This document shows positions 1 through 59,467 of a stretch of 59,467 bases of DNA, piece by piece. The stretch lies in NCBI GenBank assembly GCA_030648035.1, contig JAUSII010000092.1, positions 1-59,467 of the forward strand, written 5' to 3'. Every line of letters begins with the position of its first letter. Within the stretch, counting starts at the first letter, position 1. This stretch comes from Deltaproteobacteria bacterium (GTDB lineage: Bacteria; UBA10199; SPLOWO2-01-44-7). Under the pieces are notes generated by a model, which saw only the letters and a program-made list of their open reading frames with translations, had not been told where the DNA came from and made no database searches. Position numbers and translations under genes: made by a program.

Positions 1-753
1 TCGCAAGAGACAGTGGCGTGGCTCAAAGAACTTTTTCAATTTTGCCATTCCAAAGCACAGGAGTTGAAAAAAGAGGTCTCTTTCGAATTCGGCAAAGAAG
101 AACAGGGAGCAGAGGTGGAGGGGAACGAGGCCGCTTTTTCCGAATTTTTGGAGGAGATGGTCGCTTTTGCAAAAAAAGACAATATGCCACTGCCTCTTTT
201 TGTCGTCGGCCAGACCGGCACCAAGGTGTTAGAGAGACGAAACGTCGGAAATTTTGAAAATCATTTTCGTAAAGCCGGAGAGATCCCCCCACAGATTCAG
301 GTTCCAAAACTGGTGGATGCCTGCAATCGATACGGTGTCTGGCTCAAAGCCCATAATGTCGATTACCTGACGGATGAAGGGGTTCGCTGGCACGCGCAGT
401 TGGGAATTCACGCCGCCAATATCGCTCCCGAGTTTGGCGTTGGCGAGACACTCCAGATTCTGGCGATCTGCAAAGAGTTTGGTTTCAAACAGGAGACCGA
501 GGAGTTTTTGAGTCTGGCCTATGAATCGAGAAAGTGGGAGAAATGGATGATGCCCAACTCGACCGCCACGGACACCGAAAAGGCAATTATCTCCGGGCAT
601 TATGTTTTTTCAACGCCGTCGTTTCGTGAATTGAAAGAGAGACTTAAAGAAAAATGTCTGCCCCACAATATCGATCTGGATCAGTGTCTCAAGGAAAAAT
701 TAAAACAGCTTATATATCGTTATCTCTTCAATTTTAATCTGGTGCAGAGCTAA
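1..753 (+). CDS. class II D-tagatose-bisphosphate aldolase non-catalytic subunit-like (GatZ/KbaZ family), 5'-truncated by window edge
   Basis: Frame open to base 1 (SQETVAWLKE...); motifs VVGQTGTKV, LKAHNVDYL, LGIHAANIAPEFGVGET typical of GatZ/KbaZ. Confidence 0.75.
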   Translation, partial: SQETVAWLKELFQFCHSKAQELKKEVSFEFGKEEQGAEVEGNEAAFSEFLEEMVAFAKKDNMPLPLFVVGQTGTKVLERRNVGNFENHFRKAGEIPPQIQVPKLVDACNRYGVWLKAHNVDYLTDEGVRWHAQLGIHAANIAPEFGVGETLQILAICKEFGFKQETEEFLSLAYESRKWEKWMMPNSTATDTEKAIISGHYVFSTPSFRELKERLKEKCLPHNIDLDQCLKEKLKQLIYRYLFNFNLVQS

Positions 754-756
754 ATC

Positions 757-1584
757 ATGTCCAAAAAAATCGCCACACTGGTGCTCAATAGAAACCTCAA
801 GTCCATTACCGACACATTGGTGGAGCATCTGCAGAAATTTGACGGGGATGTCTCTGATCTCTATGTGATTGAGAGCGGCTCTGCCCTGGAAAACTGTTCC
901 AAATATAAAAGTTATCGCGCCGACTGGACAGAGGCGGTGGAAGAGGGTCTCCGCTATCCGAGAGGTTTCAATTTTGGTCTGTCATCCCTGCTTCGCGACG
1001 GAAAATACGAACAGTATGATTATTTCTTTCTGGTCTGCAACGACAGCCTCTTTATGGAATCTCCGACCGTCGGTGTTCTTGCCGAAGAGATGTCGTCCCA
1101 CTCCAGAATCGGAATTTTGTCTCCCTGCGATGCCTCGTGGGGGGAATATCGCATTATCCCAGAAAACCAGACGCGCATGTTCTGGTATGGCAATCACATT
1201 GCCTGGATGGTGCGTAGAACCTTCATCGACCAGATTCGTGAAATGGAAAAGCCCGACCATCTCAACTTTCTCTACGACGGATCCAACTTTCGCGGTTATT
1301 ATCTCGATGTCGAGCTGATCGGAAAAGCCTATGCCAACAACTTCTGCTACGCCACCACCCGCAAGGCGATGTTTCGCGAAGAGGCCAACTTGAAAGAACG
1401 CTTCAGCTACATCATGCGGACCGACAAGACAGAAGAGAATCAGGACAAGATGTTTCTGGAGGGGAGCCAGTGGCTTCGCAAAAAATACGGCTTCCAGAGC
1501 CACTGGAACATGCTTCGTTATGTAAAAAGTTTTTACGATCAATTTTTGGAAAACAATCCCGAATACTTGCGTTTTAAAACATAA
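757..1584 (+). CDS. glycosyltransferase-like protein (GT2/GT-A-like)
   Basis: 275 aa ORF; N-term IATLVLNRN...LYVIESGS and YDYFFLVCNDSLFM resembling GT2-like proteins. Confidence 0.5.
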   Translation: MSKKIATLVLNRNLKSITDTLVEHLQKFDGDVSDLYVIESGSALENCSKYKSYRADWTEAVEEGLRYPRGFNFGLSSLLRDGKYEQYDYFFLVCNDSLFMESPTVGVLAEEMSSHSRIGILSPCDASWGEYRIIPENQTRMFWYGNHIAWMVRRTFIDQIREMEKPDHLNFLYDGSNFRGYYLDVELIGKAYANNFCYATTRKAMFREEANLKERFSYIMRTDKTEENQDKMFLEGSQWLRKKYGFQSHWNMLRYVKSFYDQFLENNPEYLRFKT

Positions 1585-1602
1585 ATTCAAAAGGAGACTA
1601 TT

Positions 1603-2097
1603 ATGATCAACGTGGGTGATATCGTAGAGTATGTGAATGGACTGAAGGGAAACAAAACCAAGCCGGTGATCCCCGCCAATTTTCCGAGCGGCATCAATAT
1701 TCAGACCTTCGGGGAAACGAAAATGGTTTCAAAGCCGTGGGGTTTTGAATTATGGCTGGCGCACGGCACCGAGCTTCCCTACGCGTTGAAAATGATTTAC
1801 ATTACGAAGGGAAATAAAACGAGTCTCCAGTATCACAAGGAAAAAACGGAACATAACGTGGTTTTTGCGGGGCAAGTGCGGCTCTATTATCACGATCAAA
1901 AAACGGGAGAGGTGGCGACCGAGGAATATTCCAGCGGATCGATCATTCAGGTTCGCCCCCCCTCTGTGCATCGCATTGAAGCATTGACCGATGTCTTTTT
2001 GGTGGAAGTCTCTTCCAATCATCTCGATGACGTCGTTCGTCTGCAGGATGATTTCAAACGTCCCGATGGAAAGATCGAATCTGAACACAAATCCTGA
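1603..2097 (+). CDS. cupin-domain protein (mannose-6-P isomerase-like cupin)
   Basis: SLQYHKEKTEHNVVFAGQVRLYY...IIQVRPPSVHRIEAL cupin motifs; RBS aaggaga. Confidence 0.7.
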   Translation: MINVGDIVEYVNGLKGNKTKPVIPANFPSGINIQTFGETKMVSKPWGFELWLAHGTELPYALKMIYITKGNKTSLQYHKEKTEHNVVFAGQVRLYYHDQKTGEVATEEYSSGSIIQVRPPSVHRIEALTDVFLVEVSSNHLDDVVRLQDDFKRPDGKIESEHKS

Positions 2098-3715
2098 TTA
2101 TAAAGTCGCCATTCTGGCCGCGGGCCGTGGGACCAGGCTCGGGTCGAAGACCGCCGACATCAACAAAGCCCTTTTGCCGCTCGGTTTCAAGGCGATCCTC
2201 TCGCATATTGTCGAAAAATTCCCGGTTGAAATAGAGTTGGTGGTGGCACTGGGATTCAAGAAAGAGGAAATAAAAAATTATCTGGGTCTGGCGCATCCAG
2301 AGCGGCGTTTTACTTTTGTCGAGGTTGATAATTATGACGGCCCGGGGTCGGGTCCCGGTTACTCGCTCTTGTGTTGTGAAAAAGTTTTGGGCGATTCTCC
2401 GTTCATCATCACCACCGTGGATACTTTGGTAAAGGAGAATGTCCCTCCTCCAACCGAGGATTGGCTCGGCATCGCTCTCGTTGCCTCCACAGAAAAATTC
2501 AATTCGGTGCGTCTTAAAAACGGACTTGCGGTGAACATGCAGGATAAAAAAGAATGTGACAACACCCATGCCTTCATCGGGCTTTGCGGCATCAAAAATA
2601 CAGAGCTCTTCTGGAAAAATCTCAAAGGCGATGGCGCTTTGGTCAACAACGAGCTTCAACTCTCCAACGGGCTGAAAGCCCTGGTGGCACAAGGGGTGAA
2701 GGGGATGGAGTTCACCTGGTTTGATACCGGCGATGAAGTCAATTTTAAAAAAACATGGCTGGCCCTCTATCCCGATGCCGAACAGGCTTTTGATTTTTCC
2801 AAGAAGGATGAATTTATCTATTTTGTGAATGGAAAAATCGTCAAATATTTTCGCAATCCCGACATCGCCGCCAAGCGGGTAAAGCGGGCCGGTCTGCTGG
2901 CGGGTTTTGTTCCGAAGATCGAAGGGCATCAAAATCTTTTTTACAGTTACAAGCGGTTGGACGGGAATGTTCTCTATGCTTCCGTCAATGATGCGCTGGT
3001 TGAAAAATTGTTGCAGTGGTTGCACACCTCTTTTTGGAAAAAAGCCGATTTGGATGATACCCAAAAAACCTCTTTCAAAGAGGCGTGCCGAAAATTCTAT
3101 TACGATAAAACTCTGGAGCGGATCGGACTCTATTTCAAAAGCACCGGACAAAAAGATGAGGCGTTTAACGTGAACGGCGAGCGCGTTCCTTCTTTGGAGA
3201 GCCTCGTTGCAAAAATCCCGTGGCAAATTTTATTGGAAGGCGTTCCGGGCCGGTTTCATGGCGATCTCCAGTTCGATAACATTCTGGTCACCCCCGATTC
3301 CCCCTCCGGTTTTGTGATGATCGACTGGAGGCAGGATTTTGGTGGGCTCACCGAATATGGCGACATCTATTATGATCTGGCCAAACTCTATGGTGGTATT
3401 CTCCTTCCCTATGATCTGATCAAAAAAGGGGCCTTCTCCTGCACAGTAAGCGGAGAAAATGTTGAACTGAAAGTGAAAACCCGTCTCTCTCTTTTGAGCG
3501 CGGAAGAAATTTTCAAAAAAACCGTTTCCGGCCTGGGTTATGATATGCAAAAAATAAGACTGCTCACGTCGGTTATCTTTTTGAACATGTCGCCTCTGCA
3601 TGAGGCCCCCTTCAACGTTCTTTTGCATCATCTGGGGAAAAGAATGCTCCACCAGTTTTTTGAAGGGACAGATCAGAAAAATTGGCTCGATCCAATGTCA
3701 GAAGAAATTTTATGA
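2066..3715 (+). CDS. bifunctional nucleotidyltransferase-phosphotransferase (NTP_transferase domain fused to APH/choline-kinase-like domain)
   Basis: N-term VAILAAGRGTRLGSK...NKALLPLG; C-term FHGDLQFDNILV...VMIDWRQDFGG kinase motifs; start likely ATG 2066, not 1991. Confidence 0.8.
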   Translation: MERSNLNTNPDYKVAILAAGRGTRLGSKTADINKALLPLGFKAILSHIVEKFPVEIELVVALGFKKEEIKNYLGLAHPERRFTFVEVDNYDGPGSGPGYSLLCCEKVLGDSPFIITTVDTLVKENVPPPTEDWLGIALVASTEKFNSVRLKNGLAVNMQDKKECDNTHAFIGLCGIKNTELFWKNLKGDGALVNNELQLSNGLKALVAQGVKGMEFTWFDTGDEVNFKKTWLALYPDAEQAFDFSKKDEFIYFVNGKIVKYFRNPDIAAKRVKRAGLLAGFVPKIEGHQNLFYSYKRLDGNVLYASVNDALVEKLLQWLHTSFWKKADLDDTQKTSFKEACRKFYYDKTLERIGLYFKSTGQKDEAFNVNGERVPSLESLVAKIPWQILLEGVPGRFHGDLQFDNILVTPDSPSGFVMIDWRQDFGGLTEYGDIYYDLAKLYGGILLPYDLIKKGAFSCTVSGENVELKVKTRLSLLSAEEIFKKTVSGLGYDMQKIRLLTSVIFLNMSPLHEAPFNVLLHHLGKRMLHQFFEGTDQKNWLDPMSEEIL

Positions 3716-4716
3716 ACAAAGATCAGAACAAAGGTTCTCGCATTTTGATTGTCGGTTGCGGACAATTGGGAAGCCGCCATCTGCAGGCCATCGCCTCTGT
3801 GCCGTTTGTGCGGGAGATTGAGGTGGTCGATCCCAGGCCGGAGGCGCTGGAAATCGGACGCAAACTTCTCTCCGAAATTCCGGAGCGGCAAAGACCGATC
3901 TCATTTCGATGGGTGACCTCCATCGAAGAGGCCACGAAAGGGGGCGACCTCTGCATTGTGGCCACACAGGCCAAGGGGAGAAGCGATATTATTTTTCAGG
4001 TTTCGGAACTGCTGGGGTATAAAAATTTTCTCATTGAAAAAATTGTGACCCAATCGGTTGCCGATTATGAACGGCTCCTCGATTTTGCGAAGAGAAAAAA
4101 ACTCTCCATCTGGGTCAACTGCAAGTCGCGTGCTCATCCCTCGCACAAGCGGGTGAAGGCTTCTCTCAAACCGGGCGAGCCGATTGTCTTTAATATTTCC
4201 GGGGGAAACCACGGGCTTGCCAACAACGGTTTGCACGGCGCCGATCTCTTTGCTTTTTATGATCAAACTTCTGAAATCAAAAATGCCGGTGCTGTCATCG
4301 ATCCTGTTTTGCATCCCTCCAAACGCGGACCCGAGGTCTTTGATCTGACCGGCACACTGCACGGTTACACCGACAAGGGGAGCCAGTTCACCCTTTCTTT
4401 TTCGGCCAACAACACCGCCCCCGCGCAGTTTTCAATCTGTTCCCCCTCGTATCGGGCGGTGGTGGATGATGCGATGAAATGGTTTTTTGAAAGCTCGGCC
4501 GATACCGGCTGGGTCTGGCGCCAAGTCCCCTATGAAGCCAACCTGATGGTGAGCAACATGACCAGGAATTTTGCAATGGATATTCTTTCCAAAGGGAAAT
4601 GCGAACTGCCGACACTGGAGGAATGTTTCCCGGCCCACCAGTTTATTTTGAACGCCCTGCAACCCCATTTTAAAAAGTTGATGAAAAAAGAGATCCAACA
4701 TTGTCCGGTAACCTGA
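3712..4716 (+). CDS. Gfo/Idh/MocA-like oxidoreductase, variant (EKI instead of EKP)
   Basis: RILIVGCGQLGSRHLQAIASV Rossmann motif; FLIEKIVTQS; ATGA overlap with previous gene. Confidence 0.7.
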   Translation: MNKDQNKGSRILIVGCGQLGSRHLQAIASVPFVREIEVVDPRPEALEIGRKLLSEIPERQRPISFRWVTSIEEATKGGDLCIVATQAKGRSDIIFQVSELLGYKNFLIEKIVTQSVADYERLLDFAKRKKLSIWVNCKSRAHPSHKRVKASLKPGEPIVFNISGGNHGLANNGLHGADLFAFYDQTSEIKNAGAVIDPVLHPSKRGPEVFDLTGTLHGYTDKGSQFTLSFSANNTAPAQFSICSPSYRAVVDDAMKWFFESSADTGWVWRQVPYEANLMVSNMTRNFAMDILSKGKCELPTLEECFPAHQFILNALQPHFKKLMKKEIQHCPVT

Positions 4717-4718
4717 TC

Positions 4719-5741
4719 ATGAGTTTTTCAAAAAAAATTGCAGAGATCATGGCGGTGTCTGATTTTTCCGGGGCGAAAGTCACGGTGCTCGGTTACGGTG
4801 CCATGGGAAAAGAATATGTGAAGGCATTGCAAGCGTTGAAGGTAAAAGAGATTCTCGTCTGCTCCAGAAGCGAGGCACCCCTGAAAGAATTGCAGGGGTT
4901 CAAGGGAATCACTGTTCAAAGCGGTGGCTATGAAAATCTGAAAGCAAAGCCTCAAGAAAAGGAGTTGGTCATCATTGCCTTGCCGGTGGCCGATCTGATT
5001 CCGGCCTCAAAATTTTTGAAAGAACTGGGATATAAAAAATTTCTGATTGAAAAACCGGTCTCGCTTTATTCTTCCGAGCTTGAATCATTTTTGCATCAAT
5101 TTGAAACGCCCGGGATCAGTGCTTTCTGCGCCTACAACCGAATTGCTTATCCTTCTTTATTGGAGGCGAGAGGTTTTGCCGAAGCCGAAGGGGGTATCAC
5201 CTCTTGCCACTACACGCTGACAGAAATGGTGCGGAGCGATTGGACCGAACGGTTTTCCAAAGAAGAACTTTCGCGATGGGGGGCCTCCAACACAATTCAT
5301 GTCATCAGCATGGCGCATGCCTTGATCGGTGCTCCCAAAAGTTGGCAGGGCTCCCGCTCGGGCGACTCTCTCTCGTGGCATCCGTCGGGCACCACTTTTG
5401 TTGGGTCGGGAGTGTCGGAGAAAAATATTTTGTTTTCGTATCATGCCGACTGGTCTTCCAAGGGGCGCTGGGGCGTCGAATTTTATACCTCGAAAGCGGC
5501 ATATAGATTCTGTCCTCTGGAAAAATTATTTAGGAGAGAGGTGGCGACGAAAGATTGGGAAGAGGTTCCAATAACCACTTTTGCACCTGGAGTAAAGGTC
5601 GGTTTTGCCGAGCAGGTGGCGGCGACCTTGAATACAAATGTCCGTGAAAAAATGGGGTTCGTCTCTTTGAAAGAGGCTTATGTGTGGACACGGTTTGCGG
5701 AAGAGGTGTTCGGTTACAATGGAGAGAAAAATCATGCATAA
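4719..5741 (+). CDS. Gfo/Idh/MocA family oxidoreductase
   Basis: VTVLGYGAMGKEYVKAL; FLIEKPVSL (EKP). Confidence 0.75.
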   Translation: MSFSKKIAEIMAVSDFSGAKVTVLGYGAMGKEYVKALQALKVKEILVCSRSEAPLKELQGFKGITVQSGGYENLKAKPQEKELVIIALPVADLIPASKFLKELGYKKFLIEKPVSLYSSELESFLHQFETPGISAFCAYNRIAYPSLLEARGFAEAEGGITSCHYTLTEMVRSDWTERFSKEELSRWGASNTIHVISMAHALIGAPKSWQGSRSGDSLSWHPSGTTFVGSGVSEKNILFSYHADWSSKGRWGVEFYTSKAAYRFCPLEKLFRREVATKDWEEVPITTFAPGVKVGFAEQVAATLNTNVREKMGFVSLKEAYVWTRFAEEVFGYNGEKNHA

Positions 5742-6438
5742 AAAAGCACTGGTGACGGGTGGCACGCGCGGGATTGGCAAATGTGTGGCCAAACTTTTAA
5801 GCCAGAACGGTTTTGAAGTGACGGTGACCGGAACTTGTGCCCGTGGAGAGGCTCCCAAGGGTTGCAGTTATCTGGCCGTCGATTTTTCGGACCTCCAAGC
5901 CATCGAATTATTTGCAAAAGAGATTCAGGAAATGGGATTTTCGGTGCTGATCAACAACGCCGGTATCAACAAGGTCGGTTCCCTGTCCGATTATGAATTA
6001 AAAGATTTTCAACTCTTGCAACAGGTCAACGTGACTGCTCCGTTTCTTCTCTGTCGTGCGGTGGTGCCGGGTATGTCGAAAAGAAAATTTGGAAGGATCG
6101 TCAACATCACCTCCGTTTTCGGTGTGGTCAGCAAAGAGGGACGCTCGGCCTATTCCGCAACCAAGTTTGCATTGTCAGGCTTGACGAAAGCACTCGCACT
6201 GGAGACCGCGAAAGACAATGTGTTGGTCAATTGTCTCGCTCCCGGTTTTGTCGATACCGAATTGACCCGCGGCATTTTGGGAGAAAAAGGAATTGTTGAA
6301 ATGTCCGAAAAAATTCCGATGGGACGCCTGGCCACTCCTGAAGAGATGGCCCATTATGTTTTGTTTCTCGCCAGTGAAGAGAATACCTATATGACCGGAC
6401 AGAATGTCGTGGTCGATGGAGGATTTACCTGTGGATAA
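5734..6438 (+). CDS. SDR-family oxidoreductase (FabG-like)
   Basis: ALVTGGTRGIGK, NNAG, S..YSATKFAL, C-term GQNVVVDGGFT. Confidence 0.85.
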   Translation: MHKKALVTGGTRGIGKCVAKLLSQNGFEVTVTGTCARGEAPKGCSYLAVDFSDLQAIELFAKEIQEMGFSVLINNAGINKVGSLSDYELKDFQLLQQVNVTAPFLLCRAVVPGMSKRKFGRIVNITSVFGVVSKEGRSAYSATKFALSGLTKALALETAKDNVLVNCLAPGFVDTELTRGILGEKGIVEMSEKIPMGRLATPEEMAHYVLFLASEENTYMTGQNVVVDGGFTCG

Positions 6439-7492
6439 TGGAATAACCATTCAATCGCACAAAGGCCCGTATCGCGTGGTCTTTGGAGCTCCCTTTGCAG
6501 GTCTTGAAAAAGGTTTACAGAAGAACGAACATCTTTTGATTGATGCAAAAGTGGCCGAACTTTACAAAGAGATATTGGGACCGGCTCTGCAAGGTGCTTC
6601 GGTACTCAAAATTGCGGCGACGGAGAAAAACAAATCGCTTGAGAGAATCCCCGACTACGTCACTTTTTTGAGTGAGCATGGGGTCAAGCGGGGACATACA
6701 TTGATTGCGGTCGGCGGCGGTATTATTCAGGACACTGCGGCTTTCATCGCGGCGGTTTTGTTTCGCGGCATCTCCTGGCGCTTTTATCCCACGACCCTTT
6801 TGGCACAGGCCGACAGTTGCATCGGCTCCAAGTCATCGATCAATGTGGGGCAATATAAAAATCAGGTCGGCACTTTTACTCCACCTCAAGATATTCATCT
6901 TAGCACCGAAGTGCTGGAGACTCTGGAGGAGGCCGATTTTCGTTCCGGCATCGGCGAAATTTTAAAAGTCCATCTGATCGCCGGATGGGAGGACTTCAGG
7001 CCTCTGGCTGCGGATTATGACGGCCTCAAAAAAGACAAAACCAGACTCATGACCGCCATTCGCCGCTCCTTGGAAATCAAAAAAGCAATCATCGAAAAAG
7101 ACGAGTTTGATCTGAAAGAGCGTCTCATTTTGAATTACGGCCACAGTTTTGGACACGCGATCGAGAGCGCCACGCAATACGGCGTGCCGCACGGTCTGGC
7201 GATCACCATCGGCATGGATATGGCCAACTTTGTCTCGTGGCGGTTGGGATTGATCGACGAAAAAGTCTTTGCCGAAATTCATCCGGTTTTAAGAAAAAAT
7301 TATCGCGGGTTTGAATCGTCCAAAATTCCGGAAGATTCTTTTTTCTCGGCATTGTCGAAAGACAAAAAGAATGTGGAGAACGATCTCTCTCTGGTGCTGA
7401 TGCGCGGTCCGGGAAACATCTTCAGAGATCGCTATCCCAACGACGAAAAATTCCGGTCAATCTGTCAGGAATATTTCAAAAACATTTTATGA
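6431..7492 (+). CDS. sugar phosphate cyclase-like protein (3-dehydroquinate synthase fold)
   Basis: AVGGGIIQDTAAF, PTTLLAQADSCIGSKSSIN, SGIGEILKVHLI, LILNYGHSFGHAIE, PHGLAITIGM; GTG 6431 preceded by GGAGGA RBS. Confidence 0.75.
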   Translation: MDNGITIQSHKGPYRVVFGAPFAGLEKGLQKNEHLLIDAKVAELYKEILGPALQGASVLKIAATEKNKSLERIPDYVTFLSEHGVKRGHTLIAVGGGIIQDTAAFIAAVLFRGISWRFYPTTLLAQADSCIGSKSSINVGQYKNQVGTFTPPQDIHLSTEVLETLEEADFRSGIGEILKVHLIAGWEDFRPLAADYDGLKKDKTRLMTAIRRSLEIKKAIIEKDEFDLKERLILNYGHSFGHAIESATQYGVPHGLAITIGMDMANFVSWRLGLIDEKVFAEIHPVLRKNYRGFESSKIPEDSFFSALSKDKKNVENDLSLVLMRGPGNIFRDRYPNDEKFRSICQEYFKNIL

Positions 7493-8481
7493 TGAATATC
7501 GGCATCATCGGTTTTGGAAAAATGGGCCAGATTCGTTTTGATTCGATTCGGGCGGATGGACGGGGTTGTGTCGTCGGCATTCATGAACCGCACCAGAATG
7601 TTTTTCTTCCGGAAGTGCGCATGTATGCCACGTCGTCCGAGTTGATTGCCGATCCCAATATTCACGCTGTCTTTGTCTGCACTCCCAATTATCTGAATTT
7701 GCCCCTGACGATTGAGGCGCTCAAGGCGGGCAAGCATGTTTTTTGTGAAAAACCCCCTGCGTTTTCTGCGGCGGAGGTGGAACAGATCATGGTGGCGGAA
7801 AAAAACTCGAATGGCAAAAAATTGATGTATGGTTTTAATCATCGCCATCACGACAGTATCAAAAAGGCCAAAGAATTGATCGATTCGGGAACCTATGGGC
7901 GCATTTTGTGGATGCGCGGGCGATATGGCAAAAGCGTCGACAAAGATTTTTACAACGACTGGCGTTCCAAAAGAGAATTCGCAGGGGGCGGCATTCTGAT
8001 GGATCAGGGCATTCACATGCTCGATCTTTTCCTTCATTTGGCCGGTGATTTTGACGAGGTAAAGGCCTTTGTTTCCAATCTTTATTGGAAGCTGGATGTC
8101 GAAGACAACGTTTTTGCAATGCTACGAAACAAGCAGGGAGTGGTGGCCTCGCTTCATTCCAGCATGACGCAGTGGCGGCACCTCTTTTCGCTGGAAATAT
8201 TTTTGGAGAAGGGCTACATCGTCATCAACGGACTTTTGACATCGTCGGGAACTTATGGCGAAGAAGTAATGACCGTGGCCAAAAACAGAACCAAAGCCCC
8301 GATGGCCACATGGGATGATGAAGAACATATCCGTTTTAATGTGAATAACTCGTGGCACTACGAGATGACACATTTTCTGGATGCAATGATTGAAAACAAG
8401 CCGATTCAGACCGGTAATTCGGCTGATGCATTAAAGTTGATGCGGATTATGGACAAAATTTATTCACAAAACGAAGCCTAA
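7489..8481 (+). CDS. Gfo/Idh/MocA family oxidoreductase
   Basis: IGIIGFGKMGQIR, FCEKPPAF, GGGILMDQGIHMLDL. Confidence 0.85.
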   Translation: MMNIGIIGFGKMGQIRFDSIRADGRGCVVGIHEPHQNVFLPEVRMYATSSELIADPNIHAVFVCTPNYLNLPLTIEALKAGKHVFCEKPPAFSAAEVEQIMVAEKNSNGKKLMYGFNHRHHDSIKKAKELIDSGTYGRILWMRGRYGKSVDKDFYNDWRSKREFAGGGILMDQGIHMLDLFLHLAGDFDEVKAFVSNLYWKLDVEDNVFAMLRNKQGVVASLHSSMTQWRHLFSLEIFLEKGYIVINGLLTSSGTYGEEVMTVAKNRTKAPMATWDDEEHIRFNVNNSWHYEMTHFLDAMIENKPIQTGNSADALKLMRIMDKIYSQNEA

Positions 8482-8493
8482 GAGGAGACTGTC

Positions 8494-9063
8494 ATGAACA
8501 GAGATGAAGAAAAAAAGTGGTTGTCAGAATATTTCGATTTATATCAGCAGGCCATTTTTGCAACCGATGTTCGCAAAGAGCTTCTGGAGGTAAAGGAGCT
8601 GTTTCAAAAGTGCCATGGTCAGGGCAAAAAAATCATCTTCATCGGAAACGGTGGGAGTGCCGCGATGGCGAGCCATTGCGCGGTCGATTTTACCAAGAAT
8701 GCCGGCGTCCGCTGTATCAATTTCAATGAAGCGGATCTGATCACCTGTTTTGCCAACGATTTCGGTTATGAGAAATGTTTTCAAAAGGCGCTGGAATTTT
8801 ATGCTGATGCCGGAGACGTGGTGGTGTTGGTCAGCTCCAGCGGAAAGTCGGCCAACATTTTGCGCGCTGGCGAATATGCAAAAGAAGCGGGCCTGACGTT
8901 GGTGACGTTGACCGGTTTTGGAGCCGACTCTCCCCTGGCCGCGCTCGGCAACATCAACTTGTCTCTTAATAGCCGGGCCTACAATGTCATCGAAATGGTC
9001 CACCAAATCTGGTTGTTGGCTATCTGTGATCTGATCATCGGCAAAGCGGAGTATCCGGCCTGA
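8494..9063 (+). CDS. SIS-domain protein, sedoheptulose-7-phosphate isomerase (GmhA)-like
   Basis: IIFIGNGGSAAMASHCAVDFTKN...VLVSSSGKSANILRA. Confidence 0.8.
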   Translation: MNRDEEKKWLSEYFDLYQQAIFATDVRKELLEVKELFQKCHGQGKKIIFIGNGGSAAMASHCAVDFTKNAGVRCINFNEADLITCFANDFGYEKCFQKALEFYADAGDVVVLVSSSGKSANILRAGEYAKEAGLTLVTLTGFGADSPLAALGNINLSLNSRAYNVIEMVHQIWLLAICDLIIGKAEYPA

Positions 9064-9065
9064 TC

Positions 9066-9749
9066 ATGACCCAAGCCATTTCAAAATTTGCCGCACTGGT
9101 GCCCATGAAAGGACATTCGGAGCGGGTTCCCAACAAGAATTTGCGCCTTTTTGGGAAAAAGCCCCTCTATCATCATATTGTTGGTACTCTTTTGCAATGC
9201 CCCCATGTCGATTGTGTCTACATTAATACCGACAGCCCGCAGATCGCATCGGATGTTGCTCAAAATTTTAAGGACCGAGTTCGTCTGATTCAGAGACCCA
9301 AAGAAATCTGCGGTGATTTTGTCTCCATGAATGTGGTGATCAATCATGACCTGTCGCAGGTGGAAGGAAAATATTTTTTGCAGACCCACAGCACGAATCC
9401 GCTTTTAAAACCCGAAACAGTCACTCGTGCGATTGAAACTTTTTTGAGCCATCCAGAGTCGGATTCTCTCTTTGGCGTCAACCCGTTTCATGGCCGATTT
9501 TACGATGCAAAAGGAGATCCCATCAATCATAATCCCGAAGAGATGTTGCGAACGCAGGACTTGCCGCCTCTTTTCGAGGAGAATTCCAACTTGTATCTTT
9601 TTTCGAGGGAGTCTTTTATTAAAACAGGACGAAGAATAGGAAAGCGTCCGATCTTGCACCCCGTTTCCAAACTTGAGAGCATTGACATCGATACCGAAGA
9701 AGATTTTAAACTGGCGACGTTTGTTTATGAATACCTCAAAACAACTTAA
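9066..9749 (+). CDS. acylneuraminate cytidylyltransferase family protein
   Basis: ALVPMKGHSERVPNKNLRLFGKKPLYHHIV...SIDIDTEEDF. Confidence 0.85.
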   Translation: MTQAISKFAALVPMKGHSERVPNKNLRLFGKKPLYHHIVGTLLQCPHVDCVYINTDSPQIASDVAQNFKDRVRLIQRPKEICGDFVSMNVVINHDLSQVEGKYFLQTHSTNPLLKPETVTRAIETFLSHPESDSLFGVNPFHGRFYDAKGDPINHNPEEMLRTQDLPPLFEENSNLYLFSRESFIKTGRRIGKRPILHPVSKLESIDIDTEEDFKLATFVYEYLKTT

Positions 9750-10503
9750 AGAAAAAATAAAGAGGGGTGAGGTCACGGTCGGCTCCTGGCTGACGATTCC
9801 CAGCCCCGAAATAGCCGAGGTGATGGCCGGTCTCGATTTCGACTGGTTGACGATCGATTTGGAGCATTCTGTGATCGACTTCTCCACGGCCCAGGCGATG
9901 ATTCGCGCCATCGACTTGACGGGAAAGGCACCGCTGGTGCGCGTGGGGGTGAACGATCCCACCATTATAAAACGGGTGATGGATGCAGGGGCACACGGTG
10001 TCATTGTTCCAATGGTCAACTCGGCCGCAGAAGCAGAGGCCGCTGTATCTGCCGTCAAATATTCGCCGAAGGGGACCCGGGGGGTGGGGCTTGGTCGCGC
10101 GCAAGGATACGGAACCGCGTTTGAAAAATATAAAGGCTGGGTGAATGAGGGGAGTGTCGTGATTGTCCAGATTGAGCACATTCAGGCGGTAAAAAATATT
10201 GAGGAGATTTTATCGGTCGAAGGGGTAGACGGATTCATGGTCGGTCCCTATGATCTTTCCTCTTCGCTTGGAGTGCCCGGTGAATTTCAGCATCCGGAAG
10301 TTTTGAAGGCGATGGATAAAATCCGTTCGGCCTTCGACAAGTCCAAAGCTCTCCCCGGCTTTCATGTGATTGCCCCCGATCCGAATCAGGTCTTTGATAA
10401 AATCAGGGAAGGTTTTCGTTTTATCGCCTACAGCCTTGATACTTTGCTACTGGCAGAAACTTGCAAAGCGGGTCTTATGAAGATCCATTCGTTCCATCGT
10501 TAA
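9727..10503 (+). CDS. HpcH/HpaI aldolase family protein
   Basis: GSWLTIPSPEIAEVMAGLDFDWLTIDLEHS; GAHGVIVPMVN; GLGRAQGYG; VDGFMVGPYDLSSSLGVPG. Confidence 0.9.
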   Translation: MNTSKQLKEKIKRGEVTVGSWLTIPSPEIAEVMAGLDFDWLTIDLEHSVIDFSTAQAMIRAIDLTGKAPLVRVGVNDPTIIKRVMDAGAHGVIVPMVNSAAEAEAAVSAVKYSPKGTRGVGLGRAQGYGTAFEKYKGWVNEGSVVIVQIEHIQAVKNIEEILSVEGVDGFMVGPYDLSSSLGVPGEFQHPEVLKAMDKIRSAFDKSKALPGFHVIAPDPNQVFDKIREGFRFIAYSLDTLLLAETCKAGLMKIHSFHR

Positions 10504-10509
10504 TCCATA

Positions 10510-11505
10510 ATGAAAAATCCGATTAAAATTGCTGTTTATGGAACCGGAAGTATCGGCATGCGTCATCTTGAGGTGTTAAAGAGCATGGAAGGGATTGAAC
10601 CAATTGCAATTTCGAAGAGGCCCGGGAGATTTAAAAATCTTGAGGATATGGGATACAAGACCGCTCCCGATTTAGAGTCGGCGGCCAGGCTGGGTGTCGA
10701 ACTCTGCATTGTGGCGACCGACACCGCCTGCCATCTTCAAGACGGGCTTTGTGCCCTGGAATTGGGGATGGATGTTTTGATGGAAAAACCTCTCGCCAAA
10801 AATAGTTTGGAGGGTGCCGATCTGTTGAAGGCCTCCAAAAAAATGAAAAAAAAGATTTTTGTAGGGTGTGTGTTGCGGCAGGCTCAAGCCCTGAATATTT
10901 TTTGCGAGAAATTGCCTCAAGTCGGCAAAATTCATTCGGTCCATATTGAGTGCCAGTCCTATCTCCCCGATTGGAGAAAAGACCACCCCTATCGTGATTC
11001 TTATTCGGCGCGCAAAGAAGAAGGGGGCGTCTTGAGAGATCTGATCCACGAAATTGATTATGCCGGATCTATTTTTGGTTGGCCGGAAAAGTTGGAGGGG
11101 CATTTGGCGAATCTTGGAGTCTTGGGGATTGAGGCCGAAGAGAGAGCTGACTTGAGATGGGAAACAAAAGAAGGGGTGAGTGTTTTAATTTGCCTTGATT
11201 ACCTGACGAGAGTCCCCAGAAGAAAAATGAGGGCTTGTGGTGAAAAGGGAACTATCACATGGGACGGTATTCAAAAGACGGTTTTGCTGACGATCATTCA
11301 TCAAGATCCTCAATTGTTTGAAGCCCCCGAAGAAAACAATGCTCTCTATGCAAAACAGGCGATGGCTTTTATGGAGGCCTGTTTGCAGGGGAGTGCCACA
11401 AAGCTCGCAGACGGTGAGGAGGGGTTCAAAGCACTGGCCATCTGCGATGCGGCACGGTTGTCGTCACAATCACAAAAAACAGAAGTGGTTCATTATAAAA
11501 ATTAA
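10510..11505 (+). CDS. Gfo/Idh/MocA family oxidoreductase
   Basis: IAVYGTGSIGMRHLEVL; LMEKPLAKN; EGGVLRDLIHEIDYAGSIFG. Confidence 0.85.
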   Translation: MKNPIKIAVYGTGSIGMRHLEVLKSMEGIEPIAISKRPGRFKNLEDMGYKTAPDLESAARLGVELCIVATDTACHLQDGLCALELGMDVLMEKPLAKNSLEGADLLKASKKMKKKIFVGCVLRQAQALNIFCEKLPQVGKIHSVHIECQSYLPDWRKDHPYRDSYSARKEEGGVLRDLIHEIDYAGSIFGWPEKLEGHLANLGVLGIEAEERADLRWETKEGVSVLICLDYLTRVPRRKMRACGEKGTITWDGIQKTVLLTIIHQDPQLFEAPEENNALYAKQAMAFMEACLQGSATKLADGEEGFKALAICDAARLSSQSQKTEVVHYKN

Positions 11506-11509
11506 TTTT

Positions 11510-12157
11510 ATGCAAACGCTGATCGATATTTCGGTCCCCATTACTGAAAATATGGCCGTCTGGCCGGGTGCTCCCAGGACGGAGATCGGCTTTCGGCGTT
11601 CGATGGCGAAGGGGGACAAAAGCAACAACAGCAATCTTTTCATGAATTGCCACACCGGCACGCATGTGGATGCTCCGTTGCATTTTGTGGCGGATGGCAC
11701 TGCTGTGGAACAGATGTTGCTCGACAGCATGATTGGAGAGGCCTTTGTTGTCGACCTGTCAGCCCATCCAGAAATTGAAACCGATGATTTGGAAAAATTG
11801 TGGCCCCGTCGTCCGGTCAAGCGGGTATTGCTCAAGACAAGAAACTCCGCTTTATGGGAAACCAGAAGTCACGAGTTCGTAAGCGATTATTGTGCCTTGT
11901 CTCAAAAGGCCGCAGAATGGTTTTTGGAAAAAAGAGTGGCCTTGATTGGCATCGATTACCTCTCCATTCAAAAATTTGGCGATTCCCCGATTGTTCACGA
12001 ACTTCTTTTGAGCGCCGGGGTTGTGATTTTGGAAGGGATCAATTTGTCTGATGTGAACCAGGGATTTTATGAACTTTTTTGTCTTCCTCTGAATCTGGTC
12101 GGCGCGGAAGGCGCCCCGGCGCGGGCTGTTTTAAAATATACCGGAGAACCTATATGA
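11510..12157 (+). CDS. cyclase family protein (kynurenine-formamidase-like, PF04199 type)
   Basis: IDISVPITENMAVWPG...NCHTGTHVDAPLHF; real start ATG 11510. Confidence 0.8.
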   Translation: MQTLIDISVPITENMAVWPGAPRTEIGFRRSMAKGDKSNNSNLFMNCHTGTHVDAPLHFVADGTAVEQMLLDSMIGEAFVVDLSAHPEIETDDLEKLWPRRPVKRVLLKTRNSALWETRSHEFVSDYCALSQKAAEWFLEKRVALIGIDYLSIQKFGDSPIVHELLLSAGVVILEGINLSDVNQGFYELFCLPLNLVGAEGAPARAVLKYTGEPI

Positions 12158-13209
12158 CTTTAGACAACTCCCCCATTGTGCGCGAGGGACAGCTTCTCGA
12201 AAGAGCCATCTTTGTCGGAGGGTTGGGTGGGTGCGGAAAAACAATGCTGACGGCGATCATCGGTGGCTTTGACCGGGTGGAGATACAAAAATACAACTAT
12301 GTGATTGAAAATATATGCACCTTGCATCGGCTGGGCAAAGTGGGTGATGACGTGGCCTTTGCCATGATCCGGATGCAGACTGATCTCGACATTTATAACA
12401 TGATGATGTCGAGAGAGACAAATTTCAGATTCAGCGATTTGTCTTCTGTTTTTAAAAATCCCGGCAAATGGCGCTATTTCCGCCGCCTTTTTCAGGCCGG
12501 TGATGATGCCATTGTGGATCGGGTGAAAAATGAGCGCCCCATTTTGCATATCACCTTTCATGATCTGCTCCAGCACAGTCATCCTCTCTTGAAAGCGCTG
12601 GGCGAAAAGGCGAGGCTGTTGGAGCTGGTTCGGCACCCTTTGTATATGATCAAACAATGGTATAAAAATGTTGAGCAGTTCTACGACAACACTTTTAATC
12701 CGAGAGAATTTTCCATCCGCTTTCTTTATAAACAAAATTCTCTCCCCTGGTTTGTTTCGGGATGGGAAGAGGAATATTTGAAGATCACCAACAAAATGGA
12801 CCGGGTGATTTATATGATGCGCCATCATATTGAGGAGAGCAAACGATGCTATGAGGCGCTTTCCGAAAATGAGAAAAAACAGGTGATGATTATTTCTTTT
12901 GAGAATTTTGTCAAAAATCCGTGGGCCGACTTGGAAAAACTGGAGCATTTTCTGGACTCCAAAGTGACGAAGCGGACCTTGAAAGAATTGAAGAGGCAAA
13001 ACATTCCCCGAAAAATGCTGGCAGACGGGATCAACCTGAAAGTGTATCGAAAATACGGTTGGAAACCCTCTGATAAAAGACTTGGCGAGGCTGGGGAGCT
13101 TCAGGAAAGACGAAATTTTGCCGAAGAAAGAGCCAGCAGTGAAGGGATGCGCGTTTTGGACGCAATGTCAGCAAATTATGAAAAGGAATACTTTGACAGA
13201 AAAATCTAG
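12154..13209 (+). CDS. sulfotransferase family protein
   Basis: AIFVGGLGGCGKTML PAPS-loop-like motif; LLELVRHPLYMIKQWY. Confidence 0.65.
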   Translation: MTLDNSPIVREGQLLERAIFVGGLGGCGKTMLTAIIGGFDRVEIQKYNYVIENICTLHRLGKVGDDVAFAMIRMQTDLDIYNMMMSRETNFRFSDLSSVFKNPGKWRYFRRLFQAGDDAIVDRVKNERPILHITFHDLLQHSHPLLKALGEKARLLELVRHPLYMIKQWYKNVEQFYDNTFNPREFSIRFLYKQNSLPWFVSGWEEEYLKITNKMDRVIYMMRHHIEESKRCYEALSENEKKQVMIISFENFVKNPWADLEKLEHFLDSKVTKRTLKELKRQNIPRKMLADGINLKVYRKYGWKPSDKRLGEAGELQERRNFAEERASSEGMRVLDAMSANYEKEYFDRKI

Positions 13210-13210
13210 A

Positions 13211-13936
13211 ATGTTGGCGGTGATTCCTGCAAGAGGGGGCTCCAAAGGTTTGCCAGGGAAAAATATCCGCCCCTTTTCCGGAATTCCGCTGATTGCCCAT
13301 TCCATTTTAATGGCCAAGATGGCTCCAGAAATTGATCGGGTCATTGTGAGTACGGATGATGCGAAGATTGCCGAGGCGGCGAAAAAATTTGGCGCTGATC
13401 TTCCTTTTATGCGCCCGGCAGAATTGGCAAAAGATGACACTCCGATGTGGCCGGTACTTCGCCACGCACTTCAAATGGTGGAAGAAGGGAATGAAAAATT
13501 CAAATATCTTTTGCTTCTCGATCCGACTTCGCCTGGGAGAATTCCCGCAGATATTACCGGTGCGCTGGAAAAATTGGAGCAAAACCCGGACGCCGTCGGC
13601 ATCGTCGGTGTTTCCAAGCCTGAATTCAATCCGATTTGGCATTGCGTGGTGGAAAAAGAGGGGTGGATGGAACTTTTGATAAAGGGGGGTGGTAGCGCTT
13701 ATGGCCGTCGTCAGGATGTCCCCCCCGTCTATCGGATCAACGCTTCGTTGTATATATGGAAAACCTCTTTTATCCGTCAATGCAGTGAAAATTGGCTTGA
13801 AAATGGGAAGCATCTTCTTTATGAAATTCCGGAAGTCCGTGCTATCCACATTGACGATCTCCACGAATTTGAGCGGGCGGAGTTGCTTCTTAAACATAAT
13901 TTGATCTTTTTTCCATGGCTGACACAAACACTTTAA
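13211..13936 (+). CDS. acylneuraminate cytidylyltransferase (NeuA/LegF-like)
   Basis: MLAVIPARGGSKGLPGKNIRPFSGIPLIAHSI; LLLDPTSPGR. Confidence 0.85.
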   Translation: MLAVIPARGGSKGLPGKNIRPFSGIPLIAHSILMAKMAPEIDRVIVSTDDAKIAEAAKKFGADLPFMRPAELAKDDTPMWPVLRHALQMVEEGNEKFKYLLLLDPTSPGRIPADITGALEKLEQNPDAVGIVGVSKPEFNPIWHCVVEKEGWMELLIKGGGSAYGRRQDVPPVYRINASLYIWKTSFIRQCSENWLENGKHLLYEIPEVRAIHIDDLHEFERAELLLKHNLIFFPWLTQTL

Positions 13937-14853
13937 ATCTGTCTATTCCGTTCAAAGTTTCTCTTCCGCGAAGAATTCTGAAAAGAATTCGGGATGGGGG
14001 ACTTTTCAAATTTATCGTTTACACGTTTTTATTCCGCATCCTCGGTGATTCAAAAATAAGAAACCGGATGATCCGTTTTTTCAGGATGTGTGCGACCCGT
14101 TTGGGCATTTCGCAATGGGCCACACGAGTCAATGGTGTTCGAATATGGGTGGATCCCCGTGATTTTTGGGTCATGCGTGAATATGTTCTCAAGCCCAGAT
14201 ATAATCACGAAGAGATTGATCTGGTGCGTCGGTTGATACCACGCACGTTTGATATGATTGATATCGGTGCCAATTACGGGGTTTGGTCCTTTTCTTTGGA
14301 GAGTCATTTTTCAAAGATTTTTCTTATTGAGCCCAATCCGGATTGTGTGCGGTGCATTCAGAAAACGATAGCCGATCATCAATGGCCCCACCTTCGATTT
14401 GTTCCCGGAGCTTTGTCGGACAAAGACGGGGAGACCCTCTTTTTCCCCTCCAAAGATCATGCCGCTGATGGCAGAATTTATGATGCCAAAGATACCGGTC
14501 GTATGGGTGGCCTCTCTGTCAAGACGTTCTCTTTTGAAACATTTATTCGGGAATGCCGGTTAAAAAATCCCCGTCTGTTTATTAAAATGGATGTTCAGGG
14601 AGCGGAGCCCGGCATCATAAAAGGGATTGCCCCATTATTGGCCATATCAAAGGACATCCTTTTATACAGCGAATGTCAGGATGACATATTAAGATCGGCC
14701 GGATCCAGTGCGGATGAATATTTTGATCTTTTGAGCCGGTTTAATATAAAGCCGGTGGATGCTTTGGATTCTTTCAAAATAAAAGACTGGGCTTTTGCCA
14801 AAAATCTTGTTGCTCAAAAGAAAGCAAATTTATGGTTCCGATATCAGGCATGA
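13915..14853 (+). CDS. FkbM-family methyltransferase
   Basis: MIDIGANYGVWSFSLE...LIEPNPDCVRCI...LFIKMDVQGAEPGIIKG. Confidence 0.8.
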   Translation: MADTNTLNLSIPFKVSLPRRILKRIRDGGLFKFIVYTFLFRILGDSKIRNRMIRFFRMCATRLGISQWATRVNGVRIWVDPRDFWVMREYVLKPRYNHEEIDLVRRLIPRTFDMIDIGANYGVWSFSLESHFSKIFLIEPNPDCVRCIQKTIADHQWPHLRFVPGALSDKDGETLFFPSKDHAADGRIYDAKDTGRMGGLSVKTFSFETFIRECRLKNPRLFIKMDVQGAEPGIIKGIAPLLAISKDILLYSECQDDILRSAGSSADEYFDLLSRFNIKPVDALDSFKIKDWAFAKNLVAQKKANLWFRYQA

Positions 14854-15587
14854 AAACAATCCAACAACTCATGAATTTGAAAGGCCGCAAAGCCCTGGTG
14901 ACAGGGGGCAAGGGATTTATTGGAAGGGCCGTTTGCGAAACGCTTCAAGAACTGGAGGCCCAGGTCAAAATTCTGGATCTTCCGGAATGCGATTTAAAGG
15001 ATGAAAAAGCCACGCGTGATTTTGTGCAGAACGCCATCACCGAAATGAAGGGGCTCGACATATTGATCCACTGCGCCGCTTATGTCGGGACCACAAAGCT
15101 TCCCGGGTGGTCGTCTCCGTTTGAAGAACAGACCGTCAAAGCATGGGATGAGGCTTTGCGGGTGAATGTGACCTCCGCTTTTGTTGCGGTGCAGGAAGCC
15201 AAAAAAGCGCTAGAGGCCTCCGGGTGCGGTTCAGTTATTTTATTTAATTCCATTTACGGCGTTGTCGGTCCCGATATGCGTTTGTATGAAGGGACCGAGA
15301 TGCACAATCCGGTGGCTGGGGGTGTTTCAAAAGGAGGGTTGCTTCAATTGAGCCGTTACCTGTCAACGATACTGGCCCCCAAAGTTCGTGTGAATACGAT
15401 TTCGCCAGGGGGTGTCTGGAGAAAACAGCCGGAGGGTTTTCAGGAACGTTATGTCGCGCGCACGCCCTTAAAAAGAATGGCTACCGAAGAGGACATGAAA
15501 GGGGCTGTCGCCTATCTGGCCAGTGATTTGTCACGTTACGTTACCGGCCATAATCTGATGGTCGATGGAGGGTGGACAACATGGTAG
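14850..15587 (+). CDS. SDR-family oxidoreductase
   Basis: KALVTGGKGFIGRAV; GHNLMVDGGWT; ATGA overlap. Confidence 0.8.
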   Translation: MKTIQQLMNLKGRKALVTGGKGFIGRAVCETLQELEAQVKILDLPECDLKDEKATRDFVQNAITEMKGLDILIHCAAYVGTTKLPGWSSPFEEQTVKAWDEALRVNVTSAFVAVQEAKKALEASGCGSVILFNSIYGVVGPDMRLYEGTEMHNPVAGGVSKGGLLQLSRYLSTILAPKVRVNTISPGGVWRKQPEGFQERYVARTPLKRMATEEDMKGAVAYLASDLSRYVTGHNLMVDGGWTTW

Positions 15588-16747
15588 CAACGCCATATCG
15601 GATTCTGCTGGTGTCCAGCACCCGTGCCGATCTCGGCTATTTGCGGTTTGTCATCAAGGCCCTGCAAAAAAATCCGAATTTTAAAATTATTGTGACGGCC
15701 ACTTGCATGCATCTGGCTGCCTCTTCTGGAAAGACCATTCGTGAGTTTGAAGAGTTGGGCATTGAGGTGGATGAAAAGGTTGAGATGCTCCTCGATTCTG
15801 ATTCTCCCGCCGGTATCGCCAAATCAATGGGTATGGGCATTCTGGGCTTTGCTGATCTCCTCGATCGGGTTCGGCCGCAGGCGGTGATGGTCATGGGAGA
15901 TCGCTTTGAAATTTTGTCGGTCGCCGCCGCATGTCTCCCTTTTGCAATTCCGGTCATTCATTTTTCGGGAGGTGATCTCACGGAAGGGGTGATCGATGAT
16001 GCCATTCGTCACGCGGTCACCAAACTGAGTCATTTTCATTTTCCGGCAACAGAAGTGCATGCAAAACGTTTGCAACAAATGGGAGAGGAATCGTGGCGCA
16101 TTCGTGCGGTGGGCGAGCCCGCTCTCGAATTCTTAAGTCAGGAAACGCTTCTGACAAAAAAAGAATTGGAAAAAGATCTGGGATTTGCATTGGAGGATTC
16201 CACTCTGTTGGTGACCTTTCATCCAGAGACACTCGAAGCGGGAGACTCAAAGAGGCAAGTGGCCATTCTCACCCAAACCCTCTCCAAACTGTCTCTCCCG
16301 ACCATTATCACCGGTCCCAATGTCGACACCGGTTCTTCCGTCATTCGCGAAACGCTCAAAAATTTTGCAAAACAAAATCCGAAGACCCTTTATGTGGAAA
16401 ATCTTGGGCACAAAAGATATTTGAGTCTTTTGCAGTTTGTCGGTGCCCTGCTTGGAAATTCCTCGAGTGGTATTGTGGAGGCACCTTCTTTTTCACTTCC
16501 GGTGGTCAACCTTGGAACGCGGCAGAATGGGAGAATCAAGGGGGTCAACATTATCGATACGCCGATTGAAACAGAACGGATCATGTCTGCGGTGGAAAAG
16601 GCTCTCTCCGGGGACTTCAAAAAAACCCTGGTGGGGATGCAAAATCCCTATGGCGATGGCAATACCAGCGCTCGTGTTGAGGAAGCCCTGCTGGAATGGA
16701 TCCCCCGTTCTGCTGAAGCACTGCACAAGAAATTTACAGAAAAGTAG
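15581..16747 (+). CDS. UDP-N-acetylglucosamine 2-epimerase (hydrolysing), NeuC/LegG-like
   Basis: ILLVSSTRADLGYLRFVIKAL; VMVMGDRFEILSVA; IHFSGGDLTEGVIDDAIRHAVTKLSHFHF. Confidence 0.85.
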   Translation: MVATPYRILLVSSTRADLGYLRFVIKALQKNPNFKIIVTATCMHLAASSGKTIREFEELGIEVDEKVEMLLDSDSPAGIAKSMGMGILGFADLLDRVRPQAVMVMGDRFEILSVAAACLPFAIPVIHFSGGDLTEGVIDDAIRHAVTKLSHFHFPATEVHAKRLQQMGEESWRIRAVGEPALEFLSQETLLTKKELEKDLGFALEDSTLLVTFHPETLEAGDSKRQVAILTQTLSKLSLPTIITGPNVDTGSSVIRETLKNFAKQNPKTLYVENLGHKRYLSLLQFVGALLGNSSSGIVEAPSFSLPVVNLGTRQNGRIKGVNIIDTPIETERIMSAVEKALSGDFKKTLVGMQNPYGDGNTSARVEEALLEWIPRSAEALHKKFTEK

Positions 16748-16754
16748 TTCTTTC

Positions 16755-17831
16755 ATGCAATCAAAAATCCTCGATTTGAAACAGAGTGACACATGGGCCG
16801 CTTGCCTGGCAGAGTTTCCACGCGACAGGCAGGAACTTTTTTTCACACCCGGCTGGTATGAGGCCTTTGAACAAAAAGGGGATGGCAAAGCCCTCTGTTT
16901 TGTTTTTGAAAAAGAGGGAGATGTGGCCCTCTATCCTTTTTTGATGAACGATATAGGCCGTTATGACCCCGACTCTGTCATGGGGCGTTATTTTGATATT
17001 GAAGGAGCCTATGGCTACAATGGCGTTCTGGCGACGACGGCTTCCCCCTCTTTTGTCGGCCCCTTTCAAAAACATTTTCTGGAATTTTGCAGAGAGAGCC
17101 GCATTGTTGCCGAGTTCACCCGCTTTAATCCGGTTTTGAAGAACGAAGTCGTCTCCGATTATATGAAGATCATCCCTGTGAACGATAACATCATCGTCGA
17201 TCTGAAAATGTCTGAAGAAGATCTCTGGTTAAAATCCTATGACTATGCCGTGCGAAAAAGTGTCAACAAGGCGAAGAGAAATAATCTGAAAATGGTCGTC
17301 TCTGATGGTTGTACGGTCGCCTCCGGCGGTTATTTGGAGCAGTTTTTATCCATTTTTCATTCCACTCTGGACAGAAACCAGGCCACTCCGGAGAGCTATT
17401 TTGATCTTCATTATCTGCAAACTTTGAATAAAAATCTGGGTGAGAAGGCCCTCTATTTTTTCGCTCTGCTGGAGGACAAAGCCGTTTCGGCGGAACTGGT
17501 CCTTTTGTCTCCCAAAGGGGGCTATTCTTTTTTGGGCGGCACCCTTGCAGAGGCCTATGACTTCCGGCCCAATCATTTTTTGAAAGATCATCTGATCCGC
17601 CGGCTCAAAAAAAACGGCAAAGAATATTATTGTATCGGTGGCGGAAAAAAACGGGGGGATGGTATTTTCAAATACAAAAATTCCTTCGCGACAGATGGGG
17701 CACATCCTTTTTATATCGGCACCAAAGTGCATGATGAAGCAACCTATCATGACATTTGCAGTCGTTTTGCGGCAAGAAATCCGGAAAAAGCAGAACGCAA
17801 CAAAGATCTGATCTTCAAATATAAATTATAG
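16755..17831 (+). CDS. GNAT/FemAB-like acyltransferase
   Basis: YAVRKSVNKAKRNNL...YDFRPNHFLKDHLIRRLKKNGKEYYCIGGG...IFKYKNSFA; ATG 16755. Confidence 0.6.
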   Translation: MQSKILDLKQSDTWAACLAEFPRDRQELFFTPGWYEAFEQKGDGKALCFVFEKEGDVALYPFLMNDIGRYDPDSVMGRYFDIEGAYGYNGVLATTASPSFVGPFQKHFLEFCRESRIVAEFTRFNPVLKNEVVSDYMKIIPVNDNIIVDLKMSEEDLWLKSYDYAVRKSVNKAKRNNLKMVVSDGCTVASGGYLEQFLSIFHSTLDRNQATPESYFDLHYLQTLNKNLGEKALYFFALLEDKAVSAELVLLSPKGGYSFLGGTLAEAYDFRPNHFLKDHLIRRLKKNGKEYYCIGGGKKRGDGIFKYKNSFATDGAHPFYIGTKVHDEATYHDICSRFAARNPEKAERNKDLIFKYKL

Positions 17832-17839
17832 GAGAAATT

Positions 17840-18508
17840 ATGGCACCCTTTGATCCAACGTGGGAGGAAGTTTATCAAAATACCGGTTTCGGCGGCGGCT
17901 ATCCCGATCTGGAGTTGGTCCGCTTTGTGGCGAGAAATCTGTATTCAAAAGACCGCGCCTCAACCCGCATTCTGGAGGTCGGTTGCGGGGTGGGGGCCAA
18001 CTTGTGGTATCTCGCACGAGAGGGTTTTGATGTGACCGGACTCGATGGCTCCGCGACTGCGATCAAAAAATGTTCGGAGAGATTTAAAACACAGAATCTG
18101 AAAGGACATCTGGTCGTGGGAGATGCCTGTGCTCTTGATTTTCCCGATCATTATTTTGATGCCGTGGCCGATATCGAGTGCATCTATGCCAATACCTTGA
18201 GCGACATCCGCAAAATTTTAGGCGAGATCCATCGCGTCTTGAAACCCGGTGGACATTTTTTCTCGATGATGTTTGCCACAGAAACGCATGGATATGGATT
18301 GGGCAAAGAATTGGAGCCGAACACTTATGCCGAAATTCCAAACAGAATATTCGGGGGCCGCGGAATTGCCCATTTTTTTACCGAACCGGAAGTGAAAACC
18401 ATTTTGGAAGAGACCGGTTTCAAAAAGAGTGAAGTCAATTTTCTGTTTCGCTCCGAAAAACATCAGGGAGAACTCATCAAAGAATGGATCGTGCAGGCAC
18501 AGACATGA
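17840..18508 (+). CDS. class I SAM-dependent methyltransferase
   Basis: ILEVGCGVGANLWYLAREGFDVTGLDGS; HRVLKPGGHFF. Confidence 0.85.
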   Translation: MAPFDPTWEEVYQNTGFGGGYPDLELVRFVARNLYSKDRASTRILEVGCGVGANLWYLAREGFDVTGLDGSATAIKKCSERFKTQNLKGHLVVGDACALDFPDHYFDAVADIECIYANTLSDIRKILGEIHRVLKPGGHFFSMMFATETHGYGLGKELEPNTYAEIPNRIFGGRGIAHFFTEPEVKTILEETGFKKSEVNFLFRSEKHQGELIKEWIVQAQT

Positions 18509-19596
18509 AATATATTGGCGGTGATCTGGAGTTGGATCTGGATTACTTGAAGGCTCCCAAAACGGGTGGGGCGGAGTCCTTTTTTCATCTTGAAATGGCC
18601 CATGATTTTGTCTGGACCAGTCTCGGAGTGGATGCCTTGGCGCTGGCCCTCATCAATGAAGGGTTTGAAGCTGGTGATGAAGTCTGTTTGCCGGCCTATA
18701 ACTGCATGAAAGTGGCCGATGTGGTCGAAAATCTGAAAGGAGTTTGTCGGTATTATCCTGTCGCAGAAAATCTTCAGGTTTCTGCCGACGCACTTCTTGC
18801 GGAGGTTACGGAAAAAACGAAGGCGGTGATTTGGGTCAATTACTTTGGATTTTCAAAAACAGATTTTGAACTTTTGCAGGCCATCCGGGCGAAAAACAAA
18901 AATACGGCGATCATACTCGATTTTGCACAGGCCCTCTTTTCCATCGATAAAAAAATATTACAGAGTCCCTGTGTCGATTATATCGCAACCAGTTTTAGAA
19001 AATCACTCCCGGTTCCCGATGGGGCTCTGCTGATCTCCAATCACAAAAAAATAGATCGAAGGCATTTAAGTCCCTCGGTAAGGGGAATGGTTTGGGAGCG
19101 GGCGGCCGCAAAAATTTTCAAAGGGGTCTGGTTGAAAGAGGGTGGAAAATCGGAAGCGGCGGAAAAATTCTGTCTGGAATTGATCCATCATTCCGAAACC
19201 GCACTCGATGCGGGACAAAATTTGAGTGTCTCTTCCCGCCTTTCCCTCGAATATATTGAGAGAACCGATTTTGACACCATCGCCAAAAAAAGAAGAGAGA
19301 ACGCCCGTTTTTTATATCAACATCTGGATCAGAGTCTTTTTCTGTTTGATTTCGATTCTTCGGTTGTCCCTCTGGTCATCCCCATTTCGATTCCAGAAAG
19401 GGACCGTGTCAGGGTCGAGCTGATGCAGTCCCGTATTTTTCTTCCGGTCCATTGGCCCCTGGATGGGCGCATTGATAAACAACGTTTTGCGGCGGCCCAT
19501 CGGATGAGCGGCTCTCTCCTTGGCCTTGTTGTTGACCAGCGTTATGGAATGGAGCATATGCAATATCTGGTGGATGCGTTGAAAAAAATATTATGA
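18505..19596 (+). CDS. DegT/DnrJ/EryC1-like PLP-dependent protein
   Basis: ALALINEGFEAGDEVCLPAYNCMKVADVV; ATSFRKSLPVPDGALL putative PLP-Lys segment. Confidence 0.65.
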   Translation: MKYIGGDLELDLDYLKAPKTGGAESFFHLEMAHDFVWTSLGVDALALALINEGFEAGDEVCLPAYNCMKVADVVENLKGVCRYYPVAENLQVSADALLAEVTEKTKAVIWVNYFGFSKTDFELLQAIRAKNKNTAIILDFAQALFSIDKKILQSPCVDYIATSFRKSLPVPDGALLISNHKKIDRRHLSPSVRGMVWERAAAKIFKGVWLKEGGKSEAAEKFCLELIHHSETALDAGQNLSVSSRLSLEYIERTDFDTIAKKRRENARFLYQHLDQSLFLFDFDSSVVPLVIPISIPERDRVRVELMQSRIFLPVHWPLDGRIDKQRFAAAHRMSGSLLGLVVDQRYGMEHMQYLVDALKKIL

Positions 19597-20630
19597 ACTG
19601 GTTTGAAACCCTTCAAAAAACGTCCAGACCCTATCTCATTGCCGAGGCGGGGGTGAATCACAACGGGGATATCCGCCTGGCGCATGAGCTGATTGATGTC
19701 GCCAAAGCGAGTGGGGCCGATGCAGTCAAGTTCCAGACGTTTGTCACTGAAAATCTGATGTCGCCATCCGCCCCTCTGGCCGATTATCAGAAAAAATCGG
19801 GGGAACTTTCCCAGTTTGAAATGGCCAAACAGCTGGAACTCTCTTTCGATGATTTTATAACACTCAAAAAATATGCTGAAAAACAGGGGATCACGTTTCT
19901 GTCAACCCCGGATGAGGAAGAGAGTCTTGAATTTCTTGTCTCTCTCAATCTTGAGGCGATCAAGGTCGGCTCCGGAGAGTTGACAAATCTCCCTTTCCTG
20001 CGTCTGATCGCCAAAGCGAACAGACCCGTTATTCTCTCCACCGGGATGTCGACTCTGGTGGAGATTGAAAAGGCTGTCTCGGCCATCCGGAGTTTGGGCA
20101 ATCATCAGATCGTTCTGCTCCACTGTGTTTCGGAATATCCGGCCCCGTTTGCCGATGTGAATTTGAAAGCGATGCAGACGATGCGGGAGACCTTTCAGCT
20201 TCCGGTCGGTTTTTCGGATCACACTTTGGGTTTTTCGGTTTCTCTCGCGGCGGCGGCGCTTGGGGCCTCTGTCATTGAAAAACATTTCACTCTGGACAAA
20301 TCGATGAAGGGTCCCGATCATGCCTGCTCCCTGGAACCCTCCGAATTAAAAGCCCTGGCCGATGGGTTAAAAGAAATAGCACTGGCCATGGGCAATGGCA
20401 TAAAAGTTCCAGCACCCTCGGAGTTGAAGAACAGGGAGGTTGTTCGCAAAAGTATTGTCGCCAAAAAAGATATTTCCGCCGGAGAGGTTCTCACAGAACA
20501 TCATTTTGCGTTCAAAAGATCGGGGGGCGGGATTGAACCCTCCGATGCCGACAAATTGATCGGCTTGAAATTGAAAAAAAATATTAAAAAAGATTCCCCT
20601 CTGGAATGGAGCCTTCTGGAACATGTCTGA
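19593..20630 (+). CDS. N-acetylneuraminate/legionaminate synthase (NeuB/LegI-like) with SAF domain
   Basis: LIAEAGVNHNGDIRLAHELID; VKFQTF; HCVSEYPAP; VGFSDHTLG; EKHFTLDKSMKGPDH. Confidence 0.92.
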   Translation: MNWFETLQKTSRPYLIAEAGVNHNGDIRLAHELIDVAKASGADAVKFQTFVTENLMSPSAPLADYQKKSGELSQFEMAKQLELSFDDFITLKKYAEKQGITFLSTPDEEESLEFLVSLNLEAIKVGSGELTNLPFLRLIAKANRPVILSTGMSTLVEIEKAVSAIRSLGNHQIVLLHCVSEYPAPFADVNLKAMQTMRETFQLPVGFSDHTLGFSVSLAAAALGASVIEKHFTLDKSMKGPDHACSLEPSELKALADGLKEIALAMGNGIKVPAPSELKNREVVRKSIVAKKDISAGEVLTEHHFAFKRSGGGIEPSDADKLIGLKLKKNIKKDSPLEWSLLEHV

Positions 20631-21621
20631 TTTTAATATTCTCATTGTCGGTTGCGGTGAATTGGGATCGAGGCACTTGCAGGCCGTCGCCTCTCTGCCG
20701 CGGGTAAGCCGCGTGGAAGTGGTCGATGCCAGGCCCGAGGCGCTGGAAGTTGCCAAGTCGCGTCTGAAAGATCTTCCCAATTTGAATCCCTCCATCCAAT
20801 TTCGCTGGCTCAACTCGCTGGAACAGGCGACTCGTGAAGGGGACTTGTGCATTGTGGCAACACAGGCCAAAGGACGAGCCAGGCTTGTCATGGAGATTGC
20901 GGAGAGGCTGGGCTTTAAACGTTTTATTCTGGAAAAGATTGTGGAGCAGTCGTTGTCCCAATACGAGACTCTGCTCCAATTTTCAAAGGCCCAAGGGTTG
21001 TCTGTTTGGGTCAATTTCAAAACCCGGACCTATCTCTATCACAAAAGAATCAAAGAGCTTCTTAAAGAGGCCTCTCCAATCACCTTCAGCGTGCTCTGCG
21101 GCAATCATGGTCTGGCCAACAGCGGCATTCATCTGGTCGATCTTTTTGTTTTTTATGACCATTGCCGGACGTTGCAAAAGTTGGGGAGCAATATTGATGC
21201 TGTTTTACACCCGACAAAAAGAGGGCTTTATGATTTGAGCGGCCAACTGCAGATCGGATCGGAGAAGGGGAGCATCCTGAATCTTTCTTATGATCAAAAA
21301 AATATGAACCCGCCTTTGTATTCCATTGTTGCCAAAGACCACCGTTTTGTCTTTGATCATGCTCATACCGACAGTTCAAAGCGCTGGGCTTTTGAAAGTC
21401 ATGCAGACGAGAGCTGGGTATGGAAACCCTTTTCTCTCGATGGAAATTTTCAGGTGAGTCATATGACAAGAGCTTTTGTGGAATCCATTCTGCTTAACAA
21501 TATTTGTGAACTGCCGACTCTGGAAGAGGTGCACCTGGCCCACTCTTTTCTGCTCGGTACCTTGCAACCGGTTTTTAATACATTGCTGAATCAAGAATCA
21601 AAGGATTGCCCTGTAACCTGA
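20623..21621 (+). CDS. Gfo/Idh/MocA-like oxidoreductase, variant (EKI), paralog of 3712-4716
   Basis: NILIVGCGELGSRHLQAVASL; FILEKIVEQS; shared C-term LPTLEE...CPVT. Confidence 0.7.
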   Translation: MSDFNILIVGCGELGSRHLQAVASLPRVSRVEVVDARPEALEVAKSRLKDLPNLNPSIQFRWLNSLEQATREGDLCIVATQAKGRARLVMEIAERLGFKRFILEKIVEQSLSQYETLLQFSKAQGLSVWVNFKTRTYLYHKRIKELLKEASPITFSVLCGNHGLANSGIHLVDLFVFYDHCRTLQKLGSNIDAVLHPTKRGLYDLSGQLQIGSEKGSILNLSYDQKNMNPPLYSIVAKDHRFVFDHAHTDSSKRWAFESHADESWVWKPFSLDGNFQVSHMTRAFVESILLNNICELPTLEEVHLAHSFLLGTLQPVFNTLLNQESKDCPVT

Positions 21622-21622
21622 C

Positions 21623-22702
21623 ATGTATATCGATCTCGACAAATTGTGTGTGCCCCTGGGAAGCTCCATTCTGGATGCCGTCCAGAGAATGACGCTCAAC
21701 CGTCTGGGTATTGTGCTGGTGGTCGATCAGGAGAAAAAACTGCTGGGGACCATTACCGATGGCGACATCCGGCGGACTATTCTGGCCAATATTGCCCTGA
21801 CTGGGACGGTGGCGATACTTCTGGAAAACAAGGCCAACACGCCCCACTCCAAACCTTTGACCGGAAAAGCGGGTGAATCGGGAAAACATTATCTTCAGTT
21901 GCTTAAAACACATCAGTTGTTGCAGTTGCCCCTGGTGGATGACCGGAACCGTGTAGTAGGGTTGGTCACCATGGATGAATTTGTCGATCCTGTCGATATC
22001 CGTTTGCAGGCGGTGGTGATGGCGGGTGGCCGCGGAGCCCGTTTGAATCCGTTGACGGAAGATATTCCCAAGCCGATGTTGACGGTCGGAGAAAAACCGT
22101 TGTTGGAAATTATCATTGCCCAATTGAGATCGGCTGGAATCCGGAATGTCAATATCACCACCCATCACAAGTCCGAAAAAATTTCGGATCATTTTGGAAA
22201 TGGGCAAAATTTTGATGTCAATCTCTCCTATGTTCCGGAAGAGACCCCGCTCGGCACCGCGGGGGCCATTGGTTTGATGAAGATGCCCAAAGATCCTCTG
22301 TTGGTGATCAATGGGGATATTCTGACGAAAGTCGATTTCAAGGCGATCCTCCAGTTTCATCGTGAACATCAGGCCGACCTGACGGTGGGGGTTCGGGTTT
22401 ATGATTTCAAGGTTCCCTATGGCGTGGTGGAATGTGATGGGGCAAAAGTAGTGGGCCTCGCAGAAAAACCGAGTTACAGTTTTCTGGTCAACGCGGGGAT
22501 TTACCTTCTCGAGCCGCATGTGCACCAGTTTATTCCACAGGGACAGCATTATAATATGACAGATCTCATTCAATCTCTGCTGGAGCGGGGGTGTAATGTC
22601 GTCAGCTTTCCTATTCATGAATATTGGCTCGATATCGGCAGTCATGCCGAATACCGAACCGCCCAGGAAGATGCGGTCTATTTTCATCCGGAACAAAAAT
22701 GA
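21623..22702 (+). CDS. CBS-domain nucleotidyltransferase (PtmE-like sugar-1-P guanylyl/nucleotidyltransferase)
   Basis: N-term CBS (GTITDGDIRRTI...LVTMDEF), then VVMAGGRGARLNPLTEDIPKPMLTVGEKPLLE; WLDIGSHAEY. Confidence 0.8.
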   Translation: MYIDLDKLCVPLGSSILDAVQRMTLNRLGIVLVVDQEKKLLGTITDGDIRRTILANIALTGTVAILLENKANTPHSKPLTGKAGESGKHYLQLLKTHQLLQLPLVDDRNRVVGLVTMDEFVDPVDIRLQAVVMAGGRGARLNPLTEDIPKPMLTVGEKPLLEIIIAQLRSAGIRNVNITTHHKSEKISDHFGNGQNFDVNLSYVPEETPLGTAGAIGLMKMPKDPLLVINGDILTKVDFKAILQFHREHQADLTVGVRVYDFKVPYGVVECDGAKVVGLAEKPSYSFLVNAGIYLLEPHVHQFIPQGQHYNMTDLIQSLLERGCNVVSFPIHEYWLDIGSHAEYRTAQEDAVYFHPEQK

Positions 22703-23865
22703 AAAATAATTTTATTCCATTGTCGAGACCCTGTCTCGGCGGCAACGAGTGGCTCTATGTCAAAGAGTGCCTTGATACCGGATGGGTCTCCTCCGCGGGG
22801 CCTTTCATAGACCGTTTTGAAAAAGCCGTGGCTTTTAATGTCGGGGCGGAGGATGCGGTTGCCGTCAGCAGTGGAACAGCCGCTCTCCATACTGCTTTGC
22901 TGGTGATGGGTGTCAAGGCCGGTGATGAAGTGATTGCTCCAGCGTTGACGTTTGTGTCGCCGATTAATGCCATTTGCTATGTGAATGCCTCGCCTGTTTT
23001 CATGGATGTTTCGCCTGATTCATGGAATCTCGATGTCAACAAGCTGGCCTCCTTCCTAGCGGAAAATTGTGAAGTGCGTGGAGAAGAATGTTTCAACAAA
23101 AAGAGTCAAAAAAGAATCCGGGCGATTGTTGCAGTGCATCTTCTGGGGAATTGTTGCGATATGGACCCGATTCTGGATATGGCAAAACGTTATCATCTCA
23201 AGGTGATCGAAGATGCGGCCGAAGCAATGGGGGTTCTCTACAAGGGAAAATCGGTCGGAACACTGGGGGATATCGGTTGCTTCAGCTTTAACGGCAACAA
23301 GGTGATCACCTGTGGCGGTGGGGGAATGATCGTCGCAAAAAATAAAAAAGATCTGGATTATGCCCGTTATCTGACGACGCAGGCCAAAGATGATCCGCTG
23401 GAATATATCCACAATGAGATCGGCTACAACTATCGGCTCACCAGTCTGCAGGCGGCGGTTGGTTTGGCCCAGTTGGAACAACTGGATCAGTTTGTGGCAA
23501 AAAAAAGGCAAATCGCCTCTTTTTATCAGGAGGCTTTCAAAGATTTGGAAGAGCTGACACTCATGTCCGCTCCCTCCTATTGTGAGTCGACCTGGTGGCT
23601 CTACACCGTTTTGCTGGGGGCGAAGAGGTCTTTGCAAGAACGCAAGGATCTCCTTCGCACATTGAAAGAAAATGGGATCGACGCCAGACCCTTCTGGCAT
23701 CCCATTTATACGCTTGCTCCCTACAAAAATTTTGAATCCTACAAAATGGAAAAGACGATGTCTCTCTACGAAAGAGGGGTCTGTCTTCCTTCCAGTGTCG
23801 ATGTGACCCCCGATGAACTCCAAAAAGTGGTTGCTGTGTTCAAAAAGTCTCTCGCCAGTTTATAA
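22699..23865 (+). CDS. LegC-like DegT/DnrJ aminotransferase
   Basis: FIPLSRPCLGGNEWLYVKECLDTGWVSSAGPFIDRFE; FSFNGNKVITCGGGGMI PLP-Lys motif. Confidence 0.85.
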   Translation: MKNNFIPLSRPCLGGNEWLYVKECLDTGWVSSAGPFIDRFEKAVAFNVGAEDAVAVSSGTAALHTALLVMGVKAGDEVIAPALTFVSPINAICYVNASPVFMDVSPDSWNLDVNKLASFLAENCEVRGEECFNKKSQKRIRAIVAVHLLGNCCDMDPILDMAKRYHLKVIEDAAEAMGVLYKGKSVGTLGDIGCFSFNGNKVITCGGGGMIVAKNKKDLDYARYLTTQAKDDPLEYIHNEIGYNYRLTSLQAAVGLAQLEQLDQFVAKKRQIASFYQEAFKDLEELTLMSAPSYCESTWWLYTVLLGAKRSLQERKDLLRTLKENGIDARPFWHPIYTLAPYKNFESYKMEKTMSLYERGVCLPSSVDVTPDELQKVVAVFKKSLASL

Positions 23866-23868
23866 CTT

Positions 23869-25911
23869 ATGAATTCAGTCTGTTTTGTCGAAAAATTGAC
23901 TCCGATCAATTGGTTTCTGAAGATTTTGCCTTCTGTGAGGCAGAAGCGCTTTGAGCACATTTTTGTCATCGATGCTTCGCCGTGGGTGCTGCGTTTGGCC
24001 CAGGCAATGTCCAGACGTTATGGCCTCTCTATTGAAAAATTGGCCTTTCGCCTGGTGGAGGTAAAGGATGAAAATAAGTTGCTCTTGAGACTGCGCATCT
24101 CTTTCGATGATATCGGTCAAATTCGTAATGCCATTTATAGATTGCCGAGATTTGAGTCTTTAATGTCCAATATTGAGACGGATGATTTACTGCAATTCTA
24201 TTTTTCGAAGAGTCTGACCGCATTTGAGTGTAACGCAAACTCTAACCTTTGGCAGGCTCTTCTGTTGATCCAGATTTCGGCCTGGAAAATGAGACGTCTT
24301 GGAAAAGAAAAAACGCCTCGCACCCTTTTTTTATACCGTCGTCCCTGGATGGAGGTGATGCGGGAGTATGGCGCAACAGAATTGGTGGAGATAAAAACGC
24401 TTTTTTCATCTTTGGGGATGAATTTTCGGGGGGGAGCATTGAGTCACTGGCTTCGGCTGGGAAGAATTGCCGCATGGCATTTCAAAAAGATTCCGGGCAA
24501 GGGATGGAAATGGCCAAAAAGAAAACAGGAAGAACTTTCGCCGCGGGTTTTGCTGGAGTGTTACTACCATTTGAATCTGGACCGCCCGGAACTTTTTTCA
24601 GATTTGGCCTTTTGGCAGGAGTCCAGCTTGTCCGGCAATGATATTCTGGTTTCATTTCACATTCACAAGGAACCTCTGGACAGAATAAAGCTTGATCAGA
24701 TGAAAGCACACGGCATGACCCCCATTGTTTTGGATCCGAGGGCCACAACCATCAGGGATTGCCCCCCGTTTTTTCCCACACGGATTTTTTCGATGGGCCC
24801 GCGTAGCCTTCCAAAGAAGGCCCGTAGTGGTTTTTTGGGGCTTGAGAAAAAATGGCTTGATGCAAGTTGGAGTCATTTCAAAAGAAGAAAACACTATTGG
24901 AGAAACCTTTTTGAAAAAAAGGGAGTGAAAGTTTTCGTGACATGGAATCGTTATGACGCCAATCACTGCATTATCGCCAATGCCTTGAAGGATGTGGGTG
25001 GTGTTTTGGCGGTGTATCAACGGGCTTTGGACACCCGGTCTTCAACAGAACTGGCCATTGTCAGTGATGTCTGTTTCGGTTTTTCTGCTTTGGCCGCAGA
25101 GGTCGAAAAGGGGTTTGGATCGACCATTCCCTATTTTGTGGTGACCGGTTTTTTGGGGGACCATCGTATTCCTCTTTTGAAAACTGCCGCCGATCAGGTT
25201 CGTGAAAAATTACAGACGGCCGGGGCCAGGCAGATTATTGCGTATACGGATGAAAATTCCTGTGGCGATTCCAGATGGCATACGGGTCACGAGTTTATGC
25301 GTGAGAATTATGTCTTTTTGCTGGAAAAACTTTTGTCGACACCTGAATTGGGTCTGGTGCTCAAACCAAAAGTGCCTTCAACATTGCGCCAACGCCTGGG
25401 GAATGTTGCGGAACTGCTTAAAAAAGCGGAGCAGACCGGGCGCTGTTATATATTTGAGGAGGGTACTGCTCATGGGCATTATCCCCCCGCCATTGCCGCA
25501 TTAGCCGCCGATGTGGCCATTCACGGGCATTTATGCGCGTCAACGGCTGGGCTCGAATGTGCGTTGACCAAAACTCCGACACTTCTTCTTGATCGCGAGG
25601 GATGGTCGGTCAGTCCCCTGTATGATCTGGGTGTTGGCAAGGTGGTGTTCAACGATTGGACCTCTTTGTGGAAGGTGTTTCAGGAACATCAGAAAAATAA
25701 TGACGGTGTTCCCGGTTTCGGAGACTGGTCATCCATGCTCGACCGGTTTGATCCGTTTCGGGATGGAAAAGCGTCGCATCGGATGGGGACTTATATCCAG
25801 TGGTTGATAGAGGGTTTCAAACACGGGCTCCCGCGCGACACCGTTCTCTCGGATGCCGCCGAACGCTATGCCAAACAGTGGGGCGCCGACAAAATCATTT
25901 CAATTTCATGA
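23869..25911 (+). CDS. large protein of unknown function; C-terminal region resembles GT-B/capsule-type glycosyltransferases
   Basis: 680 aa single ORF within operon; C-terminal IAALAADVAIHGHLCASTAGLECALTKTPTLLLD. Confidence 0.4.
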   Translation: MNSVCFVEKLTPINWFLKILPSVRQKRFEHIFVIDASPWVLRLAQAMSRRYGLSIEKLAFRLVEVKDENKLLLRLRISFDDIGQIRNAIYRLPRFESLMSNIETDDLLQFYFSKSLTAFECNANSNLWQALLLIQISAWKMRRLGKEKTPRTLFLYRRPWMEVMREYGATELVEIKTLFSSLGMNFRGGALSHWLRLGRIAAWHFKKIPGKGWKWPKRKQEELSPRVLLECYYHLNLDRPELFSDLAFWQESSLSGNDILVSFHIHKEPLDRIKLDQMKAHGMTPIVLDPRATTIRDCPPFFPTRIFSMGPRSLPKKARSGFLGLEKKWLDASWSHFKRRKHYWRNLFEKKGVKVFVTWNRYDANHCIIANALKDVGGVLAVYQRALDTRSSTELAIVSDVCFGFSALAAEVEKGFGSTIPYFVVTGFLGDHRIPLLKTAADQVREKLQTAGARQIIAYTDENSCGDSRWHTGHEFMRENYVFLLEKLLSTPELGLVLKPKVPSTLRQRLGNVAELLKKAEQTGRCYIFEEGTAHGHYPPAIAALAADVAIHGHLCASTAGLECALTKTPTLLLDREGWSVSPLYDLGVGKVVFNDWTSLWKVFQEHQKNNDGVPGFGDWSSMLDRFDPFRDGKASHRMGTYIQWLIEGFKHGLPRDTVLSDAAERYAKQWGADKIISIS

Positions 25912-27443
25912 AAGAAAAAAAACTTTTTAAAGTCTGTCACGAGCTTCGCGACCGTTGGCCGAATCTGGCCCTGATGGCCATTGGTTGGATGCATTTCACC
26001 AATGCGCGCCAGAGTGTGACTGAAAAAATTCTGGTGGGCAAAAAGGCCCCCGGAGTATTTTATAATGTGGCGAGGTGTGGCTGGATTTTATGGAAAGGCC
26101 TTTCTGTTTTTTGTCTCGTTTTATTTTTGCGTTGGGATTTGCGTTGTGAGAGAAAAGCCCTCGCCCAAAAAAGATTCGAGGTGATCGGAAAAACCTGGTC
26201 GTTCGGGCCCGATTCTTCAAAAGAGACTCCTGATTTTTATTACGGCAATCTGCAGGAAAAATTGGCCAAAGAGGGTCTGAATTTTCTTCTTCTTTGTGGT
26301 AACGTGCAAAGAAAAGAGTGGCGCCGTTTTGCCAGGGGTCATGTTCGAACAGAAGGATTGTGCCGCCTTCCGGAATTATGTCTTGTCTCTCCGGTTGATG
26401 TTTTGAAATCTGTTTTGTTGCAGATAAAAACCTCTTTTTTTCTTTTGAAAAAGAGTCGCCATGAAAAAGATCTTCTTGCTCGCACCGTTTTGGAATGGGC
26501 CGCATGTGATGTTTTGAGGCAACAGACACTTTTCAACATGCTCCACTATTTTCTGGCGAAGAGTGCGGTTGCCCTATGGCATCCTCAAGCCTTTCTGACT
26601 TTTTATGAGGGACACGCGTGGGAGAAATGTATCTGGAAAGGGGTCAAAGAGATCTCGCCTGGTTGCAAAACATTCGGTTATCAACACACGGTGATCATGC
26701 AGAGGGCCTCTGATCTTCTTGTCCCCGCGCCAGATGGAAACTTTCCGACGATGCCCGATGTTGTTTTGTGCAGTGGACAAAGAAGTTTTGAAATGATGGG
26801 AGGTAAGGCCAATCATCCCCAAACAAAATTTGTCGTGTTTGGTTCCTTCAGAGCTGGCAAAACTTCCGGTGTTAAAATGGCAAAAGCTCCTCCCTCTCTG
26901 CGCCGCACTGTGCTGGTCACCCCCGAGGGACTTCTTCCCGAGGCGGTTTTACTCTTTGATGCGGCGATGATGGTGGCGAAGAATTTGCAGGATCACCGGT
27001 TTATCTTTCGCTCACATCCGGTTCTCCCTTTTGAAAGGGTCCGGCCCCATTTGAAAATCGACCCGGCAACCCTGTCGAATATCGAAATTTCGACCAAGCC
27101 CTCCATTGAAGAGGATTTTGACCTTGCCTCGGTTCTCCTCTATCGTGGTTCCTCCGCCGTTTTTTATGCGATTTTGAAGGGGTTAAAGCCCTTTTATTTT
27201 CATCGACAAGACCTGGAAGTGATTGATCCGGTATTTGAGTTAACATATTGGAAAATATATGTTAATTCTGAAAAAGAATTGGGTGATGGTTTGAAGGACT
27301 ACGAAAAAACCGACATTGAAAAAAATATCCTGGCATGGCAGGTTGCTGAAAAATATGTGAAGGATTACAACATCCCCGTGGAAAAGGGATCGATTGATTT
27401 GTTCCTGGCCTCCATGCAAATTTCAGAAAGGGCTTCAATATAA
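25908..27443 (+). CDS. surface carbohydrate biosynthesis protein/GT-B-like
   Basis: Start ATG 25908 (ATGA overlap); FGYQHTVIMQRASDLLVPAPD...VLCSGQRSFEMM. Confidence 0.4.
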   Translation: MKEKKLFKVCHELRDRWPNLALMAIGWMHFTNARQSVTEKILVGKKAPGVFYNVARCGWILWKGLSVFCLVLFLRWDLRCERKALAQKRFEVIGKTWSFGPDSSKETPDFYYGNLQEKLAKEGLNFLLLCGNVQRKEWRRFARGHVRTEGLCRLPELCLVSPVDVLKSVLLQIKTSFFLLKKSRHEKDLLARTVLEWAACDVLRQQTLFNMLHYFLAKSAVALWHPQAFLTFYEGHAWEKCIWKGVKEISPGCKTFGYQHTVIMQRASDLLVPAPDGNFPTMPDVVLCSGQRSFEMMGGKANHPQTKFVVFGSFRAGKTSGVKMAKAPPSLRRTVLVTPEGLLPEAVLLFDAAMMVAKNLQDHRFIFRSHPVLPFERVRPHLKIDPATLSNIEISTKPSIEEDFDLASVLLYRGSSAVFYAILKGLKPFYFHRQDLEVIDPVFELTYWKIYVNSEKELGDGLKDYEKTDIEKNILAWQVAEKYVKDYNIPVEKGSIDLFLASMQISERASI

Positions 27444-28432
27444 TGCGGTGTCTGATACTGGGCTACGGTTATATGGGAAAAATCCGCCACAAGATTCTGG
27501 CGGAACGTTCCGATATAAAAAGCGTTAAAATCTACGACCCTCAAATCGATCCCGTGAAGGAAAATATCAGGGAGCTTTTCTTAAATCCGTCCGAAGAAAT
27601 TGCCTGGAATAATTTCGACGCTGTTTTTGTCTGCACCCCCAACAATGTGACGGCCCAATATGCCATTCTGGCGCTGAAACATTGTGGCAACGTTTTCTGT
27701 GAAAAACCCCCCGGCCGAAACTGGGAAGATTTTTTGGGCATTGATGAGGCGGCACGGGCCAGACCCGATCGCGTGCTGGTATTCGGTTTCAACCATCGTC
27801 TCCATCCCTCCATCAAGGCGGCCAAGGCGATGGTGGGTGAGGGTGGGCTGGGCAACATTTTGTATGTGAAGGGGACCTACGGCAAATCGGGAGGCTCTCA
27901 TTATCGTGAGAGCTGGAGAAACAATCGCGAAATTTCGGGCGGCGGCATTCTTCTCGATCAGGGGATTCATATGCTCGACCTTTTCGGCCATTTTTTGGGT
28001 TCGCTGAAACTGGTCGACAACGTTTTGACCGATGCTTTCTGGAAATGCGGTGTGGAAGACAATGCCTTTGTTCTGCTGAAAAATTCGGAGGGGATTCCGG
28101 CTTTTCTTCATTCTTCCGCCACGCTCTGGAAGCACACGTTCCAATTGGAAATCGGTTTGAGAGACGGCTATCTGCTAGCCAGTGGTCTGCTCTCCAAAAC
28201 GGGAAGCTACGGACGCGAGCAGTTGGTGATCGGCAGACGCCAGTTTGAAGACGAAGCGGCCGCACTAGGCAATCCGCGTGAAGAGATGATCTATTTTGAT
28301 CGCGACGATTCGTGGAAATTGGAAGTCGATGATTTTATTTCTGCCGTTCACGAAAAAAGACCGGCCACGCACGGAACACTGGATGAGGCCCGGCAGGTGA
28401 TGTCATTGGTGAATGATGCCTACCAAAAGTAG
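27443..28432 (+). CDS. Gfo/Idh/MocA family oxidoreductase, paralog of 7489-8481
   Basis: LILGYGYMGKIRHKIL; FCEKPPGRN; GGGILLDQGIHMLDLFGH. Confidence 0.85.
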   Translation: MRCLILGYGYMGKIRHKILAERSDIKSVKIYDPQIDPVKENIRELFLNPSEEIAWNNFDAVFVCTPNNVTAQYAILALKHCGNVFCEKPPGRNWEDFLGIDEAARARPDRVLVFGFNHRLHPSIKAAKAMVGEGGLGNILYVKGTYGKSGGSHYRESWRNNREISGGGILLDQGIHMLDLFGHFLGSLKLVDNVLTDAFWKCGVEDNAFVLLKNSEGIPAFLHSSATLWKHTFQLEIGLRDGYLLASGLLSKTGSYGREQLVIGRRQFEDEAAALGNPREEMIYFDRDDSWKLEVDDFISAVHEKRPATHGTLDEARQVMSLVNDAYQK

Positions 28433-28447
28433 ATAGCGGTGGGGGTT

Positions 28448-28537
28448 GTCAGGGAGGAGCGTCATCAAGGCTTGGCTTTGCCAAGCCGCGAAGCAAACTC
28501 GAAGAGTTTGCGGAGTAGGGTAGACGCTCCCCCTGAC
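28448..28537. repeat. multi-hairpin inverted-repeat element (outer stem enclosing two perfect hairpins)
   Basis: GTCAGGGAGGAGCGTC (28448-28463) pairs with GACGCTCCCCCTGAC (28523-28537), enclosing GGCTTGGC-TTT-GCCAAGCC (28469-28487) and GCAAACTC-GAA-GAGTTTGC (28493-28511). Confidence 0.8.
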
Positions 28538-28541
28538 TTTA

Positions 28542-28569
28542 GCTAGCATCCGGCTTTGCCGGTGCGAGC
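28542..28569. repeat. hairpin upstream of the methyltransferase ORF
   Basis: GCTAGCATCCGGC-TTT-GCCGGTGCGAGC imperfect inverted repeat; not followed by a T-run. Confidence 0.65.
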
Positions 28570-28580
28570 GAATAGAAAGG

Positions 28581-29555
28581 TTGATGGATATGCAATCGAT
28601 ACAGACCAGTCATGTTTTTTCGCTTTCAGAAGTCAAACCGTTGGAGGGGCTCCTCCGTTACCGTGAATTTTGTCTGAACGCGACGAAGAAGGCTTTGGCA
28701 AAAGGGGCAACGCGCCGGAATATTTCGCCGATCAATGGCGTTTCAATGGAACCATGGGGGAATATCGGCGGGCTGGAATATCTTCGTTGCCCGGCAAGCG
28801 GGAGTCTTTTTCTTGCAGAGGTTGCAACGAGTGAAGTTTGGAAAAAACTATTGGCTGAAGTGGCGCAATTCCGCCGCTCCCCTCAAACATTCCATGCGGA
28901 TATCACGAAGTCGCGCACAGAGAATGTTTTTGAACCAAAGCTTCACTGGATTCAAAGTACTTTGCGGGTTGAGGGCGTGCATCGCCCAAAAATTTTGGAA
29001 GTGGCTACTCCTCCCAGCGGCTTTACTGCCATGATTCAATCGCGCGGCGGTTTTGGCGAGATTTTGTCGGTGGATGAAACAGATCTGAGCCAAGGGAAAC
29101 CTGCTTTTGAAAAGCTTGATGCCGCTCTTCTTCTGGAATCGCTCGATCGTGTGAATGATCCTCTCGCTCTACTGAAAAATGTTCATGATTCGCTTGCCGA
29201 TCAGGGATTAATCTTTGTCACCGGCCTGGTGTCATCGGGTTTTGATATGATGATTTTGGGGTCCAACAATGCCTACCTGTATCCTCCGGATCGGGCCAAC
29301 TGTTTCAGCCTTGAAGGATTAAAAGCCCTGATAACCAAAGCCGGGTTCCAACTTCTGGAAGTCAGCACGCCAGGGGTGCTGGATGTTGAAATTGTAAAGT
29401 CCCATCTGAATCATAATCCGGATACTTCTCTTTCTACTTTTGAAAAAAAACTACTTGGGGCCGATAGAGTAACTCACACAGCTTTTCAATCTTTTTTACA
29501 ACAATCAAACATGAGTTCTTTTGCTAGAATCGTGGCGAGAAAAACAAAATGCTAA
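28581..29555 (+). CDS. class I SAM-dependent methyltransferase-like protein
   Basis: ALLLESLDRVNDPLALLKNVHDSLADQGLIFVTG; CFSLEGLKALITKAGFQLLEV. Confidence 0.65.
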   Translation: MMDMQSIQTSHVFSLSEVKPLEGLLRYREFCLNATKKALAKGATRRNISPINGVSMEPWGNIGGLEYLRCPASGSLFLAEVATSEVWKKLLAEVAQFRRSPQTFHADITKSRTENVFEPKLHWIQSTLRVEGVHRPKILEVATPPSGFTAMIQSRGGFGEILSVDETDLSQGKPAFEKLDAALLLESLDRVNDPLALLKNVHDSLADQGLIFVTGLVSSGFDMMILGSNNAYLYPPDRANCFSLEGLKALITKAGFQLLEVSTPGVLDVEIVKSHLNHNPDTSLSTFEKKLLGADRVTHTAFQSFLQQSNMSSFARIVARKTKC

Positions 29556-30091
29556 AATTTTTGGCCAAATCCATTTATGAGCCGGTTCGATTTCAAAAAA
29601 TGCGGTGGAGTGTGTGGCGTAAATTTCGTTGTTTTCTTCCCAGTAGCACCATTATTGCAACTCCCAAGTTCATCAAGATCGGCAAAAATCTGGCTTTGGG
29701 AAAATTCTGCCAAATATATTGCCAGGATCCGGAAAAGGGGAGTGTCCTGGAGATTGGCAACAATGTCAGTTTGAATTCAAATGCCATGATTATCGCTAAC
29801 GAAGGGGGAAAAATTTATATTGGTAATGATGTTTTGTTGGGTCCCAATGTTGTCTTGCGCGCTGCCAACCATTCTTTTGAGTCAAAAAATATCCCCATCC
29901 GTAGTCAGGGGCATAAGGGCGGGACTATTGTGCTGGAAGACGATGTCTGGCTGGGTGCCGGAGTCGTTGTTCTGCCTAATGTGCGCATTGGCAAAGGTTC
30001 TGTCGTTGGAGCTGGCAGTGTTGTGACAAAAGATATTCCCCCTTTTAGCGTTGCAATGGGTGTCCCGGCGCATGTTGTTCGGTCTCGATGA
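29549..30091 (+). CDS. acyltransferase, left-handed beta-helix hexapeptide family
   Basis: IYIGNDVLLGPNVVLRAANH...WLGAGVVVLPNVRIGKGSVVGAGSVVTKDIPP. Confidence 0.85.
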   Translation: MLKFLAKSIYEPVRFQKMRWSVWRKFRCFLPSSTIIATPKFIKIGKNLALGKFCQIYCQDPEKGSVLEIGNNVSLNSNAMIIANEGGKIYIGNDVLLGPNVVLRAANHSFESKNIPIRSQGHKGGTIVLEDDVWLGAGVVVLPNVRIGKGSVVGAGSVVTKDIPPFSVAMGVPAHVVRSR

Positions 30092-30116
30092 TTTTAGATA
30101 CACAAGAGAACGTAAA

Positions 30117-30770
30117 ATGATCAAAAAAATAAGACGTTTTTTTGAGTTGGTGCAAAAAAGGCAATTATGGAGCCTTTTGTATATGAGGATCTGTCTTTAT
30201 AAACTTCGTGAAATCAGAGGCCACTTTTCACTTTTGTTCCATAAACTTCTTTATCATAATTTTTCTGTTGGAAAAAACGTGAGGTGTTGGGGAAAGATCA
30301 TTGTGGGAATGAGTGAGGATAGCTTCATTACTCTTGGAAATAATATTCGCATGGCTTCCGATAACAAACGTTCCGGTATTGCCCTTTTTTCGCATTGTAA
30401 ATTTCGCACATTTGCCAATGGAAAAATTGTTATTGGGAATAATGCCGAGTTAAGCGGGGTATCCATTACTTCCCGCAAAAAGATTGTCATTGGCGATGGA
30501 GCAATGCTGGGCCCCAATACGATTATTGTTGATTCTGATTTTCACAAATTTTGGCCTCCGGAAGAAAGAGCTCTTGGAGCCGGTTTTGAAGAAGATAGAG
30601 AGGTGATTATCGGAAAACAAGTCTATGTAGGTATGAATTCGATTATTTTAAAAGGTGTGAATATTGGGAATCATTCCATTGTTGCAGCGGGGAGCGTTGT
30701 CTCTGGGGTTTTCCCTGCAGATGTTGTGATCGCAGGCAATCCTGCCCGTGTTGTGGGTAAGCGACCATGA
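30117..30770 (+). CDS. acyltransferase, hexapeptide-repeat family
   Basis: IVIGDGAMLGPNTIIVDSDFH...VYVGMNSIILKGVNIGNHSIVAAGSVVSGVFPADVVIAGNPARVV; ATG 30117. Confidence 0.85.
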   Translation: MIKKIRRFFELVQKRQLWSLLYMRICLYKLREIRGHFSLLFHKLLYHNFSVGKNVRCWGKIIVGMSEDSFITLGNNIRMASDNKRSGIALFSHCKFRTFANGKIVIGNNAELSGVSITSRKKIVIGDGAMLGPNTIIVDSDFHKFWPPEERALGAGFEEDREVIIGKQVYVGMNSIILKGVNIGNHSIVAAGSVVSGVFPADVVIAGNPARVVGKRP

Positions 30771-32491
30771 AATTTTCAGAAGCACTTCAAATCACAAGAC
30801 TGCGCCATTCCTTTGATGGAACAATGTGGTGCCTTGCCTCCTATAATCCGTTTGTTCTAAAAACTTTTCTTCAGGCCCATTTGATAAAAAATTCGGAAAA
30901 AAATCAGATGTGTTATGAGGTGAAGAATTTTGATTATGATGTATTGCGGCGTGCTCTTGAAGAAACTTCTTCTGATGATAAAAGAGCTGATCCGGCAGTG
31001 CTCTCTTTGATGTGGGAAGATTTTATCCCTGCCTTGGGCTGGAGAAGCAGACAGTCTGGATCCGCCAGGCCTGATTTGATTTTGGAGCCTTCAGAAGCGT
31101 TGTGTTCCTCCATTGTTCAGTGGGGAGAAGATAGAAGTAAAATCGGTGGATTATCGATTGTGCTTTTACCTCCTCTCTCGTGGTTGCCGCCAACGGGTGG
31201 AGAACCTTCGTTTTTGCTGGATTCCAATCATATCGAATTAATGACATGGCGTACAAAATTTTCCCAGGATTTGAAAAAAAGAGGCATGTTTGTTTTTGAT
31301 TTGGGTCAGCCCAAACTCAATCTTCGGGATATGCTCTCTTCCGGTTCTCCCTGGGCCCTGGAGGAGGCTCGGGAGATTTCTTCCAAGATTGCTGCGATGA
31401 TTGCCCCTTTGAGTGCCCGGATTAAAGCCATTGTTGTGGATTTGGATAATACGCTGTGGCAGGGGATTTTGGAAGATGGCTCTGCACTGCAGAATGCGTC
31501 GGAAGAATCATGGAATCATAAACCCTATCACGTTTTCGCCTCCATGCTTTTGTCCCAGAAAAAACGGGGCATTTTTCTTGCCTGCTGTTCCAAAAATGAT
31601 CTGGGTCTCGTTCAGGAAAACTTCTCCAGGTTAAACAATGCAATGTCTTTGGAAGATTTTAATGCAGTTGTAATCGATTGGAGTTTAAAGTCAGCCGGTA
31701 TCGCCCATATTTGTGCTTCGCTCAACATTCTCCCGCAGAATGTTCTTTTTGTGGACGATAATCCGGCTGAATTGTTGGAGGTTCAAAATAAATTTCCCGA
31801 AATCATCTGCCTTAAAACACCCAATGAAAATGAAACGCAGGAATGGCTCGATTTTTATGCCCAGTTCAAGGAGATTTGTTTTCGACCCTCTGCTGCATCT
31901 TTGGAAGATACTATTCGAGTCCAGGATAAACATGCAGTAGAGCGAAAGGCGCTTTCTTCCCATGCGGGCGGAACTTCCCTGAAAGAATATCTCCGTTCTT
32001 TAAAGCTTGTTTTGGAAGTGCAGCAAGGGCTTTGGGAAGAAAAAAGGACGCTCGATTTGATCAATAAAACAAATCAGTTTACTCTCAATGGCAATCGTTA
32101 CACTCCCTCCCAATTTTTAGAACTTCGCAAAGACAATAGCGCTTGGTGCTTGTCAGGGAACCTGACAGATATTCACGGTGTTTTTGGAACGATTGCCGTG
32201 ATGTGCGGCCATCAGACTTCGGAAGCGATTTTTATTGATGCCATGGCTGTCAGCTGTCGGGCCTTTGACAGAAATGTGGAATACGCTTTTTTGCAGGCCT
32301 TGTTGCAGATCAAAAATTGCAAAAAAATCGTGTTTGTGGTCAAGGAGACTCCGCGTAATGCCCATGCGCGCAAATTTCTTGAATCATTGGCTTTGTCGTG
32401 GGAGCAAACAGAGCTTTTGGATATTCCCTCTTTGTTGGGGGTTCTTGAAAATAAATGTTCAGAAGCCGGAACAAAGGTGGTGATTAGATGA
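30767..32491 (+). CDS. HAD-IIIC family phosphatase, FkbH-like
   Basis: IKAIVVDLDNTLWQGIL (DxDNT), GIFLACCSKND, NVLFVDDNPAEL, LDLINKTNQFTLNGNRY. Confidence 0.85.
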   Translation: MKFSEALQITRLRHSFDGTMWCLASYNPFVLKTFLQAHLIKNSEKNQMCYEVKNFDYDVLRRALEETSSDDKRADPAVLSLMWEDFIPALGWRSRQSGSARPDLILEPSEALCSSIVQWGEDRSKIGGLSIVLLPPLSWLPPTGGEPSFLLDSNHIELMTWRTKFSQDLKKRGMFVFDLGQPKLNLRDMLSSGSPWALEEAREISSKIAAMIAPLSARIKAIVVDLDNTLWQGILEDGSALQNASEESWNHKPYHVFASMLLSQKKRGIFLACCSKNDLGLVQENFSRLNNAMSLEDFNAVVIDWSLKSAGIAHICASLNILPQNVLFVDDNPAELLEVQNKFPEIICLKTPNENETQEWLDFYAQFKEICFRPSAASLEDTIRVQDKHAVERKALSSHAGGTSLKEYLRSLKLVLEVQQGLWEEKRTLDLINKTNQFTLNGNRYTPSQFLELRKDNSAWCLSGNLTDIHGVFGTIAVMCGHQTSEAIFIDAMAVSCRAFDRNVEYAFLQALLQIKNCKKIVFVVKETPRNAHARKFLESLALSWEQTELLDIPSLLGVLENKCSEAGTKVVIR

Positions 32492-32736
32492 GTCATGCTA
32501 TTGAAGAGAGATTGGAAAAGCTTTTTAAAAATATTTTTCCGGAGCCGCTTCATCCGGAAATTCGTCAAATCAGTCAGATGAATTCCGTGGAATGGGACAG
32601 TTTGATGCATCTAAATGTAGTGCTGTCTTTGGAAGAGGAGTTTGGGGTGCAACTCAATGATGAGGATGCCCTGGATGTCAATTCCTTTGACAGCGCTGTT
32701 GCCGTTATTAAAAGCAAGCTGGGAACTCAGTCATGA
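32488..32736 (+). CDS. acyl carrier protein
   Basis: 82 aa; VEWDSLMHLNVVLSLEEEFGVQL with DSL phosphopantetheine site. Confidence 0.85.
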   Translation: MSHAIEERLEKLFKNIFPEPLHPEIRQISQMNSVEWDSLMHLNVVLSLEEEFGVQLNDEDALDVNSFDSAVAVIKSKLGTQS

Positions 32737-33881
32737 AAATGGGAGAATCCAAATCGTTTTGTGTCATGATTGACCAGAAATTGGTTCAATCCTTTGCCGA
32801 TTTTTCCGGCGACTACAATCCTATTCATGTTGATGCGGGTGTGGGTAGTCGCTCTGAATACAAGGGGTGTATTGCGCATGGTGCCCTGTTATTGTCATTT
32901 GTTTCCAGGATGCTTGGCATGGAATTGCCGGGCCCCGGTTGCGTGATCCTTCGCCAGGAGGTGCAGTTCCCAAAGGCATTAAAGGCCCCCGCTGAAATTT
33001 TGGTCGAAGCAAAACTCGTTCATTTTAATGAGGAAAGAAAAGATGGCAAAGTGGAAGTGACCGTTTCCAGTCATCAGGGAACACATGTGTTAACCCATGT
33101 TTATTTCATGCTTCATCATCAAACTTCCGAAACTTTATCAATAAAATCCCTTCCTGATGTCGGCAATGTTTTCCCAAAACCAAAAAAAGAGGGTGGTGTT
33201 AATAAACTGCTTATCACCGGTGGAACAGGTGGGGTTGGGGCCGACATTGTGAATATTCTGAGCCAACATTATGAATGCCTCGTGATTTCCAGACGCCCTC
33301 TGGAAAACAAAAAAAAAGTTCATTTTTGCAAATTGGATCTTGAATCGGAAGAGAGCCTTCGTTCTGTTTTAAGCGATTTGAATCCCGCAGATTTTTGGGG
33401 CATTGTTCACATGAGTTCTCTCGTTCCTGTTGAACGCCGTCTTTTGGGTTCCATCGAAGAGATGAAAAAACATTTCCACCATTCTGTTGAATTGCCCCTC
33501 TCTTTTGCCGGGTGGGCGAGTCAAAATCAGTCCAATGTTCATAGAATGATTCTTTTGGGGTCGACTGCAGGTTCCAAACATTTGGAAAAGTCGATGCCCG
33601 GGTATTCTCTGGCAAAATCATGCATGGGACCTCTGGTTCAGTTGCTGGCGCCGGAATTAAGTCGTCTTAAAATCACAATCAATGTTGTTTCCCCTGGTTT
33701 TATACCCGCCGGAATTAATGCGGGAACCCCGGAGCGCAAACAAACGGCTCTGGCAGGTATGACGCCGACCGGCAAATTGACCTCTCCAAATGATATTGCC
33801 TCTGTTATTACCTTTCTTTTGTCTCCCGAGGCTTCCCAGGTGAATGGTTCCAATATAACCGTGGACGGCGGCATTCTGTAA
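32733..33881 (+). CDS. MaoC-like hydratase fused to SDR (ketoreductase-like)
   Basis: N-term FADFSGDYNPIHVD...CIAHGALLLSFVSRMLG; C-term LLITGGTGGVGADIV...GYSLAKSCMG...GSNITVDGGIL. Confidence 0.85.
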   Translation: MKMGESKSFCVMIDQKLVQSFADFSGDYNPIHVDAGVGSRSEYKGCIAHGALLLSFVSRMLGMELPGPGCVILRQEVQFPKALKAPAEILVEAKLVHFNEERKDGKVEVTVSSHQGTHVLTHVYFMLHHQTSETLSIKSLPDVGNVFPKPKKEGGVNKLLITGGTGGVGADIVNILSQHYECLVISRRPLENKKKVHFCKLDLESEESLRSVLSDLNPADFWGIVHMSSLVPVERRLLGSIEEMKKHFHHSVELPLSFAGWASQNQSNVHRMILLGSTAGSKHLEKSMPGYSLAKSCMGPLVQLLAPELSRLKITINVVSPGFIPAGINAGTPERKQTALAGMTPTGKLTSPNDIASVITFLLSPEASQVNGSNITVDGGIL

Positions 33882-33898
33882 TACAGAAGTATTTGAAA

Positions 33899-35002
33899 AT
33901 GGATAAACTGACCATCATTTTTCCCACGAAGAACCGGCATCATTTTCTTAAAATGGTTTTGGAATATTACGCCCAAAACAAATGCCAGTTTCCCATCGTT
34001 ATCGGGGATGCCAGCGACAAAGAAGTCTTTGAGCAGAATCGCCGGCTTGTGGAAGGTCTCAAAGGTCGGTTGAATATCGATCATCAGGCACATCCCCTGC
34101 AATTAAGTTCACAAGCTTCTGTGGTGCGCTCTCTTGAAATGATAAAGACGCCTTATTCTGTTTTCTCCGGAGACGATGATTTTTTTGTTCCTGCCTGTTT
34201 GCAAGAATGCGTTGATTTTTTGGATGAAAATCCGGATTATAATTTGGCCAGCGGCGAATTTTTGATGGCCTATGTAAAAAGAACACCCCAAAGTCGGTAT
34301 GAAATGGATAAAATAGTATTTGGGGATTTTCGCAGATCCGTCTTGGATAATTCAGCACGCGCTCGGCTGATTCAGAGTTATTACCCACGCCAGGTTATCA
34401 ATACATTTTCAGTGCAAAGAACCAAAAATATTCTTCACATGTATAAAAAAATACTTCATGCGGGTTTGGATGCAGATATGTATGGCAATATCTTGTGTGA
34501 AGTGGCCGCGAACGGATTGAGCCTCATTTACGGAAAAGAAATGAAGCTCCCGAGGCTTTATATTGTTGCATTAAAACATGGGGAGCAATTGTATCAATCT
34601 CGTGCGGCGGGTTTGAATTCGATTTCCCGCATTACATTCGAATATTGGCCTCTTTATCTGAAAAAAGTTATTCAATTATTGACAGATGCTTTGATGGAAA
34701 AAGATTCAATACCGCTTGATGAGGCGCAGTCCATTGCGGAAACATGCATTCTTTATTATCACACCAATGTTTTGATGCTCGGTTATCCTACGGATGTTTT
34801 AAAAGAACATGGCATAACTTTTGTTTCGTCACAGCACGGCATAGGCCGGCTCCTTTTTAATAAAGTCGCCGCCAGATTCCCTTTTTTAAAGAATTTAAAG
34901 CAGCGTTTGCGTCCATCTAAAGCTGCTTTGCCAAATCTTCTGAATCCGAAGTCGCCTTATCACGCAGACTTTATGCCAATTTACAGTTCTTTTGAAAAAT
35001 AA
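33899..35002 (+). CDS. TIGR00180-like glycosyltransferase
   Basis: LTIIFPTKNRHHFLKMVLEYY...VIGDASD; FSGDDDFFVPACL. Confidence 0.75.
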   Translation: MDKLTIIFPTKNRHHFLKMVLEYYAQNKCQFPIVIGDASDKEVFEQNRRLVEGLKGRLNIDHQAHPLQLSSQASVVRSLEMIKTPYSVFSGDDDFFVPACLQECVDFLDENPDYNLASGEFLMAYVKRTPQSRYEMDKIVFGDFRRSVLDNSARARLIQSYYPRQVINTFSVQRTKNILHMYKKILHAGLDADMYGNILCEVAANGLSLIYGKEMKLPRLYIVALKHGEQLYQSRAAGLNSISRITFEYWPLYLKKVIQLLTDALMEKDSIPLDEAQSIAETCILYYHTNVLMLGYPTDVLKEHGITFVSSQHGIGRLLFNKVAARFPFLKNLKQRLRPSKAALPNLLNPKSPYHADFMPIYSSFEK

Positions 35003-35008
35003 TTGCCT

Positions 35009-35962
35009 ATGAGTGACAACCTTTCTTGCCCCCTTTGTCTGGCTTCTCAAACTCCCAAAAAGGAAAAAGAGCGTGTTTACAAGACGCATCATCCCTTGTT
35101 TGCCTCCTGTCAGATTGTTTTTTGCGAGGCTTGTAAAAGCGGCTGGGTTTCCAATCCGCCAGATGGAAAACTTTTGCAGGAATATTATGACATCGAGAGC
35201 AATAAAGTCAGTTCCTTTTTTGGGTTTACAGTAAAACCACTTTTGACGCTGGAGCGTTGTCAATCTCTGGCGCGATGGCGATTTATTCTGGATGCTGTCC
35301 GGAAGGCAGGAAGAAAAGATTTTTTAAACAAGTTTTCTGTTTGCGACATCGGTGCCGGATATGGTTGCACGCTTGAAGTGGGGAGATATCAGAAGTTTGA
35401 TTTTGATTTTTTTGCGTTTGAGAAATCGAAAACACTGCGCCAGCATATTACGGCGTTGGGAGGGACGGTGTCCGGTGATCTTTTTGAAACAGAAGAAAAA
35501 AAACAATTTGATCTTGTTTGGGCGAGCCATATTTTGGAACACTATGCCGACCCCGATATTTTTATAAAAGAAATTAAACAGCTGATGAAGTTGGAAGGGC
35601 TTGGTTTTGTGGAGGTTCCCTTTCTCGATTGCGAATATAAAACCAATTTGACCGAACATCTTCTCTTCTTCACCATGGATGGATTGCAAAAAGTCCTGGA
35701 ACGCAATGGTCTGAAAATTTTATCTCTCGATTCCGTGGGGCTTTCGCGGGAAAAAACAAAAATGATTTTTGAGCAATATCCCAAAAACAGGCATTCCTGG
35801 CACAACAAGGCAAAAAGGGCCCTTTCTTCCATTTTTGTTCGCAAAAATCTTGCAACCGATCTGCAAAACAATGCTGTGTTTGATGAGTGGGGCATGGAAG
35901 CTTATGGCGGAGGAGATCGATGCTGGATTCGTGCCGTTTTTTCGAAAGGGTGTGACGCATGA
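35009..35962 (+). CDS. class I SAM-dependent methyltransferase with N-terminal Cys cluster
   Basis: CPLC...CEAC; VCDIGAGYG; FDLVWASHILEHYADPDIFIKEIKQLMK. Confidence 0.8.
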   Translation: MSDNLSCPLCLASQTPKKEKERVYKTHHPLFASCQIVFCEACKSGWVSNPPDGKLLQEYYDIESNKVSSFFGFTVKPLLTLERCQSLARWRFILDAVRKAGRKDFLNKFSVCDIGAGYGCTLEVGRYQKFDFDFFAFEKSKTLRQHITALGGTVSGDLFETEEKKQFDLVWASHILEHYADPDIFIKEIKQLMKLEGLGFVEVPFLDCEYKTNLTEHLLFFTMDGLQKVLERNGLKILSLDSVGLSREKTKMIFEQYPKNRHSWHNKAKRALSSIFVRKNLATDLQNNAVFDEWGMEAYGGGDRCWIRAVFSKGCDA

Positions 35963-36753
35963 ACAAAGAGCGCTTCACCCACTATCTTAATAAAATCCGT
36001 TATGACTATCTGATGTCGATCCAGTGGTGGCTTTCCGGCGCCATTGCTCCCAGACGAACGGTTCGCTCACGCAATCTGCGCTTCACGCTTCCGTGCAATA
36101 ACTGGATCACGCATCACCGTTGGAAAAATTACAACGCCAAGGAGCCGATGACGCTCGACTGGATCGATACGGTGGTCAAAGACGGCGATCTCTTTTTTGA
36201 TATCGGCGCCAACATCGGTGTCTACTCTCTTTACGCCGCTTTTCGACATCCCAATCTGAAGGGGATTGCTTTTGAACCGGAATACTCCAATCTCCACCTC
36301 CTCAAAGAAAATGTTATGAAGAACAATCTGGAAAAAAGGGTTGAGGTCTTCGGTGTGGCTTTGGGCAATAAGGTCGGTTTAAGCTATTTGCATATCCAGG
36401 ACCTTCAGCCCGGCTCCGCCAAACACACCGCTTCTCCCAAACTCTTGAAAAAAACAGTGGAGAAGTGTCCCGTCCTCTGGAGGGAAGGAGTTTGCACTTA
36501 TACGGTCGATCTTTTCTGCCGCGAGAAAAATTTGAAACCCAACTGCATCAAACTCGATGTCGACGGCAATGAACCCGAAATCCTGGAGGGGGCGAGAGAA
36601 ACTCTTTTGTCTCCGGAACTCCGTTCAGTTTTGATCGAGAGCTCCGATATCGATTCGGTGCAGAATTTTTGTGAACAAGTATTGAGGGATTCCGGCTTTA
36701 GGCGCGCCCGCCACGATCCGAAAGAGCGTTTGGAAATGTGGGTGCGCAAATGA
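35959..36753 (+). CDS. FkbM-family methyltransferase
   Basis: LFFDIGANIGVYSLYAAFRHP; CIKLDVDGNEPEILEGA. Confidence 0.85.
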   Translation: MNKERFTHYLNKIRYDYLMSIQWWLSGAIAPRRTVRSRNLRFTLPCNNWITHHRWKNYNAKEPMTLDWIDTVVKDGDLFFDIGANIGVYSLYAAFRHPNLKGIAFEPEYSNLHLLKENVMKNNLEKRVEVFGVALGNKVGLSYLHIQDLQPGSAKHTASPKLLKKTVEKCPVLWREGVCTYTVDLFCREKNLKPNCIKLDVDGNEPEILEGARETLLSPELRSVLIESSDIDSVQNFCEQVLRDSGFRRARHDPKERLEMWVRK

Positions 36754-37688
36754 TGATGTTGAACTCCATTAAAAAAATGGCGGCGAAGATTCTCTTTACA
36801 CCGGTCGACACTTCAACACGCCTCCGTGAAAAATTGCTGGGGCAGAAAATCCAGACACGCAATCACTACTATCTGATGAAAATGTTTCGTCTTCTCTCAA
36901 AACAATATCTCATAGATTTTGATTATCCCAATCCGCTCGACCCCGCTTTAAGGCTGAAACTGAAACTCGATTTGTGTCAGAACACGCAGCAGTGGCTTTT
37001 TCGTTCTGGCGGAAGTTATGAAATGGCGTGGATCAAAAAAATCGGCCAGGGTTTGAAGACAGCTGATGCGTTTGTCGACATCGGCGCGCATGTCGGTGTC
37101 TTTGCTTTGACTCTGGCCCAGGCACATCCTTCAAAGCGGGTGATCGCAGTAGAGGCCAATACCCAAAATTATGACCGGTTGGTCGACAATATTGGCGCAA
37201 ATGGTCTGCAAAATGTGAAGGCGGTCCAGGGAGCGGTGGCCCTGCAAAAAGGAAAGGCCCGGTTTTATTTCAATCCGATCAACGACGGCGGGGGATCTCT
37301 TCTGCCGTTTGAAAAATACAAGACCGGGGGGATCAGCCTTGATGCAAAAACATACCAGACGCAAAACGCCAATTTTATCCCATCAGATGAGGTTTTCACC
37401 TATCGTCTGGATGATCTGATCACAGAGAAAAGTGTCGTTAAAATAGATGTCGAGGGGAGCGAAATGGAGGTATTGACGTCTGGCGAGGGTTCTTTTAGTA
37501 GAGGATGGGTTCAAATGGTGGTGATTGAGGTCGGGAACGAGATAACGCCTGAGGTCCTGGCCTGGTTTGATAAAAAAGATTTTGATTGTTTCACTCTGGA
37601 AAATCCAAAGCCGATCCAACAAGATGGCGATTGGGGTTCCAAAATAGGTTACGGCGGCCGCATGCTCATTGCCAGCCCAAGGAGATAA
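36750..37688 (+). CDS. FkbM-family methyltransferase
   Basis: AFVDIGAHVGVFALTLAQAHP; VVKIDVEGSEMEVL; ATGA overlap. Confidence 0.85.
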   Translation: MMMLNSIKKMAAKILFTPVDTSTRLREKLLGQKIQTRNHYYLMKMFRLLSKQYLIDFDYPNPLDPALRLKLKLDLCQNTQQWLFRSGGSYEMAWIKKIGQGLKTADAFVDIGAHVGVFALTLAQAHPSKRVIAVEANTQNYDRLVDNIGANGLQNVKAVQGAVALQKGKARFYFNPINDGGGSLLPFEKYKTGGISLDAKTYQTQNANFIPSDEVFTYRLDDLITEKSVVKIDVEGSEMEVLTSGEGSFSRGWVQMVVIEVGNEITPEVLAWFDKKDFDCFTLENPKPIQQDGDWGSKIGYGGRMLIASPRR

Positions 37689-37689
37689 A

Positions 37690-38457
37690 ATGACGTTGAA
37701 GAAAAAAATCAGAAATCGCGACATCGTTTTCGGTGCCTGGACTTCGTTGGCTCATCCGCAGATCACCGAGATGTTCGCCTCCATTATGAAGCCCGACTTT
37801 ATAGGCATCGATATTGAACACAGCACGATTAATCACGGAGAATCTCAAAGAATCATTGCGGCAGGACAAGCCGCCGGGGTTCCGGTTTTGCCGAGAGTCG
37901 CCTCGCACAACGGCGAACAGATCCGCCGTCTTCTCGATTCAGGCGCCGACGGTCTCATTGTCCCGATGGTGAACACGGTCGAAGAGACAGGGCAGATCGT
38001 CAACTGGTGCAAATATCCCCCGGTGGGTAAAAGAGGTTTCGGCATCGCGCGCGCACAAGGATACGGCGCCACGTTTGCGGAATATACCTCCATTTGGAAT
38101 GAGAAATCAGTTTTGATGATCCAGGCCGAATCGATTCAGGCGGTTGAAAATATCGACAAGCTCCTTGAAAATGAGCAGGTCGATGGCGTAATGGTCGGAC
38201 CCTACGACATCTCCGGCTCTCTGGGAATCCCCGGAAAACTGACCGACCCCAAAGTGGTCGCGGCGAGCAATCGCGTGGTGGACGCCTGCAAACGCCACGG
38301 CAAGGCCTGTGGCACACAGATTACCGAACTCCCCGACGCAGAAAAAATCGGCAAGGCAGTCGATGGTGGTTACACATTTATTGTTCTGGCCTCCGATATT
38401 TTTCTTTTCTGGCACTGGTCGGCACAGATGAGACAACTCAAGGAGAAATTTTTATGA
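37690..38457 (+). CDS. HpcH/HpaI aldolase family protein, paralog of 9727-10503
   Basis: GAWTSLAHPQITEMFASIMKPDFIGIDIEHSTI; GADGLIVPMVN; GIARAQGYG; VDGVMVGPYDISGSLGIPG. Confidence 0.9.
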   Translation: MTLKKKIRNRDIVFGAWTSLAHPQITEMFASIMKPDFIGIDIEHSTINHGESQRIIAAGQAAGVPVLPRVASHNGEQIRRLLDSGADGLIVPMVNTVEETGQIVNWCKYPPVGKRGFGIARAQGYGATFAEYTSIWNEKSVLMIQAESIQAVENIDKLLENEQVDGVMVGPYDISGSLGIPGKLTDPKVVAASNRVVDACKRHGKACGTQITELPDAEKIGKAVDGGYTFIVLASDIFLFWHWSAQMRQLKEKFL

Positions 38458-39221
38458 ACACGCCGATACTGACACTGGAAGATCGATTTCGGTTGAAGGA
38501 AAAAGTGGCGGTCGTCATCGGCGGGGCTGGTTTTATCTGTTCCTCTCTGTCGAAGGCCTTTCTCGAATCGGGAATGAAAGTGGCGATTCTCGATCAGGCC
38601 AAAGAGCCTCCGGCCGATCTCTCCGGCAGAGTTCTTTTTTTAAGCGTCAACGCCACCTCCAAAAGCGATTTGCTGGCCGCCCGTGAAACAGTGCTCAAAG
38701 AATATGGAAGAGTCGATCTCCTGTTGAATGGCATCACCGCCAACGCACCGACACCTTTTTTGGAAATCGGCGAAGAGGAGATGGACCGGATTTTGGGTGC
38801 CAACGTCAAAGCGGTCGTTCTGGCCTGCCAGGTGTTTGGAGAAACGATGGTGAAAAATAAATCGGGGAGCATTATCAATTTTGCCTCGGCCTCTTCGGGG
38901 CCGCCGCTCTCCAAAGCCTTCATCTATTCCGCCGCCAAGGCTGGCGTGATGAACATCACTCAAAATCTGGCGCGCGAGTGGGCGCCATTCAATGTGCGCG
39001 TGAATGCATTGCGGCCCGGGTTTTTTCCGACCGAGTGGAGTTTGAAACATTTTATCGATGAAGAACGCAAAGCAAAGATCATGGGCCACACGCCAATGAA
39101 GCGCTTCGGCAAACCCGAAGAGCTGGTGGGGGCTGCGCTCTGGCTCGCCTCTGATGCGGCATCGTTTGTGACCGGCTCCATTGTCTCCATCGACGGTGGA
39201 TTTACCGCAATGACGATATGA
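38454..39221 (+). CDS. SDR-family oxidoreductase (mannonate/fructuronate reductase-like)
   Basis: VAVVIGGAGFICSSLSKAF; YSAAKAGVMNITQNLAREWAP; GSIVSIDGGFTAM. Confidence 0.8.
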   Translation: MNTPILTLEDRFRLKEKVAVVIGGAGFICSSLSKAFLESGMKVAILDQAKEPPADLSGRVLFLSVNATSKSDLLAARETVLKEYGRVDLLLNGITANAPTPFLEIGEEEMDRILGANVKAVVLACQVFGETMVKNKSGSIINFASASSGPPLSKAFIYSAAKAGVMNITQNLAREWAPFNVRVNALRPGFFPTEWSLKHFIDEERKAKIMGHTPMKRFGKPEELVGAALWLASDAASFVTGSIVSIDGGFTAMTI

Positions 39222-39976
39222 ATAATAATAAAAATAAAAAAGTGGTGGCCATTACAGGTGGGTCGAGAGGGATCGGACGCGCGATAGCCGAATTGTTTTC
39301 GGCCAAAGGTTTCTCCGTTGCGGTCTGCTCGCGCTCTCCCAGAGAGACAACACTCTCCTCCGATATTTTTCACATGCAGGTCGATGTTCGCAAAAAAGAG
39401 GAACAGAATCGTTTTGTGGCCGAGACGGTGGAACGCTTTGGCGGATTGCATGCGTATGTCAATTGCGCCGGGGCTTCGCGCTGGAGAGAGATCGAAAAAA
39501 TAGACGAGGCTTTCGTTGCCGAAATTATTGAGACCAGTCTTTTGGGAACTTTGTGGGGTTGTGCCGCCGCGGCATCGGTTCTTTCCAAAGAGGGTGTCAT
39601 CGTGAACGTTTCGAGTCTGGCCGGAAAACGGGGTTCGGCCAACAACAGCGCCTATTGTGCCGCCAAGTTTGCCGTCAACGGCATCACGCAGTCGCTGGCA
39701 AAAGAGCTGGGGCCCAGAGGCATTCGCGTCAACGCGGTCTGTCCCGTTTATGTGGAGACCCCCTACATTTTAAATTCGCTCGAAGAAAAATCTTCACCTG
39801 CTGGTGGAAAATCGGTGCGGGAATATCTCGATCTTTTTGCCAAAACGCAAACAGCCCTGCATCGTCTGCCGACAGAAGAGGAAGTGGCCGAGGTGGTCTT
39901 TTTTCTGGCAAGCAGTCAGGCCTCCGCGATCACCGGCCAGTGTATCAATGTCGACTGTGGAGTACTCCCACAATGA
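39218..39976 (+). CDS. SDR-family oxidoreductase
   Basis: VVAITGGSRGIGRAIAELF; YCAAKFAVNGITQSLAKELGPRGIRVNAVCP. Confidence 0.85.
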   Translation: MNNNKNKKVVAITGGSRGIGRAIAELFSAKGFSVAVCSRSPRETTLSSDIFHMQVDVRKKEEQNRFVAETVERFGGLHAYVNCAGASRWREIEKIDEAFVAEIIETSLLGTLWGCAAAASVLSKEGVIVNVSSLAGKRGSANNSAYCAAKFAVNGITQSLAKELGPRGIRVNAVCPVYVETPYILNSLEEKSSPAGGKSVREYLDLFAKTQTALHRLPTEEEVAEVVFFLASSQASAITGQCINVDCGVLPQ

Positions 39977-40734
39977 AAACGTCCAACGTCAAAATTGCCG
40001 CCATAATACCCGCCCGCATGGCTTCGGCCCGTCTGCCGGGAAAACCTCTGCTCGAGATTGAAGGTTTGCCGATGATTGAGCATGTGAGACGCAGAGTTCT
40101 TCTGTCCGGCGCATTTTCCGATGTGGTGGTGGCCACCTGTGACAGGGAAATTGCAGAGGTGGTGGAGAAAAATGGGGGTCGCGTAATGATGACCTCCATT
40201 GCGCACAAAGTGGCGACCGAGAGAATTGTGGAGGCGATGCAAAATTTGGACTGCACCCATGTGATGAATGTGCAGGGCGACGAAATTCTGGTTTTGCCCG
40301 GCGATCTTGCCCAAATGGCAGAGGCCATCCGCGCCAATCCTTCTGGGGCATCGGTCTGGAACGCCATCGCCAGAATTACAGAACCGAAAGATTTGATGGA
40401 TACGGCCATTGTAAAGTGTGTCGTCTCCAAAACCGACCGGCTTCTTTTTTGTTCCCGTAAATTTTTGTTTTCCGAATCGGTCTTTCAAGTGGTCGGTATT
40501 CTGGCTTATCAGAGAAAATTTTTGGAAGAGTTTTCAAAATTAAACCAGACGCCGTTGGAACTTCTGGAATCGGTGGAGCAGTCGCGCATTCTGGAGCACG
40601 ACATGACGATTCAGGGAGTCCGCTTTGAAAAAGGCTACCCCGGCATCAACACACCGGTGGAGGCCGAAACGGTGAAACTTATTTTGAAGGAAGATCCGAT
40701 CCAGCGATCGATCTTGTTGTCATTGCGAGCGTAG
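39973..40734 (+). CDS. 3-deoxy-ulosonate cytidylyltransferase, KdsB-like
   Basis: AAIIPARMASARLPGKPLLEIEGLPMIEHV; VVVATCDREIAEVV; MNVQGDEIL; ATG 39973. Confidence 0.85.
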   Translation: MKTSNVKIAAIIPARMASARLPGKPLLEIEGLPMIEHVRRRVLLSGAFSDVVVATCDREIAEVVEKNGGRVMMTSIAHKVATERIVEAMQNLDCTHVMNVQGDEILVLPGDLAQMAEAIRANPSGASVWNAIARITEPKDLMDTAIVKCVVSKTDRLLFCSRKFLFSESVFQVVGILAYQRKFLEEFSKLNQTPLELLESVEQSRILEHDMTIQGVRFEKGYPGINTPVEAETVKLILKEDPIQRSILLSLRA

Positions 40735-40782
40735 CGAAGCAATCCCGGGATTGCCACGGCCCCTTTGGGGCCTCGCAATGAC
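40719..40782. repeat. GTCATTGCGAG-type interspersed inverted-repeat element
   Basis: GTCATTGCGAG (40719-40729) / CTCGCAATGAC (40772-40782), enclosing palindrome GCAATCCCGGGATTGC (40739-40754) and hairpin GGCCCC-TTT-GGGGCC (40758-40772). Confidence 0.85.
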
Positions 40783-40797
40783 AGTGAAGGAAATTTT

Positions 40798-41736
40798 ATG
40801 ACACAAAAAACAGTCTATGTGACCCTTTCTGAATTTTGCAAAAATGATGAAACGCCGCGTCGCATTTTGAAAGAAGCGGGTTACACCATTTTGGAAAATA
40901 CCTCCGGTCGCCGCATCAAAAAAGAGGAGATGTTCGACGCGCTAAAAAATGCCGATGCGGTGGTGGCGGCGGTCGAACCTTATGAAGCGGAATTGTTGCA
41001 GAAGCTTCCCAAACTCAAGGTGATCAGCCGTCTGGGAGTGGGGACCGATGCGATTGATCTGGAAGCGGCAAAAAAATTGGGAATCGAAGTGACAATCACC
41101 GTGGAGGAGATTGTCGCACCGGTGGCAGAAATGACGGTGGCGATGATTCTGGGTTTGGTGAGAAACTTTCCCCTGCATGCAAACGATTTTGCAAAAGGGG
41201 AATGGAAAAAGCACACCGGCTTTCTCCTCTCCGAATTGAATATCGGTCTGATCGGTTTCGGCAGAATCGCCAGAACCGTGGAGCGTTTTCTAAAACCCTT
41301 CGGAACAAAAGTGCGCGTGATGGATCCCTTTGTGAAAAAAGAATCCCTGCCGGAGGGTGTGGATCTCTGCAGTCTGGAAGAATTGCTTAAAAAATCGGAT
41401 ATCGTTTCTCTCCATGCCGCTCGTTCTCCTAAAGAGGGTTTTCTGTTGAGCATAAAAGAATTTTCCCTGATGAAACCGGGAAGTTTTCTGGTCAACACGG
41501 CGAGAGGTTATATGGTTGATGAAAAAGCCCTTGAAGCGGCGCTCCTCTCGAAACAGTTGGCCGGTTGCGCCCTCGATGTTTTTGAAGAGGAACCCTATGC
41601 CGGGCCCCTGGCCAAATTCCCCAACGTTTTGTTGACACCGCATGTTGGGACTCTGACCCGGGGGTCGAGAACGGCGATGGAGATTCGCTGTGCAGAGAAC
41701 GTCGTCAATTTTTTTAAAAAACAAGAGGTGTTATGA
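40798..41736 (+). CDS. D-2-hydroxyacid dehydrogenase (phosphoglycerate dehydrogenase-like)
   Basis: ISRLGVGTDAIDLEAAKKLGIEVT; IGLIGFGRIARTVERFLKPFG; GSFLVNTARGYMVDEKAL; NVLLTPHVGTLT. Confidence 0.9.
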   Translation: MTQKTVYVTLSEFCKNDETPRRILKEAGYTILENTSGRRIKKEEMFDALKNADAVVAAVEPYEAELLQKLPKLKVISRLGVGTDAIDLEAAKKLGIEVTITVEEIVAPVAEMTVAMILGLVRNFPLHANDFAKGEWKKHTGFLLSELNIGLIGFGRIARTVERFLKPFGTKVRVMDPFVKKESLPEGVDLCSLEELLKKSDIVSLHAARSPKEGFLLSIKEFSLMKPGSFLVNTARGYMVDEKALEAALLSKQLAGCALDVFEEEPYAGPLAKFPNVLLTPHVGTLTRGSRTAMEIRCAENVVNFFKKQEVL

Positions 41737-42173
41737 AAACGAGAGTCATCGAAGAAAAAAAAATTGTGACCAAAGACAAGAAGGGGACGCCCAATGGGTT
41801 CGTCATCTCCTTGTGGAAAAATTGGGAAAAATATTTCAAGGCGGAGCCCAAGCAGATCTATATGAATATCTGCACGCCAAAATCGGTAAAAGGGCCCCAC
41901 CTGCACATGAACCGCTGGGATTATTTTGTCTGCATCCAGGGAAAAATCCGGTTCATCGTCAAATGGGGAAATGAATATGAAGAGGTCGAGGTCGACGCCG
42001 ACAAAGATCCCTGTTTTAAAATTGTCGAAGTGCCGCCGGCCATCCCCTGCGCCATTCAAAATGTGGGGGAAAGCGATGCGTGGTTTATCAACATGCCCAA
42101 CCCGGCCTGGCACCCGGAAGATCAGGATGATCATCCCATCTCTTTTGACCACTACGTTTGGAGGAACTTATGA
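41733..42173 (+). CDS. cupin/dTDP-4-dehydrorhamnose 3,5-epimerase-like protein
   Basis: KGPHLHMNRWDYFVCIQGKIRFIVKWG...VPPAIPCAIQNVGESDAWFINMPN. Confidence 0.65.
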   Translation: MKTRVIEEKKIVTKDKKGTPNGFVISLWKNWEKYFKAEPKQIYMNICTPKSVKGPHLHMNRWDYFVCIQGKIRFIVKWGNEYEEVEVDADKDPCFKIVEVPPAIPCAIQNVGESDAWFINMPNPAWHPEDQDDHPISFDHYVWRNL

Positions 42174-42886
42174 AGGGAATTATACTCGCAGGTGGGTCCG
42201 GCACCCGTCTCCATCCTTTGACAAAAGGGATCAACAAACATCTTCTCCCGGTGGGAAAGAAGCCGATGATTTTGCATCCGATCCTGAAACTCCAGGAATT
42301 TGGCATTAAAGATGTGCTGGTTATCACCGGGCCGGAATCTTTGACCCCTTTTGCGCAACTTCTGGGAGACGGCAGTGAGTGGGGGATGCGTCTCTATTTT
42401 CGCGCACAGCCCAAACCGGGTGGCATTGCGGAAGCCCTGAATCTCGGTCGTGAATTTGTGGGGGGAGAATCCTTCTGGGTTTTGCTGGGCGACAATCTCT
42501 TTGGAGAATCTTTGGCGTCGATGCAATCACATTTTCCATTGAAAGAAGACGAGGCCTTTGTTGTCTTGAAAGAGGTTCCCAATCCGGAACAGTTCGGCAT
42601 CGCCGAGATGAAAGACAATCGCATTGTCGACGTCGTCGAAAAACCGAAAACTCCAAAAGGCAATCTCTGTGTAACCGGTGTCTATGCCTACACACCCAAA
42701 GTGTTCGATGTGATCCAAGAAATCAACCCCTCCGCTCGGGGAGAGCTGGAGATCAGCGCCGTAAACCAATTCTACGCCCAGGCTCAAAAACTGAAGCATC
42801 ATATTTTCAAAGACTGGTGGTTGGACGCCGGAACGATGGAAGACTTTCTCACTGCCAATGAACAGATGAAGGGGACAGAGTCATGA
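42170..42886 (+). CDS. sugar-phosphate nucleotidyltransferase (RmlA-like)
   Basis: MKGIILAGGSGTRLHPLTKGINKHLLPVGKKPMILHPI; DWWLDAGTMEDFL. Confidence 0.9.
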   Translation: MKGIILAGGSGTRLHPLTKGINKHLLPVGKKPMILHPILKLQEFGIKDVLVITGPESLTPFAQLLGDGSEWGMRLYFRAQPKPGGIAEALNLGREFVGGESFWVLLGDNLFGESLASMQSHFPLKEDEAFVVLKEVPNPEQFGIAEMKDNRIVDVVEKPKTPKGNLCVTGVYAYTPKVFDVIQEINPSARGELEISAVNQFYAQAQKLKHHIFKDWWLDAGTMEDFLTANEQMKGTES

Positions 42887-43941
42887 ATACGGTTTTAATC
42901 ACCGGCGGTGCCGGCTTTATCGGGTCCAATTTTGTCCGGTATATTTTGAACAAATATCCCGACTATTTCGTCATTAATCTTGATAAACTGACCTATGCGG
43001 GGGTGTTGCAGAATCTTCAAGGGTTGGAGGGCCATGAGAGACATTTTTTTATTCAGGGCGATATTTGTGATCGACGGTTACTGGAAGAGATTTTTTCCGG
43101 CCGCTATTTCAATGAACCCTCGGTTTTGGAGAAAAAAGGTGCCGATTTTCCCAAAGAGATTTCGATTGCGGCGGTCATCAATTTTGCGGCCGAGTCGCAT
43201 GTCGACCGCTCCATCCTGGATCCCGAAATTTTTTTAAAGAGCAATGTCTACGGCACCGGCGTTTTGCTCGATGTCGCAAAAACATTCTGGCAACAGAAAG
43301 ACGAATCTTTCAAAAAATCATTTCGATACGTTCAGATTTCCACTGATGAGGTGTATGGGAGTCTGGGGCTCAATGATCCGGCCTTCACTGAAACTTCGCC
43401 GCTTCTCCCCAACAGCCCTTACGCGGCTGGCAAGGCGGGGGGCGATTGTGTGGTGCGGTCTTATCATGAAACTTATGGCCTGCCTGTTTTGACCACACGC
43501 TGTTCCAATAATTACGGACCCTATCAGTTTCCAGAAAAACTTATTCCGCTGATGATCACCCATATTCTCGACAAAAAATCCCTGCCGGTTTACGGCGACG
43601 GAAAAAATATTCGGGACTGGATTCACGTTTCGGACCACTGCTCCGGCATCGATGCCGTCTGGCACGAGGGACGTGTCGGTGAGATATACAACATCGGAGG
43701 TGAGAACGAATGGTGCAATATCGATATCGTCAACGGACTCTGCGATACCGTTGATGATCTTCTCAAACGCCCCAGAGAATCGCGCACCCTCATCCGTTTT
43801 GTAAAAGACCGCCTGGGGCACGACCGCCGCTATGCTCTGGGGATTGGCAAAATAAAAGAACATCTCGGCTGGAAGCCCTCCATCGGTTTTGAACAGGGTT
43901 TGAAAGATACTGTTGCCTGGTATTTGGAACATTCCTCATGA
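42883..43941 (+). CDS. dTDP-glucose 4,6-dehydratase (RmlB-like)
   Basis: VLITGGAGFIGSNFVRYIL; NFAAESHVDRSI; STDEVYGSLG; PYAAGKAGGDCVV. Confidence 0.9.
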   Translation: MNTVLITGGAGFIGSNFVRYILNKYPDYFVINLDKLTYAGVLQNLQGLEGHERHFFIQGDICDRRLLEEIFSGRYFNEPSVLEKKGADFPKEISIAAVINFAAESHVDRSILDPEIFLKSNVYGTGVLLDVAKTFWQQKDESFKKSFRYVQISTDEVYGSLGLNDPAFTETSPLLPNSPYAAGKAGGDCVVRSYHETYGLPVLTTRCSNNYGPYQFPEKLIPLMITHILDKKSLPVYGDGKNIRDWIHVSDHCSGIDAVWHEGRVGEIYNIGGENEWCNIDIVNGLCDTVDDLLKRPRESRTLIRFVKDRLGHDRRYALGIGKIKEHLGWKPSIGFEQGLKDTVAWYLEHSS

Positions 43942-44969
43942 CAACACCCATCACCGTCCTGATGACGGTTTACAATAACGGGAAATATTTGCGCGAGGCG
44001 ATTCAGAGCGTTCTGGCGCAGACTTTTCGCGATTTTGAATTTTTGATCATCGATGATGCGAGTCAGGATAATTCGGTGGAGATCATCAAAGAATTTGAAG
44101 ACAAAAGAATCCGCCTTGTTTTGCAGGAAAAAAATTTGGGACAGACACCCTCGCTCAATCACGGGTTGGAACTGGCGAAAGGGGAATATGTGGCCCGGAT
44201 CGACGCCGATGATATCGCCCATCCGGAGCGCATTGAAAAACAATTTGAGTTTGCAAAGGCCGCCCCGGCAAATTTTGCGGCCGTTGGCGCCTGTTTCACA
44301 TTCATTGACAGCAATGGTCGTTCCATTTTTTCGCCCAAGGCGACTTGTGAAGCGACCGATATGGTCTGGCATCTCCTTTTCACCAGCCCTATCGCACACC
44401 CCTCCGCTTTTTTGAAAAAAGAGGCGGTGGTTTCTGTCGGCGGATATGATCCCCGCTTTCGATATGTGCAGGACCAGATTTTGTGGACCCGTCTGCTTTT
44501 CAAAAATTTTGGCATTTACAATATGGAAGGTCTTCCGCTGATGCAGGTGCGCCTTCATCCAGACTCCGCCACCCATAAGGGAAAAGAGGCGAGAGAAAAA
44601 GAGGCGGTGTTAGCGCTGAAAGAGGTTTTGGAATCGCTCTTCGGGTTTAAAATCGACGCCGAAGAGGCCAAAGATTTTCACAATCTGATGACCGGCTCCG
44701 CTCCTTTGGACAAACAGGCTAAAGAAAAATCGGTGGCATGGCTGCAAAAATGTTATCAAAAATTATTGCCAACAAAAGCGATCGCTCTTCCGTGGGGGAG
44801 AACCCTGTTGCGTCTGGCCCTGTTTGGGAAGAATGTGGGATTCTCTTTGAGACTTCGTTTTCTTTTCTGGGCCGTTCGGGATAACGGGCTGCATATTTTT
44901 CAGACCCGCTCTTTGAGTCAAATGTGGCAAGGGCTTCGCTACTTTATTCTCTTGAGGAGAGCGTCATGA
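43938..44969 (+). CDS. glycosyltransferase family 2
   Basis: ITVLMTVYNNGKYLREAIQSVLAQTFRDFEFLIIDDASQDNS; VARIDADDIAHPER. Confidence 0.92.
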   Translation: MTTPITVLMTVYNNGKYLREAIQSVLAQTFRDFEFLIIDDASQDNSVEIIKEFEDKRIRLVLQEKNLGQTPSLNHGLELAKGEYVARIDADDIAHPERIEKQFEFAKAAPANFAAVGACFTFIDSNGRSIFSPKATCEATDMVWHLLFTSPIAHPSAFLKKEAVVSVGGYDPRFRYVQDQILWTRLLFKNFGIYNMEGLPLMQVRLHPDSATHKGKEAREKEAVLALKEVLESLFGFKIDAEEAKDFHNLMTGSAPLDKQAKEKSVAWLQKCYQKLLPTKAIALPWGRTLLRLALFGKNVGFSLRLRFLFWAVRDNGLHIFQTRSLSQMWQGLRYFILLRRAS

Positions 44970-45889
44970 TCGTTGTCACCGGGATTTCAAGTTTTGTCGG
45001 TTTTCATCTCGCTTTGGGTCTTAAAAAAAAGGGGTTTGAAGTGACGGGCATCGTGTCAAAACCTTTGGAAGAGTATTCAGGTACCCGCAAAACAAGGCTT
45101 GATCATATTAAAGATCATTGCGCGCTTCGGGTGCTCGATATGACAAATGAGACCGAAATGCGCCGCTTCATTTCAGAACAAAAACCGCAAGTCTGGATCC
45201 ATCATGCCGGTTTCGCCGTTCAATATGCCTCTCCCGATTACGACCGGAAAATGGGGCATGCGGTGAACGTGGAGCCGCTCTATCCCCTCTTTGAAGCCCT
45301 GCATCAAAATGGAGCTTTAGGTGTGATCGTGACCGGCTCTTCCATGGAATATTCGGTCTCCTCCGAGGGAAACAGCGAAACCGATTTTTGTTCTCCCAAT
45401 ACGCCCTACGGACTTTCCAAACTGGCGGAGACATTGACCGCCATGCAACTCTCTTCAAAATATAATCTCCCGCTGCGTATTGCCAGACTCTACATTCCAT
45501 TTGGCACGTTCGATGCAGAAGAAAAACTGGTGTCGCAAGTGGTGAACCGCCTGAAAAACAGAACCCCCGTCTCTCTGGTGCCACAGAATGTCCAGCGCGA
45601 TTTTCTCTACATCGAGGATGTCGTCTCGGCTTATGCCACACTGGTGGAAGATTTGAAAAAAGGGGGTGCTGAAATTTACAATGTCTGCAACGGAAGACCC
45701 ATTTCGATCGGAGAGCTGGCCGAGTTTTTTTCAAAAGCGCTTCAGGCGCCCGCCGATCTGCTTCAGTTTGGAGTCTACTCGGTGCGTGCCGGAGAGGGAT
45801 TGGCTTCCTGGGGGCGCAATGAAAAATTAAAAGCCCTGGGCTGGAGTCCAAAACCTTTGGAAGAGGGGATTCGAAATTTTCTAAAATGA
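44966..45889 (+). CDS. NAD-dependent epimerase/dehydratase (extended SDR)
   Basis: VVTGISSFVGFHLALGL; GSSMEYSV; PYGLSKLAETLT; DFLYIEDVVSAY. Confidence 0.85.
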   Translation: MIVVTGISSFVGFHLALGLKKKGFEVTGIVSKPLEEYSGTRKTRLDHIKDHCALRVLDMTNETEMRRFISEQKPQVWIHHAGFAVQYASPDYDRKMGHAVNVEPLYPLFEALHQNGALGVIVTGSSMEYSVSSEGNSETDFCSPNTPYGLSKLAETLTAMQLSSKYNLPLRIARLYIPFGTFDAEEKLVSQVVNRLKNRTPVSLVPQNVQRDFLYIEDVVSAYATLVEDLKKGGAEIYNVCNGRPISIGELAEFFSKALQAPADLLQFGVYSVRAGEGLASWGRNEKLKALGWSPKPLEEGIRNFLK

Positions 45890-47664
45890 AAAACCATTCT
45901 CATCTCTATTGGAAGCTCATTTTCAAACCCAATCTTTGGGCGATGTCGCTGATGACCGGGATGGCCTTTGTCGTCGCCTTTTTTGGCATGTTGACGATCG
46001 GGTTGAGTGTTCCGCTGATCAACATGGTGATGGGTTCGGGGCAGACCGGCCCCGGTCATTTAATAATACTGACCAACCGGCTTCTGATGTATTTTGGTTT
46101 TCCATCCGACAGGCAATATCTGGTTTTGATTCTGCTCATTCTCATCAGCGCGGTGGCGATTGTACACAGCATTTTTCTTTTTTTTCAGCAATATGGAACA
46201 GCGATTTTTGCCCAGGATCTGTTTGCCAAAACCAAACTTATTCTTCTTGATAAAATTCTTCACAGCCGATTTGCCTATTTCTCCAACCGGGGGCGCGGCG
46301 CCATCCTCTACGATATCAATACTCCCGCACAGGCGGTCTATTCCATCGTCGATCTCTTTGGTCGAATGATGGTGAGCCTCTTGCAGGCCCTCGTGATGGT
46401 GGGACTCATGATTTATTTTTCGTGGCAGGCGACTCTGGTGATCGGCGTGTTGGCTTCTGTTTGGTGGTGGAAATTGCGCGGTAATCTGGGTACTCTTTCA
46501 GCAAAACTGGGGCGCAAAGTCTACGATTCCAACATGGAGCTTGGAAAAGTCGACGTCGATGCCATCGACGGAATCAAGGTGGTGAAGTCGCATGGGCTGG
46601 AATCAAAAATATTGGAGACAGAAAGCCGTTTGCTGGAGACACAGCGCGCTCCAAAATTGTGGGTTGATCTGCTGGTGCGCGGCGTAGTTCTGTTGAATGA
46701 GGCGGTGGCGGGTCTGGTGGTGATTGCGCTCGGGGTCATGACCCTCGGTCTCCACTGGATTCCAATGTCATTTGCGGAACTGGTGGCTTTTATGATGGCG
46801 ATTCGCCGCGTTAGTCCTTCGCTTGGCACTTTCAATTCAATGTATCTGCAGTTCAGCAAAGAACTTAAAAATCTTGAAGTGATCGAAGAAATTCTCGAAA
46901 AAACACCGCAGGAAATCAGCGGGGGAGAGTCTTTGGGCCCAGTGGAGAAGGTTTCGCTGGAAGAAGTCTCATTCTATTACAAAGAAGACTCGCCGGTTTT
47001 GAAAAAATTATCCTTCTCGATGGAGAAGGGGAATATCACGGCCATCGTCGGTTCGAGCGGTGCGGGAAAAAGCACTCTCGTGAATCTTCTTCTGGGATTG
47101 TATGAGCCCCTCTCCGGAAAAATTACGGTCGATGGTATCGATCTCAAAAAAATGGATCACGCCTCCTGGCGAAAAAAAGTCGGGTTTGTTTCGCAGGATA
47201 TTTTTCTGTTCAACGATACCCTCCGAAACAACATCTCTCTCTGGAATAAAAATTTGGGAGAAAAAGAGATCGAAGAGGCGGCCCGTTTGGCTCAACTGTA
47301 TGATTTTATTGCAGAACTTCCCGAAGGCTACGAGACAAAGGTGGGTGACCGCGGTTTGAAATTGTCGGGGGGGCAATGCCAGAGAGTCGCCATTGCCAGA
47401 GAGATTTTGAAACGTCCCCAGATTTTAATTTTTGATGAAGCGACCAGTGCCCTCGACAATCTCACCGAAAAAGCGGTCTATGAAGCGATCTCTTTTTTAA
47501 GCAAAGAAGCGATTGTGGTGGTGGTGGCCCATCGTTTGACCACCATCCAGGAGGCCGACCAGATTGTGGTGCTGGAGCAGGGAAAGATTGAATCGCTGGG
47601 ACAACACACCTCTCTTCTCAAAGAGGGTGGTTTGTATGCGCAACTCTATCAGGAGATAAGTTAA
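45886..47664 (+). CDS. ABC transporter permease/ATP-binding protein (MsbA/PglK-type flippase)
   Basis: Walker A GSSGAGKSTLV, signature KLSGGQCQRVAIAREIL, Walker B ILIFDEATSALDN. Confidence 0.92.
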   Translation: MKNHSHLYWKLIFKPNLWAMSLMTGMAFVVAFFGMLTIGLSVPLINMVMGSGQTGPGHLIILTNRLLMYFGFPSDRQYLVLILLILISAVAIVHSIFLFFQQYGTAIFAQDLFAKTKLILLDKILHSRFAYFSNRGRGAILYDINTPAQAVYSIVDLFGRMMVSLLQALVMVGLMIYFSWQATLVIGVLASVWWWKLRGNLGTLSAKLGRKVYDSNMELGKVDVDAIDGIKVVKSHGLESKILETESRLLETQRAPKLWVDLLVRGVVLLNEAVAGLVVIALGVMTLGLHWIPMSFAELVAFMMAIRRVSPSLGTFNSMYLQFSKELKNLEVIEEILEKTPQEISGGESLGPVEKVSLEEVSFYYKEDSPVLKKLSFSMEKGNITAIVGSSGAGKSTLVNLLLGLYEPLSGKITVDGIDLKKMDHASWRKKVGFVSQDIFLFNDTLRNNISLWNKNLGEKEIEEAARLAQLYDFIAELPEGYETKVGDRGLKLSGGQCQRVAIAREILKRPQILIFDEATSALDNLTEKAVYEAISFLSKEAIVVVVAHRLTTIQEADQIVVLEQGKIESLGQHTSLLKEGGLYAQLYQEIS

Positions 47665-48801
47665 ATGCAGAACAAGTTGACTATTGTCATTCCGACCAAG
47701 AACCGAAGTCGTTTTTTGGGGAAGTTGCTCCAATATCATTCCGGTATGAATTTTGGCGGGACTATTTTGATCGGGGATGCCAGTGATCCTCTTGAATATC
47801 AAAAGGGGAAGGAGATCGTTGAAAGTGCCCAACAAAAACTGAAAGTGGCGCATTATCAGCATACCACCAACACTTCCCTGATCGAGGGGATCAATCTGTT
47901 GTTGGCTGAGGTGATAACGCCCTATGCCGTTTTGTCTGGGGATGACGATTTTTTGGTGCCAGGTGAGTTGGATCGTTGTGTGCAGTTTTTGGAGCAGAAT
48001 CGGGATTATAGTTGTGCTTGTGGACAGCAGACCTATGTTTTTGTCCGACGTCTTTCTGACACCAGTATGAAGGTGGATCGGGTGACGGCCGGATATGTCA
48101 TGAACCATGAAAATGCCTCTGCGATGCAAAGACTTGTGGAATATGTCAGTCACGGCCGGGCGAACAATACTTTCTCCGTTCAAAGAACGGATGGCATGCG
48201 GGAACGCTGGAGAAAGGCATCGGACATCGGTTTGGACACGACCAAATATCATGGATGTCTTCATGAAGTCTCTGTCAATGTTGTGAGTCTTATCCAGGGA
48301 AAACAAAAAAAATTTCAAAATCTCTATCATGCCATGTTGCGGCACAATGAAAGAATCGAGGCAACCAGTGTCAGCTGGGATATCCGCTGGATTGAACGCA
48401 TGGCCAAATGGGACTGGTCCAAAGAAGTGTTGCAGATGCTGGATTGGTGGGCGGTGGAACTGATGGCATTTGAAAAACTGGAGAAAGAAAAGGCGTATGA
48501 TGTGGCCGAGGCGGTGTTTTTGTCGTGGATGGGTTCTTTCATTACAGATTGCCGCAATTCACTTTTTGAGAAGAATAATTTGGCTCCAAAATACCGCAAA
48601 AATTCCAAGGAATACATTTTGCAATCCCTTAAAAAGATGGCCTTGGTTCGGCGTGTCTGGGAACGTGTGCGTGGCGGAAAGAAAATATCGCTCTCTGTTT
48701 TCCTGGACAAAAAATCTATGTATTTTGAGGATTTCATGCCTATATACCGCGAGTTAACCGAACAGGGAGTAAGTCAGGAGAGCCGTAAGCATGCCCAATG
48801 A
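47665..48801 (+). CDS. TIGR00180-like glycosyltransferase, paralog of 33899-35002
   Basis: LTIVIPTKNRSRFLGKLLQYH...LIGDASD; LSGDDDFLVPGELDRCV; FMPIYREL C-term. Confidence 0.75.
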   Translation: MQNKLTIVIPTKNRSRFLGKLLQYHSGMNFGGTILIGDASDPLEYQKGKEIVESAQQKLKVAHYQHTTNTSLIEGINLLLAEVITPYAVLSGDDDFLVPGELDRCVQFLEQNRDYSCACGQQTYVFVRRLSDTSMKVDRVTAGYVMNHENASAMQRLVEYVSHGRANNTFSVQRTDGMRERWRKASDIGLDTTKYHGCLHEVSVNVVSLIQGKQKKFQNLYHAMLRHNERIEATSVSWDIRWIERMAKWDWSKEVLQMLDWWAVELMAFEKLEKEKAYDVAEAVFLSWMGSFITDCRNSLFEKNNLAPKYRKNSKEYILQSLKKMALVRRVWERVRGGKKISLSVFLDKKSMYFEDFMPIYRELTEQGVSQESRKHAQ

Positions 48802-50008
48802 TCTGATCCGATATTCGAGCCAGTCGATTGATGACGACGATATTAAAGAGGTGATTGCCGCCTTGAAGTCGTCTCATCTGGCGCAGGGCCCCCGTATTGC
48901 CGCCTTTGAAAACGCGGTCTCTCTTTTTTGCAGTGCCCCGTTTGCGGTTGCCTGTTCCAGTGGCACCGCCGCTCTGCATATCGCCTGCATGGCCGCGGGT
49001 GTGGAACCGGGCGATGAAGTGATCACCTCACCCATCACGTTTGTGGCCTCCGCCAATTGCGCCGTCTATTGCGGTGGTAAACCGGTTTTTGCCGACATCG
49101 ACCCCGCCACTTATAATATTTTGCCCGAAGAGATCGCAAAGAAAATCACCGCAAAGACCAAGGCCGTTATTCCGGTCCATTTTGCCGGACAGAGTTGCGA
49201 CATGGAGGCGATTGTGAATGTGGTGAGAAATGCCGAGAAAAAATTCGGCCACAAAATTACGATCATTGAAGATGCCTCGCATGCCCTTGGGTCGAAGTAT
49301 AAAAAAAGAGCGATCGGTTCCTGTGCTTTTTCCGACATGACTGTGCTCAGTTTTCATCCGGTGAAACACATCACCACCGGAGAAGGGGGGATGGTTCTCA
49401 CTGCCGACAAAAATCTGGGGAACCGTCTCAAGCGTTTTCGGTCGCACGGGATCACGAGCAACGCAGAAGAACTGGTCTGCCCGGAAGAGGCCTGGGACAA
49501 GAGCGAAGCCCAACCTGTATTGAAGACCTGGTATTATGAGCAGAACGATTTGGGTTACAACTATCGCATCACCGACATCCAGTCGGCTTTGGGAATTTCG
49601 CAGCTGAAAAAACTTCCAAAATTTGTCCAACGCCGTCGTGAGATTGTGAATCTTTATAATGAGAGCTTCGCCGGAATGAAAAACGTTCAAATTCCTTTTG
49701 AAAAATCGTTTTCAGAGAGCAATTTTCATCTCTATGTCCCGCAGTTCGATTTTGAAAAGATGGGGGTGAGCCGGGCTCATTTTATGCAGGAACTTAAAAA
49801 CAAAAACATACAGACCCAGGTCCATTATGTTCCTGTTTATACCCAGCCTTATTATCGAAAAAAATTCGGCACTGCGTGGGGAGATTGTCCCAATGCGGAG
49901 AGTTATTATCAGAAATGTCTCTCCATTCCCTTGTATCCGGCGATGACCGATGAAGAGGCCCGTCATGTGATTTCTGCCGTCAAGGCTCTGGCCAGGGGGA
50001 AAAAATGA
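48791..50008 (+). CDS. pseC: PseC-like UDP-4-amino-sugar transaminase (DegT family)
   Basis: IRYSSQSIDDDDIKEVIAALKSSHLAQGPRIAAFE; SSGTAALHIA; VLSFHPVKHITTGEGGMV. Confidence 0.85.
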   Translation: MPNDLIRYSSQSIDDDDIKEVIAALKSSHLAQGPRIAAFENAVSLFCSAPFAVACSSGTAALHIACMAAGVEPGDEVITSPITFVASANCAVYCGGKPVFADIDPATYNILPEEIAKKITAKTKAVIPVHFAGQSCDMEAIVNVVRNAEKKFGHKITIIEDASHALGSKYKKRAIGSCAFSDMTVLSFHPVKHITTGEGGMVLTADKNLGNRLKRFRSHGITSNAEELVCPEEAWDKSEAQPVLKTWYYEQNDLGYNYRITDIQSALGISQLKKLPKFVQRRREIVNLYNESFAGMKNVQIPFEKSFSESNFHLYVPQFDFEKMGVSRAHFMQELKNKNIQTQVHYVPVYTQPYYRKKFGTAWGDCPNAESYYQKCLSIPLYPAMTDEEARHVISAVKALARGKK

Positions 50009-50994
50009 GCCTCTCTGTCTTGGTCATCGGCTGTGGTTCCATCGGACGGCGACACATCAAAATTTTGAAGCAACAGGGGATTAACGTGTCCGGTTTTGAT
50101 CTGAACCCCGCTCTTCTCAAGAGCCTTCAGGGAGAGATTCCAGTTTTTGACAATCTGGAGACGGCACTGAAAGAAAAACCATCCGCCTGTTTTGTTTGTA
50201 CTCCGAACAATACACATATCCCTCTGGCTCTCGATCTGGCGCAGAAAAAAATCCCCTTCTTTCTTGAAAAGCCGCTCTCTCACAATTGGGAAGGGGTGGA
50301 GGATCTCATCTCACTCGTGAAAAAAAACAATCTTGTCACGTTGGTCGGATGCAATTTGCGTTTCGTGAAATCGTTAAAAAAAGTCAAAGAGATGATCGGA
50401 GAGGGTGTGATCGGAAAAATTCTCTCCGTGCGGGCGCAATGCGGTTTTTATCTCCCCTCTTGGAGACCGCATCTCGATTATCGTGAAAATTACAGTTCCC
50501 AGCGTTCTCAAGGTGGTGGAGTGATTTTGGACAATGTGCATGAGATCGATTATCTCCAGTGGATTTTGGGTCGGCCCAAAGATGTTTTCTGCAGGGCGAG
50601 AAAGTTGAGCCATTTGGAGCTGGATGTGGAAGATATGGCCGAGATTCTTTTTTCATTTGAAGAGAATGTCTTCGCCCAACTGCATCTCGATTATCTCCAA
50701 AAAAGCTATCGCCGCTCCTGTGAATTCATTGGGGAAAAAGGGCTCATCATCTGGGACTACATCAAAAAGGAGACCCGGATTTGCACAGAGGGGAATAATC
50801 AGTGGACTGTTTTGAACGACGATATCAATCTGGAATTAAACCAGATGTATATCGATCAGCTTAACCATTTTATCAAATGTCTTCAGGGGGAAGAAAAATC
50901 GTGCAACGATGTGGAAGAGGCCGCCTTTACTTTAAAAGTGGCGCTCACATGTCATGCCTCTGAAAAATCTGGAACCATTTTGAACATTCACTAA
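50005..50994 (+). CDS. Gfo/Idh/MocA family oxidoreductase, related to 10510-11505
   Basis: VLVIGCGSIGRRHIKIL; FLEKPLSHN; GGGVILDNVHEIDYLQWILG. Confidence 0.88.
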   Translation: MSLSVLVIGCGSIGRRHIKILKQQGINVSGFDLNPALLKSLQGEIPVFDNLETALKEKPSACFVCTPNNTHIPLALDLAQKKIPFFLEKPLSHNWEGVEDLISLVKKNNLVTLVGCNLRFVKSLKKVKEMIGEGVIGKILSVRAQCGFYLPSWRPHLDYRENYSSQRSQGGGVILDNVHEIDYLQWILGRPKDVFCRARKLSHLELDVEDMAEILFSFEENVFAQLHLDYLQKSYRRSCEFIGEKGLIIWDYIKKETRICTEGNNQWTVLNDDINLELNQMYIDQLNHFIKCLQGEEKSCNDVEEAAFTLKVALTCHASEKSGTILNIH

Positions 50995-51008
50995 CAAGGA
51001 GAAATAGC

Positions 51009-51995
51009 ATGCAAAACAAAATATTCATCATCGCCGAAGCGGCGCAAGGGTATGAAGGAAGTCTGGAGAAGGCCAAGTTGCTTCTGAAGGGGGCCATCGC
51101 AAGTGGCGCCGATGCTTTCAAAATACAAATTTTCGCGACAGACGAGCTGGCCCGTCACGATTACAAATATTTTTCCCTTTTTCAAACGCTGGAAATGCCG
51201 ATGGCATCTTGGGCAGAGCTGATCCATGAAGCCAAATCGAACGGGCTCAAATTTTATGCCGATGTTTTTGGCCTGGAGACGGCACAAAAACTGCATGAGC
51301 TGAAAGTGGACGGCTACAAAATCCACTGCTCCGATGTCTCCAATCCGCCTCTTCTCGAATTTCTCTCCAAGACCGGTGCTTCGCTTCTCCTGTCTTGCGG
51401 GGGAAGCACGCTGGAGGAGATCGAAAACGCACTCAAAATTCTCTCCAATGGGATCAGCCCTGTCTCTCTCCTGACCGGCTTTCAGGGAGAGCCTTCTCCC
51501 CTGGAAGAGACCCATTTGAACCGAATCCGTTTTTTGGCGGAGAAATTTGGTCTCCCGGTCGGACTGCAGGACCATGTGGAAGGGGGATGCGAAGAGAGTT
51601 TCCTGATTCCCTATATGGCGATTGGCGCCGGAGCGGCGATTATCGAAAAACATATCACCCTCTCCAGACTGCTTCAGATGGAAGATTACGGATCGGCCCT
51701 CACGCCCGAAGAATTCCAGCGGTTTGTCAAGACGATCCGAACTCTCGAAGTGGCGGTTGGCGTCAATGGTTTTGAATTGAGCGCCAAGGAGAATCAATAT
51801 CGGACTCTAATGAAAAAACATGTGGTGGCCAAGGTCGATTTGAATCCGGGAACTGTTCTTTCCTATGACAATATGGCCCTCAAAAGGACGGCAGAAAATA
51901 ATGTGCCGCTCTTTTCCAGCGCCGGTCTCGTCGGAAAAAAGACAGCGACTGTCGTTAAAAAGGATCAGATCATTTTGCCGGAGATGCTTTCATGA
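51009..51995 (+). CDS. divergent NeuB-family synthase with SAF domain
   Basis: FIIAEAAQGYEGSLEKA; DAFKIQIF; VGLQDHVEGG; AAIIEKHITLSR; SAF-like C-term. Confidence 0.8.
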   Translation: MQNKIFIIAEAAQGYEGSLEKAKLLLKGAIASGADAFKIQIFATDELARHDYKYFSLFQTLEMPMASWAELIHEAKSNGLKFYADVFGLETAQKLHELKVDGYKIHCSDVSNPPLLEFLSKTGASLLLSCGGSTLEEIENALKILSNGISPVSLLTGFQGEPSPLEETHLNRIRFLAEKFGLPVGLQDHVEGGCEESFLIPYMAIGAGAAIIEKHITLSRLLQMEDYGSALTPEEFQRFVKTIRTLEVAVGVNGFELSAKENQYRTLMKKHVVAKVDLNPGTVLSYDNMALKRTAENNVPLFSSAGLVGKKTATVVKKDQIILPEMLS

Positions 51996-52726
51996 AATTG
52001 ATCGCCGCCATTCCCTGCCGCGCGCAGTCGAGCCGTCTGTATGCGAAACCTCTCCAACATATCGATGTGGAGAACAAGGTGACGATACTCGAATATCTGG
52101 TGCGGCAGATCCGAATGCAAAAAGAGGTCTCCGATATTGTTTTGGCTGTCGGTGAGGGACCGGAGAATACCCCGTTTCTCGATCTGGCCCAAAAAATGGA
52201 GATCAGTGCGGTAGTGGGAGACACAGAAGAGGTGATGTCGCGTATGATTTGCGCTGCCAAAAGTGTCGGGGGTGACACCATTTTACGCATCACCAGCGAA
52301 TGTCCTTTTATTTATTTCGATACTTTTACGGAAGTATTTGAGCTGCATTGCAAAGAGAAGTCGGATCTGACGGTCATCGAAAATCTTCCTGATGGCGCTT
52401 ATTATGAGTTGATACAGACCAAAGCCCTTGTCCGTTCGTATGAGATGGGACATCGTGGGGCCTGGGTGACACTGCATATCAAGGAGCACCCGGAGATTTT
52501 CAAAACTTTAAAATTGCAACCCCTGAAGGAATTGTGTCGACCCGAGTTGAGGATAACCGTCGATTATCCGGAAGACCTGATGGGGGTTAGGGCTATTTAT
52601 TCGGCATTAAAAGGGGAAAAACAATTTCCAGCTCTTCGTGACATTATCGGTTTCCTCGATGCCCATCCTGTTGTAAGAGGATGGGTCACTGCGCATGAAG
52701 CCGGTGCCGGAAGGATTTGGGATTAG
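51992..52726 (+). CDS. cytidylyltransferase, SpsF/PseF-like
   Basis: LIAAIPCRAQSSRLYAKPL; DIVLAVGEG; ILRITSECPFI. Confidence 0.8.
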   Translation: MKLIAAIPCRAQSSRLYAKPLQHIDVENKVTILEYLVRQIRMQKEVSDIVLAVGEGPENTPFLDLAQKMEISAVVGDTEEVMSRMICAAKSVGGDTILRITSECPFIYFDTFTEVFELHCKEKSDLTVIENLPDGAYYELIQTKALVRSYEMGHRGAWVTLHIKEHPEIFKTLKLQPLKELCRPELRITVDYPEDLMGVRAIYSALKGEKQFPALRDIIGFLDAHPVVRGWVTAHEAGAGRIWD

Positions 52727-52732
52727 AAAAAT

Positions 52733-54424
52733 ATGACGACCGCTCCACAACGTTTTTATCAGCGATTTGGGACTCAAGGTGAGATATTGAGTCTCGATTG
52801 GTCCCGCATCACCACGGAAAAATCATCCCTTGGCTTTGAACCGCGCGCAGAAGGGCTCGATGTTTTGTTTATCAACGCCCCCATTCGCGAGTGGTCTTTT
52901 CCCAACATCATGCCTATTGGACACGGGTATGTCGGCTCCATTACGGTGATGGATGGCCATCGTCTCGATGTACTCGATTTAAATGCCGAGAGAAAAAAAC
53001 CGGTTGAAGATGCCGCCGGTTTTATTCCCTGGGTTGAAGCGCGGGTTTTGGAAAAACTGAAACAAAAAAAACCCGATGTGATCGGACTGGGCGGCATCAT
53101 CACACAATACAGCTGGCTGAAACGGATTGCGCGTCTCTGCAAAGAGACCTATCCCGATGTTCCAATTGTTTTGGGGGGAGGCATCGCCTCGTCCATGCCG
53201 GAATTCATGGTGCGGCGCATGCCGGTCGACATCGCAGTGCAGGAAGAGGGGGAGTCGACTTTTTCAGAAGTTTTGCATCGTCTCGAAATGAAAATATCGC
53301 TCGAGGGTTTGAAGGGGACCGCCTATCGCGACCCTGCTTCGGGCGAGGTGCGCAACAACGGGTTGCGTCCCTCCATTCAATCTCGTCATATGGGGTTGGA
53401 TGGTCTCCCGTGGCCTTTGCGCAAAGCATGGCCGGAAGAAGAGGTCTACAAACGCAATCCCGTCGGGCATCTCAACTGGCAGACCAAATGGATCAACGGG
53501 GCCTCGACCGATTCCAACCAATATTCGGTTTCGATGATCGCCTCGCGCGGTTGTCCTTATGCCGCGAGCGCCTGCGATTATTGTTACGCCGCTTACCTGG
53601 GAAAACTTTATCGGTTGAGAAGTCCCAAAGAAGTGGTCGATGAGATGCAGTTTTTGAAAGAGCAATATGATGTCACCTATATCCATTTTCTGGATGATTT
53701 GATGATGACGAATTACAAGTGGGCTCTGGAACTCTGCGAAGAATTACGACAGAGAAAGGCTGCCACCGGTTTTGAAGTGTTGTGGGGCGGCACTTGTCGC
53801 ACCAATATCATCGCCGACGATGTGATCCGCGCCAAAAAAGAGGGACGCCCACACATGCTCGAGCAGGCGCATGAGGTGGGGATGCGCCAGGCCGGCTTCG
53901 GTGTGGAATCGGCCAGTCCCACCATTTTGAAATCAATCGACAAGAGTGGGCAGACGGTGGAAAAAATGGAAATCTGCATTCGGGAAACACAGAGAATCAT
54001 GGGTTACGCCGATTGTTCTTTCATGATCGGTTCTCCTGGAGAATCGAAACAGACTATGCAGGAGACAGTCGATTTTTGCAGAAGGGTCGGCTTGAAGCCG
54101 GAAGTTTTTTTCTTCACTACCGCCTATCCCGGCACCACCTTCTGGCAGTTGGCCCTAGACAAAGGTTTGATTGGCAAGGCGGTGACGGGAGAATTGGGGC
54201 CTGCCAACGAAGATGTCATCGAACAATATTTTATCCGTCTGGGAGAACAGGGAGAAGAGGTGCGGACCAATTTCAGCGATCTTCCCGATGAAGAGGTAAT
54301 TGAATTATCGTGGTGGGCTATCAATGAATTGGGGGCGCAGAACAAAGTGCGCCATCCCCACACCGGAGAGATTCAGGATCGCAAACGGGCCACGGTGCGT
54401 GGCGCCAGCAAAGCCGATTTGTAG
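52733..54424 (+). CDS. B12-binding-domain radical SAM protein with CX6CX2C motif
   Basis: GLGGIITQYSWLKRI...VLGGGIASS cobalamin-binding-like; SRGCPYAASACDYCYA; AGFGVESASPTIL. Confidence 0.85.
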   Translation: MTTAPQRFYQRFGTQGEILSLDWSRITTEKSSLGFEPRAEGLDVLFINAPIREWSFPNIMPIGHGYVGSITVMDGHRLDVLDLNAERKKPVEDAAGFIPWVEARVLEKLKQKKPDVIGLGGIITQYSWLKRIARLCKETYPDVPIVLGGGIASSMPEFMVRRMPVDIAVQEEGESTFSEVLHRLEMKISLEGLKGTAYRDPASGEVRNNGLRPSIQSRHMGLDGLPWPLRKAWPEEEVYKRNPVGHLNWQTKWINGASTDSNQYSVSMIASRGCPYAASACDYCYAAYLGKLYRLRSPKEVVDEMQFLKEQYDVTYIHFLDDLMMTNYKWALELCEELRQRKAATGFEVLWGGTCRTNIIADDVIRAKKEGRPHMLEQAHEVGMRQAGFGVESASPTILKSIDKSGQTVEKMEICIRETQRIMGYADCSFMIGSPGESKQTMQETVDFCRRVGLKPEVFFFTTAYPGTTFWQLALDKGLIGKAVTGELGPANEDVIEQYFIRLGEQGEEVRTNFSDLPDEEVIELSWWAINELGAQNKVRHPHTGEIQDRKRATVRGASKADL

Positions 54425-54429
54425 GAATC

Positions 54430-55725
54430 ATGGCAAATTATTCCAAAAATCTGGAAGCACTGAAACGGGCGAAACAATTTATTCCCGCCGCGTCGCAGGT
54501 CTACAGCAAAAGTTACAAATATTTTTGCGAAGGGGCCGCACCCGTTTTCGCCGACCGCGGTTTGGGTTCTCACCTTTGGGATATCGACGGCAACGAATTC
54601 ATCGACACAATTCTGGGTCTGGGGGCTGTCACCGTCGGTTATAATGATGAACGGGTCAACAACGCCATTCGCCTGCAACTTGAAAAAGGGATGAGTTTTA
54701 CGCTCCCCTCCATTCTCGAAGCAGAATTGGCCGAGACATTGGCAGAAATTATTCCCTCCGCTGAAATGGTGAAGCTGGTGAAGAACGGTTCCGATGCCAC
54801 CACCGCCGCTGTCCGTTTGGCCAGGGCCCATACCGGCAGAGAGATGATTCTCACCTGCGGGTATCACGGCTGGCATGATTGGTCGATCGGCCTGACGGAA
54901 AAAAATAGTGGTGTTCCCCTCGCTGTTCAAAAACTGACGCAAAAATTCAAATACAATGATTTGGCAGGGCTTGAAAAAAAGTTGGAAGAAAATAAAAATG
55001 GAGTCGCTTGCGTCATCATGGAACCGATCCAGTTGGAATTCCCGCAGAGCGGCTATCTTGAAGGGGTGCGCGCGCTGACACACAAGCACGGAGCTCTTCT
55101 TATTTTTGACGAAGTCGTGACCGGTTTTCGTTTTCATATTCAGGGGGCACAAGGTTACTTCAATGTGACCCCCGACCTCTCCTGCTTTGGAAAGGGAATG
55201 GCCAACGGTGCCGCGGTGTCGGCGGTGGTTGGAAGAAGAGATGTGATGCGGTTGATCGAAGAGGGGGTTTTTATCTCGAGCACTTTTGGCGGTGAGGCCC
55301 TCTCTTTGGCTGCGGCTCTGGAGACAATTGCGATTCTCAAAAAACCGGAGTCTTTTGAAAAAATATGGGAGATGGAAAATCTTCTTTTGATAGGTCTGAA
55401 TGAGACGATTGCATCCCTCGATCTGGGGTCGGTGGCCTACACCTGCCGTTTGCCTGCGCACACCGCTCTCCTATTCAAACCGGTTTCTGAAACTGTTTCA
55501 GCCCTCGATATTCAATCCTATTTTCAACAGGAGGTTTTGAAAGAGGGGATTCTCTATATGGGCGTTCACAATTTCTGTCTGGCCCATTCCAAAGAGGATA
55601 TGCAAAAGATGATTGCCGCCTATTCAAAAACCTTGAAAAAAGTAAAAGAGGTTCTTGGGTCCAAAAATCTGGAGAATCAGATGGAAGGGGCCAAGATCCG
55701 CCCGGTGTTTACCCGCAACGAATAA
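54430..55725 (+). CDS. class III aminotransferase (glutamate-1-semialdehyde aminotransferase-like)
   Basis: GNEFIDTILGLGAVTVGY; GSDATTAAVRLARAHTGR; LIFDEVVTGFR; CFGKGMANGAAVSAVVGRR. Confidence 0.92.
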   Translation: MANYSKNLEALKRAKQFIPAASQVYSKSYKYFCEGAAPVFADRGLGSHLWDIDGNEFIDTILGLGAVTVGYNDERVNNAIRLQLEKGMSFTLPSILEAELAETLAEIIPSAEMVKLVKNGSDATTAAVRLARAHTGREMILTCGYHGWHDWSIGLTEKNSGVPLAVQKLTQKFKYNDLAGLEKKLEENKNGVACVIMEPIQLEFPQSGYLEGVRALTHKHGALLIFDEVVTGFRFHIQGAQGYFNVTPDLSCFGKGMANGAAVSAVVGRRDVMRLIEEGVFISSTFGGEALSLAAALETIAILKKPESFEKIWEMENLLLIGLNETIASLDLGSVAYTCRLPAHTALLFKPVSETVSALDIQSYFQQEVLKEGILYMGVHNFCLAHSKEDMQKMIAAYSKTLKKVKEVLGSKNLENQMEGAKIRPVFTRNE

Positions 55726-55730
55726 ACAAA

Positions 55731-56483
55731 ATGGAATTTGCACTCAAATTATGGTCGACCAACGGCAGCCTCATCTCTGCCGCGCGGGAACTCCATTCAC
55801 AAAAATATTTCGACCGGATTGAGTTGTATGCAGTTCCAAATTCTTACAGACAGGAGATCTCCAAATGGATAGAGCTGGAGATCCCCTATATTATTCATGC
55901 CCCCCATTTTGGACACGGGTTCAATCTCTCTTTGGCTGAAAACTGGGAGAAAAATAGGGAGATGTTCGGTGAGGCGAGACAATATTGCGAAACCTTGAAC
56001 GCCAAAAATATTGTGGTCCATCTGGGAACAAAGGGAACATTGAAAGAGAGCCTTCGCCAATTAAAAGAGTTGGAATATTCCAAAGTGGTCGTCGAAAATA
56101 AACCGCAGATTGCCCTGGATGGAACCACCTGCATCGGCACTTCGCCGGAGAATATAAAAAAGGCGATGGAGACCTGCGACGTCGGGTTCTGTCTCGATCT
56201 CTCCCACGCCACCGCCTATGCAACCTTTCATAAAAAAAATCCCTTCGATATTTTAAAAGAGTTCATCGCCTTGAAGCCGTCCCAGTATCATCTCTCTGAC
56301 GGATTGGTTCAGAATATTCAGGACAAACACATGAATCTGGGGAAAGGGAATTACGATTTGAAAAATATTTTTGCACTGCTTCCCAAAGAGGCACTTATCG
56401 TCTTGGAGACACCCAAGACCTCTGATGTCTGTCTTGACGTCTTTGTAGATGAGATTCATTTTATTCGGGAGCATCTGTCATGA
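55731..56483 (+). CDS. TIM-barrel sugar phosphate isomerase/epimerase-like (AP endonuclease 2 family)
   Basis: IIHAPHFGHGFNLSLA; KNIVVHLGTKGTLKESL; FCLDLSHA; YHLSDG. Confidence 0.7.
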   Translation: MEFALKLWSTNGSLISAARELHSQKYFDRIELYAVPNSYRQEISKWIELEIPYIIHAPHFGHGFNLSLAENWEKNREMFGEARQYCETLNAKNIVVHLGTKGTLKESLRQLKELEYSKVVVENKPQIALDGTTCIGTSPENIKKAMETCDVGFCLDLSHATAYATFHKKNPFDILKEFIALKPSQYHLSDGLVQNIQDKHMNLGKGNYDLKNIFALLPKEALIVLETPKTSDVCLDVFVDEIHFIREHLS

Positions 56484-57742
56484 AAATTCTATTTTTAGGA
56501 TATCCCGATTCTTCGCTGATCCCTTTTTTAAAAAGCTTCGGTGACACTGTCACCGTGGTGGAGTCTGACAAAAAAATCGCACCAGAATGGGTTCGCTCGA
56601 ACGGTTTCGATTTTCTTTTGAGCTACGGCTATCTCCATATCTTGAAAAAAGATATTCTGGGACAGTTTTCAGGAAGGGCTATCAACCTGCACATTGCTCT
56701 TCTCCCATGGAACCGTGGAAAGGATCCCAACTTTTGGAGTTTTGTCGAAGGGAGTCCCAAGGGGGTGACGATTCATCTGTTGGATGAAGGGGTCGATACG
56801 GGAGATATTCTGGTTCAAAAGGAGATTTCATTTTCTAATCATGAGACGCTTCGTTCAAGCTATGCGATACTTCGCAATGAAATCGAAAAACTTTTTTTTC
56901 AAAACTGGGAAAAGATTCGCAGTCTTGCCTGCACTGTCACAAAACAATCTGACGGTGGGAGTTTTCATAAGGCATCGGAAAAAGAATCGCTGTTGCATCT
57001 GTTGACGGAAGGTTGGGAGACCCCCGTTAGAAATCTGATTGCCTATGGCCAGAAAAATGAAAATTATCTGGTGCTGGGGAACAGACCGTGGAGCGTCAAA
57101 ACATTTGAAGAGACTCTTAAAAATTGGTCCGGGCGCTGGCATTTCATTGGGACAAAAGAGGGGTTGACGCTGGAAGCGGTGGAAAAAATAAAACCGAAAT
57201 ATCTTTTTTTTCTCCACTGGTCATGGATTGTTCCCAAAGAGATTTTAAATCGGTTTGAATGTGTTTGCTTTCACATGACCGATCTCCCCTTTGGTCGCGG
57301 TGGAACACCTCTGCAGAATCTTATTTTACAAGGGTTTGAGAGAACAAAGCTTTCCGCTTTTCGGATGACTTCGGAAGTGGATGGCGGCCCGATTTATATG
57401 AAAGAAGCTCTCTCTTTGGAGGGGAATGCCGATGCCATTTATCACCGCTCCAATCTTCTCTCGGCGCAGATGATCGGACGTCTTGTGGCAGAAAATCCGA
57501 AACCGGTGGATCAAACGGGCGAGGTGGTTCATTTTCGGCGCCGCAAACCCGAAGAGAGTGCCTTACCCTTTCTCTCTTCTGCAAAAGAGTTCTACAATTT
57601 TATACGGATGCTCGATGCGGAGGGATATCCCAAGGCCTTTGCCGACTTTGGTCCTTTTCGTTTTGAATGGAGTGGGGCTGTGCTAAAGGATGGAGTACTT
57701 GAGGCCGATGTGAACTTTAAATTGAAGGAGACCCAAAAATGA
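56480..57742 (+). CDS. tandem-domain formyltransferase (two formyl_trans_N-like domains)
   Basis: Domain 1 INLHIALLPWNRGKDPNFW...HLLDEGVDTGDILV; domain 2 VCFHMTDLPFGRGGTPLQNLI...MTSEVDGGPIYMKEALSL. Confidence 0.85.
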   Translation: MKILFLGYPDSSLIPFLKSFGDTVTVVESDKKIAPEWVRSNGFDFLLSYGYLHILKKDILGQFSGRAINLHIALLPWNRGKDPNFWSFVEGSPKGVTIHLLDEGVDTGDILVQKEISFSNHETLRSSYAILRNEIEKLFFQNWEKIRSLACTVTKQSDGGSFHKASEKESLLHLLTEGWETPVRNLIAYGQKNENYLVLGNRPWSVKTFEETLKNWSGRWHFIGTKEGLTLEAVEKIKPKYLFFLHWSWIVPKEILNRFECVCFHMTDLPFGRGGTPLQNLILQGFERTKLSAFRMTSEVDGGPIYMKEALSLEGNADAIYHRSNLLSAQMIGRLVAENPKPVDQTGEVVHFRRRKPEESALPFLSSAKEFYNFIRMLDAEGYPKAFADFGPFRFEWSGAVLKDGVLEADVNFKLKETQK

Positions 57743-58419
57743 AGATACTTGTTGTTGTCGCCCATCCCGATGACGAAGTTCTGGGTTGCGGTGGAACCAT
57801 GGCCCGTCTTGCAAAAGAGGGAAACGATATTTATGTGGCCATTTTGGGAGAAGGTGTCACTTCGCGCTACGCCAAACGGGAAGAGGCTGATGCCCAATTG
57901 CTGAAAGATCTGCACGATCGGAGCCGACAGGCGGTGAAAATTCTGGGAGCCAAAGATCTTTTTATGTCGGGTCTTCCCGACAACCGTTTTGACACTGTCC
58001 CTTTGCTTGATGTCGTAAAAATTGTGGAGGATCTGGTTGCCAGGCTTCAGCCCGCTGAAATTTATACCCATCACAGCGGCGATTTGAATATCGATCATAC
58101 AGTAGTGAATCGCGCGGTAATGACGGCCACACGCCCGCTTCAGGGTGGGATTGTGAAAAACATTTATGCCTTCGAAGTTCCCTCTTCCACCGAGTGGGCT
58201 TTCCAGAGATTTGAACCGGCTTTTCGTCCCAATATTTTTACCGATATCTCTTCAACACTCGATCTGAAAATCAGGGCGATGGCCTGTTATGAATCCGAAA
58301 TTAGGCCTTTCCCTCATCCCCGTTCCGCGGAGGCTTTGCAATCGATTGCCAAACGATGGGGGAGTGTGGCGGGCAACAATGCCGCAGAGGCTTTTGAGTT
58401 GATCCGATCTTTGAGATAA
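57739..58419 (+). CDS. PIG-L/LmbE-family deacetylase
   Basis: VVVAHPDDEVLGCGGTMARLA; YTHHSGDLNIDHTVVNRAVMTATRP. Confidence 0.92.
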   Translation: MKILVVVAHPDDEVLGCGGTMARLAKEGNDIYVAILGEGVTSRYAKREEADAQLLKDLHDRSRQAVKILGAKDLFMSGLPDNRFDTVPLLDVVKIVEDLVARLQPAEIYTHHSGDLNIDHTVVNRAVMTATRPLQGGIVKNIYAFEVPSSTEWAFQRFEPAFRPNIFTDISSTLDLKIRAMACYESEIRPFPHPRSAEALQSIAKRWGSVAGNNAAEAFELIRSLR

Positions 58420-58429
58420 TTTTTAATTT

Positions 58430-59467
58430 ATGAAAAAAACGATTCAAATAGGTTCCCGTCTCATCGGCCCCGGTCATCCGGTCTATATGGTCGCCGAAAT
58501 GTCGGCCAATCATAACCAGGATTTTGACCAGGCAGTGGCCATTCTCAAGGAGGCCAAAGAATCGGGAGCCGATGCGGTCAAATTGCAGACCTACACCCCC
58601 GATACGATGACGATCGACTGCGATAATGCACACTTCCGTCTGGGCCCAAAAAATACCTGGGCGGGGGAGACACTCTATCAACTCTACTCCAGGGCCTATA
58701 CCCCGTGGGAATGGCAGCCGAAGCTCAAAAAAATTGCGGACGAGATCGGCCTCGACTTTTTTTCGACCCCCTTTGATTTTTCAGCCACTGATTTTTTGGA
58801 AACGATGGATGTCCCGGTTTATAAAATCGCTTCTTTTGAAATGGTCGATATTTCTTTGATCGAATACATTGCGAAAAAGGGAAAGCCGATCATTCTCTCC
58901 ACCGGTCTTGGAAAATGGGAGGAGATAGAGGAGGCTGTGACGGCCATTCGCAATGCCGGCAACGACCAGATTGTTCTGCTCAAGTGTACAAGTGCCTATC
59001 CCGCATCTCCTGAAAATATGCATCTTAAAGCGATGCCCCTTTTGTCTGACAAACTGAATGTTCTTTGTGGCCTATCGGATCACACGTTGGGGATGAATGC
59101 CGCTCTGGCGAGTGTCACCCTGGGGGCCAGTGTGATTGAAAAACATTTTACACTCTCCAGAAAAAACGGCGGGCTTGACGCCAAATTTTCCCTCGAACCT
59201 GCAGAATTTTTGGAACTGGTTCGAAATGTGCGGTTGACCGAAGCGGCATTGGGAACAGCTGTTTTTGAACCGAGTGCGGAAGAGGAATCAAATCTTGTTT
59301 TCAGAAGATCTCTCTTTGTGGTTCAGGATGTGAAGCCCGGAGAATATATTACAATGGAAAATGTCCGCTCCATCCGTCCTGGAAACGGTTTGCACCCCAG
59401 ATATTTGAAACAGATTTTTGGAAAAGCTTTTACAAAGGGGGTCCCCCGCGGAACACCTCTTCGTTTG
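58430..59467 (+). CDS. pseI: pseudaminic acid synthase (PseI-like NeuB family), 3'-truncated at window edge; absent from supplied ORF track
   Basis: Frame open from ATG 58430 to the last base: MKKTIQIGSRLIGPGHPVYMVAEMSANHNQDFDQAV...VKLQTYTPDTMT...CTSAYPASPENM...GLSDHTLG...EKHFTLSRKNGGLDAKFSLEP. Confidence 0.92.
   Translation, partial: MKKTIQIGSRLIGPGHPVYMVAEMSANHNQDFDQAVAILKEAKESGADAVKLQTYTPDTMTIDCDNAHFRLGPKNTWAGETLYQLYSRAYTPWEWQPKLKKIADEIGLDFFSTPFDFSATDFLETMDVPVYKIASFEMVDISLIEYIAKKGKPIILSTGLGKWEEIEEAVTAIRNAGNDQIVLLKCTSAYPASPENMHLKAMPLLSDKLNVLCGLSDHTLGMNAALASVTLGASVIEKHFTLSRKNGGLDAKFSLEPAEFLELVRNVRLTEAALGTAVFEPSAEEESNLVFRRSLFVVQDVKPGEYITMENVRSIRPGNGLHPRYLKQIFGKAFTKGVPRGTPLRL

Follow-up and report, generated by a model that had tools for sequence, protein, structure and literature searches.

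Gene content of the locus and features of the cyclase-like protein

The gene at positions 6431–7492 of the window (by which we mean the whole stretch of DNA analysed, 59,467 nucleotides in length) forms an intact open reading frame, with a GTG start at 6431, a stop at 7492 and a predicted product of 353 amino acids. Its first 8 nt also form the end of the preceding SDR gene (up to 6438), and the two genes head a contiguous run (5737–11505) that encodes, in this order, an SDR, the cyclase-fold protein, a Gfo/Idh oxidoreductase, an SIS-domain protein, a CTP-transferase, an HpcH-type aldolase and a further Gfo/Idh oxidoreductase (Table 1).

Table 1. Features of the window considered in this study
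Feature	Position	Strand	Supporting observations
Rossmann oxidoreductase (Gfo/Idh or Shikimate_DH-like), next gene upstream of the SDR	4719..5741	+	Pfam Shikimate_DH 3.1e-7
SDR oxidoreductase, partner of the cyclase	5737..6438	+	Pfam adh_short_C2 1e-51; YxxxK and TGxxxGIG motifs
TIGR04425 sugar-phosphate-cyclase-fold protein (DHQS-like)	6431..7492	+	GTG start, 353 aa; TIGR04425 461.1 bits
Gfo/Idh/MocA oxidoreductase, distantly IolG-like	7489..8481	+	Pfam 1.3e-29
SIS-domain protein, GmhA-like	8494..9063	+	below the GmhA cut-off
CTP_transf_3 cytidylyltransferase, PseF-like	9066..9749	+	Pfam 2.5e-25; PseF 90.7 bits (below the cut-off of 205.7)
HpcH/HpaI pyruvate-type aldolase	9721..10503	+	Pfam PF03328 1.9e-40
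Second Gfo/Idh oxidoreductase	10510..11505	+	Pfam 4.6e-11; counterparts in the syntenic L002 and L003 loci of Nitrospiraceae
Second HpcH/HpaI aldolase, grouped with two SDR genes and the KdsB-like gene	37690..38457	+	HpaI 132 bits, below the cut-off
KdsB-like CMP-ulosonate cytidylyltransferase	39976..40734	+	NCBIfam NF003952 208.6 bits (cut-off 193)
SerA-like D-2-hydroxyacid dehydrogenase	40801..41736	+	PGDH 205 bits, below the cut-off

Both halves of dehydroquinate synthase (DHQS, AroB) were recognized by Pfam in the 6431–7492 protein (DHQ_synthase, 1.8e-32; DHQS_C, 1.6e-31), and the best fold matches of its AlphaFold model (pLDDT 92.5) were DHQS crystal structures. As the original prediction had proposed, the metal ligands of this fold are kept, namely E176 (SGIGEILK), H238 (NYGHSFGH) and H254 (PHGLAI), and the protein departs from AroB at the GGKTGIN motif, where it reads GSKSSIN. 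The presence of an intact sugar-phosphate-cyclase-fold protein inside a glycan island was thereby confirmed.

With regard to the neighbours, the SIS gene does lie two genes downstream of the cyclase gene, separated from it by the IolG-like Gfo/Idh gene. The expected flanking by Gfo/Idh proteins held on the downstream side (7489–8481), but the gene directly upstream encodes the SDR, and the Gfo/Idh-like gene at 4719–5741, which has a counterpart at the same place in loci L002, L003, L009 and L070, is one gene further away. An inositol-dehydrogenase identity had also been suggested for these oxidoreductases, and no such model was reached at its cut-off: the 7489–8481 protein scored 116.6 bits with the IolG model TIGR04380 (cut-off 355). 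The proposed link to GmhA likewise proved weak. The SIS protein obtained 82.7 bits with TIGR00441 (gmhA; cut-off 209). In an alignment with GmhA structures (5ltz), the Glu and His that are catalytic in phosphoheptose isomerase are replaced in it by Asp and Leu, respectively; the SIS homologue of locus L069 retains the His. Given the low GmhA score and the changes in catalytic residues, the SIS protein provides no evidence for a route through sedoheptulose 7-phosphate (S7P).

Family membership and phylogenetic placement

The 6431–7492 protein matched TIGR04425 over its full length (residues 7–351) with a score above the curated cut-off of 400 bits, whereas its score with the aroB model TIGR01357 was 256.4 bits, below the cut-off of 305. 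It is therefore a new member of a family which bears the NCBIfam name ‘AroB-related putative sugar phosphate phospholyase (cyclizing)’ and has no assigned substrate or function. In a tree of 42 cyclases comprising TIGR04425 (17 rows), AroB, S7P cyclases, EboD and DOI synthase (DOIS), all 17 TIGR04425 rows, including the 6431–7492 protein, formed one clade on a long stem with 100/100 support. This clade was separate from AroB, the S7P cyclases, EboD and DOIS, so that the protein falls outside both the AroB clade and the S7P-cyclase clade.

When a TIGR04425 profile was compared with the PDB, DHQS structures ranked first (188–261 bits), ahead of DOIS (183 bits), ValA (153 bits) and 5tpr, with ValA and DDGS as the weakest matches. 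Sequence identity of the 6431–7492 protein was about 29% with AroB and had a median of 22% with S7P cyclases. The protein shares with AroB the fold, the ligands of Zn, the GGG motif for NAD binding and the 11 residues of the DAHP pocket described below, but has GSKSS and GGGIIQD at the positions where AroB has GGKTG and GGGVIGD. Only matches of about 27–38% identity, some of them taken as reference sequences and most annotated as AroB, S7P cyclase or DOIS, were found in plasmid and phage collections.

We found no open-access paper naming TIGR04425, and a literature search on a glycan DHQS-like gene or on quinic acid in O-polysaccharide returned nothing usable. What the present analysis adds for this family is a pocket of the DHQS type, a partner SDR that is always present and the gene cassette.

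The substrate pocket

The DAHP pocket of Staphylococcus aureus DHQS consists of D130, K136, N146, E178, K181, K221, R235, N239, H242, H246 and K314 (PMC6262012). These positions were transferred by HMMER alignment with the S. aureus structure, and the equivalents in the 6431–7492 protein (D128, K134, N144, E176, K179, K217, R231, N235, H238, H242 and K313) were identical at 11 of 11 sites. Overall, TIGR04425 keeps 46 of the 72 columns that are conserved in AroB, compared with 11/11 in the pocket (hypergeometric P 0.004). Across 21 diverse members of the family, 10 of the 11 pocket residues were invariant, and in some members His replaces the Lys found at residue 179 of the 6431–7492 protein.

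By contrast, S7P cyclases retain only 6 of the 11 residues. At five diagnostic sites they have Met for Lys, K/A/E/S/D for Arg, D/A for Asn and Pro for His, and the distal Lys is mostly lost, while the 6431–7492 protein lacks this signature and keeps Lys, Arg, Asn, His and Lys. EEVS, DDGS and EboD accordingly share with it the superfamily, the Zn ligands and the phosphate-site Lys and Asn, but belong to other clades and are without most or all of these five residues. DOIS, which shares superfamily and fold, has Gly and Glu at the sites of Aspergillus nidulans Arg264 and Asn268, where the 6431–7492 protein has Arg231 and Asn235. In the A. nidulans enzyme, R264 and K250, which correspond to Arg231 and Lys217 here, hold the substrate carboxylate.

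The complete DAHP pocket suggests that the substrate is probably a DAHP-like keto-acid phosphate and not S7P, although pocket residues by themselves do not prove a substrate. Near the pocket, family-specific changes were also observed, among them Q100 (for G), F118 (for Q) and S133 (for G). They indicate that the 6431–7492 protein is not a plain AroB, and that its substrate may differ in ways which are not predicted.

Conservation of the SDR-cyclase pair and its cassette

TIGR04425 homologues came from Nitrospiraceae, Rhodospirillales, Betaproteobacteria, Coxiellaceae and Thermoleophilia, as well as from Smithella, Dehalococcoidia, Cloacimonadota and Pelagibacteraceae records. Among sampled genomes, the family was present in 5 of 46 from the window's phylum and in 5/399, 5/396 and 3/400 from three other phyla, counts that include the centre genomes and one member in 18 slightly below the family cut-off.

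The strong association of the cyclase is with the SDR, whose gene immediately precedes it in the same orientation, the two genes overlapping or adjoining, in all 26 loci inspected (the window included) from several phyla. Further, SDR and cyclase distances were correlated (Spearman 0.59, Mantel p 0.001), whereas co-inheritance with the cyclase was undetectable for the SIS (Spearman 0.07) and KdsB (−0.09) proteins.

Within about 10 kb of the cyclase we found Gfo/Idh genes in 20 of 25 loci, SIS in 18, a SerA-like dehydrogenase in 16, any CTP-transferase in 19 and HpcH in 8; a KdsB-like gene such as that of the window accompanies the cyclase in 8 other loci. A class I aminotransferase together with a second Gfo occurs in cassettes L004, L007, L071 and L085, the aminotransferase also in L005, and an FAA hydrolase in L006 and L069. 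NeuB- and HpcH-type enzymes make 2-keto-3-deoxy acids. By a wider search, HpcH or NeuB was present in only 16 of the 25 loci, with several NeuB genes 8–10 kb away. In three diverged loci the SDR-cyclase pair adjoins one such enzyme: NeuB in L089 and L092, and in L090 a distant HpcH whose gene immediately precedes the pair. These counts cover cyclase-bearing loci only and do no more than hint at an association with HpcH, NeuB or CTP-transferase; the NeuB and HpcH enzymes near the cyclase may serve other sugars.

Assessment of a role as the cellular AroB

It is conceivable that the 6431–7492 gene encodes the host's dehydroquinate synthase for aromatics, alone or with an additional glycan role, which was displaced into the glycan island; we judge this distinctly unlikely. 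In its favour, the protein has the whole DAHP pocket and is the only PF01761 protein found in a 96%-complete genome that also encodes a type I-beta-like DAHP synthase, chorismate synthase (AroC) and, beside the latter, an AroA-like gene. Nor does this genome contain an archaeal-type DHQS that could stand in for AroB, and a PF01959 search of 13 genomes for this enzyme gave no match. Against it, genomes G004 and G005 of the same family (as well as the incomplete G001) possess DAHP synthase and chorismate synthase but neither AroB nor TIGR04425. Since G004 and G005 show the same aroB gap without TIGR04425, the gap is a trait of this bacterial family that the 6431–7492 gene does not explain. Conversely, G026 carries TIGR04425 but lacks chorismate synthase and a DAHP synthase of the same family as that of the window's genome, G021 and G022 have, in addition to TIGR04425, another DHQ synthase or AroB-like gene with a better match, and a further DHQ-synthase gene was present in 10 of 12 more distant TIGR04425 genomes. 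This coexistence with a true aroB, together with the separate clade and the constant pairing with the SDR in glycan islands, sets TIGR04425 apart from AroB. A plain AroB is disfavoured by the family cut-off, the tree and the genome patterns, although a double role in the window's organism is conceivable. The original prediction had regarded placement within true AroB in a genome missing aroB as an outcome that would speak against it; aroB is indeed missing from the window's genome, but the protein lies outside the AroB clade.

Proposed function and alternative readings

The route initially favoured for this locus was an EEVS- or DDGS-like cyclization of S7P yielding a C7 cyclitol or carba-sugar. 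The shared superfamily and the conserved GmhA-like SIS and IolG-like Gfo/Idh neighbours are in line with it, but the position of the protein outside the S7P-cyclase clade, its retention of all five residues that S7P cyclases lose, the low rank of ValA and DDGS in the profile comparison and an SIS neighbour below the GmhA cut-off and without the catalytic His make it unlikely, and on the pocket residues and the tree it was dropped as the leading idea. What stands of the earlier reading is a sugar-phosphate cyclase other than AroB, conserved in glycan cassettes and plausibly forming a carbocyclic product. Another phosphosugar might be cyclized instead, either a hexose 6-phosphate, the type of substrate used by DOI synthase, or the phosphate of an amino- or deoxy-sugar. 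The resulting ring would be of the inosose type and could be passed to the IolG-like Gfo/Idh protein and an aminotransferase. The conserved Gfo/Idh neighbour, the aminotransferase in L005, L007, L071 and other cassettes and the family-specific changes near the pocket would fit, while the Arg and Asn that DOIS replaces with Gly and Glu, and the preference of the TIGR04425 profile for DHQS over DOIS, render this option quite improbable. Finally, an iron-ADH or glycerol-1-phosphate-dehydrogenase-like oxidoreductase devoid of cyclase activity, a placement also foreseen as adverse to the original prediction, is extremely improbable: a weak match of 19.5 bits (cut-off 31.3) contrasts with two strong DHQS Pfam domains, a complete DHQS pocket and Zn site, and DHQS as the closest solved folds.

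Considering the fold, the clade, the complete DHQS pocket, the constant SDR pairing and the conservation of the cassette, we see about an even chance that the 6431–7492 protein is a DHQS-type cyclase acting on a 3-deoxy-hept-2-ulosonate 7-phosphate, coupled to the SDR and feeding a surface-glycan pathway. We infer the substrate, the product, the order of steps and the destination of this route as follows. The TIGR04425 protein would be a Zn- and NAD-dependent, ring-closing phospholyase which, like DHQS, would oxidize a ring carbon with NAD, eliminate the 7-phosphate, re-reduce the carbon and form the carbocycle through an intramolecular aldol reaction. Its likely substrate would be carboxylated, i.e., DAHP or a stereo- or amino-variant of it rather than S7P, and could be supplied by DAHP synthase or by an island enzyme of the NeuB or HpcH type. 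The SDR encoded by the overlapping gene would then most likely act on the ring ketone, and the Gfo/Idh, SIS, SerA-like and CMP-transferase enzymes may modify or activate either this product or ulosonic acids assembled along with it, so that a quinate-like carbocyclic residue or derivative would be available for a surface glycan. A need for the SIS and SerA-like proteins is not accounted for by the DHQS-type reading.

A more far-reaching proposal, which we consider unlikely, is that several phyla share a second, shikimate-like route dedicated to glycans. Here, a 3-deoxy-2-ulosonate 7-phosphate made by NeuB or HpcH would be converted by TIGR04425 into a carbocyclic alpha-hydroxy acid, the SDR would reduce the ketone, and a KdsB- or PseF-like enzyme would activate the quinate-like (carba-ulosonic) product for transfer to the surface glycan. 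If this were true, a carbocyclic acid would serve as a polysaccharide building block; any entry of the product into a surface glycan would make it a rare carbocyclic component.

The evidence narrows the substrate class of TIGR04425 to DAHP-like carboxylated sugar phosphates, and two proteins and a few substrates would suffice to test its function. To annotate a TIGR04425 gene as a 3-dehydroquinate synthase or a C7-cyclitol synthase would be misleading.

With regard to known carbocyclic glycans, an 11-gene candidate cluster with a dTDP-glucose 4,6-dehydratase-like gene, and no mention of a cyclase, has been described for bradyrhizose, a carbocycle-containing sugar of the Bradyrhizobium O-antigen whose biosynthetic genes were reported as unknown (PMC4743980). 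The cluster is not described with a TIGR04425-like cyclase, and the sugar itself constitutes a precedent for a carbocyclic sugar in an O-antigen.

A glycan block common to the window and Nitrospiraceae

Many island genes near the cyclase, a TIGR04425 protein, were found in common with loci L002 and L003 of two Nitrospiraceae MAGs (Table), and most showed 43-69% identity to their counterparts, which suggests that a large glycan block was transferred between phyla. Most families of a second gene set in the window accompany the cyclase in other genomes.

NeuC and NeuB scored 412 and 455 bits, above their NCBIfam cut-offs of 236 and 400, respectively, and two further NeuB-like genes were detected, so several nonulosonic acids are probably among the island's products.

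Table. Features of the window and of locus L092
Feature	Sequence	Position
Genes common with L002 and L003: Gfo, SDR, cyclase, Gfo, CTP-transferase, Gfo, sulfotransferase-like, SDR, NeuB	Window	4719-20630
Second gene set: HpcH aldolase, two SDRs, KdsB-like transferase, SerA-like dehydrogenase, FdtA/WxcM-like cupin	Window	37690-42173
NeuC, NeuB, two further NeuB-like genes	Window	15572-16747, 19593-20630, 51009-51995, 58430-59467
Thiamine-diphosphate enzyme	L092	12211-14022

Dehydroquinate synthase and cassette variants

DAHP synthase and chorismate synthase are both encoded in genome G000 (loci L093 and L100) and in its relatives G001, G004 and G005, which belong to one family, and no recognisable dehydroquinate synthase, either bacterial (PF01761) or archaeal (PF01959), was found in these four genomes. 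G000 and genome G002 encode only the TIGR04425 protein.

A class I/II aminotransferase recurs in one cassette subtype (loci L004, L005, L007, L071 and L085), usually accompanied by an additional Gfo/Idh gene as well as a KdsB-like one, and this subtype may yield an amino-substituted product. At L092, a thiamine-diphosphate enzyme, acetolactate-synthase-like as judged by eye, adjoins the NeuB-SDR-cyclase set.
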